From: a virus
IMG/VR virus record: IMGVR_UViG_3300035072_000065
Span: 1-45,200 of that record
Direction: 5' to 3' (one strand)
Length of the DNA: 45,200 bases
The translations under genes and the position numbers were made by a program. Below, in pieces: positions 1-45,200 of this stretch. The number at the start of each line of letters is the position of its first letter. Within the stretch, counting starts at the first letter, position 1. The notes under the pieces are model-generated. The model worked only from the letters and a program-made list of their open reading frames with translations. It was not told where the DNA came from and ran no database searches.

Positions 1-120
1 GTGGGCCGCTCGACGCATTACCATGCGACTTACGTGAAGCCGCGCTGGGCGCGCGCGCTGACTCGCATGGATATGATCGGGCGCCACATCTTCTACCGGC
101 TCAAGCCCGGTCAGACCTGA
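1..120 (+). CDS. Cell wall hydrolase, SleB type (3' end; host gene)
   Basis: The window opens inside an open frame that ends at the TGA at 118-120. The 39 visible residues contain STHYHATYV, RWARAL and IGRHIFYRL, which match the conserved C-terminus of SleB/hydrolase_2 cell wall hydrolases common in alphaproteobacteria (peptidoglycan cleavage, usually exported). Only the C-terminus is visible, so the signal peptide and catalytic glutamate are not seen. The gene ends 3 bp before the target-site duplication, so the prophage left it intact. Confidence 0.75.
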   Translation: MGRSTHYHATYVKPRWARALTRMDMIGRHIFYRLKPGQT

Positions 121-122
121 CG

Positions 123-127
123 CGCCG
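123..127. repeat. Target-site duplication, left copy (CGCCG)
   Basis: The five bases CGCCG directly precede the TG that starts the element and recur directly after the terminal CA at 45074-45078. A 5-bp duplication is the hallmark of Mu-family transposition. Confidence 0.85.
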
Positions 128-171
128 TGTAGCGCGCCAAATCAAATGCGAGTCCGCGACAGATCATATGA
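128..171 (+). other. Phage right end (attR) with two transposase-binding sites, R1 and R2
   Basis: R1 is CGCGCCAAATCAAATG at 133-148 (13 of 16 matches to the consensus). R2 is CGCGACAGATCATATG at 155-170, a perfect copy of L1. The two sites lie in the same orientation 22 bp apart, like the adjacent R1/R2 sites of phage Mu. The first site begins 5 bp after the terminal TGTAG. Confidence 0.85.
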
Positions 172-195
172 TGTAGCCCCCAATCTGAGCCAGAG

Positions 196-221
196 GGCCT
201 GTGAGTAGCCTTCACATGGCC
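196..221 (-). terminator. Hairpin between the cysH-like gene and the phage right end
   Basis: GGCC/GGCC and GTGA/TCAC arms can pair around a small loop with one bulge. It lies downstream of the last minus-strand gene and before the end of the element. There is no clear T-tract, so this is a weak terminator candidate. Confidence 0.3.
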
Positions 222-267
222 TTTGAAGCCGCCGCAATCGTGATCTTGGTCTGGTCCTATCAGGGGA

Positions 268-1047
268 TCAGCGATCCAACTCCGGGAACCTGCGCATCCA
301 CGCCCCGAATTCGACCGGATAGACCCGCCGCCAGTCCTCCCAGACGCCCTGCGCTCTTGTTACGCCGCCCGCGCCGGCGGCGAAGGCGATTCCTGATCGC
401 GTCACCTTGCGCCCTCGCGTCGCCAGATCGTAAAGGCGCAACCACGGCAGGCCGCGAGAGACGAGATAGGCCCATATGTCGTCGGCGCACCAATCCCCGA
501 GCGGAGCTGCGATCCTCCGTCCATCCTTCTTTTCGTAGGACAATCCGCGGGTGCGTAGGTTGAGCCGACGGCCAACCGACTCCTCCTTGCAGATGCCGAT
601 CAGCGTCCCTGCCGCCCTGGCGCGTTTCTCGACCCGCTTCGCCGCGGCGTCATACTCCTTCGCCCACCAGGCCAACGCTTGGCGCTGTTCGGCCGTTTGA
701 GCCTCCGAAAAGCCGCTGCCGGCGCGCTCGAACATCTCCCATTCTCCAGGCGTCGTCTCCTCCAAATAAATGGCCTTGGAAAATTCCTCGAGCGCCAACG
801 TCTCGTCTCTCACGCGGTCCTCGTCAGCTATTCGCTCAGCCGGGTTGGGGTAGCGCAAATTGACGATCGGCATGGTTCGGCACGCCGTCACGCATAAATG
901 CGCAAGAACAACCGAATCCTTCCCCCAGCTCGTGGAGACGCAATAGCCGCGATGCGCCGCGATCAGCTCCAGCGCCGCCGCCACGCGGCGCTGAAAAGCC
1001 GGGCGTGCGGCGTGGGCGAGATATCCCGCGCGCTCGATCGGGGTCAT
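268..1047 (-). CDS. cysH: CysH-like PP-loop (PAPS reductase-family) protein of a type IV-B CRISPR-Cas locus
   Basis: 259 residues from the ATG at 1047, chosen because it overlaps the csf3 stop as ATGA (1044-1047); an upstream in-frame ATG at 1104 has a poor ribosome site. The PP-loop motif SWGKDS lies at residues 40-45 and a second conserved patch, ICKEES followed by Arg-rich residues, lies in the C-terminal half. Adenine-nucleotide alpha hydrolases of this fold include PAPS reductase and DndC. A cysH-like gene is a recurrent accessory of type IV-B loci, but its reaction there is unknown. Tight coupling to csf3 argues for a job with the Csf complex rather than in cysteine synthesis. It is the last gene of the phage. 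Involvement in nucleic-acid sulfur chemistry would be speculation. Confidence 0.82.
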   Translation of the reverse strand: MTPIERAGYLAHAARPAFQRRVAAALELIAAHRGYCVSTSWGKDSVVLAHLCVTACRTMPIVNLRYPNPAERIADEDRVRDETLALEEFSKAIYLEETTPGEWEMFERAGSGFSEAQTAEQRQALAWWAKEYDAAAKRVEKRARAAGTLIGICKEESVGRRLNLRTRGLSYEKKDGRRIAAPLGDWCADDIWAYLVSRGLPWLRLYDLATRGRKVTRSGIAFAAGAGGVTRAQGVWEDWRRVYPVEFGAWMRRFPELDR

Positions 1048-1799
1048 GCCGCTGGTCCGATGCAGGCGCGGTGCCAGGGCGCGTGCCAATAGGGCGGCGT
1101 CCATGAGGCTAACGGCTTGACGACGCCATCGGGTTGGCGGCCCGCGTAATACTCGACCGGGGCGTTGCGCATGGCGACGATCTCCTCGACAGAGCGCGCG
1201 CCGGCCGGTGTCACGGTCCAGCGGCCGACGCGGCCATAGCCGATCGAGCCCTTTTTCCCCACATGCGTCACCGCGGCGAGCAATCGCTCGACCTCGTCCA
1301 AGGCGCCAACGCAGAGCCCGAAGAGCCGGTCGACCGCCGCCGTCTGCATCGGCACGCGATATTCTTTCCAGCGCCCCGCCGTCGTCACCGCATTCATACG
1401 GCTTCCCAAATCAGCGCGATGCCCTGGATTGCGCTTGTGCCAATACTCCGCCCCGCGCGCGGCCTCGGCGGCTGGAGTGAGGTCGGACGCGGCCCACAGC
1501 GGCAGGCCATCCTGCGACACCCAAGCCAGCTCGATCGGCAGCGGGATAACAGCCGCCGTGTCGAAACTGCTCGGAGCCGGGTGCAGGGTCATCGCCGCGC
1601 TGGACAGTATCCCGTCGAGATGCAGCGCTCCCAGGCCGACGACCGGAGTCGCCAGCTCTGCGAAGACGACGAGCGGCTCCTTCGCCGCCGTCGCCCATTC
1701 GTCGCGCTGATCCTCCCAGCTCTTGGTGCGCACGCCGCGCCGGAAGGGCGAGACGCGCGGGAGGGGCGCCAGGGCTCCCCAATCGCTCAGGCCGCGCAT
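1044..1799 (-). CDS. csf3: Csf3 (Cas5-type RAMP subunit, type IV-B CRISPR-Cas)
   Basis: 251 residues from the ATG at 1799, which overlaps the 3' end of csf2 by 13 bp. The same frame stays open further upstream, but that part is antisense-like and rich in Arg. The C-terminal half has HVGKKGSIGYGRVGRWTV (residues about 182-199), the Gly-rich loop plus G-x-G-R-V-x-x-W pattern typical of Csf3/Cas5-like RAMP proteins. In type IV effectors Csf3 caps the 5' handle end of the guide RNA and contacts Csf1 and the first Csf2. The start has little ribosome-binding sequence, so translation is probably coupled to csf2. It sits between csf2 and the cysH-like gene, as in other IV-B loci. Confidence 0.82.
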   Translation of the reverse strand: MRGLSDWGALAPLPRVSPFRRGVRTKSWEDQRDEWATAAKEPLVVFAELATPVVGLGALHLDGILSSAAMTLHPAPSSFDTAAVIPLPIELAWVSQDGLPLWAASDLTPAAEAARGAEYWHKRNPGHRADLGSRMNAVTTAGRWKEYRVPMQTAAVDRLFGLCVGALDEVERLLAAVTHVGKKGSIGYGRVGRWTVTPAGARSVEEIVAMRNAPVEYYAGRQPDGVVKPLASWTPPYWHAPWHRACIGPAA

Positions 1800-2629
1800 A
1801 GCGTCTTTGCCGTGCCAAGCGTGCCGGAGATGAGGCCCGCGCGCATCTCGTCTCTGCGCGCCTCGACATGGGCGACATAGAGATCGCCGGTGGGCGCGCC
1901 ATTGGTGAGGGTCGCCATGCGCCCGCGCCCCTGTCGGCTCTGGCCGCCAAAGAACCCGTCCCAAATCGATAGCGCATGGCCGATCGCCGATAGCGTCACA
2001 TCTGGCGTGTGATGGTCGGTTGTAAGTTCGACGAGGATCTTCGCCCCGGCCGCCAGCGTCTCGTAGCCGTAGAGCATCTGATTGCCGGCGCTTTCGGCGC
2101 CCGTCCCGCGCACGCGCGTTTCGTCGGCAAGGAGATCGTAGGCGCTGACCGCGCGCGCCTCTTCGACCAGCTCCGGCGCGACGCGCTCGATCGCCTGGGC
2201 ATATTCGCTCGCGACAATCCACGCGCAAATTTTGAGGCGCGAACGCGGGAGAATGAAACCGTCGACCGCGCCGCCAATAAGGTCAAGGCTCGGATAGAGC
2301 CGCTTGACGGCGTGCCCGAGCGTGATCTCGTCTCCAGGAGCGCGCGATCCAGCCGCCATGGCGCCCCCGGAATAGAGCAGATTGACCACGGCCTGCGGCA
2401 GGCTCCCCCGCTCGATCCCGAGCCGCGAAACGAGGTCGTCAGCGAGCGTCTCGCGGAAGACGACTCCGCGCAGGGCATTCTCGGAGATGCTCGGCACGCG
2501 GCCCGGCTTGCCGTCGACGAGCATCTGTTGGCGCATGAAGAGCCGCGTATTTGTGGAGTTGTCGACACCCGTCACTGTATCGCCGTGGGAAATCGGGGTG
2601 AGGGCCTGCAAAACGATTTTAAAGCGCAT
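1787..2629 (-). CDS. csf2: Csf2 (Cas7-type backbone subunit, type IV-B CRISPR-Cas)
   Basis: 280 residues, ATG at 2629 preceded by AAAGGA 8 nt upstream. The N-terminus MRFKIVLQALTPISHGD is the first RAMP beta strand followed by the S-H-G turn seen in Csf2/Cas7 proteins. NALRGVVFRETLADDL and a Gly-rich SRQGRGRMA segment near residue 230 fit the RNA-binding core. Cas7-type subunits polymerise along a guide RNA and form the backbone of the complex. Size is close to known Csf2. The neighbours (csf1, cas11, csf3) support the assignment. No active site for target cleavage is expected. Confidence 0.85.
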   Translation of the reverse strand: MRFKIVLQALTPISHGDTVTGVDNSTNTRLFMRQQMLVDGKPGRVPSISENALRGVVFRETLADDLVSRLGIERGSLPQAVVNLLYSGGAMAAGSRAPGDEITLGHAVKRLYPSLDLIGGAVDGFILPRSRLKICAWIVASEYAQAIERVAPELVEEARAVSAYDLLADETRVRGTGAESAGNQMLYGYETLAAGAKILVELTTDHHTPDVTLSAIGHALSIWDGFFGGQSRQGRGRMATLTNGAPTGDLYVAHVEARRDEMRAGLISGTLGTAKTLCAA

Positions 2630-2640
2630 TTGAGCGTCCT

Positions 2641-3090
2641 TTAAATTGGCATGTCATCATTCAGGGATGGGTCGGCCGCGGCCTCATTCGCCAGTTCTTC
2701 CTCCGGCTCCTGCCACGCGCGGCGCGTCGCCTTGTCGGCGTCGTGGAGCATGCGAGCGAGCGAGACGATGCTCGCTGTTTCCGTCGCGAGACGCATCAGC
2801 ACGGCGCGGCCGTCCGGCGCCGAAAGCGCCGCGACGATCGCCTGATCCGCTTTCTTCGGCGGCACAGGCCAGCTCATCCGCCGCAGGAGGATCGCCCAGA
2901 ACCGTGTGAGATTGTTGGCCTGGACCGCAGAGATTTCGACGCGTCCCGCCAGGACGGCGTAGCGCGCGACGCCGGAAAACAGCCCGGTCCCATCGCGCGA
3001 GTTAAAGCAGTCGAGGGCAATCTTCACGATCTGAATAGCCGCGCGCTGCGGCGGCTCAAGGGTTTCGACGAGTTGGGCTGCGCTTGGCAT
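2641..3090 (-). CDS. cas11: Cas11-type small subunit, type IV-B CRISPR-Cas
   Basis: 149 residues, predicted almost entirely helical, with an acidic C-terminal tail. ATG at 3090 has AAGGAG about 10 nt upstream and lies within the 3' end of csf1 (35-bp overlap). Small alpha-helical subunits at this position in type IV loci are Cas11 proteins, which line the belly of the effector and contact the displaced strand or help assembly. Sequence conservation in this family is low, so the call depends mainly on size, helical content and position between csf1 and csf2. Confidence 0.72.
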   Translation of the reverse strand: MPSAAQLVETLEPPQRAAIQIVKIALDCFNSRDGTGLFSGVARYAVLAGRVEISAVQANNLTRFWAILLRRMSWPVPPKKADQAIVAALSAPDGRAVLMRLATETASIVSLARMLHDADKATRRAWQEPEEELANEAAADPSLNDDMPI

Positions 3091-3796
3091 CCTGCTTCTG
3101 CTCCTTGGTGACGCCAGCCATGATGAGAGCTGGCAAAAATTCCGGACGGCCGCGCAAGGGTGCGAGGCTTTGCTCTAGCACGAGCGCCTGCGCCGGATCG
3201 CTCGACGCGCGGGCATGATCGGCAAAAAGTCCCGAGCGCACGCTCGCCTTGGACCATCCGCGCCGTAGCGCCGGCAAAATCGCGTCGATCGCCGCGAGAC
3301 AGTCGGCGAGGCCGAAATCGACCCATTGCGAGAAGTCGTAGTCTGTCGCGTGGACATAGAGCCCGAAACGATCAATCGTCGCGACGCGGCATCGCGGCCA
3401 TAGGCGCGGCTTGACGTCCGTCGTCAGCACGCCGGTGACGCGCGCGTCTTTGGGCAGAGCCGCGAGATCGCGGATGATCTCGATCCATGGCCGTTTATCG
3501 GTCACGACGCTCTCGAGCGAGATGACCGCATATTCCAGCTTGTTCGACGTCGCGACGAAATTTCCGGGCCTTCCCTTTCCTGCGGAGAAGAGCCATGCGC
3601 AGGCGTCGCAGACGCCTGTCGATCCGAAGCGGAACACATTCGCATGATCCGCCATCGTCGGCGTCTCGATCTCCGACAGGACGACCCCGCCATCAGACTC
3701 ATGGGAGCAGACAGCACAGACGAAATGTGACGCTATGCGAGGATACGCATGCGCGGGACGGCTGGCTGCCTTCCAAATGATTTGAGATGCGCTCAT
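3056..3796 (-). CDS. csf1: Csf1 (zinc-finger Cas8-like subunit, type IV-B CRISPR-Cas)
   Basis: 246 residues from the ATG at 3796, chosen for the GGGCAGGA ribosome site just upstream; the frame remains open further upstream into low-quality sequence. It has a four-cysteine zinc finger, C27-AV-C30 and C63-DA-C66, the diagnostic feature of Csf1, the type IV signature protein that takes the place of the large subunit. It opens the cassette 74 bp downstream of tail gene D. Csf1 in family members recognises the RNA 5' end together with Csf3. No nuclease or helicase motif is visible. The divergent rest of the protein is normal for this family. Confidence 0.8.
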   Translation of the reverse strand: MSASQIIWKAASRPAHAYPRIASHFVCAVCSHESDGGVVLSEIETPTMADHANVFRFGSTGVCDACAWLFSAGKGRPGNFVATSNKLEYAVISLESVVTDKRPWIEIIRDLAALPKDARVTGVLTTDVKPRLWPRCRVATIDRFGLYVHATDYDFSQWVDFGLADCLAAIDAILPALRRGWSKASVRSGLFADHARASSDPAQALVLEQSLAPLRGRPEFLPALIMAGVTKEQKQDAKRSPTRRNP

Positions 3797-3850
3797 ATTT
3801 CCTGCCCTTATGGTCGGCGCGCGGGCCGATCCGCCAAGACTGACCCGCGT

Positions 3851-3864
3851 CCGGGGCAACCCGG
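3851..3864 (-). terminator. GC-rich hairpin between tail gene D and csf1
   Basis: CCGGG-GCAA-CCCGG on the plus strand (CCGGG-TTGC-CCCGG in the minus-strand transcript) forms a 5-bp stem, and flanking G/C runs allow a longer one. It lies directly after the stop of gene D and before csf1. There is no T-run, so it may be a weak terminator, attenuator or RNA-stability element that separates tail genes from the Cas cassette. Confidence 0.35.
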
Positions 3865-3869
3865 CCCCG

Positions 3870-4877
3870 CTACCCTGCCTGCTGCTGCTCCTCCTTCGGC
3901 TCGCAATCCATCCGCACCACCAGCCCATCGGCCGAGAAGCCGAAGAGCCGGCGCTTCACCGTCCATTCCCCGTCGTCGTCGTCGCCGAAGCCCTTCGTGG
4001 TCGCGACGCCGCCGGGCGCCAGCCCGACCTGGCCGGGGGCGCGGGTGCAGTTGAACCTCTTGGTCTCGCGGTCGAACTTCTTCTTGCGCGAGAGCGCGAT
4101 CCACTTCGCCTCGACCTGAGTCCCGTAGATTTGCGGGGCGACATAGTCGGGAACGCCGTCGCTCTGGACGCCGCCCTGGCTCTCCTCGGTCGAGCGCTTG
4201 GCCTTTGAGCGGTCGTAATGCACCGCCTTGCCCTTGCCGCGCTCGTTGCGCGCACCCTGGCTGAAGGAGAAGCCCTCGCAATCGTTAGGCGTGATGGTCT
4301 CGCTGCCGGCGTCCTGGCCGGACGCCGTCTTGCCCGCGCCCTTCTTCACGAAGACAAGCTTCTTGTTCTGGAATTTCGACAGCGCGTTGAACTGCCGGGC
4401 GAGGCGGGTCACGAGATGCATGTCGGACTCGCCGGTCTGGGCGATGATTTTTTCGATCTCGATCGACCCCAGCTCCTCGTCGACCGCCAGCTCGAGCTGA
4501 TTGTCCTTGGCGACGTCCTCCAGCACGTCCTTGAGCTTCTTGCCCTTGGTCCAGCTGCGGGTCTTCTGTTCCTTGAGCGTCTTCTTCAGATCGGCCGAGT
4601 GGCCGGTGATCTGGAACTCGGCGCGCGGCCCGTTCTTGACGATCTCGGTGATGACGAACTGGCCGACCTTGACGGCGCCCGTCTCCTTCCAGCCGAGCCG
4701 CACCATCACCGTCTCGTCGGTCTTTGGCTTCCTCAGCCGCCCGTCATAGTTCGAGACCGCGATATGCAGCTCGTCGGCGTGCTCGCCGTCATATTCGACG
4801 ATCTGGCCGGACAGCGTGCGCTTCTGGAAACCCGAGAGCGGCGTCCCGCCGAGCGAGATTTCGACGAAGGGCGTCAT
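3870..4877 (-). CDS. D: Late control protein D, baseplate hub (P2 gpD family)
   Basis: 335 residues. The N-terminus (VEISLGGTPL) and the GESDMHLVTRLARQFN segment near residue 150 are typical of phage late control D / VgrG-like hub proteins, which form the threefold adaptor between tail tube and spike. It closes the P2-type tail operon (U-X-D order) and starts ATGA-coupled to gene X. An acidic DDDD run near residue 300 and a Gln-rich C-terminus are local oddities. Confidence 0.85.
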   Translation of the reverse strand: MTPFVEISLGGTPLSGFQKRTLSGQIVEYDGEHADELHIAVSNYDGRLRKPKTDETVMVRLGWKETGAVKVGQFVITEIVKNGPRAEFQITGHSADLKKTLKEQKTRSWTKGKKLKDVLEDVAKDNQLELAVDEELGSIEIEKIIAQTGESDMHLVTRLARQFNALSKFQNKKLVFVKKGAGKTASGQDAGSETITPNDCEGFSFSQGARNERGKGKAVHYDRSKAKRSTEESQGGVQSDGVPDYVAPQIYGTQVEAKWIALSRKKKFDRETKRFNCTRAPGQVGLAPGGVATTKGFGDDDDGEWTVKRRLFGFSADGLVVRMDCEPKEEQQQAG

Positions 4878-5092
4878 GACCAGAGATCAATCGTGGCGAT
4901 CTCGCGCGGCGCGGGCGCCGGCAGATCGGGAAGAACAATCGTGACGTTCTCGGGCAGGATCGGATCGCGCTCGCAGAGGCCCGGATTGGCTGCGAGGATC
5001 ACCTCGGTCGTCCCGCCATGCTCGGAGCCGTAGTAGCGATAGGCGATGGCGTCGAGCATGTCGCCCTGCTTGGTGACGTAGGTCCGGCTCAT
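4874..5092 (-). CDS. X: Tail protein X (LysM-like)
   Basis: 72 residues. The TKQGDMLDAIAYRYYG start is the gpX/LysM-type signature: a small baseplate-associated protein that may bind peptidoglycan during penetration. ATGA overlaps at both ends place it in a translationally coupled chain between a small protein and gene D. Confidence 0.85.
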   Translation of the reverse strand: MSRTYVTKQGDMLDAIAYRYYGSEHGGTTEVILAANPGLCERDPILPENVTIVLPDLPAPAPREIATIDLWS

Positions 5093-5349
5093 CCCTCATC
5101 CTCCGCTTCGCGGCGGCGATAGTCTGCGACCTCCTCCGCCGTCATCAGGCGCCAATCGTCGGCGGTTCCTGAGCCAATCAGGTTGGAGATGACCCCGTCC
5201 ACGTCGACCTTCTGGGGGTCGATCTGGGCGATCGAGCGCAAGCCGGCGATGCCGACCTTGGCCTCCAAGCCAGTCGAGGGCGACGTGAAATAGGCGTTGA
5301 GCGTGACGTCGAAACCAGCCGGCAAATCGATCACGGCCACAGACTCCAA
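5089..5349 (-). CDS. Small phage tail-operon protein, unknown function
   Basis: 86 residues, overlapping the end of gene U by 19 bp and coupled by ATGA to gene X. It has a short hydrophobic N-terminus and an acidic/Arg-rich C-terminus. I do not recognise a family. Its place between U and X implies a structural or assembly role in the tail tip. Confidence 0.6.
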   Translation of the reverse strand: MESVAVIDLPAGFDVTLNAYFTSPSTGLEAKVGIAGLRSIAQIDPQKVDVDGVISNLIGSGTADDWRLMTAEEVADYRRREAEDEG

Positions 5350-5747
5350 ATCTGCCCTTCGCCATCGTCATGGGCGAAGAACTCCAGCTCATAGACCTGC
5401 TTTTGCGGGGCGCCCGAGGGCAGATGGTCGGTCGCGCCGCGCTCGGCGCGCTCCAGCCGATAGGGCCCGACGATGGTCCCGTCGGCGGCGGCGAGGATCG
5501 AGACCTGTCCCGAGCGGCAGGCCTGGAACAGCGCCTGGATGGTCGCCGATGAGCCGATGCCCGCGATCGGATAGATCGTGCCCGTGAGCAGCACGCCCTC
5601 GTCGTCGGGGCCGAGATATTGCCCGGCCGGCCGGCGGCCGATAATCGGATGGCGCTCCCAACGCGCCGCGACGCGCTCGCGCAGCCGCTCGAAGGCGGTT
5701 TGTCCGACCTCGAAGCGGAAGGAGCCCCAGCCCATGAGCACGTCCAT
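5331..5747 (-). CDS. U: Tail terminator-type protein U (P2 gpU family)
   Basis: 138 residues. MGWGSFRFEV near the N-terminus and the late YELEFFAHDDGEG segment fit the P2 gpU family, which caps or completes the tail. It follows the tape measure gene with a 2-bp gap, the standard P2 order. Confidence 0.85.
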   Translation of the reverse strand: MDVLMGWGSFRFEVGQTAFERLRERVAARWERHPIIGRRPAGQYLGPDDEGVLLTGTIYPIAGIGSSATIQALFQACRSGQVSILAAADGTIVGPYRLERAERGATDHLPSGAPQKQVYELEFFAHDDGEGQIWSLWP

Positions 5748-5749
5748 GA

Positions 5750-7645
5750 TCAGTGCGCCTCCGGCCCGTCATGGAGCGCGTGCGACCCCGCCGCCACGCC
5801 GCGCCGCACGGCCGCGCCGGTCGCCGCGGCCTTGGCGCCAAGGCCGGAGAGCGCGCCGGACAATTCACGCGCCAGGCTGAGCGCCTGCGCCAATTGTGAG
5901 GTGTCGACCTGCGGGCGCGCCGTGACGTTGAGCCCGGCGAGGATCTGCTGGCCGATGGCCTGCGCCTCGCTGCCCGCGCCCTGCAGTCCGCTCGTGTCCA
6001 CTTTCGGCTGCGCGGTCACGCCGAGCGCCTGCATGATGGTTTGGCCCGCGCGTTGGGCGGCTGTCTCCGCGCCCTGTATCTGCGAGAGATCGACATGCGG
6101 CGCTGCGTTCTGGCCGTTGAGCCCCGCGAAGGTCGGGAGCGCCGGGCCGGAGGGAATTGTCTTCGGCGCCTCAGCGACGCCGCCGGAGTAGGACGTCCCG
6201 CGTTTTCCCCGCGAGATCGCCGTTTGCACGAAGCCATAGGTCGGGATCAGAGCCGCGGGAGCCTCCCGCTTGACGCCATCAAGGCTGAGCCGCCTTTCGT
6301 AGTTTTCGCGCGCCTCGCCCTGTCCGCGGGCGGCGCGGGCCCTGTCGAGCCGCGCCTTTGCCTCGGCGTCCGTCGGGGAATAGATGATCGGCTTGTCGGG
6401 ACCGTCCTTGAAGCGGTGATAGGCGTCGAGCAGCTCCTCGAGCTGCTTGTTGATCGGCGGCAACGCCCAGCGCATCAGCTCGTCGCCGATCTCCGAGACC
6501 ATCGCCTTGGTGCGTTCGAGATGATTGGCCGTCGTGTCGAGGTCGATGGCGAGGTTCTTGTCGAGCGACCCTTTCCACTTGCCGCTGTGGAGCATCTCCA
6601 GCTGCTTGCGGATTTCGGGCAACGCCTGGCCCGCGCGGGTCGCCTCGTCCCACCATTGCTGGCCAAAAAGCTGGACGCCGATTTGCGCCTTGTCGGGGCT
6701 TTTTTCGAGTCGGTCGAGAATATCCAGGACCGTCTTCGTGGCGTCGGCCTTCATGCCGCTCGCCACGCGGTCGAGCGAAAGCCCCAGCGCCTCGAAGCCT
6801 TCGGCCGCCTGTTTTGCGCCGCGGCCGCCCATGCCCGCCGTCGCCAATTTCGAAGCGAAGGCGTTCCAGAAGCGGGCCGCGGTCGACTCCTCCATGCCGG
6901 TCGATTTCAGCGCGGTGAGCGCGGCGAGCGACGTCTCCAACGGAACGCCCGCGGCTTTCGCCGCCGCGCCGGATCGCTGGAACATCTCCACGATGTCCCG
7001 CTCTTTCGCGGCCGAACTATCGCCGGCTGCGTTGACCTGGTCCGCGAAATCCTTGAGCTGCGGAATGGTCCACTGCGTCTGGGCCTTGATCTGCGCGAGC
7101 CGATCGGCCGCGTCTTCGGCCGACATATCCCAGGCGGAGGCCGCCTTGGCGGCGAGCATCATGAAGCCGCCGAGGTCTTTGTATTCGATCCCGGCCTGAC
7201 CGGCCGTCGCGGCAAGCCCCGCGACATGCTCGCGAGAGATGCCGATCTCGCGCGAGGTGCGGTTGATCAGGTTTTCAACGTCGCGCCATTCCGCGCCGGG
7301 ATCGAGATCGACCTTCTTTTTGACGTCGGCCATCGCCTTTTCGAAAGAGACGGCTTGCTTCAGCCCGTAGCCCGCGAAGCCGGCTCCCGCCGTCGCCGCC
7401 GCGCCCACCGCCTGGGCGGCGACGCCCGCGAGCGCCAGGCGATAGTCATTGGCCTCCTTCGTCGCCTCCGCCGCGCCCTTGCGCGCCGCCATCCAATCGC
7501 TCGCGCGCACCTTGCCGCCCGCCGCCTGCGCGGCGTTCACACGATCGGCTGCGCCCTTGAGGCGGTTGAGTTCGCCTTCGACGCCGCGCAGCGGTCCTGT
7601 CGCCCGGTCCACCAGGCGCAGGATCATCTCGACGGACATGCTCAT
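5750..7645 (-). CDS. Tail tape measure protein
   Basis: 631 residues. A helical N-terminal region (RATGPLRGVEGELNRLKGA) precedes a TP901-type tape measure core (EKAMADVKKKVDLD, SREIGISREHVAGLAA). An Ala/Gly-rich hydrophobic stretch lies near residues 75-105. The protein sets tail length and is ejected with DNA. At about 0.15 nm per residue, the length suggests a tail of roughly 95 nm (inference). It follows the E/E' chaperone gene, as in P2 and lambda. Confidence 0.88.
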   Translation of the reverse strand: MSMSVEMILRLVDRATGPLRGVEGELNRLKGAADRVNAAQAAGGKVRASDWMAARKGAAEATKEANDYRLALAGVAAQAVGAAATAGAGFAGYGLKQAVSFEKAMADVKKKVDLDPGAEWRDVENLINRTSREIGISREHVAGLAATAGQAGIEYKDLGGFMMLAAKAASAWDMSAEDAADRLAQIKAQTQWTIPQLKDFADQVNAAGDSSAAKERDIVEMFQRSGAAAKAAGVPLETSLAALTALKSTGMEESTAARFWNAFASKLATAGMGGRGAKQAAEGFEALGLSLDRVASGMKADATKTVLDILDRLEKSPDKAQIGVQLFGQQWWDEATRAGQALPEIRKQLEMLHSGKWKGSLDKNLAIDLDTTANHLERTKAMVSEIGDELMRWALPPINKQLEELLDAYHRFKDGPDKPIIYSPTDAEAKARLDRARAARGQGEARENYERRLSLDGVKREAPAALIPTYGFVQTAISRGKRGTSYSGGVAEAPKTIPSGPALPTFAGLNGQNAAPHVDLSQIQGAETAAQRAGQTIMQALGVTAQPKVDTSGLQGAGSEAQAIGQQILAGLNVTARPQVDTSQLAQALSLARELSGALSGLGAKAAATGAAVRRGVAAGSHALHDGPEAH

Positions 7646-7646
7646 C

Positions 7647-7695
7647 GCGCATCGCCCCGAAAAATGCGAAGCGGTTTTCGGATCAGGCTATGCGC
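7647..7695. repeat. Palindromic REP-like repeat, copy 1
   Basis: Nested inverted repeat: outer arms GCGCAT/ATGCGC and inner arms CCGAAAA/TTTTCGG around a short spacer. It fills the gap between the end of the E' frame and the tape measure start. The CCGAAAA...TTTTCGG core is a frequent intergenic repeat in Rhizobiales chromosomes. Copy 2 is at 18154-18198. Confidence 0.7.
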
Positions 7696-7709
7696 CATGA
7701 GAGCCTCCG

Positions 7710-8164
7710 TCATGACACGAGCCGCACGCCCGAATAGATGATCTTCAGATGCGTCATCGCGCGGGCGTAGAGACGCAGAATATCAGGGAGCGGCAGGGCC
7801 ATGACTTCGGCCCTGCTGTAGTGAAAGCAGAGGCCGATCTCGTCGACGACCTCAGCCAGGTTCACTGGGCAGCGGGAAAAAAATCCATCGCCCACTTATA
7901 GAGCTTGATCACGTCGGAGGCGTGCATCGCATCGAACACGTCGGGCGACAGCTGCGAGAGGCCGATCAGGAAGTCGAAGCTCTTGACGCTCTTGTCGTCG
8001 TAAAAGCGCCGCATGTCATGGCCCGTCGGCACGCGCAGCTCGATCTCCTGATAGGTCGCGCCCTTCCAGACGAAGGGATGATCGAGGGTGAAGCTCGTCG
8101 AGCCCCAGGAGCCCTTGGAGGCGTCGAGGTCCGAGACAGTCGGGGCAGAGGCGTCGTCAGCCAT
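7710..8164 (-). CDS. Tail assembly chaperone E+E', produced by -1 frameshift
   Basis: Ribosomes that slip -1 on the T7 run at 7877-7883 continue from the gpE frame into an overlapping frame ending at 7710, giving a predicted 151-residue fusion. The E' part contains NLAEVVDEIGLCFHYSRAEV and LPDILRLYARA, resembling the GpE' extension of P2-type phages. In P2 and lambda the long and short forms together chaperone tube assembly round the tape measure. The lengths fit a one-base backward slip exactly. Confidence 0.75.
7862..8164 (-). CDS. E: Tail assembly chaperone gpE (short form)
   Basis: 100 residues. The segment ITFxLDHPFxWxGxTYxEIELR-like (FTLDHPFVWKGATYQEIEL) and the following R-x-P-TGHDM are typical of P2/Mu-type gpE tail assembly proteins. 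It ends MDFFPAAQ, with the two Phe codons forming the slip site. It lies between the tube protein and the tape measure. Confidence 0.85.
   Translation of the reverse strand: MADDASAPTVSDLDASKGSWGSTSFTLDHPFVWKGATYQEIELRVPTGHDMRRFYDDKSVKSFDFLIGLSQLSPDVFDAMHASDVIKLYKWAMDFFPAAQ
7877..7883 (-). promoter_or_regulatory. Programmed -1 frameshift slippery heptamer (T TTT TTT)
   Basis: In the gpE frame the codons read GAT TTT TTT CCC, so T-TTT-TTT is a perfect X-XXY-YYZ heptamer. It is placed where the E' frame overlaps and 20 nt before the zero-frame stop region. P2 gpE uses a comparable T-TTT-TTG site. I cannot confirm a downstream pseudoknot by eye. Confidence 0.8.
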
Positions 8165-8176
8165 GATTTACTCCTG

Positions 8177-8689
8177 TTAGAAACCCAGCGAAGCGCGGAT
8201 TGCGGCGCCCGCGTCCTCATTGCCGAAGACGTAAACATTCGCCTTGATGTCCACGTCGTAGATCACGGTCGAGTCCATCGTCAGCTTCAGCTTCGAGAGC
8301 GCGGCCATCGTCTTGAGGCCCGCCTTCTTGCCGGCCTCCCAATCGTCGGGATTGATCTCCTTGAACTCGCCGCGGCACTGCAGAATGCCGGTGTGCGGCG
8401 TGTTGCTGTCTCCGTCGAAATGGCCGCGAACGGTCAGCGAGACGTCCTTCTTGGTGAAGAGGCCGCACTGGGCGATCACCTGCGGGTCGTATTCGCTGAA
8501 GTCGAGGGCGAGTTCGAATGCCTCATAGCCGAGCGAAATCTGCCGCGTCGCGAGCATGCCGCCGCCGCGATAGTCCTCCATCTTCTTCTTGAATTTCGGC
8601 GTCGCCGCCTTCTCGCCCGAGCCGATCTTCGGGAAGCCGTCGACATAGGCCGACCAGGCCTGAAGGATATATTCCAGCTGCTGCGCCAT
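8177..8689 (-). CDS. FII: Major tail tube protein (FII family)
   Basis: 170 residues. The segment FKKKMEDYRGGGM-L and the C-terminal KLTMDSTVIYDVDIKANVY are typical of the P2 FII tube family (usual length about 170). It forms the inner tube of the contractile tail and follows the sheath gene after 9 bp. Confidence 0.9.
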   Translation of the reverse strand: MAQQLEYILQAWSAYVDGFPKIGSGEKAATPKFKKKMEDYRGGGMLATRQISLGYEAFELALDFSEYDPQVIAQCGLFTKKDVSLTVRGHFDGDSNTPHTGILQCRGEFKEINPDDWEAGKKAGLKTMAALSKLKLTMDSTVIYDVDIKANVYVFGNEDAGAAIRASLGF

Positions 8690-8698
8690 GACGTGCCC

Positions 8699-9925
8699 TC
8701 AAACCTGCTGCGCGATCATCGCGGAAATGTCGGCGAGGTAGCCGCTGTAGTAGCTGGCGTTGCGCTGCGCCTTGTAGACGAGGTGCTCCATGGGAACGAC
8801 CGGCTCCGGATCGATGCGCCAGACCCACACGCCGGAGGCCATTTGCTGCGGCGTGTTGTCCTCCGGATCGAGCCACACCCGCCCGCCGACAAGCCAGCCC
8901 TGCGCCTTGCCGAAGTTGATGAAGTCCATCGCGCGCTCGGTCACGTCGAGCAGCAGCTGCCTCGTCGCCGGCTTGTCGACCGCCCACAGCGTCGCCTCGT
9001 CGAGCGCCTCGTAAACAGCGTCCGCGATGGTGCGCACGCTTTCGAAGACCCAATTGGCGTCGTCGGCCGTGGTGCGGTTGCCCCAGCGCCGCCAGCCGCC
9101 ATATTGAACGCCGCTCGCCGCGCCCATGTTGATCATGGTGGCGATGCGATTTTCGTTGAGGATGTTCGCCTCGGAGTCGGGATCGCCCGACGCCCAGCCG
9201 ACCGGATTGGAGACGCCGCCGATCGACTGCAGCACCTGGTTCGAGGGCGAGAACCAGAAGCCCAGATCGCGATGCACGCGCGCCGTAAGGCCCGCGAAGG
9301 CTGCCTCCGCCGGGCGCGTCACATAGGCGCTCGTCGCCGGGTCCCAGCCGAGGATGTTGGGATAGATCGGCGTCAGCCGATCCGAGGCCCAATCCTCGCG
9401 CCATTGCATGGCGTCGTCGGTGCTGGTCGAGGGCGTCGAGGCGTAGACGCGTCCGCGCAGCCGCGCCGCAATGGCGGTCGCCGCCGCGACAACGGGGTTG
9501 GAGCCGCCTTCTGGGCGCTGCGAGGTAAAGCCGGGGATGACGATGGTGCGCGGCATGACGCCGGTGTGGGCGCGCGCGCCGAGCAGCGCATAGAGGCCCG
9601 TCTTGGAGCTTTGCGCACCGATGATGTTCGTCATCGTGGCGTCGGCGTTGTTCCCTTCCTCAACGCGCACCACGATCGCCGCGCCGCCGCCCTCGGCGTA
9701 GAAGTCGCGCACGGCCGCGCCGAGCGTGCCGCTCGCGCCGAGCAGCGAGGCCTTCTGCGGCTGCGAAGTCAGGAGAACGGGCGTATCGGGCGGAAAGGCC
9801 GCATCATCGGCGTCGGCCGCCGTGCCGACGATCGCCGCCACGGCCATTTTGTTGATCTGGACGGGCTGGTTCGCATTCGGAACCTCGATCGTCTCGACGC
9901 CGTGGAGAAACTGCGCGATCGACAT
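8699..9925 (-). CDS. FI: Contractile tail sheath protein (FI family)
   Basis: 408 residues. MSIAQFLHGVETIEV, KMAVAAIVGTA, and the C-terminal region with RVWLDPEDNTPQQMASG and WRIDPEPVVPMEHL are diagnostic of the P2 FI/phage sheath family. It begins the promoter-distal late transcript downstream of the CTGACA box at 10015. Its presence shows a myovirus morphology. Confidence 0.92.
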   Translation of the reverse strand: MSIAQFLHGVETIEVPNANQPVQINKMAVAAIVGTAADADDAAFPPDTPVLLTSQPQKASLLGASGTLGAAVRDFYAEGGGAAIVVRVEEGNNADATMTNIIGAQSSKTGLYALLGARAHTGVMPRTIVIPGFTSQRPEGGSNPVVAAATAIAARLRGRVYASTPSTSTDDAMQWREDWASDRLTPIYPNILGWDPATSAYVTRPAEAAFAGLTARVHRDLGFWFSPSNQVLQSIGGVSNPVGWASGDPDSEANILNENRIATMINMGAASGVQYGGWRRWGNRTTADDANWVFESVRTIADAVYEALDEATLWAVDKPATRQLLLDVTERAMDFINFGKAQGWLVGGRVWLDPEDNTPQQMASGVWVWRIDPEPVVPMEHLVYKAQRNASYYSGYLADISAMIAQQV

Positions 9926-10014
9926 TTACGGACCCTTTGAAGCGGCTTCGAACGGCGCTTGACGCACCCTCTTTGAAGCCGCACCCTATGGGTCGATCGC
10001 ACGCGCTCGCGCCC

Positions 10015-10028
10015 CTGTCACATGTCAG
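10015..10028 (-). promoter_or_regulatory. Candidate late promoter box upstream of the sheath gene
   Basis: On the minus strand: CTGACATGTGACAGGGGC. It shares CTGACA-N2-TG-N-CAGGG with boxes at 21659-21672 and 31008-31021. The partial dyad symmetry and positions upstream of late operons resemble C-dependent late promoters of Mu (Plys, PI, PP). The sheath ATG lies about 90 bp downstream. Confidence 0.6.
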
Positions 10029-10363
10029 GCGAGCGTCTTGCCGAGGGCGATTACAGCGTCGATGTCGGCACGAGTTTTGTTGATTGCAGGCGACGCCGCC
10101 GCGTTTAGAAGTAGCGGATTGTCGGCGTGGATCGTCTGCGAATACGCCCACCAATCCTTAGTGTCCTGATCGGCCCCCGCCACATAGTCTTCCACCTGTT
10201 TGCGCAACCCGATCTGATTGAGCGCGAGACGGAACTGCAATGCGGTGCATGAAAGCACCGGCGCATTTGCTGCTTGCCAGGCGGCGACCTCCGCATCCGT
10301 CGCCGCGCGATCTCCCGGGCGGCGATCGCCCTCATAGAAAAAACCGTTGCCGTCCGTCCACAT
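10025..10363 (-). CDS. Tail fibre-associated / fibre assembly-like protein
   Basis: 112 residues. ALQFRLALNQIGLRKQVEDYV and DQDTKDWWAYSQ are typical of small proteins encoded next to phage tail fibre genes. It directly follows the fibre gene at 10367-11851 with a 3-bp gap and precedes the late promoter box. Role in fibre folding or attachment is inferred from position. Confidence 0.65.
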   Translation of the reverse strand: MWTDGNGFFYEGDRRPGDRAATDAEVAAWQAANAPVLSCTALQFRLALNQIGLRKQVEDYVAGADQDTKDWWAYSQTIHADNPLLLNAAASPAINKTRADIDAVIALGKTLA

Positions 10364-10366
10364 TGG

Positions 10367-11851
10367 TCACCACCCGCGCTTTGCGATCAGCTTCCATTTC
10401 CAACTGCCTACAGTGAGATTGACGCCCGCGCTGGAGGACTTATTCGATGCCGAATAGGTTCCCGTTCCCGCGAACCCGACCTGATTTCGCGTCTTCCAAA
10501 TGGAAAGCTGGTTACCGTAACTTGGCTGGCTGAGGAACGTCATTTGGTCGCCGACCGCGTAGCCATTGTCCGCCGTCGTGCATTCGGCCAACATGAACAC
10601 GATATCGGGCTGCAGCCCGATATTTGAGTTCTTGCTTGTCGCCGTGCCGGTCAGCGTCGCCGTCCACCCGCTGTCGTAAAGCCCATTATAGGCGTAGGCC
10701 ACGGCGCTCGTGACAGTAGAGGCGTTGGTGACGACCTCGCCGACGATGACGAGCGGCGCCGCGGGCGCGCTCGAGCCGTTGCCGAGATAGCCCTTCATCT
10801 CGGAGATGTTGAAGGTGAACTGGCCGTTGGCCACACTCGGCGTCCCGCCGAACTGGTAGATCGGCTGGAGCGTGAGAAATCCGAGCGCGCCGGTCTGCGC
10901 GTTGATGTAGAGATAGACCGTGCTGTTAGCCGGCAAGCCGGCCCACGTTTGGTTCGCCGCCAACTTGAAGACGTAATCGGCCTTGCCATAGGCGTCGAAG
11001 CCCTGCGCGGCCGTCGCGATCAGCGGCGATGACGACGACACATTCTGGGTCGAGATCGACAGCGAGCCGCTCGACGCCGGGAACAGCGTCGGCAGGCCAT
11101 TCGTGTCAACCGGCCCCGCGCTCACGGTCTGGCGCACCGTCACCATTGGGCCGAGCGAGATGTTTGCCCGCGCCTGGGCGATTTGTGCAGCGGAGAGGCC
11201 CTGCGCGGCGTCGATGCGGAGGCGGTTGGCCAGCGCCGCCGTCATAGTCGACGCGAAATTCGCATCGTCTCCGAGAGCGTCCGCCAGTTCCTTTAGCGTG
11301 TCGAGCGCGCCAGGCGCGCCGTTGACAAGGGCGCTTAACGCCGCTGCGACGAAGGCAGTCGTGGCGAGTTGCGTTGTGTTTGTGCCCGGCGCAGCGGTCG
11401 GCGCGGTCGGCGATCCAATGAGCGCCGGAGAGTCCAGCGGCGCTTTGAGGGCGAGCGCCGTCGTCAACCCATCGATGCCCGTCGAGTTGGCGTCGATCAG
11501 AGCCAACAGCTTCGCGAGCGTGTCGCCGCGGCTCGCCACGCTGCCGATCACTGCGGCGCGCACTGTCTCCACCAGCGGATTGGCGTCCGCCTGATAGGCC
11601 GCAAGATAGGCGGCGATCTGCGCCGTCTTGCTCTGGGCTTCCGCGGCATAGGGCTCGAGCTCGGTCTGGACGACTCCAATCGCCTGGCTGACCCCGGAGT
11701 CGATCAGGGCCTGAAAGCTGGCCTCCAGCGCCTCTCGCGCCCGAAGCCGCGCGCCGATCGAGCCAAGGATCGCGTTGAGCGTGGCGTCGTCTAGGACGGT
11801 CGCGCGCGTGACGGCGTAGTCGTTATCGGCGCTCGGCGGAGGCGACGGCAT
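10367..11851 (-). CDS. Tail fibre protein
   Basis: 494 residues from the ATG at 11851, chosen because GAGGAG precedes it by about 10 nt; ATG at 11860 and TTG at 11872 are alternatives. An Ala-rich helical N-terminal third includes a fibre-type repeat (APLDSPALIGSPTAPTAAPG, residues about 145-165), and a Gly/Ser/Thr-rich C-terminal half ends in VNLTVGSWKWKLIAKRGW, a typical distal tip. The fibre binds the host surface. Confidence 0.78.
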   Translation of the reverse strand: MPSPPPSADNDYAVTRATVLDDATLNAILGSIGARLRAREALEASFQALIDSGVSQAIGVVQTELEPYAAEAQSKTAQIAAYLAAYQADANPLVETVRAAVIGSVASRGDTLAKLLALIDANSTGIDGLTTALALKAPLDSPALIGSPTAPTAAPGTNTTQLATTAFVAAALSALVNGAPGALDTLKELADALGDDANFASTMTAALANRLRIDAAQGLSAAQIAQARANISLGPMVTVRQTVSAGPVDTNGLPTLFPASSGSLSISTQNVSSSSPLIATAAQGFDAYGKADYVFKLAANQTWAGLPANSTVYLYINAQTGALGFLTLQPIYQFGGTPSVANGQFTFNISEMKGYLGNGSSAPAAPLVIVGEVVTNASTVTSAVAYAYNGLYDSGWTATLTGTATSKNSNIGLQPDIVFMLAECTTADNGYAVGDQMTFLSQPSYGNQLSIWKTRNQVGFAGTGTYSASNKSSSAGVNLTVGSWKWKLIAKRGW

Positions 11852-12005
11852 CGGCCCCATGCTCCTCGACAATGGCGTTGAGCGTCTCGCCCGTGATCTG
11901 ATGGACGCCGAGCGGGCGGATCGTGGCCCGGCCCACCCTCACGGGCTGCGCGAGGCGCACGTCGTAGATTGCGGATGGATCGTAGGTTTGGGGATTATCT
12001 GTCAT
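11823..12005 (-). CDS. Small protein between two fibre genes, unknown function
   Basis: 60 residues with the segment PVRVGRATIRPLGVHQITGETLNAIV. It overlaps the fibre gene start by about 29 bp and lies 8 bp after the larger fibre-like gene. I do not recognise a family; the position implies a fibre/baseplate accessory. Confidence 0.55.
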   Translation of the reverse strand: MTDNPQTYDPSAIYDVRLAQPVRVGRATIRPLGVHQITGETLNAIVEEHGADAVASAERR

Positions 12006-12013
12006 TCAGCGCC

Positions 12014-14293
12014 TCACAGAGCAGTCATGAATGCGTTTTGCACGAATGGCAGGTCCGTGACCTCGGTCGACGCCATATCGCAGCGGTAGCGCGCGCTCGT
12101 CGTCGACGGAACCGGGAATGTGCATGTGATTTTACGCCGCACGCCGATGGCGGACGCCTCGTCGGCGACCGTCGTGACGGAGGGTGTATAGACCGTCGAG
12201 CCGACGACGAGTTTCGGCGAGATCGTGTGTTTTTCGGCGACATAATGATCGATGACCGTCTCCGTCTGCACGGTGGTCGTCGACACGCCGAAGGATTTGT
12301 TTTTCGAGACGGCGACAAAATCGCCTCTCGGCCGCGAGGTGATCGCGCGCGCCGTGGCGTCGAGGACGATGGCCGGCTGCAGATTGACCGTTCCCTGAAA
12401 AACCGCGCGCAATTGCACGAGCGCCGGCAGGCCCATCAGATCGGCGGCGCCGTCGGCGTTATCGACCGTGATGGGGCGCCATTGCGCGTTGGGCAGCGAC
12501 GGGTTTTTATATTCCCAGACCAGGCTCGTCGCCGCGGGCTCCCAGCCAGCATGCAGAATCCGCAGTTCGCAGATGCCGTTGTCGAGCGTGAGAGGCTGGA
12601 ATTCGACCGTGGTGCGCGTTGTTGAGAACTTCGCCCCGTTGAGCCTGAAGGCAAAATCGCTTGTAACGCTCGCCTGCGCCCAGACGCCATCCGAGCAGAC
12701 AAAGCGCGAGCCCTGTGCATAAGAATTGCCGTCAACCGTCTCCAGCGCGTGATTGCCGGTCGTCACCGTGACCCACGCATAACGTTTGCCGCCGTCGAGC
12801 AGCGTCGGCGTCAGCACGAACCTGTTCCAGCCGACGACGAGGTCTTCGGGCTGTTTCTCGACCGCCGCGATGGCCGCCGTGAAATTCGGCGCGCCATTGT
12901 CGAGACACTCTACCAACAACAAATGCACCGGGCCGGAAGCGCCAACAGCAGTGAACCTCACCTCGATGCTCGTGAGGACGAATGGCTGGGTATTGAGGAA
13001 CGTCTGGCCGTAGATCGAGCCATTGAGCCCAACGGTCGATGTGACGAAATCCCAATAGGTGTAGTCGACCGAACGTTTGATGAGCTGCCTGAAGGCGAGA
13101 ATGCGGTGGCCGGTCCACCAGGCGTTTCCGACGACGGCCGTGACCTGATATTCCTCCCCGTCACGGAAAAACAACGATCCGACGTCGAGGCCTGCGATAT
13201 AGCGGACCCAATCCGCGCTGTTCTCGCAGGCCGTGATCGTCGGGCCATATTCGGTGTCGATGCGCGAGGCGGTTTTTAGCACCGCGTCGATGACGGTATG
13301 GACCGCGCCGGAAATATTCACCGAGCCGCCGTCGCCGAGCACCTCGAGCCGGGTCTCCTCGGTCCAGGCCGGCAGTAGCAGGTTTCCGCTGAGCCTGATC
13401 GACGGCGAATCCGACGCGACGAGCGCCAGCTGCGCGTCGCGCTGTCCGGCGAACTGGAAGCGTAGCCCCTCGCGGATGCGCGCGAGCCATGACGGGTTTT
13501 CCGTGTCCCAATCGTCGGCGACGAGGCACGGATCATACCAATAGGCGACGGCCTCCGGCGGCACTTTGGCGGCGACCATCAGCTGGCCGACCGACCGCTT
13601 GATCTGGCGCATGATCGCCGGCGACGGAATATCGCCGAGCCGCATCTGGATGTTGGCGATGTCGGTTTTGATGCTCGACACGGCGAGGCGGGTGTCGGAG
13701 AGATCGCCCTCGACGAGCGCGAGGCGGCCCTCGTGCTCATAGAGCGTCTTCACCCGCGACGGCTGATTCTGCTCGATCGCGGCGATGCCCGTCGTCGACA
13801 GCTCGACCCATGCGATGCAGCACCGGTTGGCGGGAACCTCCGGCTTCAGCGGCGTCGGCGACGCGGCGCCGAAAGCGATGGTGAAGGCGACCTGCCGGCG
13901 ATCGAACTTCGGCGCCTGCTGTGCGACGGTCTCCTCGGTCTCGGCGTCCGTCTCGAAGAGGCGTTGTTCGGTCAGCGTCGCCTCGTCTCCATCGGCGATG
14001 ATCGCGAGGATTTTTCTGTCGCCGGTGATGATCGGCAGATACTGCTGGATGTTGAGGGTCTCAGGCGCATCATTGCGGTAGATTTTGTCATCGGCGAACA
14101 GCGCGCCCGCAGAAACGATCACTTCGAGCGGCGCCGTGTTGGAAACCGTGAAGCGCGCCCAATGCGCCGGATAGCCGATCGCGCCGCCTGTCACGGCGTC
14201 GAGCCCGACCCGTGCGCCAGCGCCGATCGCTGTCAGGTCGTCGGGCTCGATGATCTCGTCCTGGCTGAAAATCACGACATCGGTAGACGCCAT
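12014..14293 (-). CDS. Large virion tail/fibre-like protein
   Basis: 759 residues from the ATG at 14293, which abuts the end of gene I; the frame continues further upstream but only as shadow of gene I. The N-terminal region (residues 1-180) is acidic with a phage-virion type start (VVIFSQDEIIEPDDL), followed by a helical segment, then a beta-rich region with jelly-roll-like strands around residues 480-620. Position right after gene I is that of P2 gene H. A carbohydrate- or receptor-binding role is inferred only from position and beta content. Confidence 0.65.
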   Translation of the reverse strand: MASTDVVIFSQDEIIEPDDLTAIGAGARVGLDAVTGGAIGYPAHWARFTVSNTAPLEVIVSAGALFADDKIYRNDAPETLNIQQYLPIITGDRKILAIIADGDEATLTEQRLFETDAETEETVAQQAPKFDRRQVAFTIAFGAASPTPLKPEVPANRCCIAWVELSTTGIAAIEQNQPSRVKTLYEHEGRLALVEGDLSDTRLAVSSIKTDIANIQMRLGDIPSPAIMRQIKRSVGQLMVAAKVPPEAVAYWYDPCLVADDWDTENPSWLARIREGLRFQFAGQRDAQLALVASDSPSIRLSGNLLLPAWTEETRLEVLGDGGSVNISGAVHTVIDAVLKTASRIDTEYGPTITACENSADWVRYIAGLDVGSLFFRDGEEYQVTAVVGNAWWTGHRILAFRQLIKRSVDYTYWDFVTSTVGLNGSIYGQTFLNTQPFVLTSIEVRFTAVGASGPVHLLLVECLDNGAPNFTAAIAAVEKQPEDLVVGWNRFVLTPTLLDGGKRYAWVTVTTGNHALETVDGNSYAQGSRFVCSDGVWAQASVTSDFAFRLNGAKFSTTRTTVEFQPLTLDNGICELRILHAGWEPAATSLVWEYKNPSLPNAQWRPITVDNADGAADLMGLPALVQLRAVFQGTVNLQPAIVLDATARAITSRPRGDFVAVSKNKSFGVSTTTVQTETVIDHYVAEKHTISPKLVVGSTVYTPSVTTVADEASAIGVRRKITCTFPVPSTTSARYRCDMASTEVTDLPFVQNAFMTAL

Positions 14294-14928
14294 TAGAGCC
14301 TCGTCCTCGGAATGAAGTCGCCGACGCGATGCGCGCCATCGAGCGCGATGGCGTCGCCGACCGTGATGCGGCGGGAAGTCTGAAGGTTGACGCGATATTG
14401 CGTCTCGGGCGCCTTGGCGGCGCGCAACGCCGCAAAGACGCGCTTGAAGGGCTCGCGCGACGGCGATCGCGCTGCATGGCGCCCGGCGACGGCGCGGCCA
14501 GCGACGGCCGCCCTGCGCGGCTTGTAAGTGACCACCTTGACGAGATAGCGCGCCACAAAGGCCGGGTGGCCGAGCGGCGTGCGCCCCGCGACCGCGCGGG
14601 CGGCGACGAAGCGCTTGGGATAGGCGATCGCGTCGAGGAGCGTCGCATCGACATAGGAGAGGTAACGGATGACCGCCGCCCGCGTCCCCACCTCGAAATT
14701 GGCGACGATCGACTCGGAAATCACCTGCCGCTTGCGCGCCTCGCTCCAGTCGTGAAACCACAGGCGCACGCCATCATGGACGGCTAGGAACGGCAGGAAG
14801 GCGGCGGGCGTGGCGTTTGGATCGACGGCCTGGCGGATCGGCGCGCCCAGACCGTCATCCATGGCGCGGGTCACCGCGCGCTCCAGCGGCGTTGCGTTCG
14901 GTGGGAGAAGATGGTCGGGCGTCGTCAC
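14293..14928 (-). CDS. I: Baseplate/tail protein I (P2 gpI family)
   Basis: 211 residues. MTTPDHLLPPNATPLERAVTRA is the classic gpI start, and LPFLAVHDGVRLWFHDWSEARKRQVISE is the conserved core. It is a wedge component of the baseplate. ATGA-coupled to gene J. Confidence 0.9.
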   Translation of the reverse strand: MTTPDHLLPPNATPLERAVTRAMDDGLGAPIRQAVDPNATPAAFLPFLAVHDGVRLWFHDWSEARKRQVISESIVANFEVGTRAAVIRYLSYVDATLLDAIAYPKRFVAARAVAGRTPLGHPAFVARYLVKVVTYKPRRAAVAGRAVAGRHAARSPSREPFKRVFAALRAAKAPETQYRVNLQTSRRITVGDAIALDGAHRVGDFIPRTRL

Positions 14929-15851
14929 GCCTGCGCCTCCGCGGTCAACGCGAGATCGCCGAGCACGGGGATGGAATAGGAATCGGCGACGATGTCGTCG
15001 GCAGGCGCATCGATCGAGGCGCGGGTGACGCCGGCTCCATAGGCTGCGCCCGCAAAGGCGGTGAGCGGCGCGATGGCCCCGATCTTCATCCGCTCTGCCG
15101 CGACGTCGCCGATGCGGCGCTCTGCCTCCACGCGCACGGTCTCAGGGTCGGGCCCGCGCGGGACGAGGATGCTGCCTGAAAGGTCATAGACGATGCGCCG
15201 CGCGCGCAACGTCACGACAGCAACAGCTTCCGGCTTGACGTTGGTCGCGAGGATCGCGGACCGGCAGGCCGCGAGCTCGTCGTCGGTGAGATCACGCCCG
15301 TTCGGGCCCGCGAGAACGACATCGACATCGCCGCGCCGTCCATGCACTGCCGGCCCGTTGACAGCGGCGTGTTGCAGCGTCGGGAGCGCCGTATAGACCT
15401 CGAGCAAATAGCGATCGGCGCTGCCGGCGGCCGGGCGCGCGAACGCGAGCAGATAGCGTAGCAGCAGGCGCTCGTCGCTTTCCATGATCGCCGGGCTGCT
15501 CGTCGTGGCCGGCGTAACAACGAGTCTCTCGATCCCGGCGCGCGCCACGACATTGTCGAGGTCGGTTCGATGGGCGAGCGGCGCCAGCACCGCAGCGACG
15601 GCCTCGTTGATGCGCTGACGCAGCAGCCCCTCGCGATAAGCTCGCGACGAGAGAATGAAATTGACCGGATTGCCGCGCAGTTTTTCGACGTTATAGGCGG
15701 GCAGCGCCGGGTTCTTCGTCCGCTCGGCCGCCCAATATTCGAGGAACTTGTCCCGAGTGTCCGACAGCAGCCGATCGAAACCGAAGGTCTCGATGATCTG
15801 CGGCGCTGGCACGCGCGTGAGATCGATGGTGAACGAACTGACGGCCGTCAT
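14925..15851 (-). CDS. J: Baseplate J-like protein
   Basis: 308 residues. FTIDLTRVPAPQIIETFGFDR and NPVNFILSSRAYREGLLRQRINEA are conserved in P2 gpJ, the baseplate wedge. The C-terminal ESYSIPVLGDLALTAEAQ-like end fits. ATGA overlaps join it to W and I. Confidence 0.9.
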   Translation of the reverse strand: MTAVSSFTIDLTRVPAPQIIETFGFDRLLSDTRDKFLEYWAAERTKNPALPAYNVEKLRGNPVNFILSSRAYREGLLRQRINEAVAAVLAPLAHRTDLDNVVARAGIERLVVTPATTSSPAIMESDERLLLRYLLAFARPAAGSADRYLLEVYTALPTLQHAAVNGPAVHGRRGDVDVVLAGPNGRDLTDDELAACRSAILATNVKPEAVAVVTLRARRIVYDLSGSILVPRGPDPETVRVEAERRIGDVAAERMKIGAIAPLTAFAGAAYGAGVTRASIDAPADDIVADSYSIPVLGDLALTAEAQA

Positions 15852-16222
15852 GAGAGGGCCGCCATGACAGTGAGGCCGCGGCCAGTCTCGACGACCGAAT
15901 AGTCGCCGAGGTGGCCGTTGGGGTAAAAATCGCCCTGCAACACGAAGGAGGTCAGGCCGTCCGAGGCGGCTTTATCCACCTGGATTTTGCGCAGCCGATA
16001 GCCCGGCTCGTCCTTTCGCAGCCCTTCGGCGATCGCCATGAAGTGATCGAAGATCGAGGCGCGGTTCTGCGGTCGATCCTGCAGCGCAGGAACGTCCGAT
16101 CCGAAGTCGCGATTGAGCACGAGCGAGCCGATCGCGGTCGAAACGATGACGTTGATCGACTGGGCGCATTCGTCCCAGCCGGTCAGCAGCTCGCCCGTGT
16201 TGCGATCGATTCCCGTGCGCAT
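15848..16222 (-). CDS. W: Baseplate assembly protein W (GPW/gp25 family)
   Basis: 124 residues. GTGELLTGWDECAQSINVIVST-type start and LNRDFGSDVPAL fit the gp25/gpW lysozyme-like wedge family. Coupled to gene J by ATGA. An 8-of-9 match to a DnaA box (TTATCCACC) inside it is probably chance. Confidence 0.85.
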   Translation of the reverse strand: MRTGIDRNTGELLTGWDECAQSINVIVSTAIGSLVLNRDFGSDVPALQDRPQNRASIFDHFMAIAEGLRKDEPGYRLRKIQVDKAASDGLTSFVLQGDFYPNGHLGDYSVVETGRGLTVMAALS

Positions 16223-16479
16223 CAGGAGGCCGCCTTGTCCTCATTGATCTTGGCGGCCGGCTTCGCCTTCGGGGCCGCGGCGTCGACGGCCGCCGGCGCG
16301 TCCGGGTCCGTCGTCTCCTCGACGAGCCCCTCCAGCGCGTCGAAGGTCATGGCGTTCGCGGGCGCGGCGAAAACCTCTCCCACCTTGCGGCGCGCGCCGG
16401 CGATATGCCCGCCGTGATCGCGGGTCTTGATGACCTTCCACCACTTTTGCGGCGGCGTCGAAGGGGCTTTAACGGCCAT
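16222..16479 (-). CDS. Small phage protein, unknown function
   Basis: 85 residues, with a basic N-terminus containing KWWKVIKTRDHGGHIAGARRKVGEVF and an Ala/Pro-rich tail. Located between V and W. Proteins like this occur in alphaproteobacterial prophage tail operons, but I do not know the function. Confidence 0.6.
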   Translation of the reverse strand: MAVKAPSTPPQKWWKVIKTRDHGGHIAGARRKVGEVFAAPANAMTFDALEGLVEETTDPDAPAAVDAAAPKAKPAAKINEDKAAS

Positions 16480-16489
16480 TCCAAGGCTC

Positions 16490-17101
16490 CTATTCGCTGG
16501 TCGGCTGGAGGGCTTCCGGCCGGATGTAGAACCAGTCGTCGCCGATCTTGATTTTGAGATTGTCGATCGCCGTGACTTCGAGCTTCACCTTGCCGTCCTT
16601 GTCGGCGCGCACGGCGCTCTTGTGCTTCTTGTTGTCGAGCTCGGCGATGTCCTTGCCAGCGCGCACGAAGGTCTGATGCTTCTTGCAGTCGAGCCCGGCT
16701 TCGTCGTCCGTCGTGCGCAGCTGCACAGCCTGGTCGCCCGAGCCGCGCCGCGCGCGAATGTCTTCATCGGCCGATTGAGAAGGCTGTGGATTGTCGTTGT
16801 GGAAGCCGCCGGCAATGAAGAAGGCGTTGGCGACGTCGCCGCCGGGACAGAGCATCGTGACCTGCTGACCGTCCTTGAAGGGCGACCAGTCCGCGCCGCG
16901 ACCGCCGTGCATGCCGGAAGGCACGTCATGCGTCTCGAAGCCGACGTCGAGCTTTGCCGTGTCTTTTTGTGCGTCGTAGCTTTCGATCGTCCCTGGGCGG
17001 ATGACGTTGGAGAGCTTGCGCTCGAAATCGGCGACCAGAAAGAGCAGCCCGTCGATTGTCTCCTGCATCGCCAGCAGGCGCGTTTCGGTCGCCAAATTCA
17101 T
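16490..17101 (-). CDS. V: Baseplate assembly/spike protein V
   Basis: 203 residues. A helical N-terminus, then an OB-fold (IRPGTIESYDAQKDTAKLDVGFET) and a beta-helical C-terminus with charged repeats (TFVRAGKDIAELD) ending in a late DNLKIKIGDDWFYI strand. This is the P2 gpV-type membrane-piercing spike. ATGA-coupled to the gp37-like gene. Confidence 0.85.
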   Translation of the reverse strand: MNLATETRLLAMQETIDGLLFLVADFERKLSNVIRPGTIESYDAQKDTAKLDVGFETHDVPSGMHGGRGADWSPFKDGQQVTMLCPGGDVANAFFIAGGFHNDNPQPSQSADEDIRARRGSGDQAVQLRTTDDEAGLDCKKHQTFVRAGKDIAELDNKKHKSAVRADKDGKVKLEVTAIDNLKIKIGDDWFYIRPEALQPTSE

Positions 17102-17670
17102 GGCGCATCTCCCGGCGGCGTGAGCGGCGGGGTCGCGCCCGTGGGTTGTGGATCGGCGAAGACGATCCCGTTGACGATGAGCTGCGTCATCGCGGCGAGC
17201 GCCTCGTCGACGCTCTCGCCGAGCAGCACGGGCGACGTCCAGGTCACCTGCCAGAGCGCGACGCCCATCTTCAGCACGTCCCCCGAATAGAGATTGCCGC
17301 CGCGCAGGTTCTCGGGCTGCTTCACGCCCGAGAGGCCGAAACGGTTGCCGGCGACGGCGAGCGCCACCGCGTTGGAGATCAGCAAGGCGGCCGTGTCGCG
17401 TGTGACCTTCGCGCCATCGTCGAGCTGGTCCTTGGTGACGATCGCCGCGGCGAAATTGACGGGCAGCCAGACCTGGCCGCTCGCATGTCGCGAGACCTGA
17501 TCGAAGCCGAGCAACGCGATGCGGATCGCCGGCGCCTTGGTCGCGAAGGCCTGGATTTCCTTCTCGTCGAATGAGCCGCCATGAGGCTCAATCGAGACGC
17601 TTGGGATTTTGGCGCGCAGCGAGGCGACGACGGCGTCGCGCAGCGCGGGGAGATTGGAGAGAGCCGTCAT
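17098..17670 (-). CDS. Mu gp37-like protein (DUF1834 family)
   Basis: 190 residues. LRDAVVASLRAKIP and the central strand-rich region with FAAAIVTKD and FGLSGVKQPENLRGGNLYS fit DUF1834/gp37, a head-tail or tail-completion protein. Lies after the virion morphogenesis gene with an ATGA overlap. Confidence 0.75.
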   Translation of the reverse strand: MTALSNLPALRDAVVASLRAKIPSVSIEPHGGSFDEKEIQAFATKAPAIRIALLGFDQVSRHASGQVWLPVNFAAAIVTKDQLDDGAKVTRDTAALLISNAVALAVAGNRFGLSGVKQPENLRGGNLYSGDVLKMGVALWQVTWTSPVLLGESVDEALAAMTQLIVNGIVFADPQPTGATPPLTPPGDAP

Positions 17671-18152
17671 TGGAAAATAATCCCGATGAAGCGCTCGGCC
17701 GTCTCGATCATCTCCTTCTCATTGGCGACGGAGAGGCCGACATAGGTGCGCGCCGGAATGGTGACCTTCTTGGCGAAGACGGTTTTGCCCTTCATCGTGA
17801 AGACGAGCGTCTTGGCGTTCACGGGCACAATGACCGCCCCGAACTGATGCACGCGGGCGCCGATCCAGCCCGAGCCCCAGCGCGCTTCCGTCGCGCCGGC
17901 CGAATAGTCGATCGAGCGCGCGAGATGGACGCCGCCGCCGGAGAAGAGTGTCGATGTCCCTTCCTTATTCGGCTTCCAGGCGCGACCCGCGGGCGTCGTC
18001 TTCTCGCTCTCAATGCGTTTGCGCGTCTGCTCCTGGCCGAGGCGGCCGAGTCCTTCCATCAGCTCATAGGTATGCAGCGCGTCGCCGTTCAGTTTGGCGA
18101 TGGCGGCCTGGAGCCCGTTGACGTCGATTTTGAAAGAGACGCCAGGAATCAT
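17667..18152 (-). CDS. Phage virion morphogenesis protein (Mu gpG / P2 gpS family)
   Basis: 161 residues from the ATG at 18152; the open frame upstream runs through the palindromic repeat and is not coding. LEGLGRLGQEQTRKRIESEKTTPAGRAWKPN-type region (residues about 30-62) is diagnostic. It is a tail completion or head-tail joining protein. In Mu gene G follows F, so the position here is shifted. Confidence 0.82.
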   Translation of the reverse strand: MIPGVSFKIDVNGLQAAIAKLNGDALHTYELMEGLGRLGQEQTRKRIESEKTTPAGRAWKPNKEGTSTLFSGGGVHLARSIDYSAGATEARWGSGWIGARVHQFGAVIVPVNAKTLVFTMKGKTVFAKKVTIPARTYVGLSVANEKEMIETAERFIGIIFQ

Positions 18153-18153
18153 C

Positions 18154-18198
18154 GCGCGCCCCCGAAAAGTGGCGGCCGGTTTTCGGAGAAGGGCGCGC
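18154..18198. repeat. Palindromic REP-like repeat, copy 2
   Basis: Outer arms GCGCGCCC/GGGCGCGC (8 bp, perfect) and inner arms CCGAAAA/TTTTCGG around GTGGCGGCCGG. It lies exactly between the gp36-like gene and the virion morphogenesis start. Same core as copy 1 at 7647-7695. Confidence 0.72.
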
Positions 18199-18213
18199 GG
18201 AGAGAAGCGATCA

Positions 18214-18672
18214 TCACATTCTCCGCAGGCGGTTTCGCGTGAACATGCGGTCGTTGGCCTCGACGATCGCCTCATTGGGCGAGATCACCGCGGGCACGGC
18301 GCCGCCGGCGCCGCCGTCGGGCGACGGGTTTTGCGGAATGTCGGCTTTGCCCTGGCCGAGCTGCGCAAGGAAATCGCGCGCGGCTTTCACCGCTTCGATG
18401 ACAATGTCGTTCCTCGTCATCGGCGTTGTCGCCAGCTCGCCCATGGCGAGATCGCAGCAGAGATTGCGCAAAAGCCGCGCGCCAACGGGCGACGGGTCGA
18501 TCGGCAGCGAGTAGCGCTTGGCCAGATAGCCGTCGATGAGCGCCGAGGCGTTGTCGAGCGCCATGGCCACGCGGTCAGCGTCGCGCGCGTCGGCCTGGCC
18601 GTTATAGGCGGCGAGCGTCACGGCCTCCGCCGTCCATTTGGTGTCGAGATCGGCTGACGTGGCGTAGGGCAT
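18214..18672 (-). CDS. Mu gp36-like head-tail protein (DUF1320 family)
   Basis: 152 residues. MPYATSADLDTKW and the DNASALIDGYLAKRYSLPI segment are the DUF1320/gp36 signature, a head-tail connector component. The C-terminus is Gly/Pro-rich. It is preceded by a 171-bp structured gap. Confidence 0.85.
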   Translation of the reverse strand: MPYATSADLDTKWTAEAVTLAAYNGQADARDADRVAMALDNASALIDGYLAKRYSLPIDPSPVGARLLRNLCCDLAMGELATTPMTRNDIVIEAVKAARDFLAQLGQGKADIPQNPSPDGGAGGAVPAVISPNEAIVEANDRMFTRNRLRRM

Positions 18673-18843
18673 GATGCTCGCGCGTCCGTGAAAAGGGTGG
18701 CCCGAGTTCCACGGGCCTGCGCTTGCCGCTGCGCTAGCGGAATCGTCCGGCGGGCCTCACACCCGCTCCCTGCAAAGCAGGACCAAAGCCACTAAGCCGG
18801 GCGCTAGGAGGCTCTGAGCCTCTCTCGGCATTGCGGTCGAAAC
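18673..18843 (-). other. Structured non-coding gap with tRNA-arm-like hairpins
   Basis: On the minus strand this gap contains, in order, a GAGGCT-CAG-AGCCTC hairpin, then arms GCCCGGC/GCCGGAC (6 of 7 pairs) enclosing CCTGCTTTGCAGG and GCGGG-TGTGAGG-CCCGC (5-bp stem, 7-nt loop), and then GGCCCG-TGGAACT-CGGGCC (6-bp stem, 7-nt loop). It looks like a decayed tRNA or a structured RNA; it lacks a proper 7-nt anticodon arm and a TTC T-loop, so it is not a functional tRNA. No open frame is supported. Confidence 0.45.
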
Positions 18844-19146
18844 TCAGACGCGCATCACGCGCAGCTCGGGATCGGCGACGATCGCCTCATATTCATCGAC
18901 CGTGATGGTCGAGAGGTCGATCGTCTCCGGATTGGCGCCGAAGAGACGACCGGCGCGGCGGCGGCCGCGCAGCGGGCCGGAGACCTGGATCGTCTCGCCC
19001 TTCTTGCCGGCCTTCTTGGAGGCCTTCAGGGCTTCCTCGGCGGGAGCGGCCGCGGCGGGATCGGAGGCGTTGGCCTGCTGCTGATTGTCGCCCTGCTGCT
19101 GGCTCTTGTTTGCGGCGGGCGGCGGATTTTTCGTGGCGTCGGCCAT
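18844..19146 (-). CDS. Mu gp35 / HI1506-like protein
   Basis: 100 residues from the ATG at 19146. A low-complexity Gln/Asn/Ala/Lys N-terminus precedes a conserved C-terminal domain with GPLRGRRRAGRLFG and ADPELRVMRV, the pattern of Mu-type HI1506/gp35 proteins (a short domain ending in a D-P-x-L-x-V strand). Head-associated by position next to the capsid gene; function unknown. Confidence 0.7.
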   Translation of the reverse strand: MADATKNPPPAANKSQQQGDNQQQANASDPAAAAPAEEALKASKKAGKKGETIQVSGPLRGRRRAGRLFGANPETIDLSTITVDEYEAIVADPELRVMRV

Positions 19147-19214
19147 GGGATTTCTCGTTCGATTTACCTTGGGAAGCGAGCGGGGCGCAGCGCCCCGCCT
19201 TTCGATCGCGTCGC

Positions 19215-20111
19215 TCAATCGAGCCAGGGCACGTTCACCACTTCGACGATCTTGTAGAGCGTGTTGGTGGTCGCGCCGATGATCTGCGCCTCGATCAGCG
19301 CGCGCGCCGCGAAGTAGGTCGAGGGGCCGCAGAGCATCACCTGCGGCTTGATCCCGAGCTTGCGGCCTTCGTCGCTCTCGAGTCGCGTCATCGCCGTGTA
19401 AAGCGCGATCACATTCGCGGCCGTGACGTCGGCTTTCGACGCCGCCGCCATCTGCCAGAACCCGAAGCCCTTGCCGGCGCGAAGATCGACGCCATACAGG
19501 AACTCCTTGGTCATGAACACATGGTCGCTATTTTTCGGATCGACCTTGCTGATGAACTGCGGCTTGCGGCGCCACTGCCAGATCATCGGCTTAATCGGAC
19601 GACTGATGTCGAGGAGAAACCAGGCCGGCCCCGTTCCCGCCTGATAATTCGAAACCGATCTGACGAGGGTCTGGCCGGGGATGCCGACCGGATGATCGGT
19701 ATCGAAAAAGTTCTGCCCGTCATAACACAGGGTCGTGAAGCCGGCGTTGAGGAGGCCGAACATTTCTTCGTCGGGGAATGAACCCGCCGACATTCCCATC
19801 GCCTCCATCAGCGGGCCGTAGACGTTCCACTGATCGTCCTCGATATCGTCGCGCGGGACGCTGACCGTCGCCTCAAACGGTTTATTCGGCACCTCATAAC
19901 CTTTGGCGACGACCGATTTGATCTGACGATCGCCGATCCATTCGCGCATCTTCGGGAACTGGCCGAGCCAGGCATACATATTAGTCTTGGTGCTGGACGG
20001 CACTTCCGTCGCAAACCGCGTCCACATCGGCGAGACGCCGTCGAAGGCGCGCTGGAAATTGGCGCGGTAAGCGGTGTTCAGGAACTCGACGTTCGCATGA
20101 TTGATGATCAT
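19215..20111 (-). CDS. Major capsid protein (Mu gpT family)
   Basis: 298 residues. FLNTAYRANFQRAFDGV, KMREWIGDR and FFDTDHPVG are hallmarks of the Mu major head subunit (gpT, HK97 fold; usual length about 300). It follows a small decoration-like gene. Forms the icosahedral shell. Confidence 0.93.
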   Translation of the reverse strand: MIINHANVEFLNTAYRANFQRAFDGVSPMWTRFATEVPSSTKTNMYAWLGQFPKMREWIGDRQIKSVVAKGYEVPNKPFEATVSVPRDDIEDDQWNVYGPLMEAMGMSAGSFPDEEMFGLLNAGFTTLCYDGQNFFDTDHPVGIPGQTLVRSVSNYQAGTGPAWFLLDISRPIKPMIWQWRRKPQFISKVDPKNSDHVFMTKEFLYGVDLRAGKGFGFWQMAAASKADVTAANVIALYTAMTRLESDEGRKLGIKPQVMLCGPSTYFAARALIEAQIIGATTNTLYKIVEVVNVPWLD

Positions 20112-20144
20112 GATCTGCGCCCTCCTCGGCGCGAAGCGAGAGGA

Positions 20145-20543
20145 TCAGGGCGTGCGAACCCAGACGCCGTCGGACTCGACCTGATGCACGAGGCCAGCGC
20201 TCGAGCGGTCGGTCGCCGTCTTGGCGACAGTCTGGTCGTCGAGGATGTAGGCGTTCGCGCCGACGTCAGCGAGCGTGAGTGCGTCCCCGGCGCTGTTCTC
20301 CCACTTGAAGAGGCCGCGGCTCACATTGACGAAGAGATCGCCATCGGCAGCCGTGGAAGCGTCGACCGTCTCCTCCGCCCGGCCGAGCGCAATGAGTCCG
20401 GCTGCGGCGACGCCTGGCTTAGCAAGGCCCGCCGCCAACACGACAAGCGCGCCCTGGAAGATGAGAACGCCACCCTTGACTGGGAAGCGGCGACGCACGC
20501 CGTCTTCGGAGAGCGTCGCGCGCGATGCGGTGAGAGCAGACAT
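20145..20543 (-). CDS. Small head protein, decoration-like
   Basis: 132 residues between protease/scaffold and capsid genes. A beta-rich, Gly/Ala-rich protein with GDLFVNVSRGLFKWENSAGD. Position is that of head decoration/stabilisation proteins, which is the basis for the call. Confidence 0.6.
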   Translation of the reverse strand: MSALTASRATLSEDGVRRRFPVKGGVLIFQGALVVLAAGLAKPGVAAAGLIALGRAEETVDASTAADGDLFVNVSRGLFKWENSAGDALTLADVGANAYILDDQTVAKTATDRSSAGLVHQVESDGVWVRTP

Positions 20544-20577
20544 ATGCGTGTCCTATCGCTGTCGTTAAGGGCAGCCG

Positions 20578-21108
20578 TCAGTCGGCTTTGCTTCGAAATT
20601 CGGATTTGGCTTCCCGCTCGGCCTCACGAGCCGCGAGAAACTCCTTTTCGCTGACGCCGGCCATTTGCAGATAGCGACGCTCGTCGGCGTTGAGCTGCAC
20701 GCCGTCCTTGCCGGCCTTCGCCTCGTCGTCGAGGCCCGCCTTCGCGAAATGCGACGGCTGCTTGGCGACGAAATCCTGCACCTGCTTGAGGCCGTCCTCG
20801 CTCGCGCAGAGCTTCAAGTAGAAGTCCTTCGTCGCCGGGGCGATCTTGCCGTCCTTCACGGCCTGCTCGACGAGCGCCTCGCCCTTCGCCTTGCGCTCGC
20901 TCTCATCGCGGGCGTTGAGCGCCGCGCGCGCTTCGTCGCGCTGCTGGCAGGCGAGATCGTAATCGGCGCGCGGCACATAAACGGAAAGAGAAGGCGTCGC
21001 GTCCTTCGCGGCGTTGAGCTGCGTCTGCAGCCTCTCGATCGCCGCGAGGACTTCCGCCTCGGTCGCGTTCTCCGCGAGGCCGAGCCTTTTGAGCAGTTCC
21101 TTGTTCAT
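20578..21108 (-). CDS. Internal-start scaffold form (gpZ-like) within the protease gene
   Basis: In-frame ATG at 21108 (MNKELLKRL) is preceded by GAGGAG about 9 nt upstream, giving a 176-residue product. In Mu the scaffold gpZ is made from an internal start in gene I. The segment is charged and helical, as expected of a scaffold. The extra start is inferred from this precedent and the ribosome site. Confidence 0.5.
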   Translation of the reverse strand: MNKELLKRLGLAENATEAEVLAAIERLQTQLNAAKDATPSLSVYVPRADYDLACQQRDEARAALNARDESERKAKGEALVEQAVKDGKIAPATKDFYLKLCASEDGLKQVQDFVAKQPSHFAKAGLDDEAKAGKDGVQLNADERRYLQMAGVSEKEFLAAREAEREAKSEFRSKAD

Positions 21109-21621
21109 GAGGTTCTTCTCCTCGGCCGCATTGAGCGCCGGCATGGTGAAGTTCGGATCGTTGACGAGGCCCGCGTGCGCCAGCTCGACGACGTCGCCGT
21201 CGGCGGTCACGCGCAATGCGGGCGAAATGTAGCGATAGTCCTTGCCGGCGAGGGCGGCCGAGCCGCGCGCCGTCCAGTCGACGCGGCCCCAGACCGCGCC
21301 GTCGCGCACCGCCATTTCCTCGATCCAGCCGGCGGCCGGACTTTCCTCGCCCTTCGGAGCCTTGTGGGCCTGCGCGTGGTTGATGTCGATCGGACGGGAG
21401 AGGCCCCGCGCCTTGAAGGCGTCGACGATCTTCTGAGGGTCGCGCAATTTGAACACGCGACCGTCATTGCCTTTGATCTGCGGTCCTCTCGGGACCAGCA
21501 TGATCCACTCACATGGGGCGCCCTCCGCGTTGAGCGAGATCGCAAGCGCTGCGCCGAGCGTCGGAGCGTCTTGGCTCGCGGCGTCGTTCAATGCGATTTG
21601 ACTTGCGTCGGCTCGGATCAT
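20578..21621 (-). CDS. Head maturation protease with scaffold domain (Mu gpI family)
   Basis: 347 residues. The N-terminal half has the Mu protease signature: IMLVPRGPQIKGNDGRVF, PIDINHAQAHK with the active-site-like histidine near residue 83, and YRYISPAL. Residues after about 170 form a charged coiled-coil scaffold. First gene of the transcript downstream of the CTGACA box at 21659, as gene I is in Mu (promoter PI). Confidence 0.88.
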   Translation of the reverse strand: MIRADASQIALNDAASQDAPTLGAALAISLNAEGAPCEWIMLVPRGPQIKGNDGRVFKLRDPQKIVDAFKARGLSRPIDINHAQAHKAPKGEESPAAGWIEEMAVRDGAVWGRVDWTARGSAALAGKDYRYISPALRVTADGDVVELAHAGLVNDPNFTMPALNAAEEKNLMNKELLKRLGLAENATEAEVLAAIERLQTQLNAAKDATPSLSVYVPRADYDLACQQRDEARAALNARDESERKAKGEALVEQAVKDGKIAPATKDFYLKLCASEDGLKQVQDFVAKQPSHFAKAGLDDEAKAGKDGVQLNADERRYLQMAGVSEKEFLAAREAEREAKSEFRSKAD

Positions 21622-21658
21622 GCGAGCACAATGCCGATGCGCCCTGAGAGCCGCGCCC

Positions 21659-21672
21659 CTGACATCTGTCAG
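21659..21672 (-). promoter_or_regulatory. Candidate late promoter box upstream of the protease gene
   Basis: CTGACAGATGTCAG, a near-perfect dyad, followed by GGGGC on the minus strand, 38 bp before the protease ATG. Matches the boxes at 10015 and 31008. Corresponds in position to Mu PI. The rest of the 21673-21861 gap holds no gene that I can support. Confidence 0.62.
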
Positions 21673-21861
21673 GCCATCGAACGCCCTTTGATGCGGCCTT
21701 CATGCGCGGTGTAAAATCCGCGCGATCCTCTCCTCAAAAATCGCGGCGTTAAAGCCCCATTGAAGGCTCTGTGTGCGCCATTCGAAAAATTCTATGGGAA
21801 GGGGCGCGAAATCGAAAACGCGCGTCAGCGGGCGTTTCTGGGGCTCGGCCGCCCGCGGTCG

Positions 21862-22059
21862 TCATTGTGGGCGGTCGTCGCCGAATTCGTCCCAGAGGAA
21901 GGCGTCGCTGGGGGTCCCGTCCGCGTCGAGGTCGCACAACTCGCCCGCCGCCTCGCCGCGCCTACATTTGTCGAGGTATTTCTTCTGAGCCTGGGTCAGC
22001 TCCTCGTCCCCCGGCTCGGGGTCGGCGAGCACGGGGCCCTTCTGTTTAGCGGTTGGCAT
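21862..22059 (-). CDS. Small acidic protein, unknown function
   Basis: 65 residues, acidic, with a KKYLDKCRRGE centre. Overlaps the end of the gpF-like gene by 14 bp, so translation is probably coupled. No family recognised. Confidence 0.5.
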   Translation of the reverse strand: MPTAKQKGPVLADPEPGDEELTQAQKKYLDKCRRGEAAGELCDLDADGTPSDAFLWDEFGDDRPQ

Positions 22060-24022
22060 AGGCCGTAAACCTCGTCATCGTCTCCTCGTCGCGCAAATCG
22101 AGGATGCCCCGCCAGTTCTCGTTTTGCAACAGCGCCTGACCGACCGTGGCCATCCGACCTTTGCCGAGCCTGACCTTTGTCGCGCCGCGCAGGTCGGAGA
22201 CGCGCCAGATCGCCTTCGGGTCGTCTGACTCGAGCACGTCGAGCGCGGTTTTGAGGTCGTCCGCGCCGATGACGTCGAGGCCGGCGAGATTTTGAACCTT
22301 AAAGCGTAGGCGCTGGCGCATCGCGAGCCACTCGGCGCGCTCTGGCGCGAAGCCGAATTTCGCCCATGTGTAGGAGCCGGCGTCTATGTTCGCCTGCGTC
22401 GTCACGCGCCGCACGCCCATGCGCCGGTATTCCGCCATGGCGTTGCGCAACATCGTCACGCCGATGCCGGAGCCCTGCAGATCGTGACGAACCAAGAAAA
22501 ATGAATGAACGACAGTGAGCTCCCCCTCTGCGTCCATCGCGTAGGTCCGGTTGAGCTCGGCGACGCGCCGGCGACCGTTCTTGAGGACCATCTCGGTCCC
22601 GATGGAGGCGGGCTTGCCCGGCTTGCCGGCGCCAGAAATCTTGACGGACATGCGCTCCGCCGGCGCCCCCTTGACGAGGGCGGCGAAGAAATCCGCTGGC
22701 TTCTTGCCGATCACTCGTTGCCAGGTCTCGGCGAAAACCTCCGCGCTATCGGAGGTCCCCCAGAGCAGGATTCCGGGGCGGTGGAAATCCTTGCCCGTCA
22801 CGACGACCGGGCGCGCGCTCTCGATTTCTTCCCGCGCGACGTCCGCGGCCTCCCGCGCGCGCCCACGCGATAGCTGCTCGACATAGACCGACTGGCCGTC
22901 ATCCTCGACGCGCAGCTTCGCGCTCATCGCCTCGCCGGCGACGACGCCGCGAATGACGCCGTCGTCGCCCATCGCGCCTTCGTCGAGGAGCTGCTGAAGA
23001 TAGGCGAAGTCGTTCGGATCGGCGGCGATGACCTTGGCGTCGCGCACCGAGAGGCGCACCGTTCGCGCGCTGGCGTCGAGCTTCTTCGCGAGGCGACCGG
23101 GAAGCGCCGCGAAGGGCGCGGCGATCTGGCCGCGCGCGAGATTGGCGGGGTCGGTCGAATGCGGGTCGAAGGGAAAGACGCCTTTCGCGATGGCCCGAAA
23201 GAGCGCCGAGCCGGCGAGGTCGGCCGCCGCAATGCGCCGCGTGGCCTCGTCCATCTGGTCGATGCGGCCGGCGAGGAGATCGGCCGCGCGCTTCATGCGC
23301 GCCTTGCCGGGATTGTTATTCCATCCGGCTCCGATGCCGTTCGGAACCTCCATTACCTGGCCGGTGCGCTTGTTGACCTCGTAGCGTGTGCCAAAGTCGA
23401 TCGGCCTCTTGCCAAAGCCGGCCTTCGTCTTTGCTTCCGCCTCGCTGATCTGCCGCGTGCGGCACTGGCATTCGAAATCATTTGGGGGGAAATGTTCGTC
23501 CCACCATTCGTCTTCGACAGGCAGCACCGTGCCCACCCAGGCGAGATGTTCCGGCCTCGGGTCCAGCGCCGTCGTGTGGAGGTATTCGAGATAGGGCAGA
23601 ACCCGGCGTGTGCGCCATGACCGCTCCCATTCGCCCGCCGCATAGGCTGTGCGGATGTTCGCCTCGTAGATGAGCTTCAAGCGCGCCGGCGAGCCAAGCC
23701 GCACGGTCATGGGCTTGCCCGTGTCGGGGTCGATCGCCTTGGCGCGGCCCCACCAGCCCTTCTTCTGCAGGATCGGCGTCAGCTCCTGCCGGAACTGCTC
23801 GAAGTCCTGGCGCTCCTCGATCGCCTTGTCGACTGCGGCGCGGATGTCGGCGAGGACGTCGTAGCCCGCGCTCTTCGCGACCGTGAAGGCGTAAGCATGC
23901 TCGTCGAGCATGACGTCCTGCCAGTGGAAGGACGGCTTCAAGCCCTTGGCCTTGAAGTAGCGCAGCACCTCTTCGGGCGGCTTGGCGAATTCTTTCGGCG
24001 CGAAGGGGTCGGCTTCAGCCAT
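22046..24022 (-). CDS. Mu gpF-like head morphogenesis protein with C-terminal GNAT-like domain
   Basis: 658 residues, longer than Mu gpF (about 430). Residues 115-190 carry the Phage_Mu_F core: ANIRTAYAAG, ALDPRPEHLAW, and the C-x-C near PPNDFECQCR. Residues about 380-450 are of unknown type. Residues about 470-562 look like an acetyltransferase fold, with an FFLVRHDLQGSGIGVTMLR stretch (Q516-x-x-G-I-G, acetyl-CoA loop) and NIDAGSYTWAKFGF (the aromatic-G-F strand of GNATs). The head part assembles at the portal; the C-terminal part could be a virion-borne enzyme or toxin-like payload (inference). ATG at 24022; overlaps the portal stop by 8 bp. Confidence 0.75.
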   Translation of the reverse strand: MAEADPFAPKEFAKPPEEVLRYFKAKGLKPSFHWQDVMLDEHAYAFTVAKSAGYDVLADIRAAVDKAIEERQDFEQFRQELTPILQKKGWWGRAKAIDPDTGKPMTVRLGSPARLKLIYEANIRTAYAAGEWERSWRTRRVLPYLEYLHTTALDPRPEHLAWVGTVLPVEDEWWDEHFPPNDFECQCRTRQISEAEAKTKAGFGKRPIDFGTRYEVNKRTGQVMEVPNGIGAGWNNNPGKARMKRAADLLAGRIDQMDEATRRIAAADLAGSALFRAIAKGVFPFDPHSTDPANLARGQIAAPFAALPGRLAKKLDASARTVRLSVRDAKVIAADPNDFAYLQQLLDEGAMGDDGVIRGVVAGEAMSAKLRVEDDGQSVYVEQLSRGRAREAADVAREEIESARPVVVTGKDFHRPGILLWGTSDSAEVFAETWQRVIGKKPADFFAALVKGAPAERMSVKISGAGKPGKPASIGTEMVLKNGRRRVAELNRTYAMDAEGELTVVHSFFLVRHDLQGSGIGVTMLRNAMAEYRRMGVRRVTTQANIDAGSYTWAKFGFAPERAEWLAMRQRLRFKVQNLAGLDVIGADDLKTALDVLESDDPKAIWRVSDLRGATKVRLGKGRMATVGQALLQNENWRGILDLRDEETMTRFTAYANR

Positions 24023-25703
24023 TGCCCAGCCCGCGCGCCTTCATCTGCTGGAGTGCGACGCGCTTGGCGAGCTTGCCTGTGTCGAGCGTGCCGACGAGCG
24101 CGGTCAGCTTCGCCTTGAAGGCCTCGAAGCTGTCGCTCTCATCGAGCGCCTTAGCAACCGCCTTCTCGATCGGCCCCATGACGGGCTCCCAATCATCCGC
24201 CGCTTCGTCGATCAGCTCGGCGCTCGGATCGTCGCCGGCGCTTTCGGCGTTGAGCGCGACGCGCTCGGTCGTTCCGCAGCATGGACAGCCTCCCGAGAGA
24301 TTGAGCGCGGCCTCGCGCACCAGTCTCTTGGTCTGCGGATCCGGCTTCTGCTTCTCGCCGGGCGCCGGCGTCTCGGGCGCGGCCTTCTGCGGCGCGAGCA
24401 GCTCGTCCTTTTCGTCGGGCTCCGACAGGCCGAGCTTCTCGCGCACCTCGGCCTGCTTGACTCGCAAGCCCACGGGCACGAGCTGCGAGATCGCCGTCGC
24501 CAGCACAGCGATGTCCTCGGGCTCCGCGACCGGCAGATGCACTTTGGGCATGGGGGCGTCGTCGCCCCAGTTGAGCCGCACGAACCAGGAGACGAGATCG
24601 CGGTTGAGGGTCTTCGCGAGCTGGCGCGCGTCGGCGCGCAGGATGTCGATCCTCACCTGGTTGTGGACCTTCGCCTGCGCGAGTGATCCGCCCTTATCGG
24701 CCGTCAAGGTCTGTCCGATGATGCGCTTCGACATTTGCTCGTCGAGATAGCGCCCGAGCGCCTCGAACGGCGTCGTCGTTCCGCCGCTCGCGCCTTTCGA
24801 CTCGAGCAGCTCGATCGCCATGGTCTCGGGGATGATCGCCGCCGCGTCGCTGGCGATGTTCATCACCGCCTGCAGCAGCTTGCGTCGCTCTTCGTTCGTG
24901 GCGCCTGGGTGATATTTCCCGAGCCGGATTGGCATGCCGTAGATGTCGAGAAAGGCCGCCCAATCCTTGATCGAATAGTTTTTGAAGATGAAGGACCAAG
25001 CCGCCATGCGCCCGAAGCCGCCGCGGATCGGGACGCCAGCCTTCAGCCGCGGAATATGGGTGATGAACTTCGCCGGCGGCAGCGGATCGCCGTCCATCGT
25101 GCCGAGCCGCGCCAGGCGTAGCTCTGAGCGCGAGATATAGTCGAAGGTGAAATACTTCGGGTCGCGCCAGATGAAGGCCTGCGGCTTCCACAGCCCGCCG
25201 CGCTCGCCCCACAGCATCTCGATGCAGCTGTAGCCCTTGCCAAGCGCATCCATGGCGTCCTCGACGACGTCGGGAAATTCATCGTCGAATAGCTCCTCCA
25301 CCGCGTCGAGAATGTCTTGGGGAACGTCCTCGGAGGCTTCCTCGTCGATCGACACGCTGATGCCGGAGAGTGCGAGGCGGCGCGTCGAGAGCACGCTGTA
25401 GTAATGATCGTCGCGCTCCTCCATCTCCTCGGCGAGTTCGAGGAAGAGGCGATGATCGCCGCGCTTGGCGGTTTCGAGGACGTTGGCGAGGCGCTCCGGC
25501 GTGAGGCCGGAAGCGACGGACTGCTGCCAGAAGCTGCGCACGCCCGCGAGCTCGGGACGCGCCTCTTCCTCGGAAAGCTTGCGCCGATCGGAGGGCGCGA
25601 TCGAGCGACGCAGCGGCTGGCCGTCCGGCCCGAGGATGAGCGAGGGCCCATGCATGCCGATCTGGTCTTCCTGCGCCTCGGGAGGGCTGGTCACTTCGCG
25701 CAT
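24015..25703 (-). CDS. Portal protein (Mu gp29 / DUF935 family)
   Basis: 562 residues. RLALSGISVSI and PKYFTFDYISRSELRL with the following RGGFGRMAAWSFIFKNY are typical DUF935/gp29 portal features, as is the late SKRIIGQTLTADKGGSLAQAK region. Dodecameric DNA gate of the head; coupled to the terminase gene by TGATG. Confidence 0.9.
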   Translation of the reverse strand: MREVTSPPEAQEDQIGMHGPSLILGPDGQPLRRSIAPSDRRKLSEEEARPELAGVRSFWQQSVASGLTPERLANVLETAKRGDHRLFLELAEEMEERDDHYYSVLSTRRLALSGISVSIDEEASEDVPQDILDAVEELFDDEFPDVVEDAMDALGKGYSCIEMLWGERGGLWKPQAFIWRDPKYFTFDYISRSELRLARLGTMDGDPLPPAKFITHIPRLKAGVPIRGGFGRMAAWSFIFKNYSIKDWAAFLDIYGMPIRLGKYHPGATNEERRKLLQAVMNIASDAAAIIPETMAIELLESKGASGGTTTPFEALGRYLDEQMSKRIIGQTLTADKGGSLAQAKVHNQVRIDILRADARQLAKTLNRDLVSWFVRLNWGDDAPMPKVHLPVAEPEDIAVLATAISQLVPVGLRVKQAEVREKLGLSEPDEKDELLAPQKAAPETPAPGEKQKPDPQTKRLVREAALNLSGGCPCCGTTERVALNAESAGDDPSAELIDEAADDWEPVMGPIEKAVAKALDESDSFEAFKAKLTALVGTLDTGKLAKRVALQQMKARGLGNG

Positions 25704-27310
25704 CAGTAGAGCCCTTCGTGCGGGAGCTGCATATCGTCGGCGTCCGCCTGGTCGTCGCCGCGCGTCGACTCGCGCAGCGTGCGGGCGCTTTCGTAGTCAT
25801 AATCCGCGACGGTCGACCGGCTCGCCGCATAGGCGAGCATCAGCGCCACGGCCGCGTCGCCGTGGCGGTCCTTCGAGACGCCGCTCTTGAGCTTCGGCAC
25901 TTGCGGCACGCCGTCCTTGACGACGAGGAGACGCAGATCGGACGCGACGTCGGCGTCGGCCGGGATCTCGATCCAGTCATCCTCGAAGGCAGTCTTCAAA
26001 GGCTGGGCGTTCTCGCGATACCAGGGAATGTTGAGCATCACCGCCTCGGTGCGCAGCTCTCCATAGGTCTGCACGGCAAATTCCGCCGTCGACATGCCGA
26101 GGCCCGTGGCGTCGTGTTTCGACGCCGAGAAACGCGGCAGGCGGTCGCAGACGAATTTGAGCACCTGCCGTTGGCTGTCGAAAGGCAGGTTGCGCATCTC
26201 GACGACGAAGGGTGTGACCCGCTTCAGGGTGCGCGCAACGGCGAGCGGCCAGAGCACGGTGAGGTCGGAGACGCGGCCATAGTCGCCGCCGAGATAATGC
26301 GCGAGCGCGGGGTCGAGACGTTTGAGCAAGGGCGTGAGGTTCTCCTCGCACCATTCGGCAATGTCGCGCTGGCGCAGATGCTCGGCCCAGTGCGTGAACT
26401 CGTTGGGCCGCGAGAGCCGCAGCACGGGAATGCCCTGTTTGGCGCGGGCCTCGATCAATGGCGCCGGCAGCCAGGCGCCATCGCCTTCCGAGGGGATGCA
26501 AAACAGCTCCTCGTCGGCCGCGTCGCCATAGAAGGCGATGACGTCGTCGCGCCATTTGGCCTCTGCCTCCGGGCTCCATTTCTCGCCGCTCTTGAGCATG
26601 ATGCGGCGGGCGAGGCCGTCGTCGAGCGCCTCGTCGAGATCGACGCGGATGAGCCTGTAGGGCTTCTCGCCGCCGCGCGCGACGCAGCTTTTGACGAGGG
26701 CGTTATAGGGGTTTCCGACGCCGTTATGGGTCGAGATCACCAGCACGCGCCCGCCCCACATCAAGAGCGCGAAGGCGGCTTTGAGCAGCTCGTCGAGATC
26801 GTCGTGGAAGGCCGCCTCGTCAATGCAGACGAAGCCCTGCATGCCGCGTAGGCTGCGCGGGCGCGATGGCAACGCGATGATCTCCTTGCCGCTGGCGAAG
26901 CGGATGCGGAAGGCCTTGATGCTTTTGTCCGGCTCGTCTTCGAAGAGGAATTCGTTCATCTCCTCGACGACCTGATCAAAGGTCTTGGCCCATTCCGCGC
27001 AGGTGTCGATCGCCTCGCGCGCCATTTCGAGATTGTAGCCGATGTAGAAGCAGTCCATGCCGCCCGCCGCGCCGGCGATCATCACCATGGCGGCGCAGGC
27101 CGCCCAAGTGACGCCGGTGCGGCGGCTCTTCTCGACGACGGTGACCTTCTCCTCCATCGCCGAAACGAAGACTTGCTTCTGATAGGGCAGGAAGAGATCG
27201 GGCGCCGCGCCCGATCTCGATTCCGCCGGCAGCGGAAAGGAGACGCGGTGCGCGATCCACTGCTCCTCGGTAATGAGGCGGGGGCTGATGTCGGCGAGGG
27301 CGGGGTCCAT
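25703..27310 (-). CDS. Terminase large subunit (Mu gp28 family)
   Basis: 535 residues. Walker A-type KSRRTGVTW at 61-69, Walker B-type GFVCIDEAAFHDD near residue 165, and a nuclease-domain aspartate in YLGGDYGRVSDL (about residue 345). Packages DNA by headful from an integrated copy, as in Mu. Between gp27-like and portal genes. Confidence 0.92.
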   Translation of the reverse strand: MDPALADISPRLITEEQWIAHRVSFPLPAESRSGAAPDLFLPYQKQVFVSAMEEKVTVVEKSRRTGVTWAACAAMVMIAGAAGGMDCFYIGYNLEMAREAIDTCAEWAKTFDQVVEEMNEFLFEDEPDKSIKAFRIRFASGKEIIALPSRPRSLRGMQGFVCIDEAAFHDDLDELLKAAFALLMWGGRVLVISTHNGVGNPYNALVKSCVARGGEKPYRLIRVDLDEALDDGLARRIMLKSGEKWSPEAEAKWRDDVIAFYGDAADEELFCIPSEGDGAWLPAPLIEARAKQGIPVLRLSRPNEFTHWAEHLRQRDIAEWCEENLTPLLKRLDPALAHYLGGDYGRVSDLTVLWPLAVARTLKRVTPFVVEMRNLPFDSQRQVLKFVCDRLPRFSASKHDATGLGMSTAEFAVQTYGELRTEAVMLNIPWYRENAQPLKTAFEDDWIEIPADADVASDLRLLVVKDGVPQVPKLKSGVSKDRHGDAAVALMLAYAASRSTVADYDYESARTLRESTRGDDQADADDMQLPHEGLY

Positions 27311-27883
27311 TTAGGCCGCCTTCTTCTCGATGCCGAGGATCTTCGCCTTCAGCTCGTCGGCCGTCTCGGTCGTGAGGCCCTTCGCCTTGGCGACGGCGTC
27401 GACGCCCTTGGCGACCTTCTCGGCAAACTGCTTTTCGCGCTTCTCGCGCGCCTCGGCGCTCTTGGCCTGGCCCTGGATGACGGATTGATAGCCACGCGCT
27501 AGCTCCATGGCGCCTTTCGGCGTGAGGTCGCCGCCGACCTGGTCGAGCACTTCGAGGACAGCCATCTTGAGAATTTCGCCGACGACGCGGTCCATCTCCT
27601 CGATCGCCTCTGGCGTCATGGACGGCGCCATGGCCTTCACGATCGCCGTGCGCTCGGCGTAGCGGGCGTTCATCGCCGCGACGCGCAATGAGCGCCGGTT
27701 GAACGCGCTCTTGGAGATGGTGAACTGTTCAAGCCCTTTGGCGGTGAGGCGGTCGTTCAGCTCGAAGAGGATGTCCGAGGCCGTGCGCTTGCGCTCGTTG
27801 AGCTGCTCCATCGCCCACTGGATGTCTTCCTGCCCTTCCTCAGGCACCAGGTCGAGGGAGGAGAGCCGGCCGCGCCCCGCCAT
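27311..27883 (-). CDS. Mu gp27-like terminase small subunit (DUF3486 family)
   Basis: 190 residues. MAGRGRLSSLDLVPEE and the coiled C-terminal region (GAMELARGYQSVIQGQ) are the gp27/DUF3486 pattern. Immediately precedes the large subunit, so it probably recognises the pac site near the phage left end. Confidence 0.85.
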   Translation of the reverse strand: MAGRGRLSSLDLVPEEGQEDIQWAMEQLNERKRTASDILFELNDRLTAKGLEQFTISKSAFNRRSLRVAAMNARYAERTAIVKAMAPSMTPEAIEEMDRVVGEILKMAVLEVLDQVGGDLTPKGAMELARGYQSVIQGQAKSAEAREKREKQFAEKVAKGVDAVAKAKGLTTETADELKAKILGIEKKAA

Positions 27884-27884
27884 G

Positions 27885-28184
27885 TCACTTCACCGGGCCG
27901 GGCTTCTTGACGCCCTCGATGACGATGCGGCGCTCGACATGATCCAGGCCCTTGCGCGTGACCTCGGCGATAAGCACGCTCGCGACGGCGGTCACGGTCA
28001 CAGCGCCGAGATTTTCGAGATAGCGCAGCTCCTCGTGAACCCACTCGCGCGTGCGGTTGATCGCCCAGCGGCCGTCGAGGTCCTCGCGCAGCGCCTCGCT
28101 ATTCCAGCGGCCGTCCGGCTGCTCGGCGAGATCGCGCAGGATGATGAGGCGGGCGTGCTCGCGGATGACGTCTCCCATGGTCAC
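27885..28184 (-). CDS. Mu gp26-like winged-helix protein
   Basis: 99 residues with a helix-rich, winged-helix-like pattern: LIILRDLAEQPDGRWNSEALREDLDG and YLENLGAVTVTAV. Proteins of this kind lie before gp27 in Mu relatives. Function in packaging or late regulation is inferred. Confidence 0.7.
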   Translation of the reverse strand: MTMGDVIREHARLIILRDLAEQPDGRWNSEALREDLDGRWAINRTREWVHEELRYLENLGAVTVTAVASVLIAEVTRKGLDHVERRIVIEGVKKPGPVK

Positions 28185-28573
28185 TTCCGATCTTCCCTTT
28201 CAGCGAGGCGGTCCTGGGCGCGTTCGTTCTGAGCAATGATGGTGCCGAGCTGCTGTGAGAGCGACTCGAAGCGCGCCTCCAGCGTGGCTCCGATCGCCGT
28301 GATCTTCGTATCGATGCGGTGCAGCTCTTCCCGCGTCGGCAAGTGCTTGATTTCCGTCTCGACGGTCGCCATGCGCTGTTCGATCTTGTCCGCGCGTTCG
28401 AAAAGACGTGCGTCGTCCTGGCGCAATTCGGCGATGTCTTCTTTCAGACCATCCAGCGCCTTTTCATCGCGGCGGGAGGAATTGCCCCGAAGCGCAATGA
28501 TGATGGCGATCACCCCGGTGATCCACGGTCCTACCCACTGCGCCAGCGTGCCCCACTCCAGCCCGTCCTTCAC
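28181..28573 (-). CDS. DUF2730-type membrane protein (Mu gp25-like)
   Basis: 130 residues from the GTG at 28573, preceded by GGGGAGG. An N-terminal membrane segment (WVGPWITGVIAIIIAL) is followed by a long coiled coil (residues about 45-125). It starts in a GTGA overlap with a small membrane protein. The layout fits the DUF2730 family found before the terminase genes of Mu-like phages. Confidence 0.75.
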   Translation of the reverse strand: MKDGLEWGTLAQWVGPWITGVIAIIIALRGNSSRRDEKALDGLKEDIAELRQDDARLFERADKIEQRMATVETEIKHLPTREELHRIDTKITAIGATLEARFESLSQQLGTIIAQNERAQDRLAEREDRK

Positions 28574-28680
28574 CAAAACCTCCCCCCAAAGAAAGCCGCC
28601 GCCCCGGCGATGATGATGGGCGAGGCCGCGAGCGCGCATGCAGCGATGACGCCGAGCGCGTTTCGCAGCCGCGCTCTCAC
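28570..28680 (-). CDS. 36-residue membrane protein joined by GTGA overlaps
   Basis: GTG at 28680 overlaps the stop of the previous gene as GTGA, and its own TGA overlaps the next GTG as GTGA. The product is RARLRN followed by a hydrophobic segment (ALGVIAACALAASPIIIAGAAAFF, in two parts) and a short basic end. A single-pass peptide in a lysis/packaging neighbourhood; too short for most gene finders. Function unknown. Confidence 0.55.
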   Translation of the reverse strand: MRARLRNALGVIAACALAASPIIIAGAAAFFGGRFW

Positions 28681-28958
28681 TGCTGTTGCGCGCCGCATTT
28701 GCGGCGCCAGTTTTCATTGTTGCCGGCGACGTCGCGCACGAATACCGCAAGGTCCTTGCAGGCCGGATCGCCCGACAATTCGCCCTTGGGGCATTGGCGC
28801 TTCAGCCACGCCTTCAACGCCGGCGTCGCGCGGGCCTCGACCATGGTCTTGCAGGTCTCGTCGATATAGACCGGGCCGCCCATCGCGAAAGCGCGCGAGG
28901 CGAGCACAAAATTAAAGACGATCGACAGCGTCGTCGAAAGAAGCAGCCTCGATCTCAC
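28677..28958 (-). CDS. Small exported protein, possible spanin partner
   Basis: 93 residues from the GTG at 28958, with GGAG 7 nt upstream. A clear signal peptide (RSRLLLSTTLSIVF... ending ASRAFA) is followed by a small mature domain with four cysteines. There is no lipobox. It overlaps the end of the membrane-anchored coil protein at 28912-29136 by 47 bp in another frame, the arrangement of some Rz/Rz1 pairs. Spanin role is a guess. Confidence 0.6.
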   Translation of the reverse strand: MRSRLLLSTTLSIVFNFVLASRAFAMGGPVYIDETCKTMVEARATPALKAWLKRQCPKGELSGDPACKDLAVFVRDVAGNNENWRRKCGAQQQ

Positions 28959-29136
28959 GGCGGGTCTCCTCGGCTTTGATGGTCTCGGTCGCGAGATGCT
29001 CCGCGGCCCGCTGGTCTTTTTCGGCGACGGCGGCATCGACGCGTGCATTGGCCCAGCTGTCCAGCAGATATTTGAGCAGGAGGCCGGCGCCGATCGCGAC
29101 GGCAGCGACGATGGCGTCGGGGAGAAACTGAAGCAT
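28912..29136 (-). CDS. Membrane-anchored coiled-coil protein, i-spanin-like
   Basis: 74 residues with a GGGGAGG ribosome site. An N-terminal membrane segment (AIVAAVAIGAGLLLKYLL) is followed by a charged coiled coil. Type II topology and position downstream of the endolysin fit an inner-membrane spanin, but no homologue is recognised. Confidence 0.55.
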   Translation of the reverse strand: MLQFLPDAIVAAVAIGAGLLLKYLLDSWANARVDAAVAEKDQRAAEHLATETIKAEETRREIEAASFDDAVDRL

Positions 29137-29137
29137 C

Positions 29138-29452
29138 TCACCTCCCCAGCGGATCAGGTTCGGAATAGGCGCGCTTATCCTCGAAAAGCTCCGACAGCTC
29201 TTCGCGCGTCATGTCGCGGGAGGAAACGACCGGCGGCCGCGCGTAGGTCGAGCCGAGCATGGCGATCATGTCGGGCTCGTCTTCGTCGAGCGGCTCGACG
29301 ACAAAGAGAGGATGCGCGATGGCTCGTAGCTCGGCCAAAACAGCGTCGGCCGCAATCGCCATCTGCGCACGCCAGAGCAAACTCAGAACGACATGCAGCG
29401 GGAAGGAGGCGAGGATCAGCACCAAAGCGACGTCGAGAATTATGCGCTCCAT
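29138..29452 (-). CDS. Single-pass membrane protein of the lysis region
   Basis: 104 residues; membrane segment near residues 5-26 (ILDVALVLILASFPLHVVLSLL, two parts) and an acidic cytoplasmic or periplasmic tail. Follows a strong terminator and is TGA/ATG-close to the next gene. Unknown function; accessory to lysis by position. Confidence 0.55.
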   Translation of the reverse strand: MERIILDVALVLILASFPLHVVLSLLWRAQMAIAADAVLAELRAIAHPLFVVEPLDEDEPDMIAMLGSTYARPPVVSSRDMTREELSELFEDKRAYSEPDPLGR

Positions 29453-29480
29453 GGCGCGCTCCGATTGCGTGAGGAAGAAA

Positions 29481-29500
29481 GGCCGCCCCGGAGGGCGGCC
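29481..29500 (-). terminator. Rho-independent terminator after the holin-like gene
   Basis: On the minus strand GGCCGCCC-TCCG-GGGCGGCC (8-bp stem, 4-nt loop) is followed by TTTCTTCC. It ends or attenuates the lysis transcript before the next small membrane genes. Best terminator in the late region. Confidence 0.75.
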
Positions 29501-29520
29501 GTTGCGCTATCGAGCCGCGC

Positions 29521-29769
29521 TCAGCTGCCGTCGGGCTTGGACCCGGCGAACAGCTGCGAGACCGGCGCCGCCGGCGTCGTGGTGATCGAGCGCATGAAGC
29601 CCTGGATCGCGCCCGCGAGAAGGCCCGCGATAGGGATGATGGCGATCTGTGGCACGCCAATATTGGTGAGCACGCCGACCCAATCGATACCGAGAAGCCA
29701 GGCGGTCAGATTGGGTAGAGTCGCCACAAGGGCGGCGACGAGATAGGTGCGAAGGCCTGTCCAGTCCAT
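29521..29769 (-). CDS. Holin-like membrane protein
   Basis: 82 residues with two membrane segments (TYLVAALVATLPNLTAWLLG and IGVPQIAIIPIAGLLAGAIQ) and a polar C-terminus, the topology of class II holins. It lies downstream of the endolysin gene and ends at a strong terminator. Holin role inferred. Confidence 0.6.
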   Translation of the reverse strand: MDWTGLRTYLVAALVATLPNLTAWLLGIDWVGVLTNIGVPQIAIIPIAGLLAGAIQGFMRSITTTPAAPVSQLFAGSKPDGS

Positions 29770-29789
29770 TTTGGTTTCCTTGCAAGTTA

Positions 29790-29812
29790 GCCCGATGTTC
29801 GAGGGATCGGGC
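29790..29812 (-). terminator. Hairpin upstream of the holin-like gene
   Basis: GCCCGAT/ATCGGGC arms (7 bp) around a 9-nt loop. A second perfect palindrome, AAGGCGCG-A-CGCGCCTT, abuts it at 29830-29846 at the stop of the upstream gene. No T-run; attenuation or RNA processing between endolysin and holin is possible. Confidence 0.4.
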
Positions 29813-29845
29813 GGCCCTTTCCAAGGCGGAAGGCGCGACGCGCCT

Positions 29846-30040
29846 TCAGCGTTTCGTGAGGTTGACGAGCTGCTCGGCGTGGAAATGCGCGGTTTGCAAC
29901 ACGTCGTCGGCGCTGAACCAGACGCAGACGATCGCGCCCTCTGGGCTATCGACGCCGACCTTGTCGACCGTCATGCGCAGCGTCGCCGAGCAATTGAGCC
30001 GCACGACGTCGCCGACCAGGAAGTCTTCGTCATCAGCCAT
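29846..30040 (-). CDS. Small YodC-like (DUF2158-type) protein
   Basis: 64 residues from the ATG at 30040. FLVGDVVRLNCSATLRMTVDKV and the following CVWFSADD are the DUF2158 pattern (a short SH3-like barrel). Function unknown in the family. Confidence 0.6.
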   Translation of the reverse strand: MADDEDFLVGDVVRLNCSATLRMTVDKVGVDSPEGAIVCVWFSADDVLQTAHFHAEQLVNLTKR

Positions 30041-30218
30041 CGCGCCCTCGCAGGTAGAGGACGCCGAGGAGGCAGATAATGGAGGCGGCAAAGGCGGGCC
30101 CCGCCCCGGCGCTTTGGCCAGGCGCATCGCTCATCCCCTGCGCGACGAGCGCCGCCGCGCCGAAGAGCGCCGAGATAATCGCCAGCAGGCCAAGAACGGT
30201 CATCAAAGCGATGCGCAT
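30033..30218 (-). CDS. Small two-helix membrane protein of the lysis cassette
   Basis: 61 residues from the ATG at 30218, with two hydrophobic segments (MTVLGLLAIISALFGAAALV and FAASIICLLGVLYL). It begins 2 bp after the endolysin stop. Could be a holin or antiholin; it competes with the 29521-29769 protein for that role. Confidence 0.55.
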   Translation of the reverse strand: MRIALMTVLGLLAIISALFGAAALVAQGMSDAPGQSAGAGPAFAASIICLLGVLYLRGRDG

Positions 30219-30220
30219 GG

Positions 30221-30970
30221 TCACGCTCCGCGTAGCTTGGCGACGGTCATCGCGGTCGCGACGCCATCGGCCTTTAGACCGTTTGAAGCCTGAAAGGCGA
30301 TGAGCGCCGCGCGCGTTCCCGCGCCGAAGATTCCATCCGTTCCGAGATGCTCGCCCCGCGCGTTGAGCAGCCGCTGCAGCTCGACGACGGCAGGGCCGCG
30401 GTCGCCGATGTCGAGCGTATCGTCGACTGCTGGCGTCGCTTTCGCGCCGATGAAAGAGCTGATCAGGGCGCGCCCGCACTCGAAATGCATGCCGTCCTCG
30501 ACGCCGAAGCCCGCGCCCCAATACCAGCCATGCCGGTTGAAAATCGGCGCAATGAGCGTGAGGCCATATTGCACCCGCCCGTTACCGCGGGCGTCGAGCT
30601 GGCCGCCGATCTTGAGGTCGATCGCCGTGCCCCATGAGTGGTTCGAGATCGCGCTCGCCGAACCGCGCACCAGCCTTGCGCACGACATTCCAGCCGTGCC
30701 GAGCAGCGCGTAAATCTCGGGCTGTTCCGCCTTGATGTCCGCGAGGACGACGACAAGGCTTTCGACTGCCGGCTTGTAGCCCGAAACCATGAAGGGCCCG
30801 ACATTGCGCGTCACCATCAGCGCCGCGAGAGCGCGGTTGGTGACGGGCTGGCAGTTCGCGCTATAGGACGAGCGCGGATTGCCGAGAGCGGCGAGCATGA
30901 AGCGATTGCCGGCAGGCTCGATGCCGACATTGATCTTCGAGGGGATGGGGACAAGGTCGGTCGGTTTCAT
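30221..30970 (-). CDS. Endolysin: M15-type D,D-carboxypeptidase with peptidoglycan-binding domain
   Basis: 249 residues. The catalytic part has the VanY/M15 zinc motif: SNHSWGTAIDL (H111, D118) and DGMHFE (H162). Residues about 185-248 form a PG_binding_1 domain (LDIGDRGPAVVELQRLL, GIFGAGTRAALIAFQ). No signal peptide, so it needs a holin. First gene of the late region, with a CTGACA box 38 bp upstream, matching Mu Plys-lys. Confidence 0.9.
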   Translation of the reverse strand: MKPTDLVPIPSKINVGIEPAGNRFMLAALGNPRSSYSANCQPVTNRALAALMVTRNVGPFMVSGYKPAVESLVVVLADIKAEQPEIYALLGTAGMSCARLVRGSASAISNHSWGTAIDLKIGGQLDARGNGRVQYGLTLIAPIFNRHGWYWGAGFGVEDGMHFECGRALISSFIGAKATPAVDDTLDIGDRGPAVVELQRLLNARGEHLGTDGIFGAGTRAALIAFQASNGLKADGVATAMTVAKLRGA

Positions 30971-31007
30971 GGCCCGACGCTACGCGCGGGGCGATCCCGA
31001 ATAGACC

Positions 31008-31021
31008 CTGGCAAGTGTCAG
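31008..31021 (-). promoter_or_regulatory. Candidate late promoter box upstream of the endolysin gene
   Basis: Minus strand CTGACACTTGCCAGGG, 38 bp before the endolysin ATG. Same CTGACA-N2-TG-N-CAGGG pattern as boxes at 10015 and 21659. It lies just downstream of the Mor/C gene, equivalent to Mu Plys. Confidence 0.6.
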
Positions 31022-31079
31022 AGGGTCAGTCGATCTCAACAGCAAAGTGTCGCAAAACGTGATCTAAAACAAGCTGGCT

Positions 31080-31475
31080 CTAAAAGAGGTCGCCTTGGTC
31101 GCCTCTGTTCGAACTGCGCAGCCGCGCCTTCACCCGGCTTACAGTGCGCACATGCATGTCGGTTGCGAGCGCTACGGCGTCGAGGCTCTGGCCTTCCGCG
31201 AGGCGCTCGGCGGCAAGGCGGCGCCGGCGCGACAGATAACCCTTCTCGCCAAGCGGAATGAGCACGCGGCCGCCGGCGAAATGGGCCCCGAGCCGATCGG
31301 CCGCCTCGCGTCCGACAAGCTCGACGAGCCAATGCCCGTCCGGCGCGCGTTTCGGGATTCCTACCCTCACCCCGCCATGGGTGTGCATCAATTGCAGCGC
31401 CGCCGGCAGGCCGGCGACGCGCGCGATCTCTGCGAGCGTCGGCGGGAGGTAGGCGTAGTCGTCGGACTCGATCAC
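31080..31475 (-). CDS. Mor/C-family transcription activator
   Basis: 131 residues from the GTG at 31475 (GGAGG 7 nt upstream; GTGA overlap with the methyltransferase stop). YLPPTLAEIARVAGLPAALQL and the beta segment GRVLIP-G match the Mor dimerisation domain; the C-terminal QSLDAVALATDMHVRTVSRVK is its helix-turn-helix. Mor and C of Mu turn on middle and late promoters. Only one such gene is present, so this protein likely activates late genes directly from the CTGACA boxes. Confidence 0.85.
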   Translation of the reverse strand: MIESDDYAYLPPTLAEIARVAGLPAALQLMHTHGGVRVGIPKRAPDGHWLVELVGREAADRLGAHFAGGRVLIPLGEKGYLSRRRRLAAERLAEGQSLDAVALATDMHVRTVSRVKARLRSSNRGDQGDLF

Positions 31476-32044
31476 GCGGATTCCTCCGGCGCGAAGAAGT
31501 CGACCTGGTTGCCCCAATGGTCCCAGCCGGGACGCTGGCAGCGCGAGAACAGCTCCAGCTTGCGCACGCGCGGGAACATGCGCTCCAGCTGCTCGTGAAG
31601 CTCGTCGGGCTTGCGCGATGACTCGCGGATCGGGGCTTCGATGTAATTGCGCTCGCTGTGCGAGCAGATTTTCGGGCGGCCGATGGAGCCGGCGAGGTAA
31701 GGTTCTCCCGCCTCGCGCCACCAATGCCCCTTGCCGAAGTGACGTGCGTTTCCGGTTCGAGTGAGCTTGCCCCAGAAGCCCATGGTCTTCGGCTCGAAGC
31801 CCCAGCGTTTCACGAGATCGACCGCAAAGGCGATCTGCTCGGGGGTGAACCACATCACCAACGCGCAGTTGGGCGCGGCGAGCTTGTGGACCGGAAGGCG
31901 CATCAGCTCGCTCTTCGTCATCGTCTGATAGGGGACGCCCTTCGCGTTCCCGCGCTCGCTGAAGGTCTCGAAGCGCCAGGGCGGGTCCGCGAGGATGAGC
32001 CCGTAGGAGTGCGGATGGAGATCGCCGAAGGGCCAATCGCTCAT
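31472..32044 (-). CDS. MT-A70 family DNA adenine methyltransferase
   Basis: 190 residues from the ATG at 32044 (ATGA overlap). The DPPW motif lies at 20-23, with SAM-binding ALVMWFTPEQ further on and WGNQVDFF at the end. MT-A70 phage enzymes methylate adenine in DNA, giving protection from restriction. In the early operon, just before the Mor/C gene. Confidence 0.88.
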   Translation of the reverse strand: MSDWPFGDLHPHSYGLILADPPWRFETFSERGNAKGVPYQTMTKSELMRLPVHKLAAPNCALVMWFTPEQIAFAVDLVKRWGFEPKTMGFWGKLTRTGNARHFGKGHWWREAGEPYLAGSIGRPKICSHSERNYIEAPIRESSRKPDELHEQLERMFPRVRKLELFSRCQRPGWDHWGNQVDFFAPEESA

Positions 32045-32238
32045 CGCCCTCGCGCCTCTTGCTCTTTCGCGCGCTTGCGCTGCATCGACTCCTCGACGCG
32101 ATCGATGAGGGCGTCTAGGACGCCCGAGTGATAGTCGCGCTCGCGCGGGCCGAGGCCGTGGTCCTTTTCGACCGATCGTTGCGCCTGGCGCAGCGTCGCG
32201 AGCTGGGTCGCGTCGGAATAGACGCGCTTCTCGGTCAC
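32041..32238 (-). CDS. Small coiled protein, unknown function
   Basis: 65 residues from the GTG at 32238, preferred since GGAGG lies 5 nt upstream and it forms a GTGA overlap. Highly charged and helical (RVEESMQRKRAKEQEARGR end). Overlaps the methyltransferase start as ATGA. Confidence 0.5.
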   Translation of the reverse strand: MTEKRVYSDATQLATLRQAQRSVEKDHGLGPRERDYHSGVLDALIDRVEESMQRKRAKEQEARGR

Positions 32239-32747
32239 TGCCGCCTCCACATGGCTTCGAAGGCGCTTTCAAAGCGCTTTACGGCGGCCTGGCAGCGCAG
32301 GACGATCAGCGAATTATCCTGCCGCGTCAGGCCGCCGTGCGAGAAATTGCCGGCGCCCTCGCGCACGAATGTGTCGTCGACCGCATAGGCCTTCAAATGC
32401 ATGAAGGGCGCGGGCTCGGCCTTGTATCTGATCTCCACATTGAGCCGCGCCGCGAGGCGGTCGTAGACGGCGGCGAGCGGCTTCGGCATGCGCACGTCGG
32501 CGCCGTCGCGATAGAGGCGGATGGCGACGCCGCGCGCGGCCGCCGCGTCGAGCGCCTCGACGATGCGAATGTCGGTGAGGACATAGGCCGCGAAGTCGAT
32601 GCGCGCCTTCGCCGCGCCGATCAACGCGACGTCGATCGCCTCCAGATTATCGGCCGGCGCATAGGCCTGCCGGTCGAGCCGGCAGGGGCTGGCGTTGGCG
32701 GGCGTGGCGAGCGCAAGAGTGGCGAGGAGGATTGTGAGGCAATTCAT
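32235..32747 (-). CDS. Secreted phospholipase D-like (Nuc-type) protein
   Basis: 170 residues from the ATG at 32747 (ATGA overlap). A signal peptide ending ANA (residue about 19) is followed by a single PLD domain with H117-x-K119-x4-D124 and the downstream GAGNFSHGG, the HKD pattern of Nuc-type endonucleases. It would act in the periplasm as a dimer. Odd in a phage early operon; it might degrade incoming DNA (inference). Confidence 0.8.
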   Translation of the reverse strand: MNCLTILLATLALATPANASPCRLDRQAYAPADNLEAIDVALIGAAKARIDFAAYVLTDIRIVEALDAAAARGVAIRLYRDGADVRMPKPLAAVYDRLAARLNVEIRYKAEPAPFMHLKAYAVDDTFVREGAGNFSHGGLTRQDNSLIVLRCQAAVKRFESAFEAMWRRQ

Positions 32748-33187
32748 TTCCACCATCCAATCAATTTGCCGACGAAGACGGCGCCTTCATCGAGCATGCC
32801 ATGTGTATCGATCCAGAACTGGCGCATCTCGTCCCATGATGCGAAGCCATCCTTGACTGCCAGCACGCCAAGGCCACTGCGCTTAGTAAGCCAAATGCCA
32901 TGAATGCTGCCGCCCTCTTTGAAGGCGACAGTGCCCGTCGGTCTCGGCTCACACGGATAACCGACGCCGACGACGGCCCGCTCGTTGTGGAGATCGAGCG
33001 CTACATCGAGCACCGCTGCGCATGTTTCGCGCGCGATCAGGCGGCAGTGCCGTGTGCGCATCCCGGTGTAGAGCTGTAATGCCTCGCCCGGTCGCGCATG
33101 GCGTTTCCGATCCGCCCGGATCGTGTGAAGCTTCTGCCCGCTCAGGATCGGCTCGGCGAAGCGCTTCTGGAACGAGTAAGCGACCAT
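32744..33187 (-). CDS. ASCH-domain protein
   Basis: 147 residues from the ATG at 33187 (TGATG with the previous stop). SFQKRFAEPILSGQKLHTIRADRK is the ASCH start (RNA-binding PUA-like fold), and a GIWLTK strand follows. Family members bind RNA or hydrolyse N4-acetylcytidine; here unknown. Common in early operons of Mu-like phages. Confidence 0.75.
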   Translation of the reverse strand: MVAYSFQKRFAEPILSGQKLHTIRADRKRHARPGEALQLYTGMRTRHCRLIARETCAAVLDVALDLHNERAVVGVGYPCEPRPTGTVAFKEGGSIHGIWLTKRSGLGVLAVKDGFASWDEMRQFWIDTHGMLDEGAVFVGKLIGWWK

Positions 33188-33399
33188 CACTTCCCCTTGT
33201 TGCATTTCGGGCAGGGCGGGCCGTCGTTGGCGTCCGCGAGCTTCCATTCCATCCAGCGCGACGCGCCGCAGCGCGGGCAGTCGAACCGGCAGATTTCATT
33301 GCCGCGCGCGTTCCACCCGTGATCGCGATAGGCCATCAGCTGGGCGCGCGGCGCCCGCACGCGCTTGAAGAAATCGAGCTGGAGGACGGCGTCGGACAT
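33187..33399 (-). CDS. Small zinc-ribbon protein
   Basis: 70 residues with CPRCGAS and CPKCN, a four-cysteine zinc ribbon. Coupled on both sides. Function unknown, likely nucleic-acid binding. Confidence 0.65.
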   Translation of the reverse strand: MSDAVLQLDFFKRVRAPRAQLMAYRDHGWNARGNEICRFDCPRCGASRWMEWKLADANDGPPCPKCNKGK

Positions 33400-33773
33400 T
33401 ACGCGGAGGCCCTTTCTTGGCGACGCGCAAGCGTCATCAGCCGACCTTGGATCGAGTTGCGGTGACGTCCTAACGCCTTTGCGATTTGAGAGACCTTCTT
33501 GCCCTCGCGCTCCAATTCAAGAAGACGCGCATCCTCCTCCGGCGTGAAACGCCGTAAGACGAAGCCGTTGCGCACCATCGTCGCAGGGCCTCTGACGCCA
33601 TCCCAACATTTGGCTGGCTTCGGAGGCTCCGCGGCGAGCCTCAGGCAGTGGTAGGAAATAGCACTACTGCTCATGTTGAGCTTTTTGCCGATCCTCACAT
33701 AGCTCCAGCCTCGCTCTCGCAAGGCGACGATCGTCGTGAGGTCATCGTCGGAGAGACGTCGATGATCTTTCAC
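33399..33773 (-). CDS. Double helix-turn-helix DNA-binding protein
   Basis: 124 residues from the GTG at 33773 (GGAGG upstream, GTGA overlap). An N-terminal HTH (LRERGWSYVRIGKKLNMSSSA) and a C-terminal Myb/GcrA-like HTH (RFTPEEDARLLELEREGKKV...) are visible. Probably a regulator or recombination accessory. Confidence 0.65.
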   Translation of the reverse strand: MKDHRRLSDDDLTTIVALRERGWSYVRIGKKLNMSSSAISYHCLRLAAEPPKPAKCWDGVRGPATMVRNGFVLRRFTPEEDARLLELEREGKKVSQIAKALGRHRNSIQGRLMTLARRQERASA

Positions 33774-34033
33774 GCCGCCATCCTCCATTCGATCTGCGCC
33801 GCCGCCGTCCTGCGCGTCGCGTCATAGTTGCGCGCCTTTTGCAGCTGGCCGCGCGCGACCTCCCAGGCGTGCTTCTGGGCATGGCCGAAGGAGACGCCTT
33901 CGGTCGCCGCCCAGCGGCGCGCGAACGTCACGATCGCCGAGCGGTCGAAGCTGCCGTCTTGCCGAATAAGGCGGCGCCCAAAGATGCAGTTGATCGCGCC
34001 CGCGGAGAGCGGGCTCTTGCGTTGCTTTGCCAT
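33770..34033 (-). CDS. Small basic phage protein, unknown function
   Basis: 87 residues from the ATG at 34033. Basic and helical, with RSAIVTFARRWAATEGVSFGHA. Typical of the small early proteins of Mu-like phages of alphaproteobacteria; no function known. Confidence 0.55.
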   Translation of the reverse strand: MAKQRKSPLSAGAINCIFGRRLIRQDGSFDRSAIVTFARRWAATEGVSFGHAQKHAWEVARGQLQKARNYDATRRTAAAQIEWRMAA

Positions 34034-34734
34034 CACGCGGCTTCCTTCTTCTTCGCCTTCTTCGAAAGATGCAGGCGCAGCCAGCGGCCGCAGGCGGCGG
34101 ACATGGCCTGCCAGTGTTCCGGCAGGTAATGCATCGCGCCGGCGACGGGCACATGGCCGCGCTTGAAGCACCATTCGACGAAGAACTCCGGCCAGGCCTG
34201 CTCGAAGGTCAGTCCATCGAGCTTGAAGGCGCCCGTCTCGATCAGGCGGCGGCAGGCGGCCTTGGCGACCGCCTTCTTCGTGTCCGCATAGCCGACCGAG
34301 GAGTCGCGCTGCGGCCATTCGACTCCCGCCTCGCGCGCGATCCAGCTTTTCAGCGCCTCGATCGCCTTCGCCGCGTCCGCTGGGTCTTTGAGGAAGCGCG
34401 TGTGCGAGAGGCCGGTCTGGCGCTCGACGAAGGCGAGGAGCGCCTTGTCGTCGCGCGAGCGGGCGACGCCGAGGTGATAGGCGGAGATCCACAAGGCGCG
34501 CAGTTTCGCCGCGTAAGGCCCCTCGGCCCTCTCGCTGGCGCGCCGGACCTTGCCGTTCTGGCCGGCAAGCGTCTTCAGCGTCTCGATGACCTTGCCAGCC
34601 TGCGCATGGGTGAGCCGGGTGGAGCTATCGACCTTGAACTCGCGCAGCAGATAGGCGCGATAGTCGGCGTCTGTGTAATGCGGAATCTGCCGGCGCAGCG
34701 CGTGGATCGCTTTGGTCTGAGCGAGGGCTGTCAC
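34033..34734 (-). CDS. GemA-like regulatory protein (Mu gp16, DUF1018)
   Basis: 233 residues. The start IHALRRQIPHYTDADYRAYL and the region LTHAQAGKVIETLK, plus LRALWISAYHLGV, define the GemA/gp16 family. GemA affects host gene expression and supercoiling in Mu. Central in the early operon. Confidence 0.85.
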   Translation of the reverse strand: MTALAQTKAIHALRRQIPHYTDADYRAYLLREFKVDSSTRLTHAQAGKVIETLKTLAGQNGKVRRASERAEGPYAAKLRALWISAYHLGVARSRDDKALLAFVERQTGLSHTRFLKDPADAAKAIEALKSWIAREAGVEWPQRDSSVGYADTKKAVAKAACRRLIETGAFKLDGLTFEQAWPEFFVEWCFKRGHVPVAGAMHYLPEHWQAMSAACGRWLRLHLSKKAKKKEAA

Positions 34735-34925
34735 GCTGCGTCCTCCATCTCATAAGGTCGCACCAGTGCCCGTTCGACCGAGACGAGCATGCGATTGGCG
34801 AGGCGCACGGCCATATGGGTTTCGCCCACGCCTTCGACCCGCCCGACGAAGCGGGCGCCATCGCCCGCGCCCGGCACCTCGATCTCGACTTGCGCGCCGA
34901 GGATCATGTCTTCTGCGTTATTCAT
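34731..34925 (-). CDS. Small early protein, unknown function
   Basis: 64 residues from the ATG at 34925, beta-rich (ARFVGRVEGVGETHMAVRLANRMLV; two strands and a basic edge). ATGA-coupled on both sides. Could be PilZ-like, but too short to say. Confidence 0.5.
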   Translation of the reverse strand: MNNAEDMILGAQVEIEVPGAGDGARFVGRVEGVGETHMAVRLANRMLVSVERALVRPYEMEDAA

Positions 34926-35155
34926 GCCGCGCGCTCCAATCCGAAGCGATGCGCCATCAAGCGGCGATAGCCCTCGGCGTTCGAGAAGTTGTGGAAGGTG
35001 ACGGGGTCTTTCCCCCGGCAGAAGGTGCGCCACTCGCCGTCGACCTTCGCCTCGACGACGAAGACGAGATCGACGAAATGGGTGTCGACGCACTCGCCTT
35101 CGCAGAGCATGCGCTTGGACTGGACTCGCGTCTCGCTGACGGTGAAGAGGCTCAT
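34922..35155 (-). CDS. Small early protein, unknown function
   Basis: 77 residues, with CEGECVDTHFVDLVF and WRTFCRGKDPVTFHNF. Three cysteines suggest metal or redox function, but no family is recognised. Confidence 0.5.
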   Translation of the reverse strand: MSLFTVSETRVQSKRMLCEGECVDTHFVDLVFVVEAKVDGEWRTFCRGKDPVTFHNFSNAEGYRRLMAHRFGLERAA

Positions 35156-35167
35156 TGCTGCGCTCCT

Positions 35168-35794
35168 TTATGCATTGGCGAGATCGATGGTGACCGGCCG
35201 CCACTGGCCGTCCGGCGCGTCGCGATCGAAGAAGCGCACATAGGTCTTGGAGCCGATGACGCGGATGCTGTCGCGCACGGCGTCCATGGCCCGCGTCCAG
35301 CGCTCATCCTCGATCGCGACGCGGAGCAGCATGAAGATTTCGCTTCGGTTGATCTTGCCTTCCTTGTCGACCTGGAAGGCGCGCGTCACGAGAGCGCGGA
35401 TTTCGGTGCGCGCATCGGCCGACCAGTCCATCAGGCATTCGTCGACGAGCTTTTTCGCCGCCTGCAACTCGGGACCAAAGTCGAGCTGATCCTGCACCTG
35501 CACCTGCACCTTCATGAGGCCGTCGAAGGTGGTGAGCGTCAGATTGCCTTTCTTGCCGCCGAGCGTGGCGTTGTATTGCTCGTCGACGAGCGCCTGCAGC
35601 GAGCCGATGTCGTCGAAGGTGTGGCCGCGGAAACGCGCGATCTGCGCCGAGAGATCGCGGGCGAAGCGCATGATGTTACGCACCGTGTCGTCGATGAGGA
35701 GATCGACCGGCTTGATCGCCTCCTCCGGCACATAGGCGCCGCGCGCGTCGCGGCGATGCGGCTTGCCGTTGATCATGGTGACGGGCTCAGACAT
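35168..35794 (-). CDS. DUF3164-family early phage protein
   Basis: 208 residues from the ATG at 35794. INGKPHRRDARGAYVPEEAIKP and DQYNATLGGKKGN-like segments are typical of DUF3164, common beside MuA/MuB/GemA in Mu-like phages. The middle is helical. Function unknown. Confidence 0.78.
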   Translation of the reverse strand: MSEPVTMINGKPHRRDARGAYVPEEAIKPVDLLIDDTVRNIMRFARDLSAQIARFRGHTFDDIGSLQALVDEQYNATLGGKKGNLTLTTFDGLMKVQVQVQDQLDFGPELQAAKKLVDECLMDWSADARTEIRALVTRAFQVDKEGKINRSEIFMLLRVAIEDERWTRAMDAVRDSIRVIGSKTYVRFFDRDAPDGQWRPVTIDLANA

Positions 35795-35981
35795 TTTCGA
35801 TCTCCTGAATGACGGGCCGCATGGGCGCGGGAACGGGGAAATGTTCGATCTCTGGAAATTCAGCGTCGGCCTTGTCGCAAATCTCCTGCGCGACGGCGCG
35901 GACGAAGGTCGACGTGCCGTGCCCTTCGAAGCCGGTCTGCTTGCTGCGCCAGCCGATGTAGTAGAGCTGCTCGTTAGCCAT
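35787..35981 (-). CDS. Small early protein, unknown function
   Basis: 64 residues with YYIGWRSKQTG and a Pro-rich end. Overlaps neighbours by 8 bp on each side. No family recognised. Confidence 0.5.
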   Translation of the reverse strand: MANEQLYYIGWRSKQTGFEGHGTSTFVRAVAQEICDKADAEFPEIEHFPVPAPMRPVIQEIENV

Positions 35982-36762
35982 TGACGGCGTCCTCCTTGGT
36001 TTTCAAAAAGGCGCGGGCAAGCGCTGAGACGGAGCGCCGATAGCGCTCGGTCGCATCGCGTTCGGCAGCGGTGAACTCCGCCTTGCACATCGCATCAAAG
36101 GCGGCGACGACGGCGTCGACCTCGGCGCTTTTGCCCTGGCGCTGGCGCATCTTCTCGACGAGCTCGTCTCTCGCCGCGCGAAGGTTGAGCGATGGCTTCG
36201 AGCGCAGCATGGCCTCGGCGCCGATAAAGTCGTGGATGACGGCGCCAAGCGTTTCGCCAGGCGCTTCCACGAAGATCGGCGCGGGCGCGATTCCTCGCGC
36301 CAGCAGCTCCTCAGAGCAGACCAACGCCTCGGCAAGTTCGATCACCGCGTCCGGAGACAGGCGCAGCGCGGCGCGTCTGCCTCCACGCAGGATGTTACGC
36401 GCTATTTCGAGAGGCGAGATCGGCTCCTCCGGCTCCGGCAGCATGCCGCGGCCACGCAATTGGCCGAGTGACAAGGCGGCGCTTTCCAGCGCGAAGACGG
36501 TCTCGGCGAGCGTCGCATCGCTCGCGATCTCCGCCTCGACCTTGTTGGCGCCGTGAATGACGGTCGTATGGTCGCGTCCGCCGAGCGCCTGACCAATCTG
36601 GGGCAGGCTTTTCTCGGTGAGCTTGCGCGCCAGATACATGGCGATCTGGCGCGGGGCGATGACCTTCGCCGTTCGGCGTGCCGAGCGCAGATCAATCTTG
36701 GAGCACTTGAAATGCTCGCAGACAACGTCGATCACGTCGGAGATGGCGACGGGGCCGCTCAT
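35974..36762 (-). CDS. Stand-alone DnaA domain IV (replication-initiator DNA-binding) protein
   Basis: 262 residues. Residues about 10-80 form DnaA domain IV: RRTAKVIAPRQIAMYLARKL and the signature GGRDHTTVIHG (61-71). Domain III (AAA+) is absent; the remaining 180 residues are helical and unrecognised. Host DnaA binds TTATCCACA boxes, and this protein could compete with it or recruit replication proteins (inference). Coupled to the next gene by ATGA. Confidence 0.85.
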   Translation of the reverse strand: MSGPVAISDVIDVVCEHFKCSKIDLRSARRTAKVIAPRQIAMYLARKLTEKSLPQIGQALGGRDHTTVIHGANKVEAEIASDATLAETVFALESAALSLGQLRGRGMLPEPEEPISPLEIARNILRGGRRAALRLSPDAVIELAEALVCSEELLARGIAPAPIFVEAPGETLGAVIHDFIGAEAMLRSKPSLNLRAARDELVEKMRQRQGKSAEVDAVVAAFDAMCKAEFTAAERDATERYRRSVSALARAFLKTKEDAVNG

Positions 36763-37130
36763 GCCGCGTCTCCTTCGTCTTTCGAGCGGTTAAATTCCTG
36801 CTCGTCGTGGAAGACCTCGCGCAGGTCCACGACCTTGCCGGCGCGCATCCCATCGCGGATCGCCGCCTCGCGAAGATGGCCCGCGAGGAAGTCGGGAATT
36901 GTCAGCGCCTCGATGCGGCAATCCGCGGCGAGGAGGCGGGATTCGAGGAGCAGTATCTCGTCTTCGAGAGACCGGGCCTCGATGGCGAACATCTGGAAGG
37001 CGGTGATGATGATCTCGACGCCAGCGGGCGTGAGCGCATCGCCGGAGTCGAGGTGCTCGCGGATGAAGCCGCCGAAGGCCATGAGGTCCGCTGAGAGGCA
37101 GGGAGCGACGGCTTGGACAGCGTCACGCAT
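36759..37130 (-). CDS. Early phage protein, unknown function
   Basis: 123 residues, helical and acidic, with GGAGG 5 nt before the ATG. ATGA overlap with the DnaA-like gene. No family recognised. Confidence 0.55.
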   Translation of the reverse strand: MRDAVQAVAPCLSADLMAFGGFIREHLDSGDALTPAGVEIIITAFQMFAIEARSLEDEILLLESRLLAADCRIEALTIPDFLAGHLREAAIRDGMRAGKVVDLREVFHDEQEFNRSKDEGDAA

Positions 37131-37545
37131 CGACGCCTCCCTCTGCCTTGAGCCGCGAATGCGCGCAGCCGGAGCGGCAGGCGTGATACATGGCGACGCG
37201 ATGCGGGCTCGACGCGTTCAGCGGCATGTCCTGCTCACGCAGGCAGCGATCGCGACGGATCGGGCCCGCCTCCGGACAGTCGACCGTCTCCTGCATCATC
37301 ACGCCGCGCACGAGCGCCTCGATCTTCGAGACGTCCTTGGCGCGATAGTTGTTGGAGATGAGCTGGGAAACCGTTGACGCCGAACGATCGAGACGGCGCG
37401 CGGCGTCCGCGACCGAGGTGCGCCTGGCATATTTTGCCAGCTCCTCGATCCAGTCGGGGATATCCGCGCCCCAGGACTGGCGGGCCTTGGCCAGAAAATC
37501 GACCTTACCGGAAGGTAAAGAATTAACGTTAACGGGAGCGCTCAT
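37123..37545 (-). CDS. Helix-turn-helix DNA-binding early protein
   Basis: 140 residues from the ATG at 37545. The HTH is YARRTSVADAARRLDRSASTV (residues about 37-57, first helix included) followed by SQLISNNYRAKD. The C-terminal half has a cysteine group (DCPEAGPIRRDRC, CRSGCAHS), as in related Mu-like phage regulators. Likely modulates host or phage transcription. Confidence 0.7.
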   Translation of the reverse strand: MSAPVNVNSLPSGKVDFLAKARQSWGADIPDWIEELAKYARRTSVADAARRLDRSASTVSQLISNNYRAKDVSKIEALVRGVMMQETVDCPEAGPIRRDRCLREQDMPLNASSPHRVAMYHACRSGCAHSRLKAEGGVDA

Positions 37546-38180
37546 AGCGAAACCTCGCTCGTTTCTGGTTCGCCGACGATTTTTTGCGTGTTGGGATCGA
37601 AGACGATCTTCGTCTTGAAGATTTTCGGCGGCTTCGGGCCAGTGTTTGCTTTTGGCTTCAGCGCGTAGCGGCCAGCGCGGGCGCCGGTGCGGCCCGGCGC
37701 GCCCTTGCGATATGGCGTGATCACCCGCACAACCCCGGCGTTGATCAAGGCGCGGATGTATTTGTCGGCCGTGTGCTGCTTGATCTCCATGTCGCCGGCC
37801 TGCGCCTGGAAGCACAGCTCTGCGATCGAGAAATCCTGCATGCGGCGCATGGTCTGCCAAAGCCGCTCGCGGATGACGCCGCGCTCGCCGGTATAGTCGG
37901 GCCGACGTTGGACGGGAGCCGCGCGGGAATTCTTTGCGACGCGATAAACATTCGCGTCGCAAAGCCTATTCGACGGCCGCTCGCCAATCTTCTCGATGTA
38001 GCCCCCCTTTGCGAGAAACAGCATGTAGCCTTTGACGGAATTGTAGGCGACGCCGCTCGTGCAACCGACAATGTCGTTGATCGTGAACCCGCCTTTTGAG
38101 GAAAGGTCGCGCATTTCCTTCCAGTAATGTTCGGGCCCGCGCGGGAGATGGATGGGGAGATTGAAAGGCCGCTGCATCAA
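37542..38180 (-). CDS. Winged-helix-like early protein
   Basis: 212 residues. Two helical HTH-like units (FTINDIVGCTSGVAYNSVKGY and FSIAELCFQAQAGDMEIKQH) and basic linkers suggest DNA binding. It lies between MuB and the next HTH gene, coupled by ATGA at both ends. Function unknown. Confidence 0.65.
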   Translation of the reverse strand: MMQRPFNLPIHLPRGPEHYWKEMRDLSSKGGFTINDIVGCTSGVAYNSVKGYMLFLAKGGYIEKIGERPSNRLCDANVYRVAKNSRAAPVQRRPDYTGERGVIRERLWQTMRRMQDFSIAELCFQAQAGDMEIKQHTADKYIRALINAGVVRVITPYRKGAPGRTGARAGRYALKPKANTGPKPPKIFKTKIVFDPNTQKIVGEPETSEVSL

Positions 38181-38920
38181 GCGTCCTCCCGGTATTTCGG
38201 AGACTTCGTCTCGAAATGCATGTTGCGATAGGTTTCGACGTCGAGCTTAGCGAGGCCGTAGTTGCGGCAGTGCTCGATGATCTCCTCGCAGGCCGTGACG
38301 ATCAGGCGGGGCCGACGGTTGTTGCGCTGCCTGATCTCTTCGAGGCAGGCGTCGTCGATCTCGATGCCCGGCGCGAAATAATCCACGAGCTGGCGCGCGT
38401 CTTCCTGATTGCAGGAGACGCCGGGCTGGCGCTTGAGCACGCGGCCATCGAAACGGCTGATCTTCGCCACCTCCATGGGCAGCACTTCTTCGCCGACGAG
38501 GATGAGCGGCATGCGCGCGGCGTCGGAGATGGAACGCAACGTCTCCAGCATGTCGGGCTTCGCCGCCATCTTGTCGGCTTCATCGATGATCAACGGGCGC
38601 TCGGGCGCTTCGGCGATGAATTCGACGCACATTTCTTCGAGCGTCGCGATCGTGCCGCGCGCGCCGGGAACGCCCAGCTCCGCAAGCAATGTCTTGAGGA
38701 GATGGCGCACCGACCAGGTCGGTTTCGCCGTAAGAATGACGCCGTCGACCATATTGCGCACATGCGTCGCGGCTTCGGTCTTTCCGATGCCGGTCGGCCC
38801 GTAAAACAGCACGATATTCTGGCGTCCGTTGCCGCGCTCCATCACACGCGTCGCCAGCGCATAGAGCAGCTGGACGTTCCGCAGCGGGAGCCTCTTGTGT
38901 TGGACCTTCTTTTCTCTCAT
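38177..38920 (-). CDS. muB: Transposition target-DNA protein MuB (AAA+ ATPase)
   Basis: 247 residues from the ATG at 38920; a TTG at 38983 is an alternative. Walker A GPTGIGKT (41-48) and Walker B IIDEAD (111-116), with a downstream sensor-type SRFDGRVL-R. MuB binds target DNA, directs transposition and gives target immunity. Directly follows muA. Confidence 0.87.
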   Translation of the reverse strand: MREKKVQHKRLPLRNVQLLYALATRVMERGNGRQNIVLFYGPTGIGKTEAATHVRNMVDGVILTAKPTWSVRHLLKTLLAELGVPGARGTIATLEEMCVEFIAEAPERPLIIDEADKMAAKPDMLETLRSISDAARMPLILVGEEVLPMEVAKISRFDGRVLKRQPGVSCNQEDARQLVDYFAPGIEIDDACLEEIRQRNNRRPRLIVTACEEIIEHCRNYGLAKLDVETYRNMHFETKSPKYREDA

Positions 38921-39007
38921 AGTGGCGATGTTCCGTTTGTCTGAAAGGTCGCTGGCTGCACCCGGCGGCCTTTCGCTTTTCAAAAACTCACTCGATCGAA
39001 CGCTTAC

Positions 39008-41128
39008 TCAACGCGACGCCTTGTCGAACTTGGCCTCGAACTCGCTCATGGCCCGATATTCGTGGCTGAGCTGGTAGCCGCCGAGCCAAATGGCGTCCTC
39101 GCTCGGGATCTGCTCATTGTTGGCGAGCCGCGCCTCCAGCTCCTTGGCGCGGCGGAATCTCTGTTGCGGGGTCTGTGTCGGCCGGAGCGTGCGGACCTGC
39201 GGGTTGGACGCTGGCTTTGAGGGCGTTTCGACGGGCGTTTGAGGCGGCGTTGCGGGCGCCGTTCCAGCCGCCTCGCTTGCCGCCGCGAGGCCGGGCGTCG
39301 TGTAGCTTTCCTCGCGCTTGGGGAATTCGACGAGCTTGCCGGCTTCCAGGGCGGCCTTGCGCACGATCGTATCGACCATGTCGCGCGGCTTGATTTTGCG
39401 CATGTCGGCCCGCAGCTCGGCCGCGCGCTCTTCGAGCAGGCGCTTTTGCTGGGCGCGCGCCTCCATGACGGCGGCCTTCGGGTCGATCCCCGCCAGCTCC
39501 GGGCAGATGGCCTCGCCGAGGAATTCGGCGCCGTCCTCGGAAAACAACCAGGCGCGGCCCATGTCCTCGGGGTCCATGCGGACGAAGACGCGAGTCTCGG
39601 GAAGCACATTGGGTGCGAGATAGTAGCTGTGATCGATGCGCACGCCGCGTTTCGTGACGGAGCGCATGCCGTCCGTGCCGGCGATCGGCGCGAGAAGGAG
39701 ATCGAGCGCGCGGACATCGTCGATCTTGCGCACAACGCCGGCGAAGGACGCCGCGGCCTGGAAGGGCGTTGCGCCGTCGATGCCGTCATGTGGGCGATGG
39801 GCATAGCGGCCAGAGGCCCAATCGTCGCAGATTGCCTGCAATTCCTTGGCGGTCAGCTCCGCCTTGAAGATTCCGGCATCGTCTATGCCCAGTCGTTGCG
39901 CGAAGGAGCGACGCTCTTCGATCCGCTTGCGGTCTTTGACGTTGTGGCCGACGAAGCCCGGCAGCAGTGGACAGAGATCGTGCTGGAAGTTCTTCACCGC
40001 CCGCTCGATATGGCCCTTCTGTTGCGGCTGGTGCGGGTCGGAGACCTCGACCTCTATGCCGAGCGCGGCGAAGAGGCGCTGAGTCGATTTTGCCTTGAAG
40101 TCTGACCCATTGTCCGTCTTGACCCGCTCGGGCATACCCCAAGCGATGATGGCGCGACGCATAAGCAGCTGCACGGCTTCCGCGCGCGGCGTCTTCGATA
40201 CATAGACGACGAGCCGGCGCGAGAAGATATCGACGCAGAGATAGACCGAGTGGCGCCCGTCGACGCAGAGTGCATCCACAGGCGAGGCGTCGATCTGCCA
40301 CAGCTCATTAAGCCGCGAGACGGGGTGCGAATTGGAGCCGGAAAGGCGGTAGGTCCCGCGATACTTGTCCGGGTTCGTCACCCGCGTGAGCAGCACCTTG
40401 TCTTCGCGCTCGATCTTGGCGCGCATGCGCTGGAAGGAGCGCAGTGAGACGTCCTTCGCCCAGGGGAACTGCGCTTCCGCCAGCGTCTTGAGATGATCGG
40501 CCGAGAGATGCGGCTGATGGGCGACGGCGGCGAGGAGGAACGCCCTTACCTTGCCCTCCTCGCCGGACTCGAGCTTACCCTTACCCCTACGCGCGGCGCC
40601 CTTGTCGACGCCGAGCCTTTGCAACTCCCCGCGGCGCTTGTGCGTGCGCCAGCGCGCCAGCGAGGGAGCCGAGAATTCCTTGACCGCTTCGCGCACCCAG
40701 GGCGCGACCTCGATCTGTCCGAGCCGGTAGAGCCCGGCGAAAAGCCTGTCCGCGACATGCTGCGAGAGGCCGCTCTCGCGCGCCAGACGCTCAGCGGCGC
40801 GAAGAAGTGCGAGGCGTGCATCGCGCGCCTCCTGCGCCGCGATGGTAAGGCTGCCTCCTCCCGATCGCGCATCTTCCGCCGCAACGTCGACCGCGCCCAC
40901 ATGCCGCGCGACATAGCCGGCGAGCGAGACGGGCGGCAGAAGGTCGATGTGATATTCGATGCGCTCGCCGCCGCGGCCGGCGACGACGCGGGCGAGCGGA
41001 TGTCCATGGCTGTCTTTTCGCCTCAGCCAGCCCTCGCGCTCGGCATAGTCGAGCCAGCCCTGCTTGGTCGCAGGGAGGCCCGGCAGGCCGAGAGCGGCGA
41101 GGTCGGAAGCGGAAAGCCAGTCGCGCAT
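39008..41128 (-). CDS. muA: Transposase MuA (DDE integrase/transposase)
   Basis: 706 residues from the ATG at 41128. The N-terminal winged-helix region (MRDWLSASDLAALGLPGLP) is the Mu DNA-binding domain. Catalytic residues are D280 (WQIDASP), D339 (KTDNGSD) and E375 (KGHIERAVKNF). A beta-barrel and helical C-terminal region follow, for MuB contact. It binds the CGCGACAGATCATATG sites at both ends. Confidence 0.95.
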   Translation of the reverse strand: MRDWLSASDLAALGLPGLPATKQGWLDYAEREGWLRRKDSHGHPLARVVAGRGGERIEYHIDLLPPVSLAGYVARHVGAVDVAAEDARSGGGSLTIAAQEARDARLALLRAAERLARESGLSQHVADRLFAGLYRLGQIEVAPWVREAVKEFSAPSLARWRTHKRRGELQRLGVDKGAARRGKGKLESGEEGKVRAFLLAAVAHQPHLSADHLKTLAEAQFPWAKDVSLRSFQRMRAKIEREDKVLLTRVTNPDKYRGTYRLSGSNSHPVSRLNELWQIDASPVDALCVDGRHSVYLCVDIFSRRLVVYVSKTPRAEAVQLLMRRAIIAWGMPERVKTDNGSDFKAKSTQRLFAALGIEVEVSDPHQPQQKGHIERAVKNFQHDLCPLLPGFVGHNVKDRKRIEERRSFAQRLGIDDAGIFKAELTAKELQAICDDWASGRYAHRPHDGIDGATPFQAAASFAGVVRKIDDVRALDLLLAPIAGTDGMRSVTKRGVRIDHSYYLAPNVLPETRVFVRMDPEDMGRAWLFSEDGAEFLGEAICPELAGIDPKAAVMEARAQQKRLLEERAAELRADMRKIKPRDMVDTIVRKAALEAGKLVEFPKREESYTTPGLAAASEAAGTAPATPPQTPVETPSKPASNPQVRTLRPTQTPQQRFRRAKELEARLANNEQIPSEDAIWLGGYQLSHEYRAMSEFEAKFDKASR

Positions 41129-41132
41129 GACG

Positions 41133-41336
41133 TCAGCGAGCCTCCCGCAACTGCTGGCGCTCGATGGCGTCGATACCGTCATGCTCCGGGTCGAGAACGG
41201 CGCGGAAGGCCAGGTCTTTGAACCAGCCGGGAGGCAGTAGGCACGCGACGCAGAGGCTGTGTTCGGCGCCCGCGACCAGAACGAAGGTGACGATGTGCCG
41301 CCCGCATTCGATGCAGTCGAATTCGCGCGTGCTCAT
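41133..41336 (-). CDS. Small zinc-finger protein
   Basis: 67 residues with C-x2-C pairs (CIECGRH and CVACLLP). Lies between the ParB-like and MuA genes, starting in a TGATG overlap. Function unknown. Confidence 0.65.
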   Translation of the reverse strand: MSTREFDCIECGRHIVTFVLVAGAEHSLCVACLLPPGWFKDLAFRAVLDPEHDGIDAIERQQLREAR

Positions 41337-42184
41337 CAGGCGGCCTCGTCGCTCTTGGCATGGACAAGGCCATGGGTTTTTAGGAAATTCGCGCGCGTCC
41401 GCTTACTCGCCTTGCCCCACAAATCGATAAGCTGGGCGTAGATGCGCGCCTGCGGATCGTCGGTTTTCGGCTTGTCGACGCCGATGACGACGCGGGCCTC
41501 GGCAACGCGCTTCGCCTCGCCACGCTTGATGGCGGCGGCGGCGTTCCGTTGCTGTTCGGGCGCGAGTTCGACGAGCTGCTTCAGCTCGACGATATTATCC
41601 TCGATCATCGTGCCGCGGATTTCGGCAACCGCTTGCTGATCGAGCGCATTAGCGATGCGCACCGCCTCTTTGACCTGCGTCTCCGAGAGGCCGATGCGCG
41701 CCGCGGCCGCCTTCGTGAAGCGCGCGGAGGAAATAATGGCGGACTCTGCCATTTTTTTATCCCCTTGCAGCTTCTCGATTTTCGGCTTGCGTCCCCGCGT
41801 CTCGCCGCGCTTGGCGTCGGCCACTTTCTTGGCCTCGGCCAAGAAGATTGCGCGGTCGAGCGCGTTGAGTCCCGCATTGGCGAGGTTCTCGAAGACCTCG
41901 TCCTCGAAGGCCTCCTCCGTGCCCATTATCTTCACGACGACATCGACGCCGACGCTGAGCGTCTCGACGCCGACTTCATGAAGGCAGGCAAGGCGATGAC
42001 CGCCCGCCACGAGTTTGTAGGCCTCTCCCTCCGGCCGCACGATGATCGGCTGGATCAGCGGGCTCTTGCCTTCGCCGATGCGCTGCTCGGCGATGGCCGC
42101 ATAGGCGGCGACCGTGTCGGGATCGAGTGGTCGTAGACGCTCGCTAGCGTCGATCTCGGCAATTGCGATTGTTTCGGCGGTCAT
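41336..42184 (-). CDS. ParB/RepB/Spo0J-like nuclease-domain protein
   Basis: 282 residues. The N-terminal ParB domain has IQPIIVRPEGEAYKLVAGGHRLA, the (G-E-R/G-H-R) motif; residues about 150-200 form an HTH (ARIGLSETQVKEAVRIAN). ParB-like proteins beside muA are common in alphaproteobacterial Mu-like phages. CTP binding and DNA bridging are possible. An N-terminal GxxRxxA box is as expected. Confidence 0.8.
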   Translation of the reverse strand: MTAETIAIAEIDASERLRPLDPDTVAAYAAIAEQRIGEGKSPLIQPIIVRPEGEAYKLVAGGHRLACLHEVGVETLSVGVDVVVKIMGTEEAFEDEVFENLANAGLNALDRAIFLAEAKKVADAKRGETRGRKPKIEKLQGDKKMAESAIISSARFTKAAAARIGLSETQVKEAVRIANALDQQAVAEIRGTMIEDNIVELKQLVELAPEQQRNAAAAIKRGEAKRVAEARVVIGVDKPKTDDPQARIYAQLIDLWGKASKRTRANFLKTHGLVHAKSDEAA

Positions 42185-42281
42185 TCTTGGTCTCGTCGAA
42201 AAGGGGCTCTGGCAAAGACGCGCCGCTACGCTGACTGTGAGGAGGAAAGCGCCGCGGCCGGGGAGGAGTTGTGCCCTGGGA

Positions 42282-42297
42282 GGCCGGCTGCCCGGCC
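42282..42297. terminator. GC-rich hairpin in the gap between Ner-like and ParB-like genes
   Basis: GGCCGG-CTGC-CCGGCC, a perfect 6-bp stem with a 4-nt loop, in the 173-bp gap 42185-42357. No T-run. It could attenuate the early transcript between the ner-like gene and the transposition genes. I see no gene in this gap. Confidence 0.35.
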
Positions 42298-42357
42298 GCG
42301 GCGAAGGTGGGGCGAGAGTGATGTCGAGGCTCGCCCGGAAACGTCGTTAACCAAGAG

Positions 42358-42663
42358 TTAAGCGGCCTCCCCCCGCGGCATGGACGGCGGAGTGGGCCAC
42401 GCGCTAGGCTCGGCTGAGGGCCGCGCGATCGGCTTTGTGGAGATGACCTTGCCGTCCGCGTCGAACCATTCGGGCCACAACTCCTGGAGCGAAACCCCGA
42501 GGAATTCGGCAATCGCTTTGTTCGCGCGCAGATGCGGGCGAGACCAGAGCGCCCAAGACATGGAGCTCGGGGAGAGCCTGGCCTCAGCGGCCAATTTGGT
42601 GAGCGAAGAGCCGCGACGGGCAATCTCCGCCCGGATCGCATGCCGATCCCACTTGCGATTCAT
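42358..42663 (-). CDS. Ner-like DNA-binding protein
   Basis: 101 residues from the ATG at 42663. WDRHAIRAEIARRGSSLTKLA, SSMSWALWSRPHLRANKAIAEFLGV and WPEWFD match the Ner/Nlp HTH family. Ner represses early and repressor transcription in Mu. It is divergent from the repressor gene, the standard Mu arrangement. Confidence 0.88.
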   Translation of the reverse strand: MNRKWDRHAIRAEIARRGSSLTKLAAEARLSPSSMSWALWSRPHLRANKAIAEFLGVSLQELWPEWFDADGKVISTKPIARPSAEPSAWPTPPSMPRGEAA

Positions 42664-42713
42664 TTGTGTCTCGAACAACGCGCATCCCTCGCGTCACAAA
42701 TCATCTATGCCTG

Positions 42714-42753
42714 AACATCAAGGATTGCTGAAGCGCCGTCAAGCATTTTTGAT
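42714..42753. promoter_or_regulatory. Divergent repressor/early promoters with candidate operators
   Basis: Plus strand: TTGCTG (42725-42730), 17 bp, TTTGAT (42748-42753) for the repressor. Minus strand: TTGACG (42742-42737), 17 bp, GATGTT (42719-42714) for the early operon. The two promoters interleave. Direct repeats TCAAGGA (42718) and TCAAGCA (42739) lie 21 bp apart, two helical turns, and could bind the repressor. The repressor ATG lies 12 bp after its -10, so its mRNA may be nearly leaderless. Confidence 0.5.
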
Positions 42754-42765
42754 TGAGATTGTCGC

Positions 42766-43473
42766 ATGATCGGCCAAAAAGACGCATATTTGTCTGAAAT
42801 GGCGGCCCGGATCAGGGGCTTGCTCGCGCCGTACAAGTCGTTCCGGCAGGCGTCTGAGGTGCTGGATATCCCTGAGGCGACGCTCGCCCGGCTGGCGCGC
42901 GGCGCCAACGATCCGACTTCCGAGACATTGTTGAGGCTTGCGTCGAAGCTCAACGTCTCCGTTTCATACTTGATCGGCGTCTCCGACGAGCCGCGGCAGC
43001 ATCTCGGCTCCGCACAGCCACATCTGGAACTGAAGCGCGTCCCGAGCCTCGACGCTCGCGTTGCGGCTGGCTCCGGGCAGGTCAATCACGCCGTCGCGGT
43101 CGAGCAGATGCTCGCCTTTCCGGTTTGGATGCTGCAGCGGCTTGCCCCGCCCGGCGCGAAGCTCGCCTTCATGCGGGCGCATGGCGACTCCATGCTCCCG
43201 CTCTTCGCCGACGGCGCGCTGCTGCTCATCAACGAGAACGACAACGAGCTACCAGACCATCCGCCGCGGCCGAAGAGCGAGTTCGACGCCCCGGACCTGT
43301 ACGTCCTGCTGCAGGATGACGTCCTGCGCGTGAAGCGCCTACGCAAGATCGGCCGCGGCGAGCTGCTCCTCCTGTCGGAAAACCGCGCCTACGGCCCGGA
43401 AGTGCTGCGCGGGCCGGACCTGAAACGATGCAAGATCATCGGCCGGGTGATATGGTGGGACAGCCGATTGTGA
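42766..43473 (+). CDS. Lysogeny repressor, LexA-like (S24 peptidase, HTH)
   Basis: 235 residues. N-terminal HTH (FRQASEVLDIPEATLARLARG, residues 26-46), linker with an Ala-Gly pair at about 101-102 (RVAAGSG), and a S24 domain with catalytic S142 (HGDSMLP) and K190 (LRVKRL). This type is cleaved with RecA help after DNA damage, so induction may be SOS-linked, unlike Mu c. First gene of the rightward lysogeny unit. Confidence 0.88.
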   Translation: MIGQKDAYLSEMAARIRGLLAPYKSFRQASEVLDIPEATLARLARGANDPTSETLLRLASKLNVSVSYLIGVSDEPRQHLGSAQPHLELKRVPSLDARVAAGSGQVNHAVAVEQMLAFPVWMLQRLAPPGAKLAFMRAHGDSMLPLFADGALLLINENDNELPDHPPRPKSEFDAPDLYVLLQDDVLRVKRLRKIGRGELLLLSENRAYGPEVLRGPDLKRCKIIGRVIWWDSRL

Positions 43474-43484
43474 GGCAATTCTCC

Positions 43485-44012
43485 ATGAAGAAGCTTTGGG
43501 AGCTGCTGGTTGCCGGCGTTTTGGGCGCGACGATCGTTATGGCGGCCATCATCTATTCTGGTGAAAAAGGAATCGAGAAGCGCGCCAGCCAGGTGGATGT
43601 GCCTCGGCCGGGGACGGCAGCGCCTTCGCTTGAAACGGTCGCCGCTTCGACGCCACCGATCGATCCAGAATGGCCCGGTGCCGCCTTCCCCTCCGATGCC
43701 TGGAAGAACAGCGAGCTCGAGTGGTACGTGCAATGGAAACGCGTGCGCAAATACGCGCGGATCGCATACCAGACCTCTCAGCCAGCCGGCTTCCCGCCTC
43801 TGAAAGGACAGGCGCGCGAGCTATGGGCGAATGTCGCCGGCTGGTCTGACGGGCGCCAGAAATCAGCCTGCCTCCCGGCCGCAGAGCAATTGCACAAAGC
43901 GCTCTCGGCGCTCGATGGCGGCGAGCCTGGCGGCTTCCCCGCTTTGCAAGCTTCCGAGACCGCCGGCGACAAGTGCCGGGCGGCGGCGCAGGCCGCAATG
44001 CGGCGACGCTAA
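43485..44012 (+). CDS. Membrane-anchored protein of the lysogeny region
   Basis: 175 residues from the ATG at 43485. One N-terminal membrane segment (LLVAGVLGATIVMAAIIY, residues about 7-24), then a Pro-rich linker and a soluble domain with W-rich patches and three cysteines. Expressed with the repressor in lysogens, so it may act in exclusion or fitness (inference). No family recognised. Confidence 0.6.
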   Translation: MKKLWELLVAGVLGATIVMAAIIYSGEKGIEKRASQVDVPRPGTAAPSLETVAASTPPIDPEWPGAAFPSDAWKNSELEWYVQWKRVRKYARIAYQTSQPAGFPPLKGQARELWANVAGWSDGRQKSACLPAAEQLHKALSALDGGEPGGFPALQASETAGDKCRAAAQAAMRRR

Positions 44013-44037
44013 GGCGCGGGGCCGGGTCCGTATTTTT

Positions 44038-44085
44038 GTCGCATTATACAACTTTCCTCTTGTGCCCTATGTCGTATTATGCGAC
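44038..44085 (+). promoter_or_regulatory. Twin dyad operators with -10-like cores
   Basis: Two 15-bp elements, GTCGCATTATACAAC (44038-44052) and GTCGTATTATGCGAC (44071-44085), are 33 bp apart (about three turns). The second is an exact GTCG/CGAC dyad, and TATTAT could serve as a -10. They lie in the 121-bp gap before three small rightward genes. Candidate regulated promoter; regulator unknown. Confidence 0.5.
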
Positions 44086-44133
44086 TCTCAATCATCGAGA
44101 GAGCGCGGGGCTCCTCGAGGAGATTGAGAGAAA

Positions 44134-44226
44134 ATGGAAAAAATCGACCCGGCCGCCCTTGCCCTCGAAATGATCGCCGAGATCCTCGACAAGGCGGGCG
44201 AAGAGATGGAGACGGAGGGGCGCTAA
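44134..44226 (+). CDS. 30-residue acidic peptide
   Basis: ATG at 44134, preceded by GAGGAG about 12 nt upstream and GAGAG nearer. The product is helical and acidic (MEKIDPAALALEMIAEI then charged). Downstream of the twin dyads and in line with the next genes. Could be a small regulator; unknown. Confidence 0.45.
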   Translation: MEKIDPAALALEMIAEILDKAGEEMETEGR

Positions 44227-44267
44227 GCCCCTCCCTTACTCACCCGCCAAGAAAAAGGAGAGATCAG

Positions 44268-44477
44268 ATGACGACCGTGAACGAAGCTATCCTCGCGATC
44301 AAAACCAACGTCGAAGCAGACGGCGGCATGCTGGAAAACCTTGTCACCGAGTGGTGCAACGCCTCGGAGGTCGAAATCGGCGAGCAAGGGGATATCTGGA
44401 TCGCCAACCCCCAACGTGGCCATTGGCTCAGCGACGAGCGCAAGCGCGAATTCGTCGAGTGGTGCAACGCTCAGTGA
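44268..44477 (+). CDS. Small protein, unknown function
   Basis: 69 residues from the ATG at 44268, with AAGGAG about 8 nt upstream, a strong ribosome site. Acidic; two EWCNA repeats (residues 28-32 and 64-68) flank a WIANPQRGHW centre. Its stop overlaps the next GTG as GTGA. No family recognised. Confidence 0.6.
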   Translation: MTTVNEAILAIKTNVEADGGMLENLVTEWCNASEVEIGEQGDIWIANPQRGHWLSDERKREFVEWCNAQ

Positions 44478-44686
44478 CCCAAGCCGAATTCACTGCCGCT
44501 CGCGACGCGCTGGGCCTCAACAACCCAGCGCTGGCGCTACTGTTGGGCGTCCACCGCAGCATCGCTTACAGGTGGGAGTCCGGCCATACCCCAATCCCGC
44601 GCTACGTCGAGATCATCCTCACGGAGCTGCAGCTGTCAGCCGGGTTTCGCAAGCGGCTCGGAATTGGGTCGAGCAGCTCGCCATAA
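44474..44686 (+). CDS. Small HTH (Xre-like) regulator
   Basis: 70 residues from the GTG at 44474 (GTGA overlap). ALGLNNPALALLLGVHRSIAYRWESG is an HTH of the Cro/Xre type. It may bind the dyads at 44038-44085, acting on its own operon (inference). Last gene before the phage left end. Confidence 0.65.
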   Translation: MTQAEFTAARDALGLNNPALALLLGVHRSIAYRWESGHTPIPRYVEIILTELQLSAGFRKRLGIGSSSSP

Positions 44687-44716
44687 GCCGCCTGCGAAGG
44701 CCCTGAAATGGCCATT

Positions 44717-44740
44717 GAAGAGGCATCGATGGGCCTCTTC
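44717..44740 (+). terminator. Terminator after the rightward lysogeny genes
   Basis: GAAGAGGC/GCCTCTTC, an 8-bp stem with an 8-nt loop, 30 bp after the HTH gene stop, followed by a T-rich but not continuous stretch. Rest of 44741-45046 holds an AT palindrome, a second hairpin and L2, with no gene seen. Confidence 0.5.
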
Positions 44741-44807
44741 CGGTTTACTCTTTAGTCGTTTGGTAGACTATTCTCCGGGGCGCTTGAGCCCTAGAACATC
44801 CTGGGAG

Positions 44808-44823
44808 TTTCAAAATTTTGAAA
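44808..44823. repeat. AT-rich perfect palindrome near attL
   Basis: TTTCAAAATTTTGAAA, 16 bp, self-complementary, in otherwise GC-rich DNA, 250 bp inside the end. Mu ends use bent or AT-rich sites for HU/IHF; this may serve a similar purpose. Confidence 0.45.
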
Positions 44824-44878
44824 TTTTGACGATCAGGCCGCACCACTTGGCACTTCGGCGCTCCGCCACAATGTCGAC

Positions 44879-44893
44879 CCCAGATTTTCTGGG
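44879..44893 (+). terminator. Hairpin with T-run near attL
   Basis: CCCAGA-TTT-TCTGGG followed by CTTTT on the plus strand. Probably a second terminator keeping transcription from leaving the phage left end. Confidence 0.45.
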
Positions 44894-44937
44894 CTTTTCG
44901 CCCCATTTGGCTCTTCGGCCGGGCGAGATCGCTGTAT

Positions 44938-45073
44938 CATCTGATCTGTCGCGCCGCGCCGCCCACCGGACTTCCTTTTCGGCCGCAACGGCCCTGGAAA
45001 TCAGGCGTCGGCCCGCGAAATCCCGCCTAATTCCGGCCAACCCCGCCTATCTCATATGATCTGTCGCGTCACA
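44938..45073 (-). other. Phage left end (attL) with transposase sites L1 and L2
   Basis: L1 is CATATGATCTGTCGCG at 45053-45068 (reverse complement of R2, perfect). L2 is CATCTGATCTGTCGCG at 44938-44953 (15 of 16). They are 115 bp apart, like the widely spaced L1 and L2 in Mu. L1 ends 5 bp before the terminal CA at 45073. Possible L3 (around 44827) is too weak to claim. Confidence 0.85.
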
Positions 45074-45200
45074 CGCCGCCAGGCGGGCGGCCCGCACGAG
45101 GCCGCGCACCGAATTGCCGAGGAAGAACTCTTCGCCCAGGTCTTCGAGCCGCAATGCCGCCTCCCGCGCCCGGCCCTGCGAGATGAGGCTCGCGCGCAGC
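45047..45200 (-). CDS. Aminodeoxychorismate synthase/lyase, pabB/pabC type (3' end; host gene, altered tail)
   Basis: The window's right edge cuts this leftward gene. FFLGNSVRGLVRAARLA is the conserved C-terminus of PabB-PabC type proteins for para-aminobenzoate (folate) synthesis. After LAA the frame enters the prophage and reads CDATDHMR before TAG at 45047-45049. In the uninterrupted site it would read LAARQV and stop at 111-113. The replacement is probably tolerated because it lies beyond the conserved core. Confidence 0.75.
   Translation of the reverse strand, partial: LRASLISQGRAREAALRLEDLGEEFFLGNSVRGLVRAARLAACDATDHMR
45074..45078. repeat. Target-site duplication, right copy (CGCCG)
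   Basis: Direct copy of 123-127, immediately after the terminal CA. Confidence 0.85.

Follow-up and report, generated by a model that had tools for sequence, protein, structure and literature searches.

Type IV CRISPR-Cas systems have already been described in phages and prophages (PMC11656645, PMC10848311), and the role of type IV-B is treated as an open question in published work (PMC7937560, PMC8175902, PMC11656645). A solved type IV-B complex comes from a megaplasmid (PMC7937560), and a virus-borne type IV-B system, in which cysH adjoins csf3, has been reported in the Bathyarchaeia virus Fuxivirus (PMC10848311). In plasmid type IV-B loci, as reported for Mycobacterium sp. JS623 (PMC7937560) and as found in Rhodococcus and Mycolicibacterium (L020, L021 and L025), two genes precede csf2 and one follows it; these genes take the places of csf1, cas11 and csf3 and are annotated as hypothetical. 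A PAPS-reductase-family gene lies nearby in L020, L021 and L025, upstream and on the opposite strand, whereas the cysH-like gene of the phage studied here comes last in the operon. The Csf2 proteins of these three loci are ~26-27% identical to the phage Csf2 over the matched part, and the carrier here is a transposable tailed phage instead of a plasmid. Phage Mu carries an accessory com/mom module between its last structural genes and its right end, and the cassette described below has the corresponding position.

A type IV-B operon just within the right end of a Mu-type prophage

The window, the whole 45,200-nucleotide stretch of viral DNA that was analysed, contains a single compact operon between 268 and 3796 on the minus strand, in the order csf1-cas11-csf2-csf3-cysH (Table 1). 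Gene ends were refined from the sequence and the relatives; the csf3 start was placed at the ATG at 1799, while the profile searches used the codon at 1790. The preliminary description had named the same five genes in the same order and strand, and its assignment withstood the searches: profiles and folds placed the proteins in type IV Csf families rather than in other families. NCBIfam matches for Csf3 (2.8e-14) and Csf2 (0.0012) both lay under the curated cut-offs, and Csf2 matched the solved type IV-B Csf2 (7jhy) at 1.4e-9. The best PADLOC profile for Csf2 carries the label CAS-IV-A effector_G7, indicating that profile names do not decide the subtype. The Cas11 match (1.3e-4) is weak alone, and homologues in 16 of 17 relatives back the identity. 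The four-cysteine site previously noted in Csf1 (C27, C30, C63 and C66) is invariant in 15/15. A structure search with the Csf1 model retrieved a single chain from each of two type IV-A complexes (7xg1_A, VIA Z 11.7; 8rc3_G, VIA Z 13.3) and no other structure with E < 0.001. We took these chains as Csf1 from their length (240-241) and the full-length match to the predicted model. Profiles, fold and conserved gene order rule out chance open reading frames.

Table 1. Positions of the cassette, prophage ends and phage genes in the window
Feature	Position	Strand	Evidence
host flank: C-terminus of cell-wall hydrolase (SleB-like) gene	1-120	+	translation, by-eye likeness
target-site duplication CGCCG, right copy	123-127	.	
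right terminus TGTAGCGCGCC..., two repeats resembling transposase sites	128-171	.	
cysH-like (PP-loop ATP pyrophosphatase fold, without reductase cysteine)	268-1047	-	PF01507 6.3e-9
csf3 (Cas5-like)	1044-1799	-	PADLOC 1.3e-34; TIGR03116 2.8e-14
csf2 (Cas7-like backbone)	1787-2629	-	PADLOC 1.1e-32; 7jhy_e 1.4e-9
cas11 (small subunit)	2641-3090	-	PADLOC typeIV_Cas11 1.3e-4
csf1 (Cas8-like large subunit, four-cysteine site)	3056-3796	-	PADLOC 8.2e-9
gpD-like baseplate hub gene	3870-4877	-	PF05954 8.1e-9; phrog_52 1.2e-68
tail sheath	8699-9925	-	phrog_23 3e-91; PF04984 2.4e-8
Mu-like major head protein gpT	19215-20111	-	PF10124 1.1e-111
Mu-like prophage I protein	20578-21621	-	PF10123 1.3e-48
Mu F-like minor head protein	22046-24022	-	PF04233 9.5e-11
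Mu portal protein	24015-25703	-	PF06074 3.9e-106
terminase large subunit	25703-27310	-	phrog_2 1.9e-29
MT-A70-type methyltransferase, outside right-end slot	31472-32272	-	PF05063 2.9e-31
Mu GemA-like	34033-34734	-	PF06252 9.1e-26
MuB/TniB-like AAA ATPase	38177-38983	-	phrog_296 5.3e-38; PF05621 7e-11
MuA-like transposase	39008-41182	-	phrog_310 8e-104; rve, Mu-transpos_C, HTH_Tnp_Mu_1
HTH-S24 repressor-like gene	42766-43473	+	PF00717 2.7e-14; PF01381 2.1e-6
left terminus, inverted relative to right terminus	45047-45073	.	
target-site duplication CGCCG, left copy	45074-45078	.	

The element has a MuA-type transposase, a MuB-like ATPase, Mu-type head and tail genes, TG...CA inverted ends and a 5-bp duplication. 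The CGCCG duplication is weak alone and was set aside as sole proof of the ends, since it emerged from a comparison of about 325 TG/CA pairs in which another 5-bp match occurs, at 172/45054. What settles the matter is the agreement of the ends at 128 and 45073 with the termini of sister phages: six sister contigs (L068, L070, L071, L072, L073 and L074) have the right-terminus pattern in common, and the left termini of L036 and L041 read TGTAACGCGACAGATCA. The cassette therefore lies inside the element, just within its right end as originally proposed, and a host remnant outside the element is ruled out. The translated host flank resembles, by eye, the Hydrolase_2 C-terminus flanking the right end of the sister phage L034. 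Together, profiles, folds and position establish a complete type IV-B gene set carried as phage cargo.

The operon is array-less: the window contained no CRISPR-like repeat family and none was found by an exact-repeat scan, which a degenerate or single repeat could escape. A PADLOC run on the five cassette proteins identified no cas6, adaptation genes or dinG within the operon, and the five genes take up the interval from gpD to the right end, leaving no cas6 or DinG there. Neither Rfam nor tRNA searches across the window returned anything, and promoter and terminator counts in 1-5500 were no higher than in shuffles. Across L002-L025, the exact-repeat scan gave no hits except within a pentapeptide-repeat gene of L006 and at a low-complexity repeat in L009. 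These results bear on the proposal that guides from host or other arrays direct the complex to silence competing plasmids or phages, as type IV-A does on plasmids (PMC11656645). The Csf1 fold common to type IV-A complexes agrees with such rival exclusion, but with no array found, no cas6 or DinG in the operon and the CysH module left unexplained, we consider it quite improbable.

The right-end slot in sister phages and the relatives of the cassette

The gpD-like gene is the final structural gene ahead of the cargo slot. Ten sister Mu-like contigs extend beyond gpD, and each of them has a DNA methyltransferase in the slot ahead of the right end (eight D12 and two C5); these are distinct records, not all independent, and L075 and L077, both ending at gpD, were left out of the count. 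The csf cassette fills this slot in the studied phage. CysH stops 140 nt from the right end, and the slot methyltransferase stops 59-112 nt from the end in the six sister contigs with a visible right terminus. A Mu Com-like gene precedes the C5 methyltransferase in two sister contigs (PF10122 3.8e-5 and 6.5e-5, the latter 0.2 bits under the cut-off). This arrangement strengthens the analogy with Mu com/mom drawn in the preliminary description. A Com-like frame was not found in the window, and the D12 profile had no match in the eight distant gpD relatives L079-L086 (26-28%). By analogy, the slot evidence leans towards protection or counter-defence over rival exclusion. The studied phage still has an MT-A70 methyltransferase, a point against such a role.

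The cassette belongs to a Csf2 lineage that is mostly viral, with 17 further loci at 44-70% identity, while plasmid Csf2 matches reach 24-31% at most. In the Csf2 tree, 17 phage or MAG rows fall on one side of a branch with support 97/95; the deep placement relative to the IV-A row is poorly supported (79/86), and the branches are very long. The csf gene order recurs in other viral contigs, and a cysH-like gene is present in 15 of 17 relatives. Close pairs of relatives gave dN/dS of 0.02-0.34 across all five genes, indicating from sequence comparison that the cassette is under purifying selection in these relatives; for the studied cassette itself, the synonymous distance was not computable in six of nine comparisons and exceeded 1.6 in the other three. 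The record is a single virus contig and no close copy was found in the scanned sets, which may omit records very near the window, as might be expected of a decayed passenger, host remnant or assembly artefact. The five open frames, the selection in relatives, the termini matching sister phages and the recurring gene order make such an origin exceedingly improbable.

The suggested search of other Mu-like prophages yielded no further cassette: Csf2 was found in 0/35 Mu-like records, many of them fragments, while 2/2 added known carriers were detected. An earlier search of 26 such records, run without a positive control, was likewise negative, and the studied phage is the only cassette-bearer found in its Mu family, which weighs against a slot-linked role. 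The first contig scan for cassette relatives found none, the second found four loci, all in records titled MAG, and two Csf2 queries had no match in INPHARED. In 274 genomes from the same class as the L017 genome, TIGR03115 gave seven matches, one above the cut-off. Among the relatives' records, Portal_Mu occurs in 5/14 and a tyrosine integrase in 5/14. The phrog_310 MuA was on none of 15 relatives' cassette contigs, the single match among the 15, weak and partial, lying on another contig of the L017 genome; the MuA of the studied phage, used as a query, matched in 0/9. Mu-transpos_C matched in 0/14, a result of little weight because the control also matched nowhere.

Elsewhere, the cassette lies before a primase-like gene (L003) or beside portal or terminase genes (L007, L011 and L014). 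Given these other positions, the right-end slot may be no more than a place for cargo. The cassette could then be a moron that aids the lysogen or tunes transcription at a merely tolerated site, with no link to DNA modification. Its GC3 (0.71-0.82), below that of gpD (0.92) and several structural genes, agrees with cargo, even as it overlaps gpT (0.81), MuA (0.82) and MT-A70 (0.75). The methyltransferase in 10/10 sister contigs with sequence at the slot is not expected from this explanation, which we regard as unlikely. Scans of some relatives revealed modification-type enzymes beside the cassette, which count towards a modification role: QueC and a weak queuine-transferase-like protein in L002, a strong queuine-transferase-like match in L015, and N6/N4 methyltransferases in L013 and, below the cut-off, in L010.

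The CysH-like protein

The start of the cysH-like gene at 1047 forms an ATGA overlap with the csf3 stop. An alternative, longer start at 1104 is improbable: most relatives start close to 1047, and pLDDT is low over the first 20 residues. The predicted model (pLDDT 89) has the PP-loop ATP pyrophosphatase fold in common with APS/PAPS reductase and CysD (4bwv, VIA Z 16.0; 1zun, VIA Z 15.0), together with an SxGKDS-type P-loop, whose S59, G61, K62, D63 and S64 are invariant in 15/15 sequences. Unlike those enzymes, the cassette CysH combines the GKDS P-loop with the absence of the conserved catalytic cysteine of PAPS reductase; no cysteine column is common to more than four of the 16 CysH sequences.

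We compared how the cassette proteins diverge. Rank correlations with Csf2 distances were 0.89 for Csf1, 0.83 for Cas11, 0.51 for Csf3 and 0.19 for CysH (L004 and L014 dropped; L002 and L015 out, with a gene missing in the data). The low CysH value could partly come from CysH divergence, the mean identity being 0.33 in this set. By both the distance correlations and AU tests on trees, CysH follows the core less closely than the other cassette genes do. The AU-test clades were chosen after the trees had been seen, the Csf2 clade of L003, L004, L005, L007, L008 and L015 is supported at just 80/86 in one tree and 92/87 in another, and Csf2 does not reject L003, L006 and L017 held together (p 0.249). 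The N-terminus of L018 CysH was trimmed before tree building, and L014 was excluded from the Csf2 trees as too short. Judged by these sequences, CysH appears to have been swapped between cassettes, while Csf1, Cas11 and Csf2 diverge in step. This apparent exchange, against filament genes that keep together, suggests that CysH is the module for activity or specificity.

This pattern also bears on the idea, already in print (PMC8175902), that the filament is a guide-RNA sponge, binding small RNAs without sequence preference and soaking up host crRNAs or guides as an anti-CRISPR, with CysH ancillary. The Mycobacterium type IV-B complex, as reported, binds heterogeneous RNA of regular length (PMC7937560), and the lack of a detected array in the window fits as well. 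A sponge leaves unexplained why a cysH-like gene with an invariant P-loop accompanies 15/17 relatives and why CysH seems to be exchanged between cassettes, and it is a rather unlikely account.

Proposed function and comparison with known systems

We infer that the operon most likely encodes an RNA-filament complex with an adenylating enzyme, for counter-defence or nucleic-acid modification. Tentatively, the best explanation as a whole is that the filament and CysH module does a mom- or methyltransferase-type job in the same slot. The operon would be transcribed along with the late tail genes. Csf2 and Cas11 would form a polymer on RNA drawn from the infected cell, with Csf3 and Csf1 capping the resulting filament, after the pattern of the Mycobacterium type IV-B complex. 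Through this filament, nucleic acid, bound or base-paired, might then be presented to the CysH-like enzyme, whose PP-loop would activate a group with ATP, by adenylation and pyrophosphate release, with no sulfur reduction. As a result, a host defence would be blocked, or phage nucleic acid would be marked as protected, as by mom or the methyltransferase in the same slot. In a more general form, type IV-B would be an RNA-directed modification system, in which an RNA filament carries an exchangeable PP-loop enzyme chemically modifying nucleic acid, CysH is swapped to change chemistry or target, and phages use the system in place of mom or a methyltransferase to shield their genome or disarm host defence; we consider this generalisation distinctly unlikely.

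What is new here is the placement of the cassette in a mostly viral Csf2 lineage, its position in a slot that sister phages give to a methyltransferase, and the apparent exchange of CysH against a co-diverging core. The slot position suggests a part for the complex in protecting or modifying the phage's own genetic material, and the presence of the cassette in a transposable phage, in the methyltransferase slot of its sisters, makes the role of type IV-B open to direct genetic test.

The comparison with known systems sets this locus apart in several respects. Fuxivirus is an archaeal virus with a reported mini-array of two repeats (PMC10848311), whereas no array was found in the studied phage. 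The type IV-A complexes (7xg1 and 8rc3) have the Csf1 fold in common with the phage Csf1, but the phage operon lacks DinG, cas6 and an array and has Cas11 and CysH. Likewise, Mom of Mu is a single DNA-modifying enzyme, whereas the cassette at the corresponding position is a five-gene set for a predicted RNA-binding complex and a PP-loop enzyme.

The type IV-B cassette and its Mu-type carrier

Five overlapping or abutting minus-strand genes occupy the first 3.8 kb of the 45,200-base virus record. csf1 overlaps cas11, csf2 overlaps csf3, and the csf3/cysH junction is a common ATGA. The preliminary description had read these genes as a complete csf1-cas11-csf2-csf3-cysH cassette on one strand (268-3796), and PADLOC, NCBIfam, Pfam and the solved type IV-B Csf2 (7jhy) bore this out. 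The HMM check proposed there likewise returned type IV families as best PADLOC profiles for Csf1, Cas11, Csf2 and Csf3. Because the PADLOC labels mix type IV and IV-A, the profiles demonstrate type IV in general rather than a subtype. The PAPS_reduct domain of the cysH-like protein is the sole Pfam match above cut-off among the cassette proteins. The AlphaFold2 model of Csf1 (mean pLDDT 90) matched two chains only below E 0.001, each from a type IV-A complex (VIA Z 13.3 and 11.7); they are unnamed in the search output and are taken to be Csf1. A chain named Cas7c in PDB entries 11fs, 11hc and 11hd matches the Csf2 profile at 5.7e-5. GC3 is 0.71-0.82 in the cassette, versus 0.92 in the baseplate hub gene gpD and 0.75-0.88 in nine other phage genes.

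Cassette genes and two further phage genes of the window
Gene	Position	Strand	Matches and context
csf1	3056-3796	-	PADLOC 8.2e-9 (best profile)
cas11	2641-3090	-	PADLOC 1.3e-4 (best profile)
csf2	1787-2629	-	PADLOC 1.1e-32 (best profile); NCBIfam 0.0012 (below curated cut-off); 7jhy Csf2 1.4e-9
csf3	1044-1799	-	PADLOC 1.3e-34 (best profile); NCBIfam 2.8e-14 (below curated cut-off)
cysH-like gene	268-1047	-	Pfam PAPS_reduct 6.3e-9
phage protein with DnaA C-terminal helix-turn-helix domain	35974-36762		PF08299 5.9e-29
ParB-like protein	41336-42184		immediately upstream of the MuA-like transposase gene

Profile matches identify the remainder of the record as a Mu-type phage, with a MuA-like transposase (rve, Mu-transpos_C and HTH_Tnp_Mu_1 domains), a TniB/MuB-like ATPase, head genes (Mu portal, F-like, I-protein and gpT), tail genes (tail sheath and gpD-like hub), GemA, DUF3164, an S24-type repressor and an MT-A70 methyltransferase. 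The prophage termini, TGT...ACA at 128 and 45073, are both adjoined by CGCCG and have CGCGACAGATCATATGA in common, inverted relative to each other. When the flanks are joined in silico, a minus-strand frame of the second flank spans the junction and stops just past it, its stop adjoining that of the first flank's gene. The right-terminus pattern was found in six sister Mu-like contigs, where similarity ends about 2 bases or less from it, and sister contigs L036 and L041 have a closely similar left terminus at the host junction. Because these patterns recur in sister contigs and at host junctions, the cassette is, on sequence grounds, inside the phage element and adjoins gpD; its earlier placement just inside the right end of a Mu-type prophage therefore stands. 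A host remnant outside the element is ruled out by the enclosing termini and their recurrence in sister contigs.

In the window (1-128) and in sister contig L034 (8650-9294), the prophage insertion follows the stop of a SleB-like hydrolase gene by anything from a few bases to a few tens. In L041 (2993-3160) a tRNA-Phe gene is about 75 bases away, and L036 has that flank too, by sequence. These flanks suggest that the Mu family of these four may favour particular insertion sites.

The right-end slot in sister phages

Relatives of gpD were found in 12 sister Mu-like contigs (L067-L078, 47-84% identity), two of which end at gpD. All ten contigs extending beyond gpD have a DNA methyltransferase gene downstream of it, D12-class in eight (L067, L068, L069, L070, L072, L073, L076 and L078) and C5-class in two (L071 and L074); Pfam, run on five of the ten, confirmed all five (three D12, two C5), and the other five were assigned by 67-83% identity to the L034 enzyme. 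The methyltransferase stop is 59-112 nt from the right terminus in the six contigs with the terminus visible. L034 has a 134-codon frame with no Pfam match ahead of its slot methyltransferase. Mu pairs Com with Mom at its right end, and a Com-like zinc-ribbon gene precedes the C5 methyltransferase, which stands in place of mom, in L071 (4908-6003) and L074 (6060-7197). The PF10122 match is over cut-off in L074 (3.8e-5) and 0.2 bits below in L071 (6.5e-5); neither the window nor any of the remaining contigs compared yielded a Com-like frame. Judged by these Com-like genes, the slot is the com/mom slot by content, not position alone, and the type IV-B cassette occupies the place where sister phages keep DNA modification. 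The com/mom analogy of the preliminary description is thus strengthened. Its suggestion to look for the cassette at the same end of other Mu-like prophages found no counterpart, with Csf2 in 0 of 35 Mu-like records while both positive-control carriers were detected.

Csf2 relatives and the CysH protein

Of the relatives, 13 viral loci (L002-L014) came from IMG/VR scans that used Csf2 and Csf2 alignments as queries, and the second GTDB genome scan yielded four more (L015-L018), every one in a record titled MAG; Csf2 identity across the 17 is 44-70%. The isolate phage collection searched with Csf2 gave no match, and eight plasmid records, six of which were inspected, showed 24-31% identity across the aligned part. 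A 25-sequence Csf2 tree, which omits L014, has a branch (support 97/95) that separates the window and 16 relatives from the other sequences; long branches make the placement against the type IV-A row weak. Phage-hallmark evidence covers 13 of the 17 loci (L005, L015, L016 and L018 fall outside it): Portal_Mu in 5 of 14 records tested (L003, L006, L007, L008 and L009), terminase in L002, terminase and portal in L011, portal in L014, a tape-measure match in L012, phage replication/integration families in L010, L013 and L017, and YqaJ and RecT genes in L004.

The csf1-cas11-csf2-csf3 order is conserved among loci with all four genes, except in L009, where csf1 is last; L002 has two additional genes after csf1. 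The cysH-like gene comes next in 15 of the 17 relatives (about 3 kb off in L010), is absent from L002, and is missing from L004, whose contig ends within csf3. Close pairs of relatives gave dN/dS of 0.02-0.34 across the five genes. Modification-type neighbours were seen among the subset of relatives whose surroundings were scanned. In the cysH-less operon of L002, the gap between csf1 and cas11 holds a QueC gene (6.6e-54) and a weak match (0.0018) to a PHROG queuine tRNA-ribosyltransferase family, the two together spanning 4414-5855. This family is presumably phage DpdA, and L015 has a strong member of it (3.6e-73) after cysH. cysH has an N6/N4 methyltransferase as its neighbour in L013 (5.3e-8) and, under cut-off, in L010 (2.5e-4); L006 and L009 have methyltransferases farther upstream. 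A PAPS-reductase-family or DUF3440 gene lies near a ParB-like gene beside the type IV-B cassettes of phage locus L010 (10430-12090) and haloarchaeal plasmids L023 (7889-9651) and L024 (7364-9441). In a Thermococcus nautili plasmid (L022, 5339-6082), a gene annotated Cas6 occupies the place of csf3 and may be a Csf3.

The CysH model (pLDDT 89) has a PP-loop ATP-pyrophosphatase fold; its nearest VIA matches are APS/PAPS reductases (Z up to 16.0), the FAD synthase PAPS domain (15.1) and CysD (15.0). Fifteen sequences share invariant S59, G61, K62, D63, S64, G170, E175, R179, P201, W205, Y225 and R236, and no cysteine column is common to more than 4 of 16 sequences. Homology predicts that CysH uses ATP to activate a substrate, and PAPS reductase activity is unlikely; cysteine absence and an adenylation role have already been proposed for type IV-B (PMC8175902). 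Across 14 cassettes, rank correlation with Csf2 distance was 0.89 for Csf1 and 0.83 for Cas11 (0/1000 permutations each), 0.51 for Csf3 (13/1000) and 0.19 for CysH (83/1000). The CysH tree groups L015 with the window, L010 and L016 (99/99), a grouping rejected by Csf2 (AU p 0.0005), and CysH rejects L003, L005, L007, L008 and L015 held together as in the Csf2 tree (p 0.00015); the groups were picked after the trees were inspected, and support for the Csf2 clade is moderate (80/86). We regard this pattern as a sign of CysH exchange between cassettes.

Possible function and comparison with known systems

We tentatively favour, as the most likely reading, a role in counter-defence or nucleic-acid modification. 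The cassette would be expressed late and the Csf proteins would assemble into a filament that recruits CysH and presents a substrate to it, whose chemistry on that substrate would benefit the phage. Three observations count against it: the window is the sole cassette member seen in its Mu family, the cassette lies elsewhere in other phages' genomes, and the window phage retains another methyltransferase (MT-A70). A moron unlinked to DNA modification is a less probable reading of the cassette in this slot. In the solved type IV-B complex, Csf2 and Cas11 are described as forming a filament along heterogeneous RNA (PMC7937560), and repeat scans found no CRISPR array in the window. A guide-RNA sponge ranks next after counter-defence or modification, albeit as an unlikely reading, ahead of the moron; rival exclusion is the least probable of the four.

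A literature search, limited in depth, found no Mu-like phage described as carrying type IV-B, and no case of type IV-B replacing a methyltransferase. Type IV systems in plasmids and in some phages and prophages have already been published (PMC11656645), as has type IV-B in an archaeal virus (PMC10848311), and a classification update describes IV-B as being without effector nucleases (PMC12669027).

Follow-up and report, generated by a model that had tools for sequence, protein, structure and literature searches.

The gene at positions 35974–36762 of a viral record of 45200 bases (the window, meaning the whole stretch of DNA that was analysed) was found to encode a 262-aa protein in which DnaA domain IV, without the DnaA ATPase, is followed by a separate helical module. 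Genes of this kind recur at the same place in the early operon of dozens of related Mu-like phages. The copy in the window probably reads DnaA boxes, and a tentative reading of its role, with a chance somewhat short of even, is that of an early adaptor which competes with DnaA for the host's boxes by placing a helical partner-binding module on them.

The DnaA domain IV gene and its operon

The window was identified as a Mu-like transposable phage, with a MuA transposase, a MuB ATPase, Ner-like and CI-like repressors and GemA all present. The closest MuB outside viral contigs was encoded by a Methylocystis contig (L114; 66% identity), suggesting that the host is in or near the Methylocystis group. 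The original prediction placed the domain IV gene in an early operon, and this setting was borne out, with genes for Ner-like, ParB-like, MuA and MuB proteins upstream and those for DUF3164 and GemA downstream. The features are as follows.

42766–43473, + strand: CI-like repressor (phrog_4), divergent from the early operon
42358–42678, − strand: Ner-like repressor (phrog_769), likely the first gene of the early operon
41336–42184, − strand: ParB-like protein of the early operon, upstream of MuA (in 40 of 57 related loci)
39008–41182, − strand: MuA transposase (phrog_310, 8e-104)
38177–38932, − strand: MuB-like/TniB-like ATPase (phrog_296, 5e-38; TniB PF05621, 7e-11)
37542–38180, − strand: phage regulator (phrog_2030; in 56 of 57 domain IV loci)
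37123–37545, − strand: HTZ, an HTH protein with a conserved Cys/His cluster, the marker of the slot (phrog_2119; in 57 of 57 domain IV loci)
36759–37130, − strand: 123-aa gene with no family match, directly upstream of the domain IV gene (in 3 of 57 relatives only)
35974–36762, − strand: whole gene for DnaA domain IV and the C-terminal helical module (262 aa, ATG start)
36469–36750, − strand: DnaA domain IV, residues 5–98 (Pfam E 5.9e-29; structure alignment with 1J1V)
36550–36582, − strand: recognition-helix signature GGRDHTTVIHG, residues 61–71 (from sequence)
36298–36414, − strand: C-terminal module part 1, a helical hairpin, residues 117–155 (family-wide; also found without domain IV)
35980–36249, − strand: C-terminal module part 2, a four-helix bundle, residues 172–261 (AlphaFold2 model)
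35787–35981, − strand: 64-aa gene (ORF) with no family match, downstream of the domain IV gene
35168–35794, − strand: DUF3164 protein (family match)
34033–34734, − strand: GemA-like protein (PF06252, 9e-26)

The 123-aa gene and the domain IV gene are joined by an ATGA overlap (36759–36762), a sign of translational coupling. HTZ is always located directly after the MuB-regulator pair and weakly matches phrog_296, 'DNA transposition protein', in the HTH region of that family (6e-5); it looks as if it was derived from the N-terminal HTH of MuB, turned into a separate gene. In the most distal part of the early operon (33399–33788, − strand), a protein with two HTH motifs and a partial match to phrog_323 (D5-like regulator) is a candidate middle/late activator replacing Mor. 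An MT-A70 DNA methyltransferase gene adjoins a gene for a PLD-like nuclease at 31472–32756 (− strand).

The 262-aa protein was found to match PF08299 (Bac_DnaA_C) at residues 8–75 (E 5.9e-29; 100.3 bits, cut-off 31.5), and no match to AAA+ or to DnaA domain I/II was found in it using Pfam, in agreement with the predicted domain IV without an ATPase. Its match to TIGR00362 (DnaA) covered profile positions 346–434 only, rather than the full length with AAA+ domain III, and the score, 103 bits, fell short of the 343.9-bit cut-off. The protein also matched the sequence of E. coli DnaA domain IV (1J1V) at 1.4e-17 in an ungapped alignment. In an AlphaFold2 model made with an alignment of 40 relatives (mean pLDDT 90.7), residues 5–98 superposed on DNA-bound 1J1V with a Z of 18.2 and an rmsd of 0.8 A over 94 residues.

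The GGRDHTTVIHG signature, described earlier as essentially intact, aligns with D433–H439 of E. coli DnaA, and nearly all of the key DNA-contact residues are kept in the window protein. The alignment to 1J1V revealed the full DnaA-box contact set (R399, R407, D433, H434, T435 and T436), with Q408, L422, P423, H439 and K443 likewise identical to E. coli DnaA, and deviations at two contacts, K415 (R in the window protein) and R442 (N). In sequence, the domain is 54% identical to its counterpart in the DnaA of Methylocystis and related hosts, and 52% identical to the nearest phage copy. The preserved contacts and this closeness to host DnaA make it probable that the domain reads DnaA boxes.

The original prediction was correct in that domains I–III are missing, but the protein is not a bare DNA-binding domain, and a conserved C-terminal module had been overlooked. 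Residues ~105–262 (~165 aa) form this second, separate helical region. No Pfam family was matched by the module, and no specific structural relative of the C-terminal half was found, with generic helical bundles only among the highly ranked Foldseek matches.

Relatives and the operon slot

Relatives were counted using the domain profile over MuB-centred loci for which 3.5 kb or more of downstream sequence was available. The profile detected domain IV on the MuB strand, downstream of the MuB gene, in 31 of 66 viral loci and 19 of 67 genomic loci, two sets that overlap and include near-copies, and 53 distinct domain sequences are represented. Among the nearest Mu-like loci from Alphaproteobacteria, about one third to one half carry the domain. 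Single-protein searches of viral contigs with the window protein or its MuB found no relative, whereas alignment-based searches recovered them.

In the 57 domain IV loci, a count that includes the window and Rhodovulum phage RS1, the gene order is (ParB)-MuA-MuB-regulator-HTZ-[domain IV]-(DUF3164)-(GemA), and rearrangements are few. The domain layout of the window protein recurs in relatives, for which the original prediction had suggested a search. The window protein belongs to this slot family by its position between HTZ and DUF3164/GemA and by its match to a hidden Markov model (HMM) of the C-terminal region. RS1, a cultured Mu-like phage, carries a diverged domain IV copy (37 bits) at the same place. 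Presence of the gene in the slot by chance or by a one-off insertion is excluded, and its recurrence in this position across dozens of relatives suggests what may be a real way of acting on host DnaA sites.

A single, recent acquisition of the domain from host DnaA was also considered and is not supported, as gene order and the C-terminal half group the window protein with L034. In a tree of the 70-residue domain, the window and L034 domains are paired with a support of 98. This tree shows 7 changes and would be compatible with either a single or several origins of the phage domains.

The HMM of the C-terminal region matched 45 of the 57 domain IV ORFs and also ORFs without domain IV. The module was found alone between HTZ and DUF3164/GemA in at least six phages (L098, L142, L014, L011, L150 and L083), and weak matches to the HMM were found in L163 and L168. 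In a further locus (L135:8899-10576), domain IV and the C-terminal module are encoded by two separate genes on either side of the DUF3164 gene. Because the slot can also hold the module with no domain IV, the core function is not DNA reading, and the natural reading is that the slot protein would be a two-part adaptor in which the C-terminal module is constant and the DNA-reading half is optional. A slot in which the DNA-reading half can be present, absent or a separate gene makes both the binding partner of the module and the value of DNA targeting testable.

Residues of the domain are unevenly kept among the 53 distinct phage domains. R407, a backbone contact, is the sole invariant residue (53 of 53), followed by G426 (48), D433 (42), R399 (40) and H434 (36), and the full set of R399, D433, H434, T/S435 and T436 is present in 22. 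The recognition helix is lost or unrecognisable in L042, L055, L080 and their near-copies, in which the domain IV fold signature is still found; this loss suggests that box reading has been given up there. The pattern argues for a family that as a whole would not read DnaA boxes uniformly, its specificity either drifting or relaxed. A family-wide role on host DnaA boxes is disfavoured, because these boxes do not change and would have preserved the base-reading residues that have drifted or been lost.

DnaA boxes and candidate roles

A single exact TTWTNCACA box was found in the window, within an ORF of the late region, and sites with up to one mismatch numbered 11 against 12.9 expected. Exact boxes in the domain IV loci, which as scanned extend to about the left end of the prophage, were at chance level (5 against 5.4 expected), and no DnaA boxes were found in or near the early promoter region. 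A phage-borne DnaA-box array or origin was therefore rejected for exact boxes. As the phage DNA contains no box cluster, the targets of the window protein, if it reads boxes, are most likely in the host chromosome.

Sites with one mismatch to TTATCCACA were about twice the second-order expectation in domain IV loci, whether the domain has the canonical residues or not (26 against 12.5 expected; 18 against 9.2 expected), and at expectation in loci without domain IV. These sites are scattered and mostly in coding sequence, and some are at corresponding places of homologous genes, hence they were not counted as operators. They might conceivably include weak phage binding sites.

The mechanism proposed is that of a DNA-binding adaptor expressed early by a Mu-like phage. 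The N-terminal half would bind double-stranded DnaA-box DNA via domain IV, and the C-terminal half, the constant part of the operon slot, would bind a partner. The adaptor would compete with host DnaA by occupying DnaA boxes on the host chromosome (at oriC, the dnaA promoter and further promoters under DnaA control), such that new rounds of host initiation would be delayed and/or the DnaA regulon shifted while the phage transposes. Among the roles originally put forward, blocking of oriC would be plausible and altered expression of DnaA-controlled genes possible. Redirection of host initiation to the phage is unlikely, as this phage relies on MuA/MuB transposition for its replication and no clustered DnaA boxes are present in its DNA.

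The adaptor reading is favoured by the near-complete contacts, the closeness of the domain to that of host DnaA, the fold match to 1J1V, the slot in 57 loci and the lack of an excess of boxes in phage DNA, and also by the precedent of YfdR and lambda P for phage restraint of host initiation via DnaA (PMC4776307). It is weakened by a base-reading set that is complete in only 22 of 53 domains, by the presence of the module without the domain in the slot and by the twofold level of one-mismatch boxes. The main rival, considered rather unlikely, is a transcription regulator of the GafA type, in which the domain would read phage (or host) operators and the module would contact RNA polymerase, switching later phage genes. 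GafA provides a precedent in combining a DnaA-like domain with binding of the RNA polymerase omega subunit (PMC9638019, PMC6363796), split GafA genes occur in the hosts of these phages (L216 and L210), and the drift of base-reading residues would fit operators that co-evolve. However, the window protein falls outside PRK06030, no DUF6456 match is present in its module, and the next genes encode the 64-aa ORF and DUF3164. The window domain also keeps its DnaA-box residues, yet the phage promoters are without boxes.

It is unlikely that the protein is an accessory of transposition or replication, recruiting the MuB/TniB-like ATPase, MuA or parts of the host replisome to DnaA boxes and thereby biasing targets or aiding the start of replication. 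The operon is shared with MuA and MuB, and domain IV is always encoded close downstream of MuB. The window MuB matches TniB as well, a family that cooperates with separate target selectors in Tn7-like elements, and domain IV proteins are found beside replication genes in other phages. However, most Mu-like relatives are without domain IV and evidently still transpose, exact boxes are not enriched in the domain IV loci, which reach to about the prophage left end, and no domain shared with TniQ/TnsD was found using Pfam. A role in target selection or in hijacking the host origin, in which the protein would bring the module and the transposition ATPase to the DnaA boxes there and coordinate transposition with host replication in a Tn7/TniQ-like division of tasks, is highly improbable. 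Quite unlikely, too, is a captured domain with non-specific DNA binding only, which would tether the C-terminal module to DNA in general and have no role at DnaA boxes. The invariance of the backbone contact R407 alone, and the lack of a recognisable recognition helix in L042, L055 and L080, would fit such a tether, but in the window copy the residues that contact bases are preserved, and this copy is no more distant from host DnaA than from any phage relative.

Comparison with known systems

The window protein shares the fold and DNA-contact residues of DnaA domain IV but differs from DnaA in that domains I–III, with the ATPase, are missing and domain IV stands at the N-terminus, ahead of an unrelated helical module. 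The literature was searched and no paper was found on domain IV in transposable phages. Stand-alone domain IV proteins are widespread in phages, and in those examined the domain is usually C-terminal and the gene near replication genes. Bradyrhizobium phages ppBjS10J-1 and ppBeUSDA76-2, Rhizobium phage RHph_N28_2, ctOK67 and Microcystis phage Mae-JY35 resemble the window phage in carrying a domain IV without the ATPase; however, these five are non-transposable, and the domain is C-terminal, after an N-terminal extension. The closest counterpart in slot and domain order is RHVG_00012 of RS1 (phrog_34198), which has the same arrangement but a diverged domain (37 bits, GGKDHSTV) and is annotated only as hypothetical. 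In several unannotated phage records (OR844989.1, OR849898.1, MG065691.1 and similar), the match resembles an ordinary bacterial dnaA, and host contamination is possible.

YfdR and lambda P are phage products that restrain host initiation via DnaA (PMC4776307), and the adaptor proposed here would resemble them in acting on host initiation. Their binding partner is the DnaA protein (domain I, domain III), whereas the window phage instead carries the reading head of DnaA. If this reading head acts, the DnaA sites themselves would be targeted, making the protein a compact tool for box occupancy.

In GafA of Rhodobacter capsulatus, a DnaA-like DNA-binding domain at the N-terminus is required for activation of the gene transfer agent and a central part binds RNA polymerase omega; in Hyphomicrobiales, GafA is encoded by two split genes (PMC9638019, PMC6363796). 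The window protein likewise has an N-terminal DnaA-like DNA-binding domain, and in both cases the domain is found outside DnaA, in Alphaproteobacteria, with a second module fused or split according to lineage. However, the window protein scored 28.3 bits against the PRK06030 cut-off of 148, and its second module is not DUF6456, which was not found in the protein or the next two genes. In host chromosomes with such prophages, split GafA was found as a stand-alone domain IV gene directly followed by DUF6456 (L216:1417-2615 and L210:1276-2618). These host genes form their own clade (support 97), with the window protein outside it, and their recognition helix reads RDRTTV where the window protein has RDHTTV. 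Of the functional precedents for transcription regulation by a DnaA-type domain combined with a second module, GafA is the best, and the phages described here place it in a wider set of DnaA domain IV sequences reused by phage-derived elements in Alphaproteobacteria. Stand-alone DnaA domain IV proteins are thus already known, from many phages and from GafA, and the combination of an N-terminal domain IV with this C-terminal module is a new variation.
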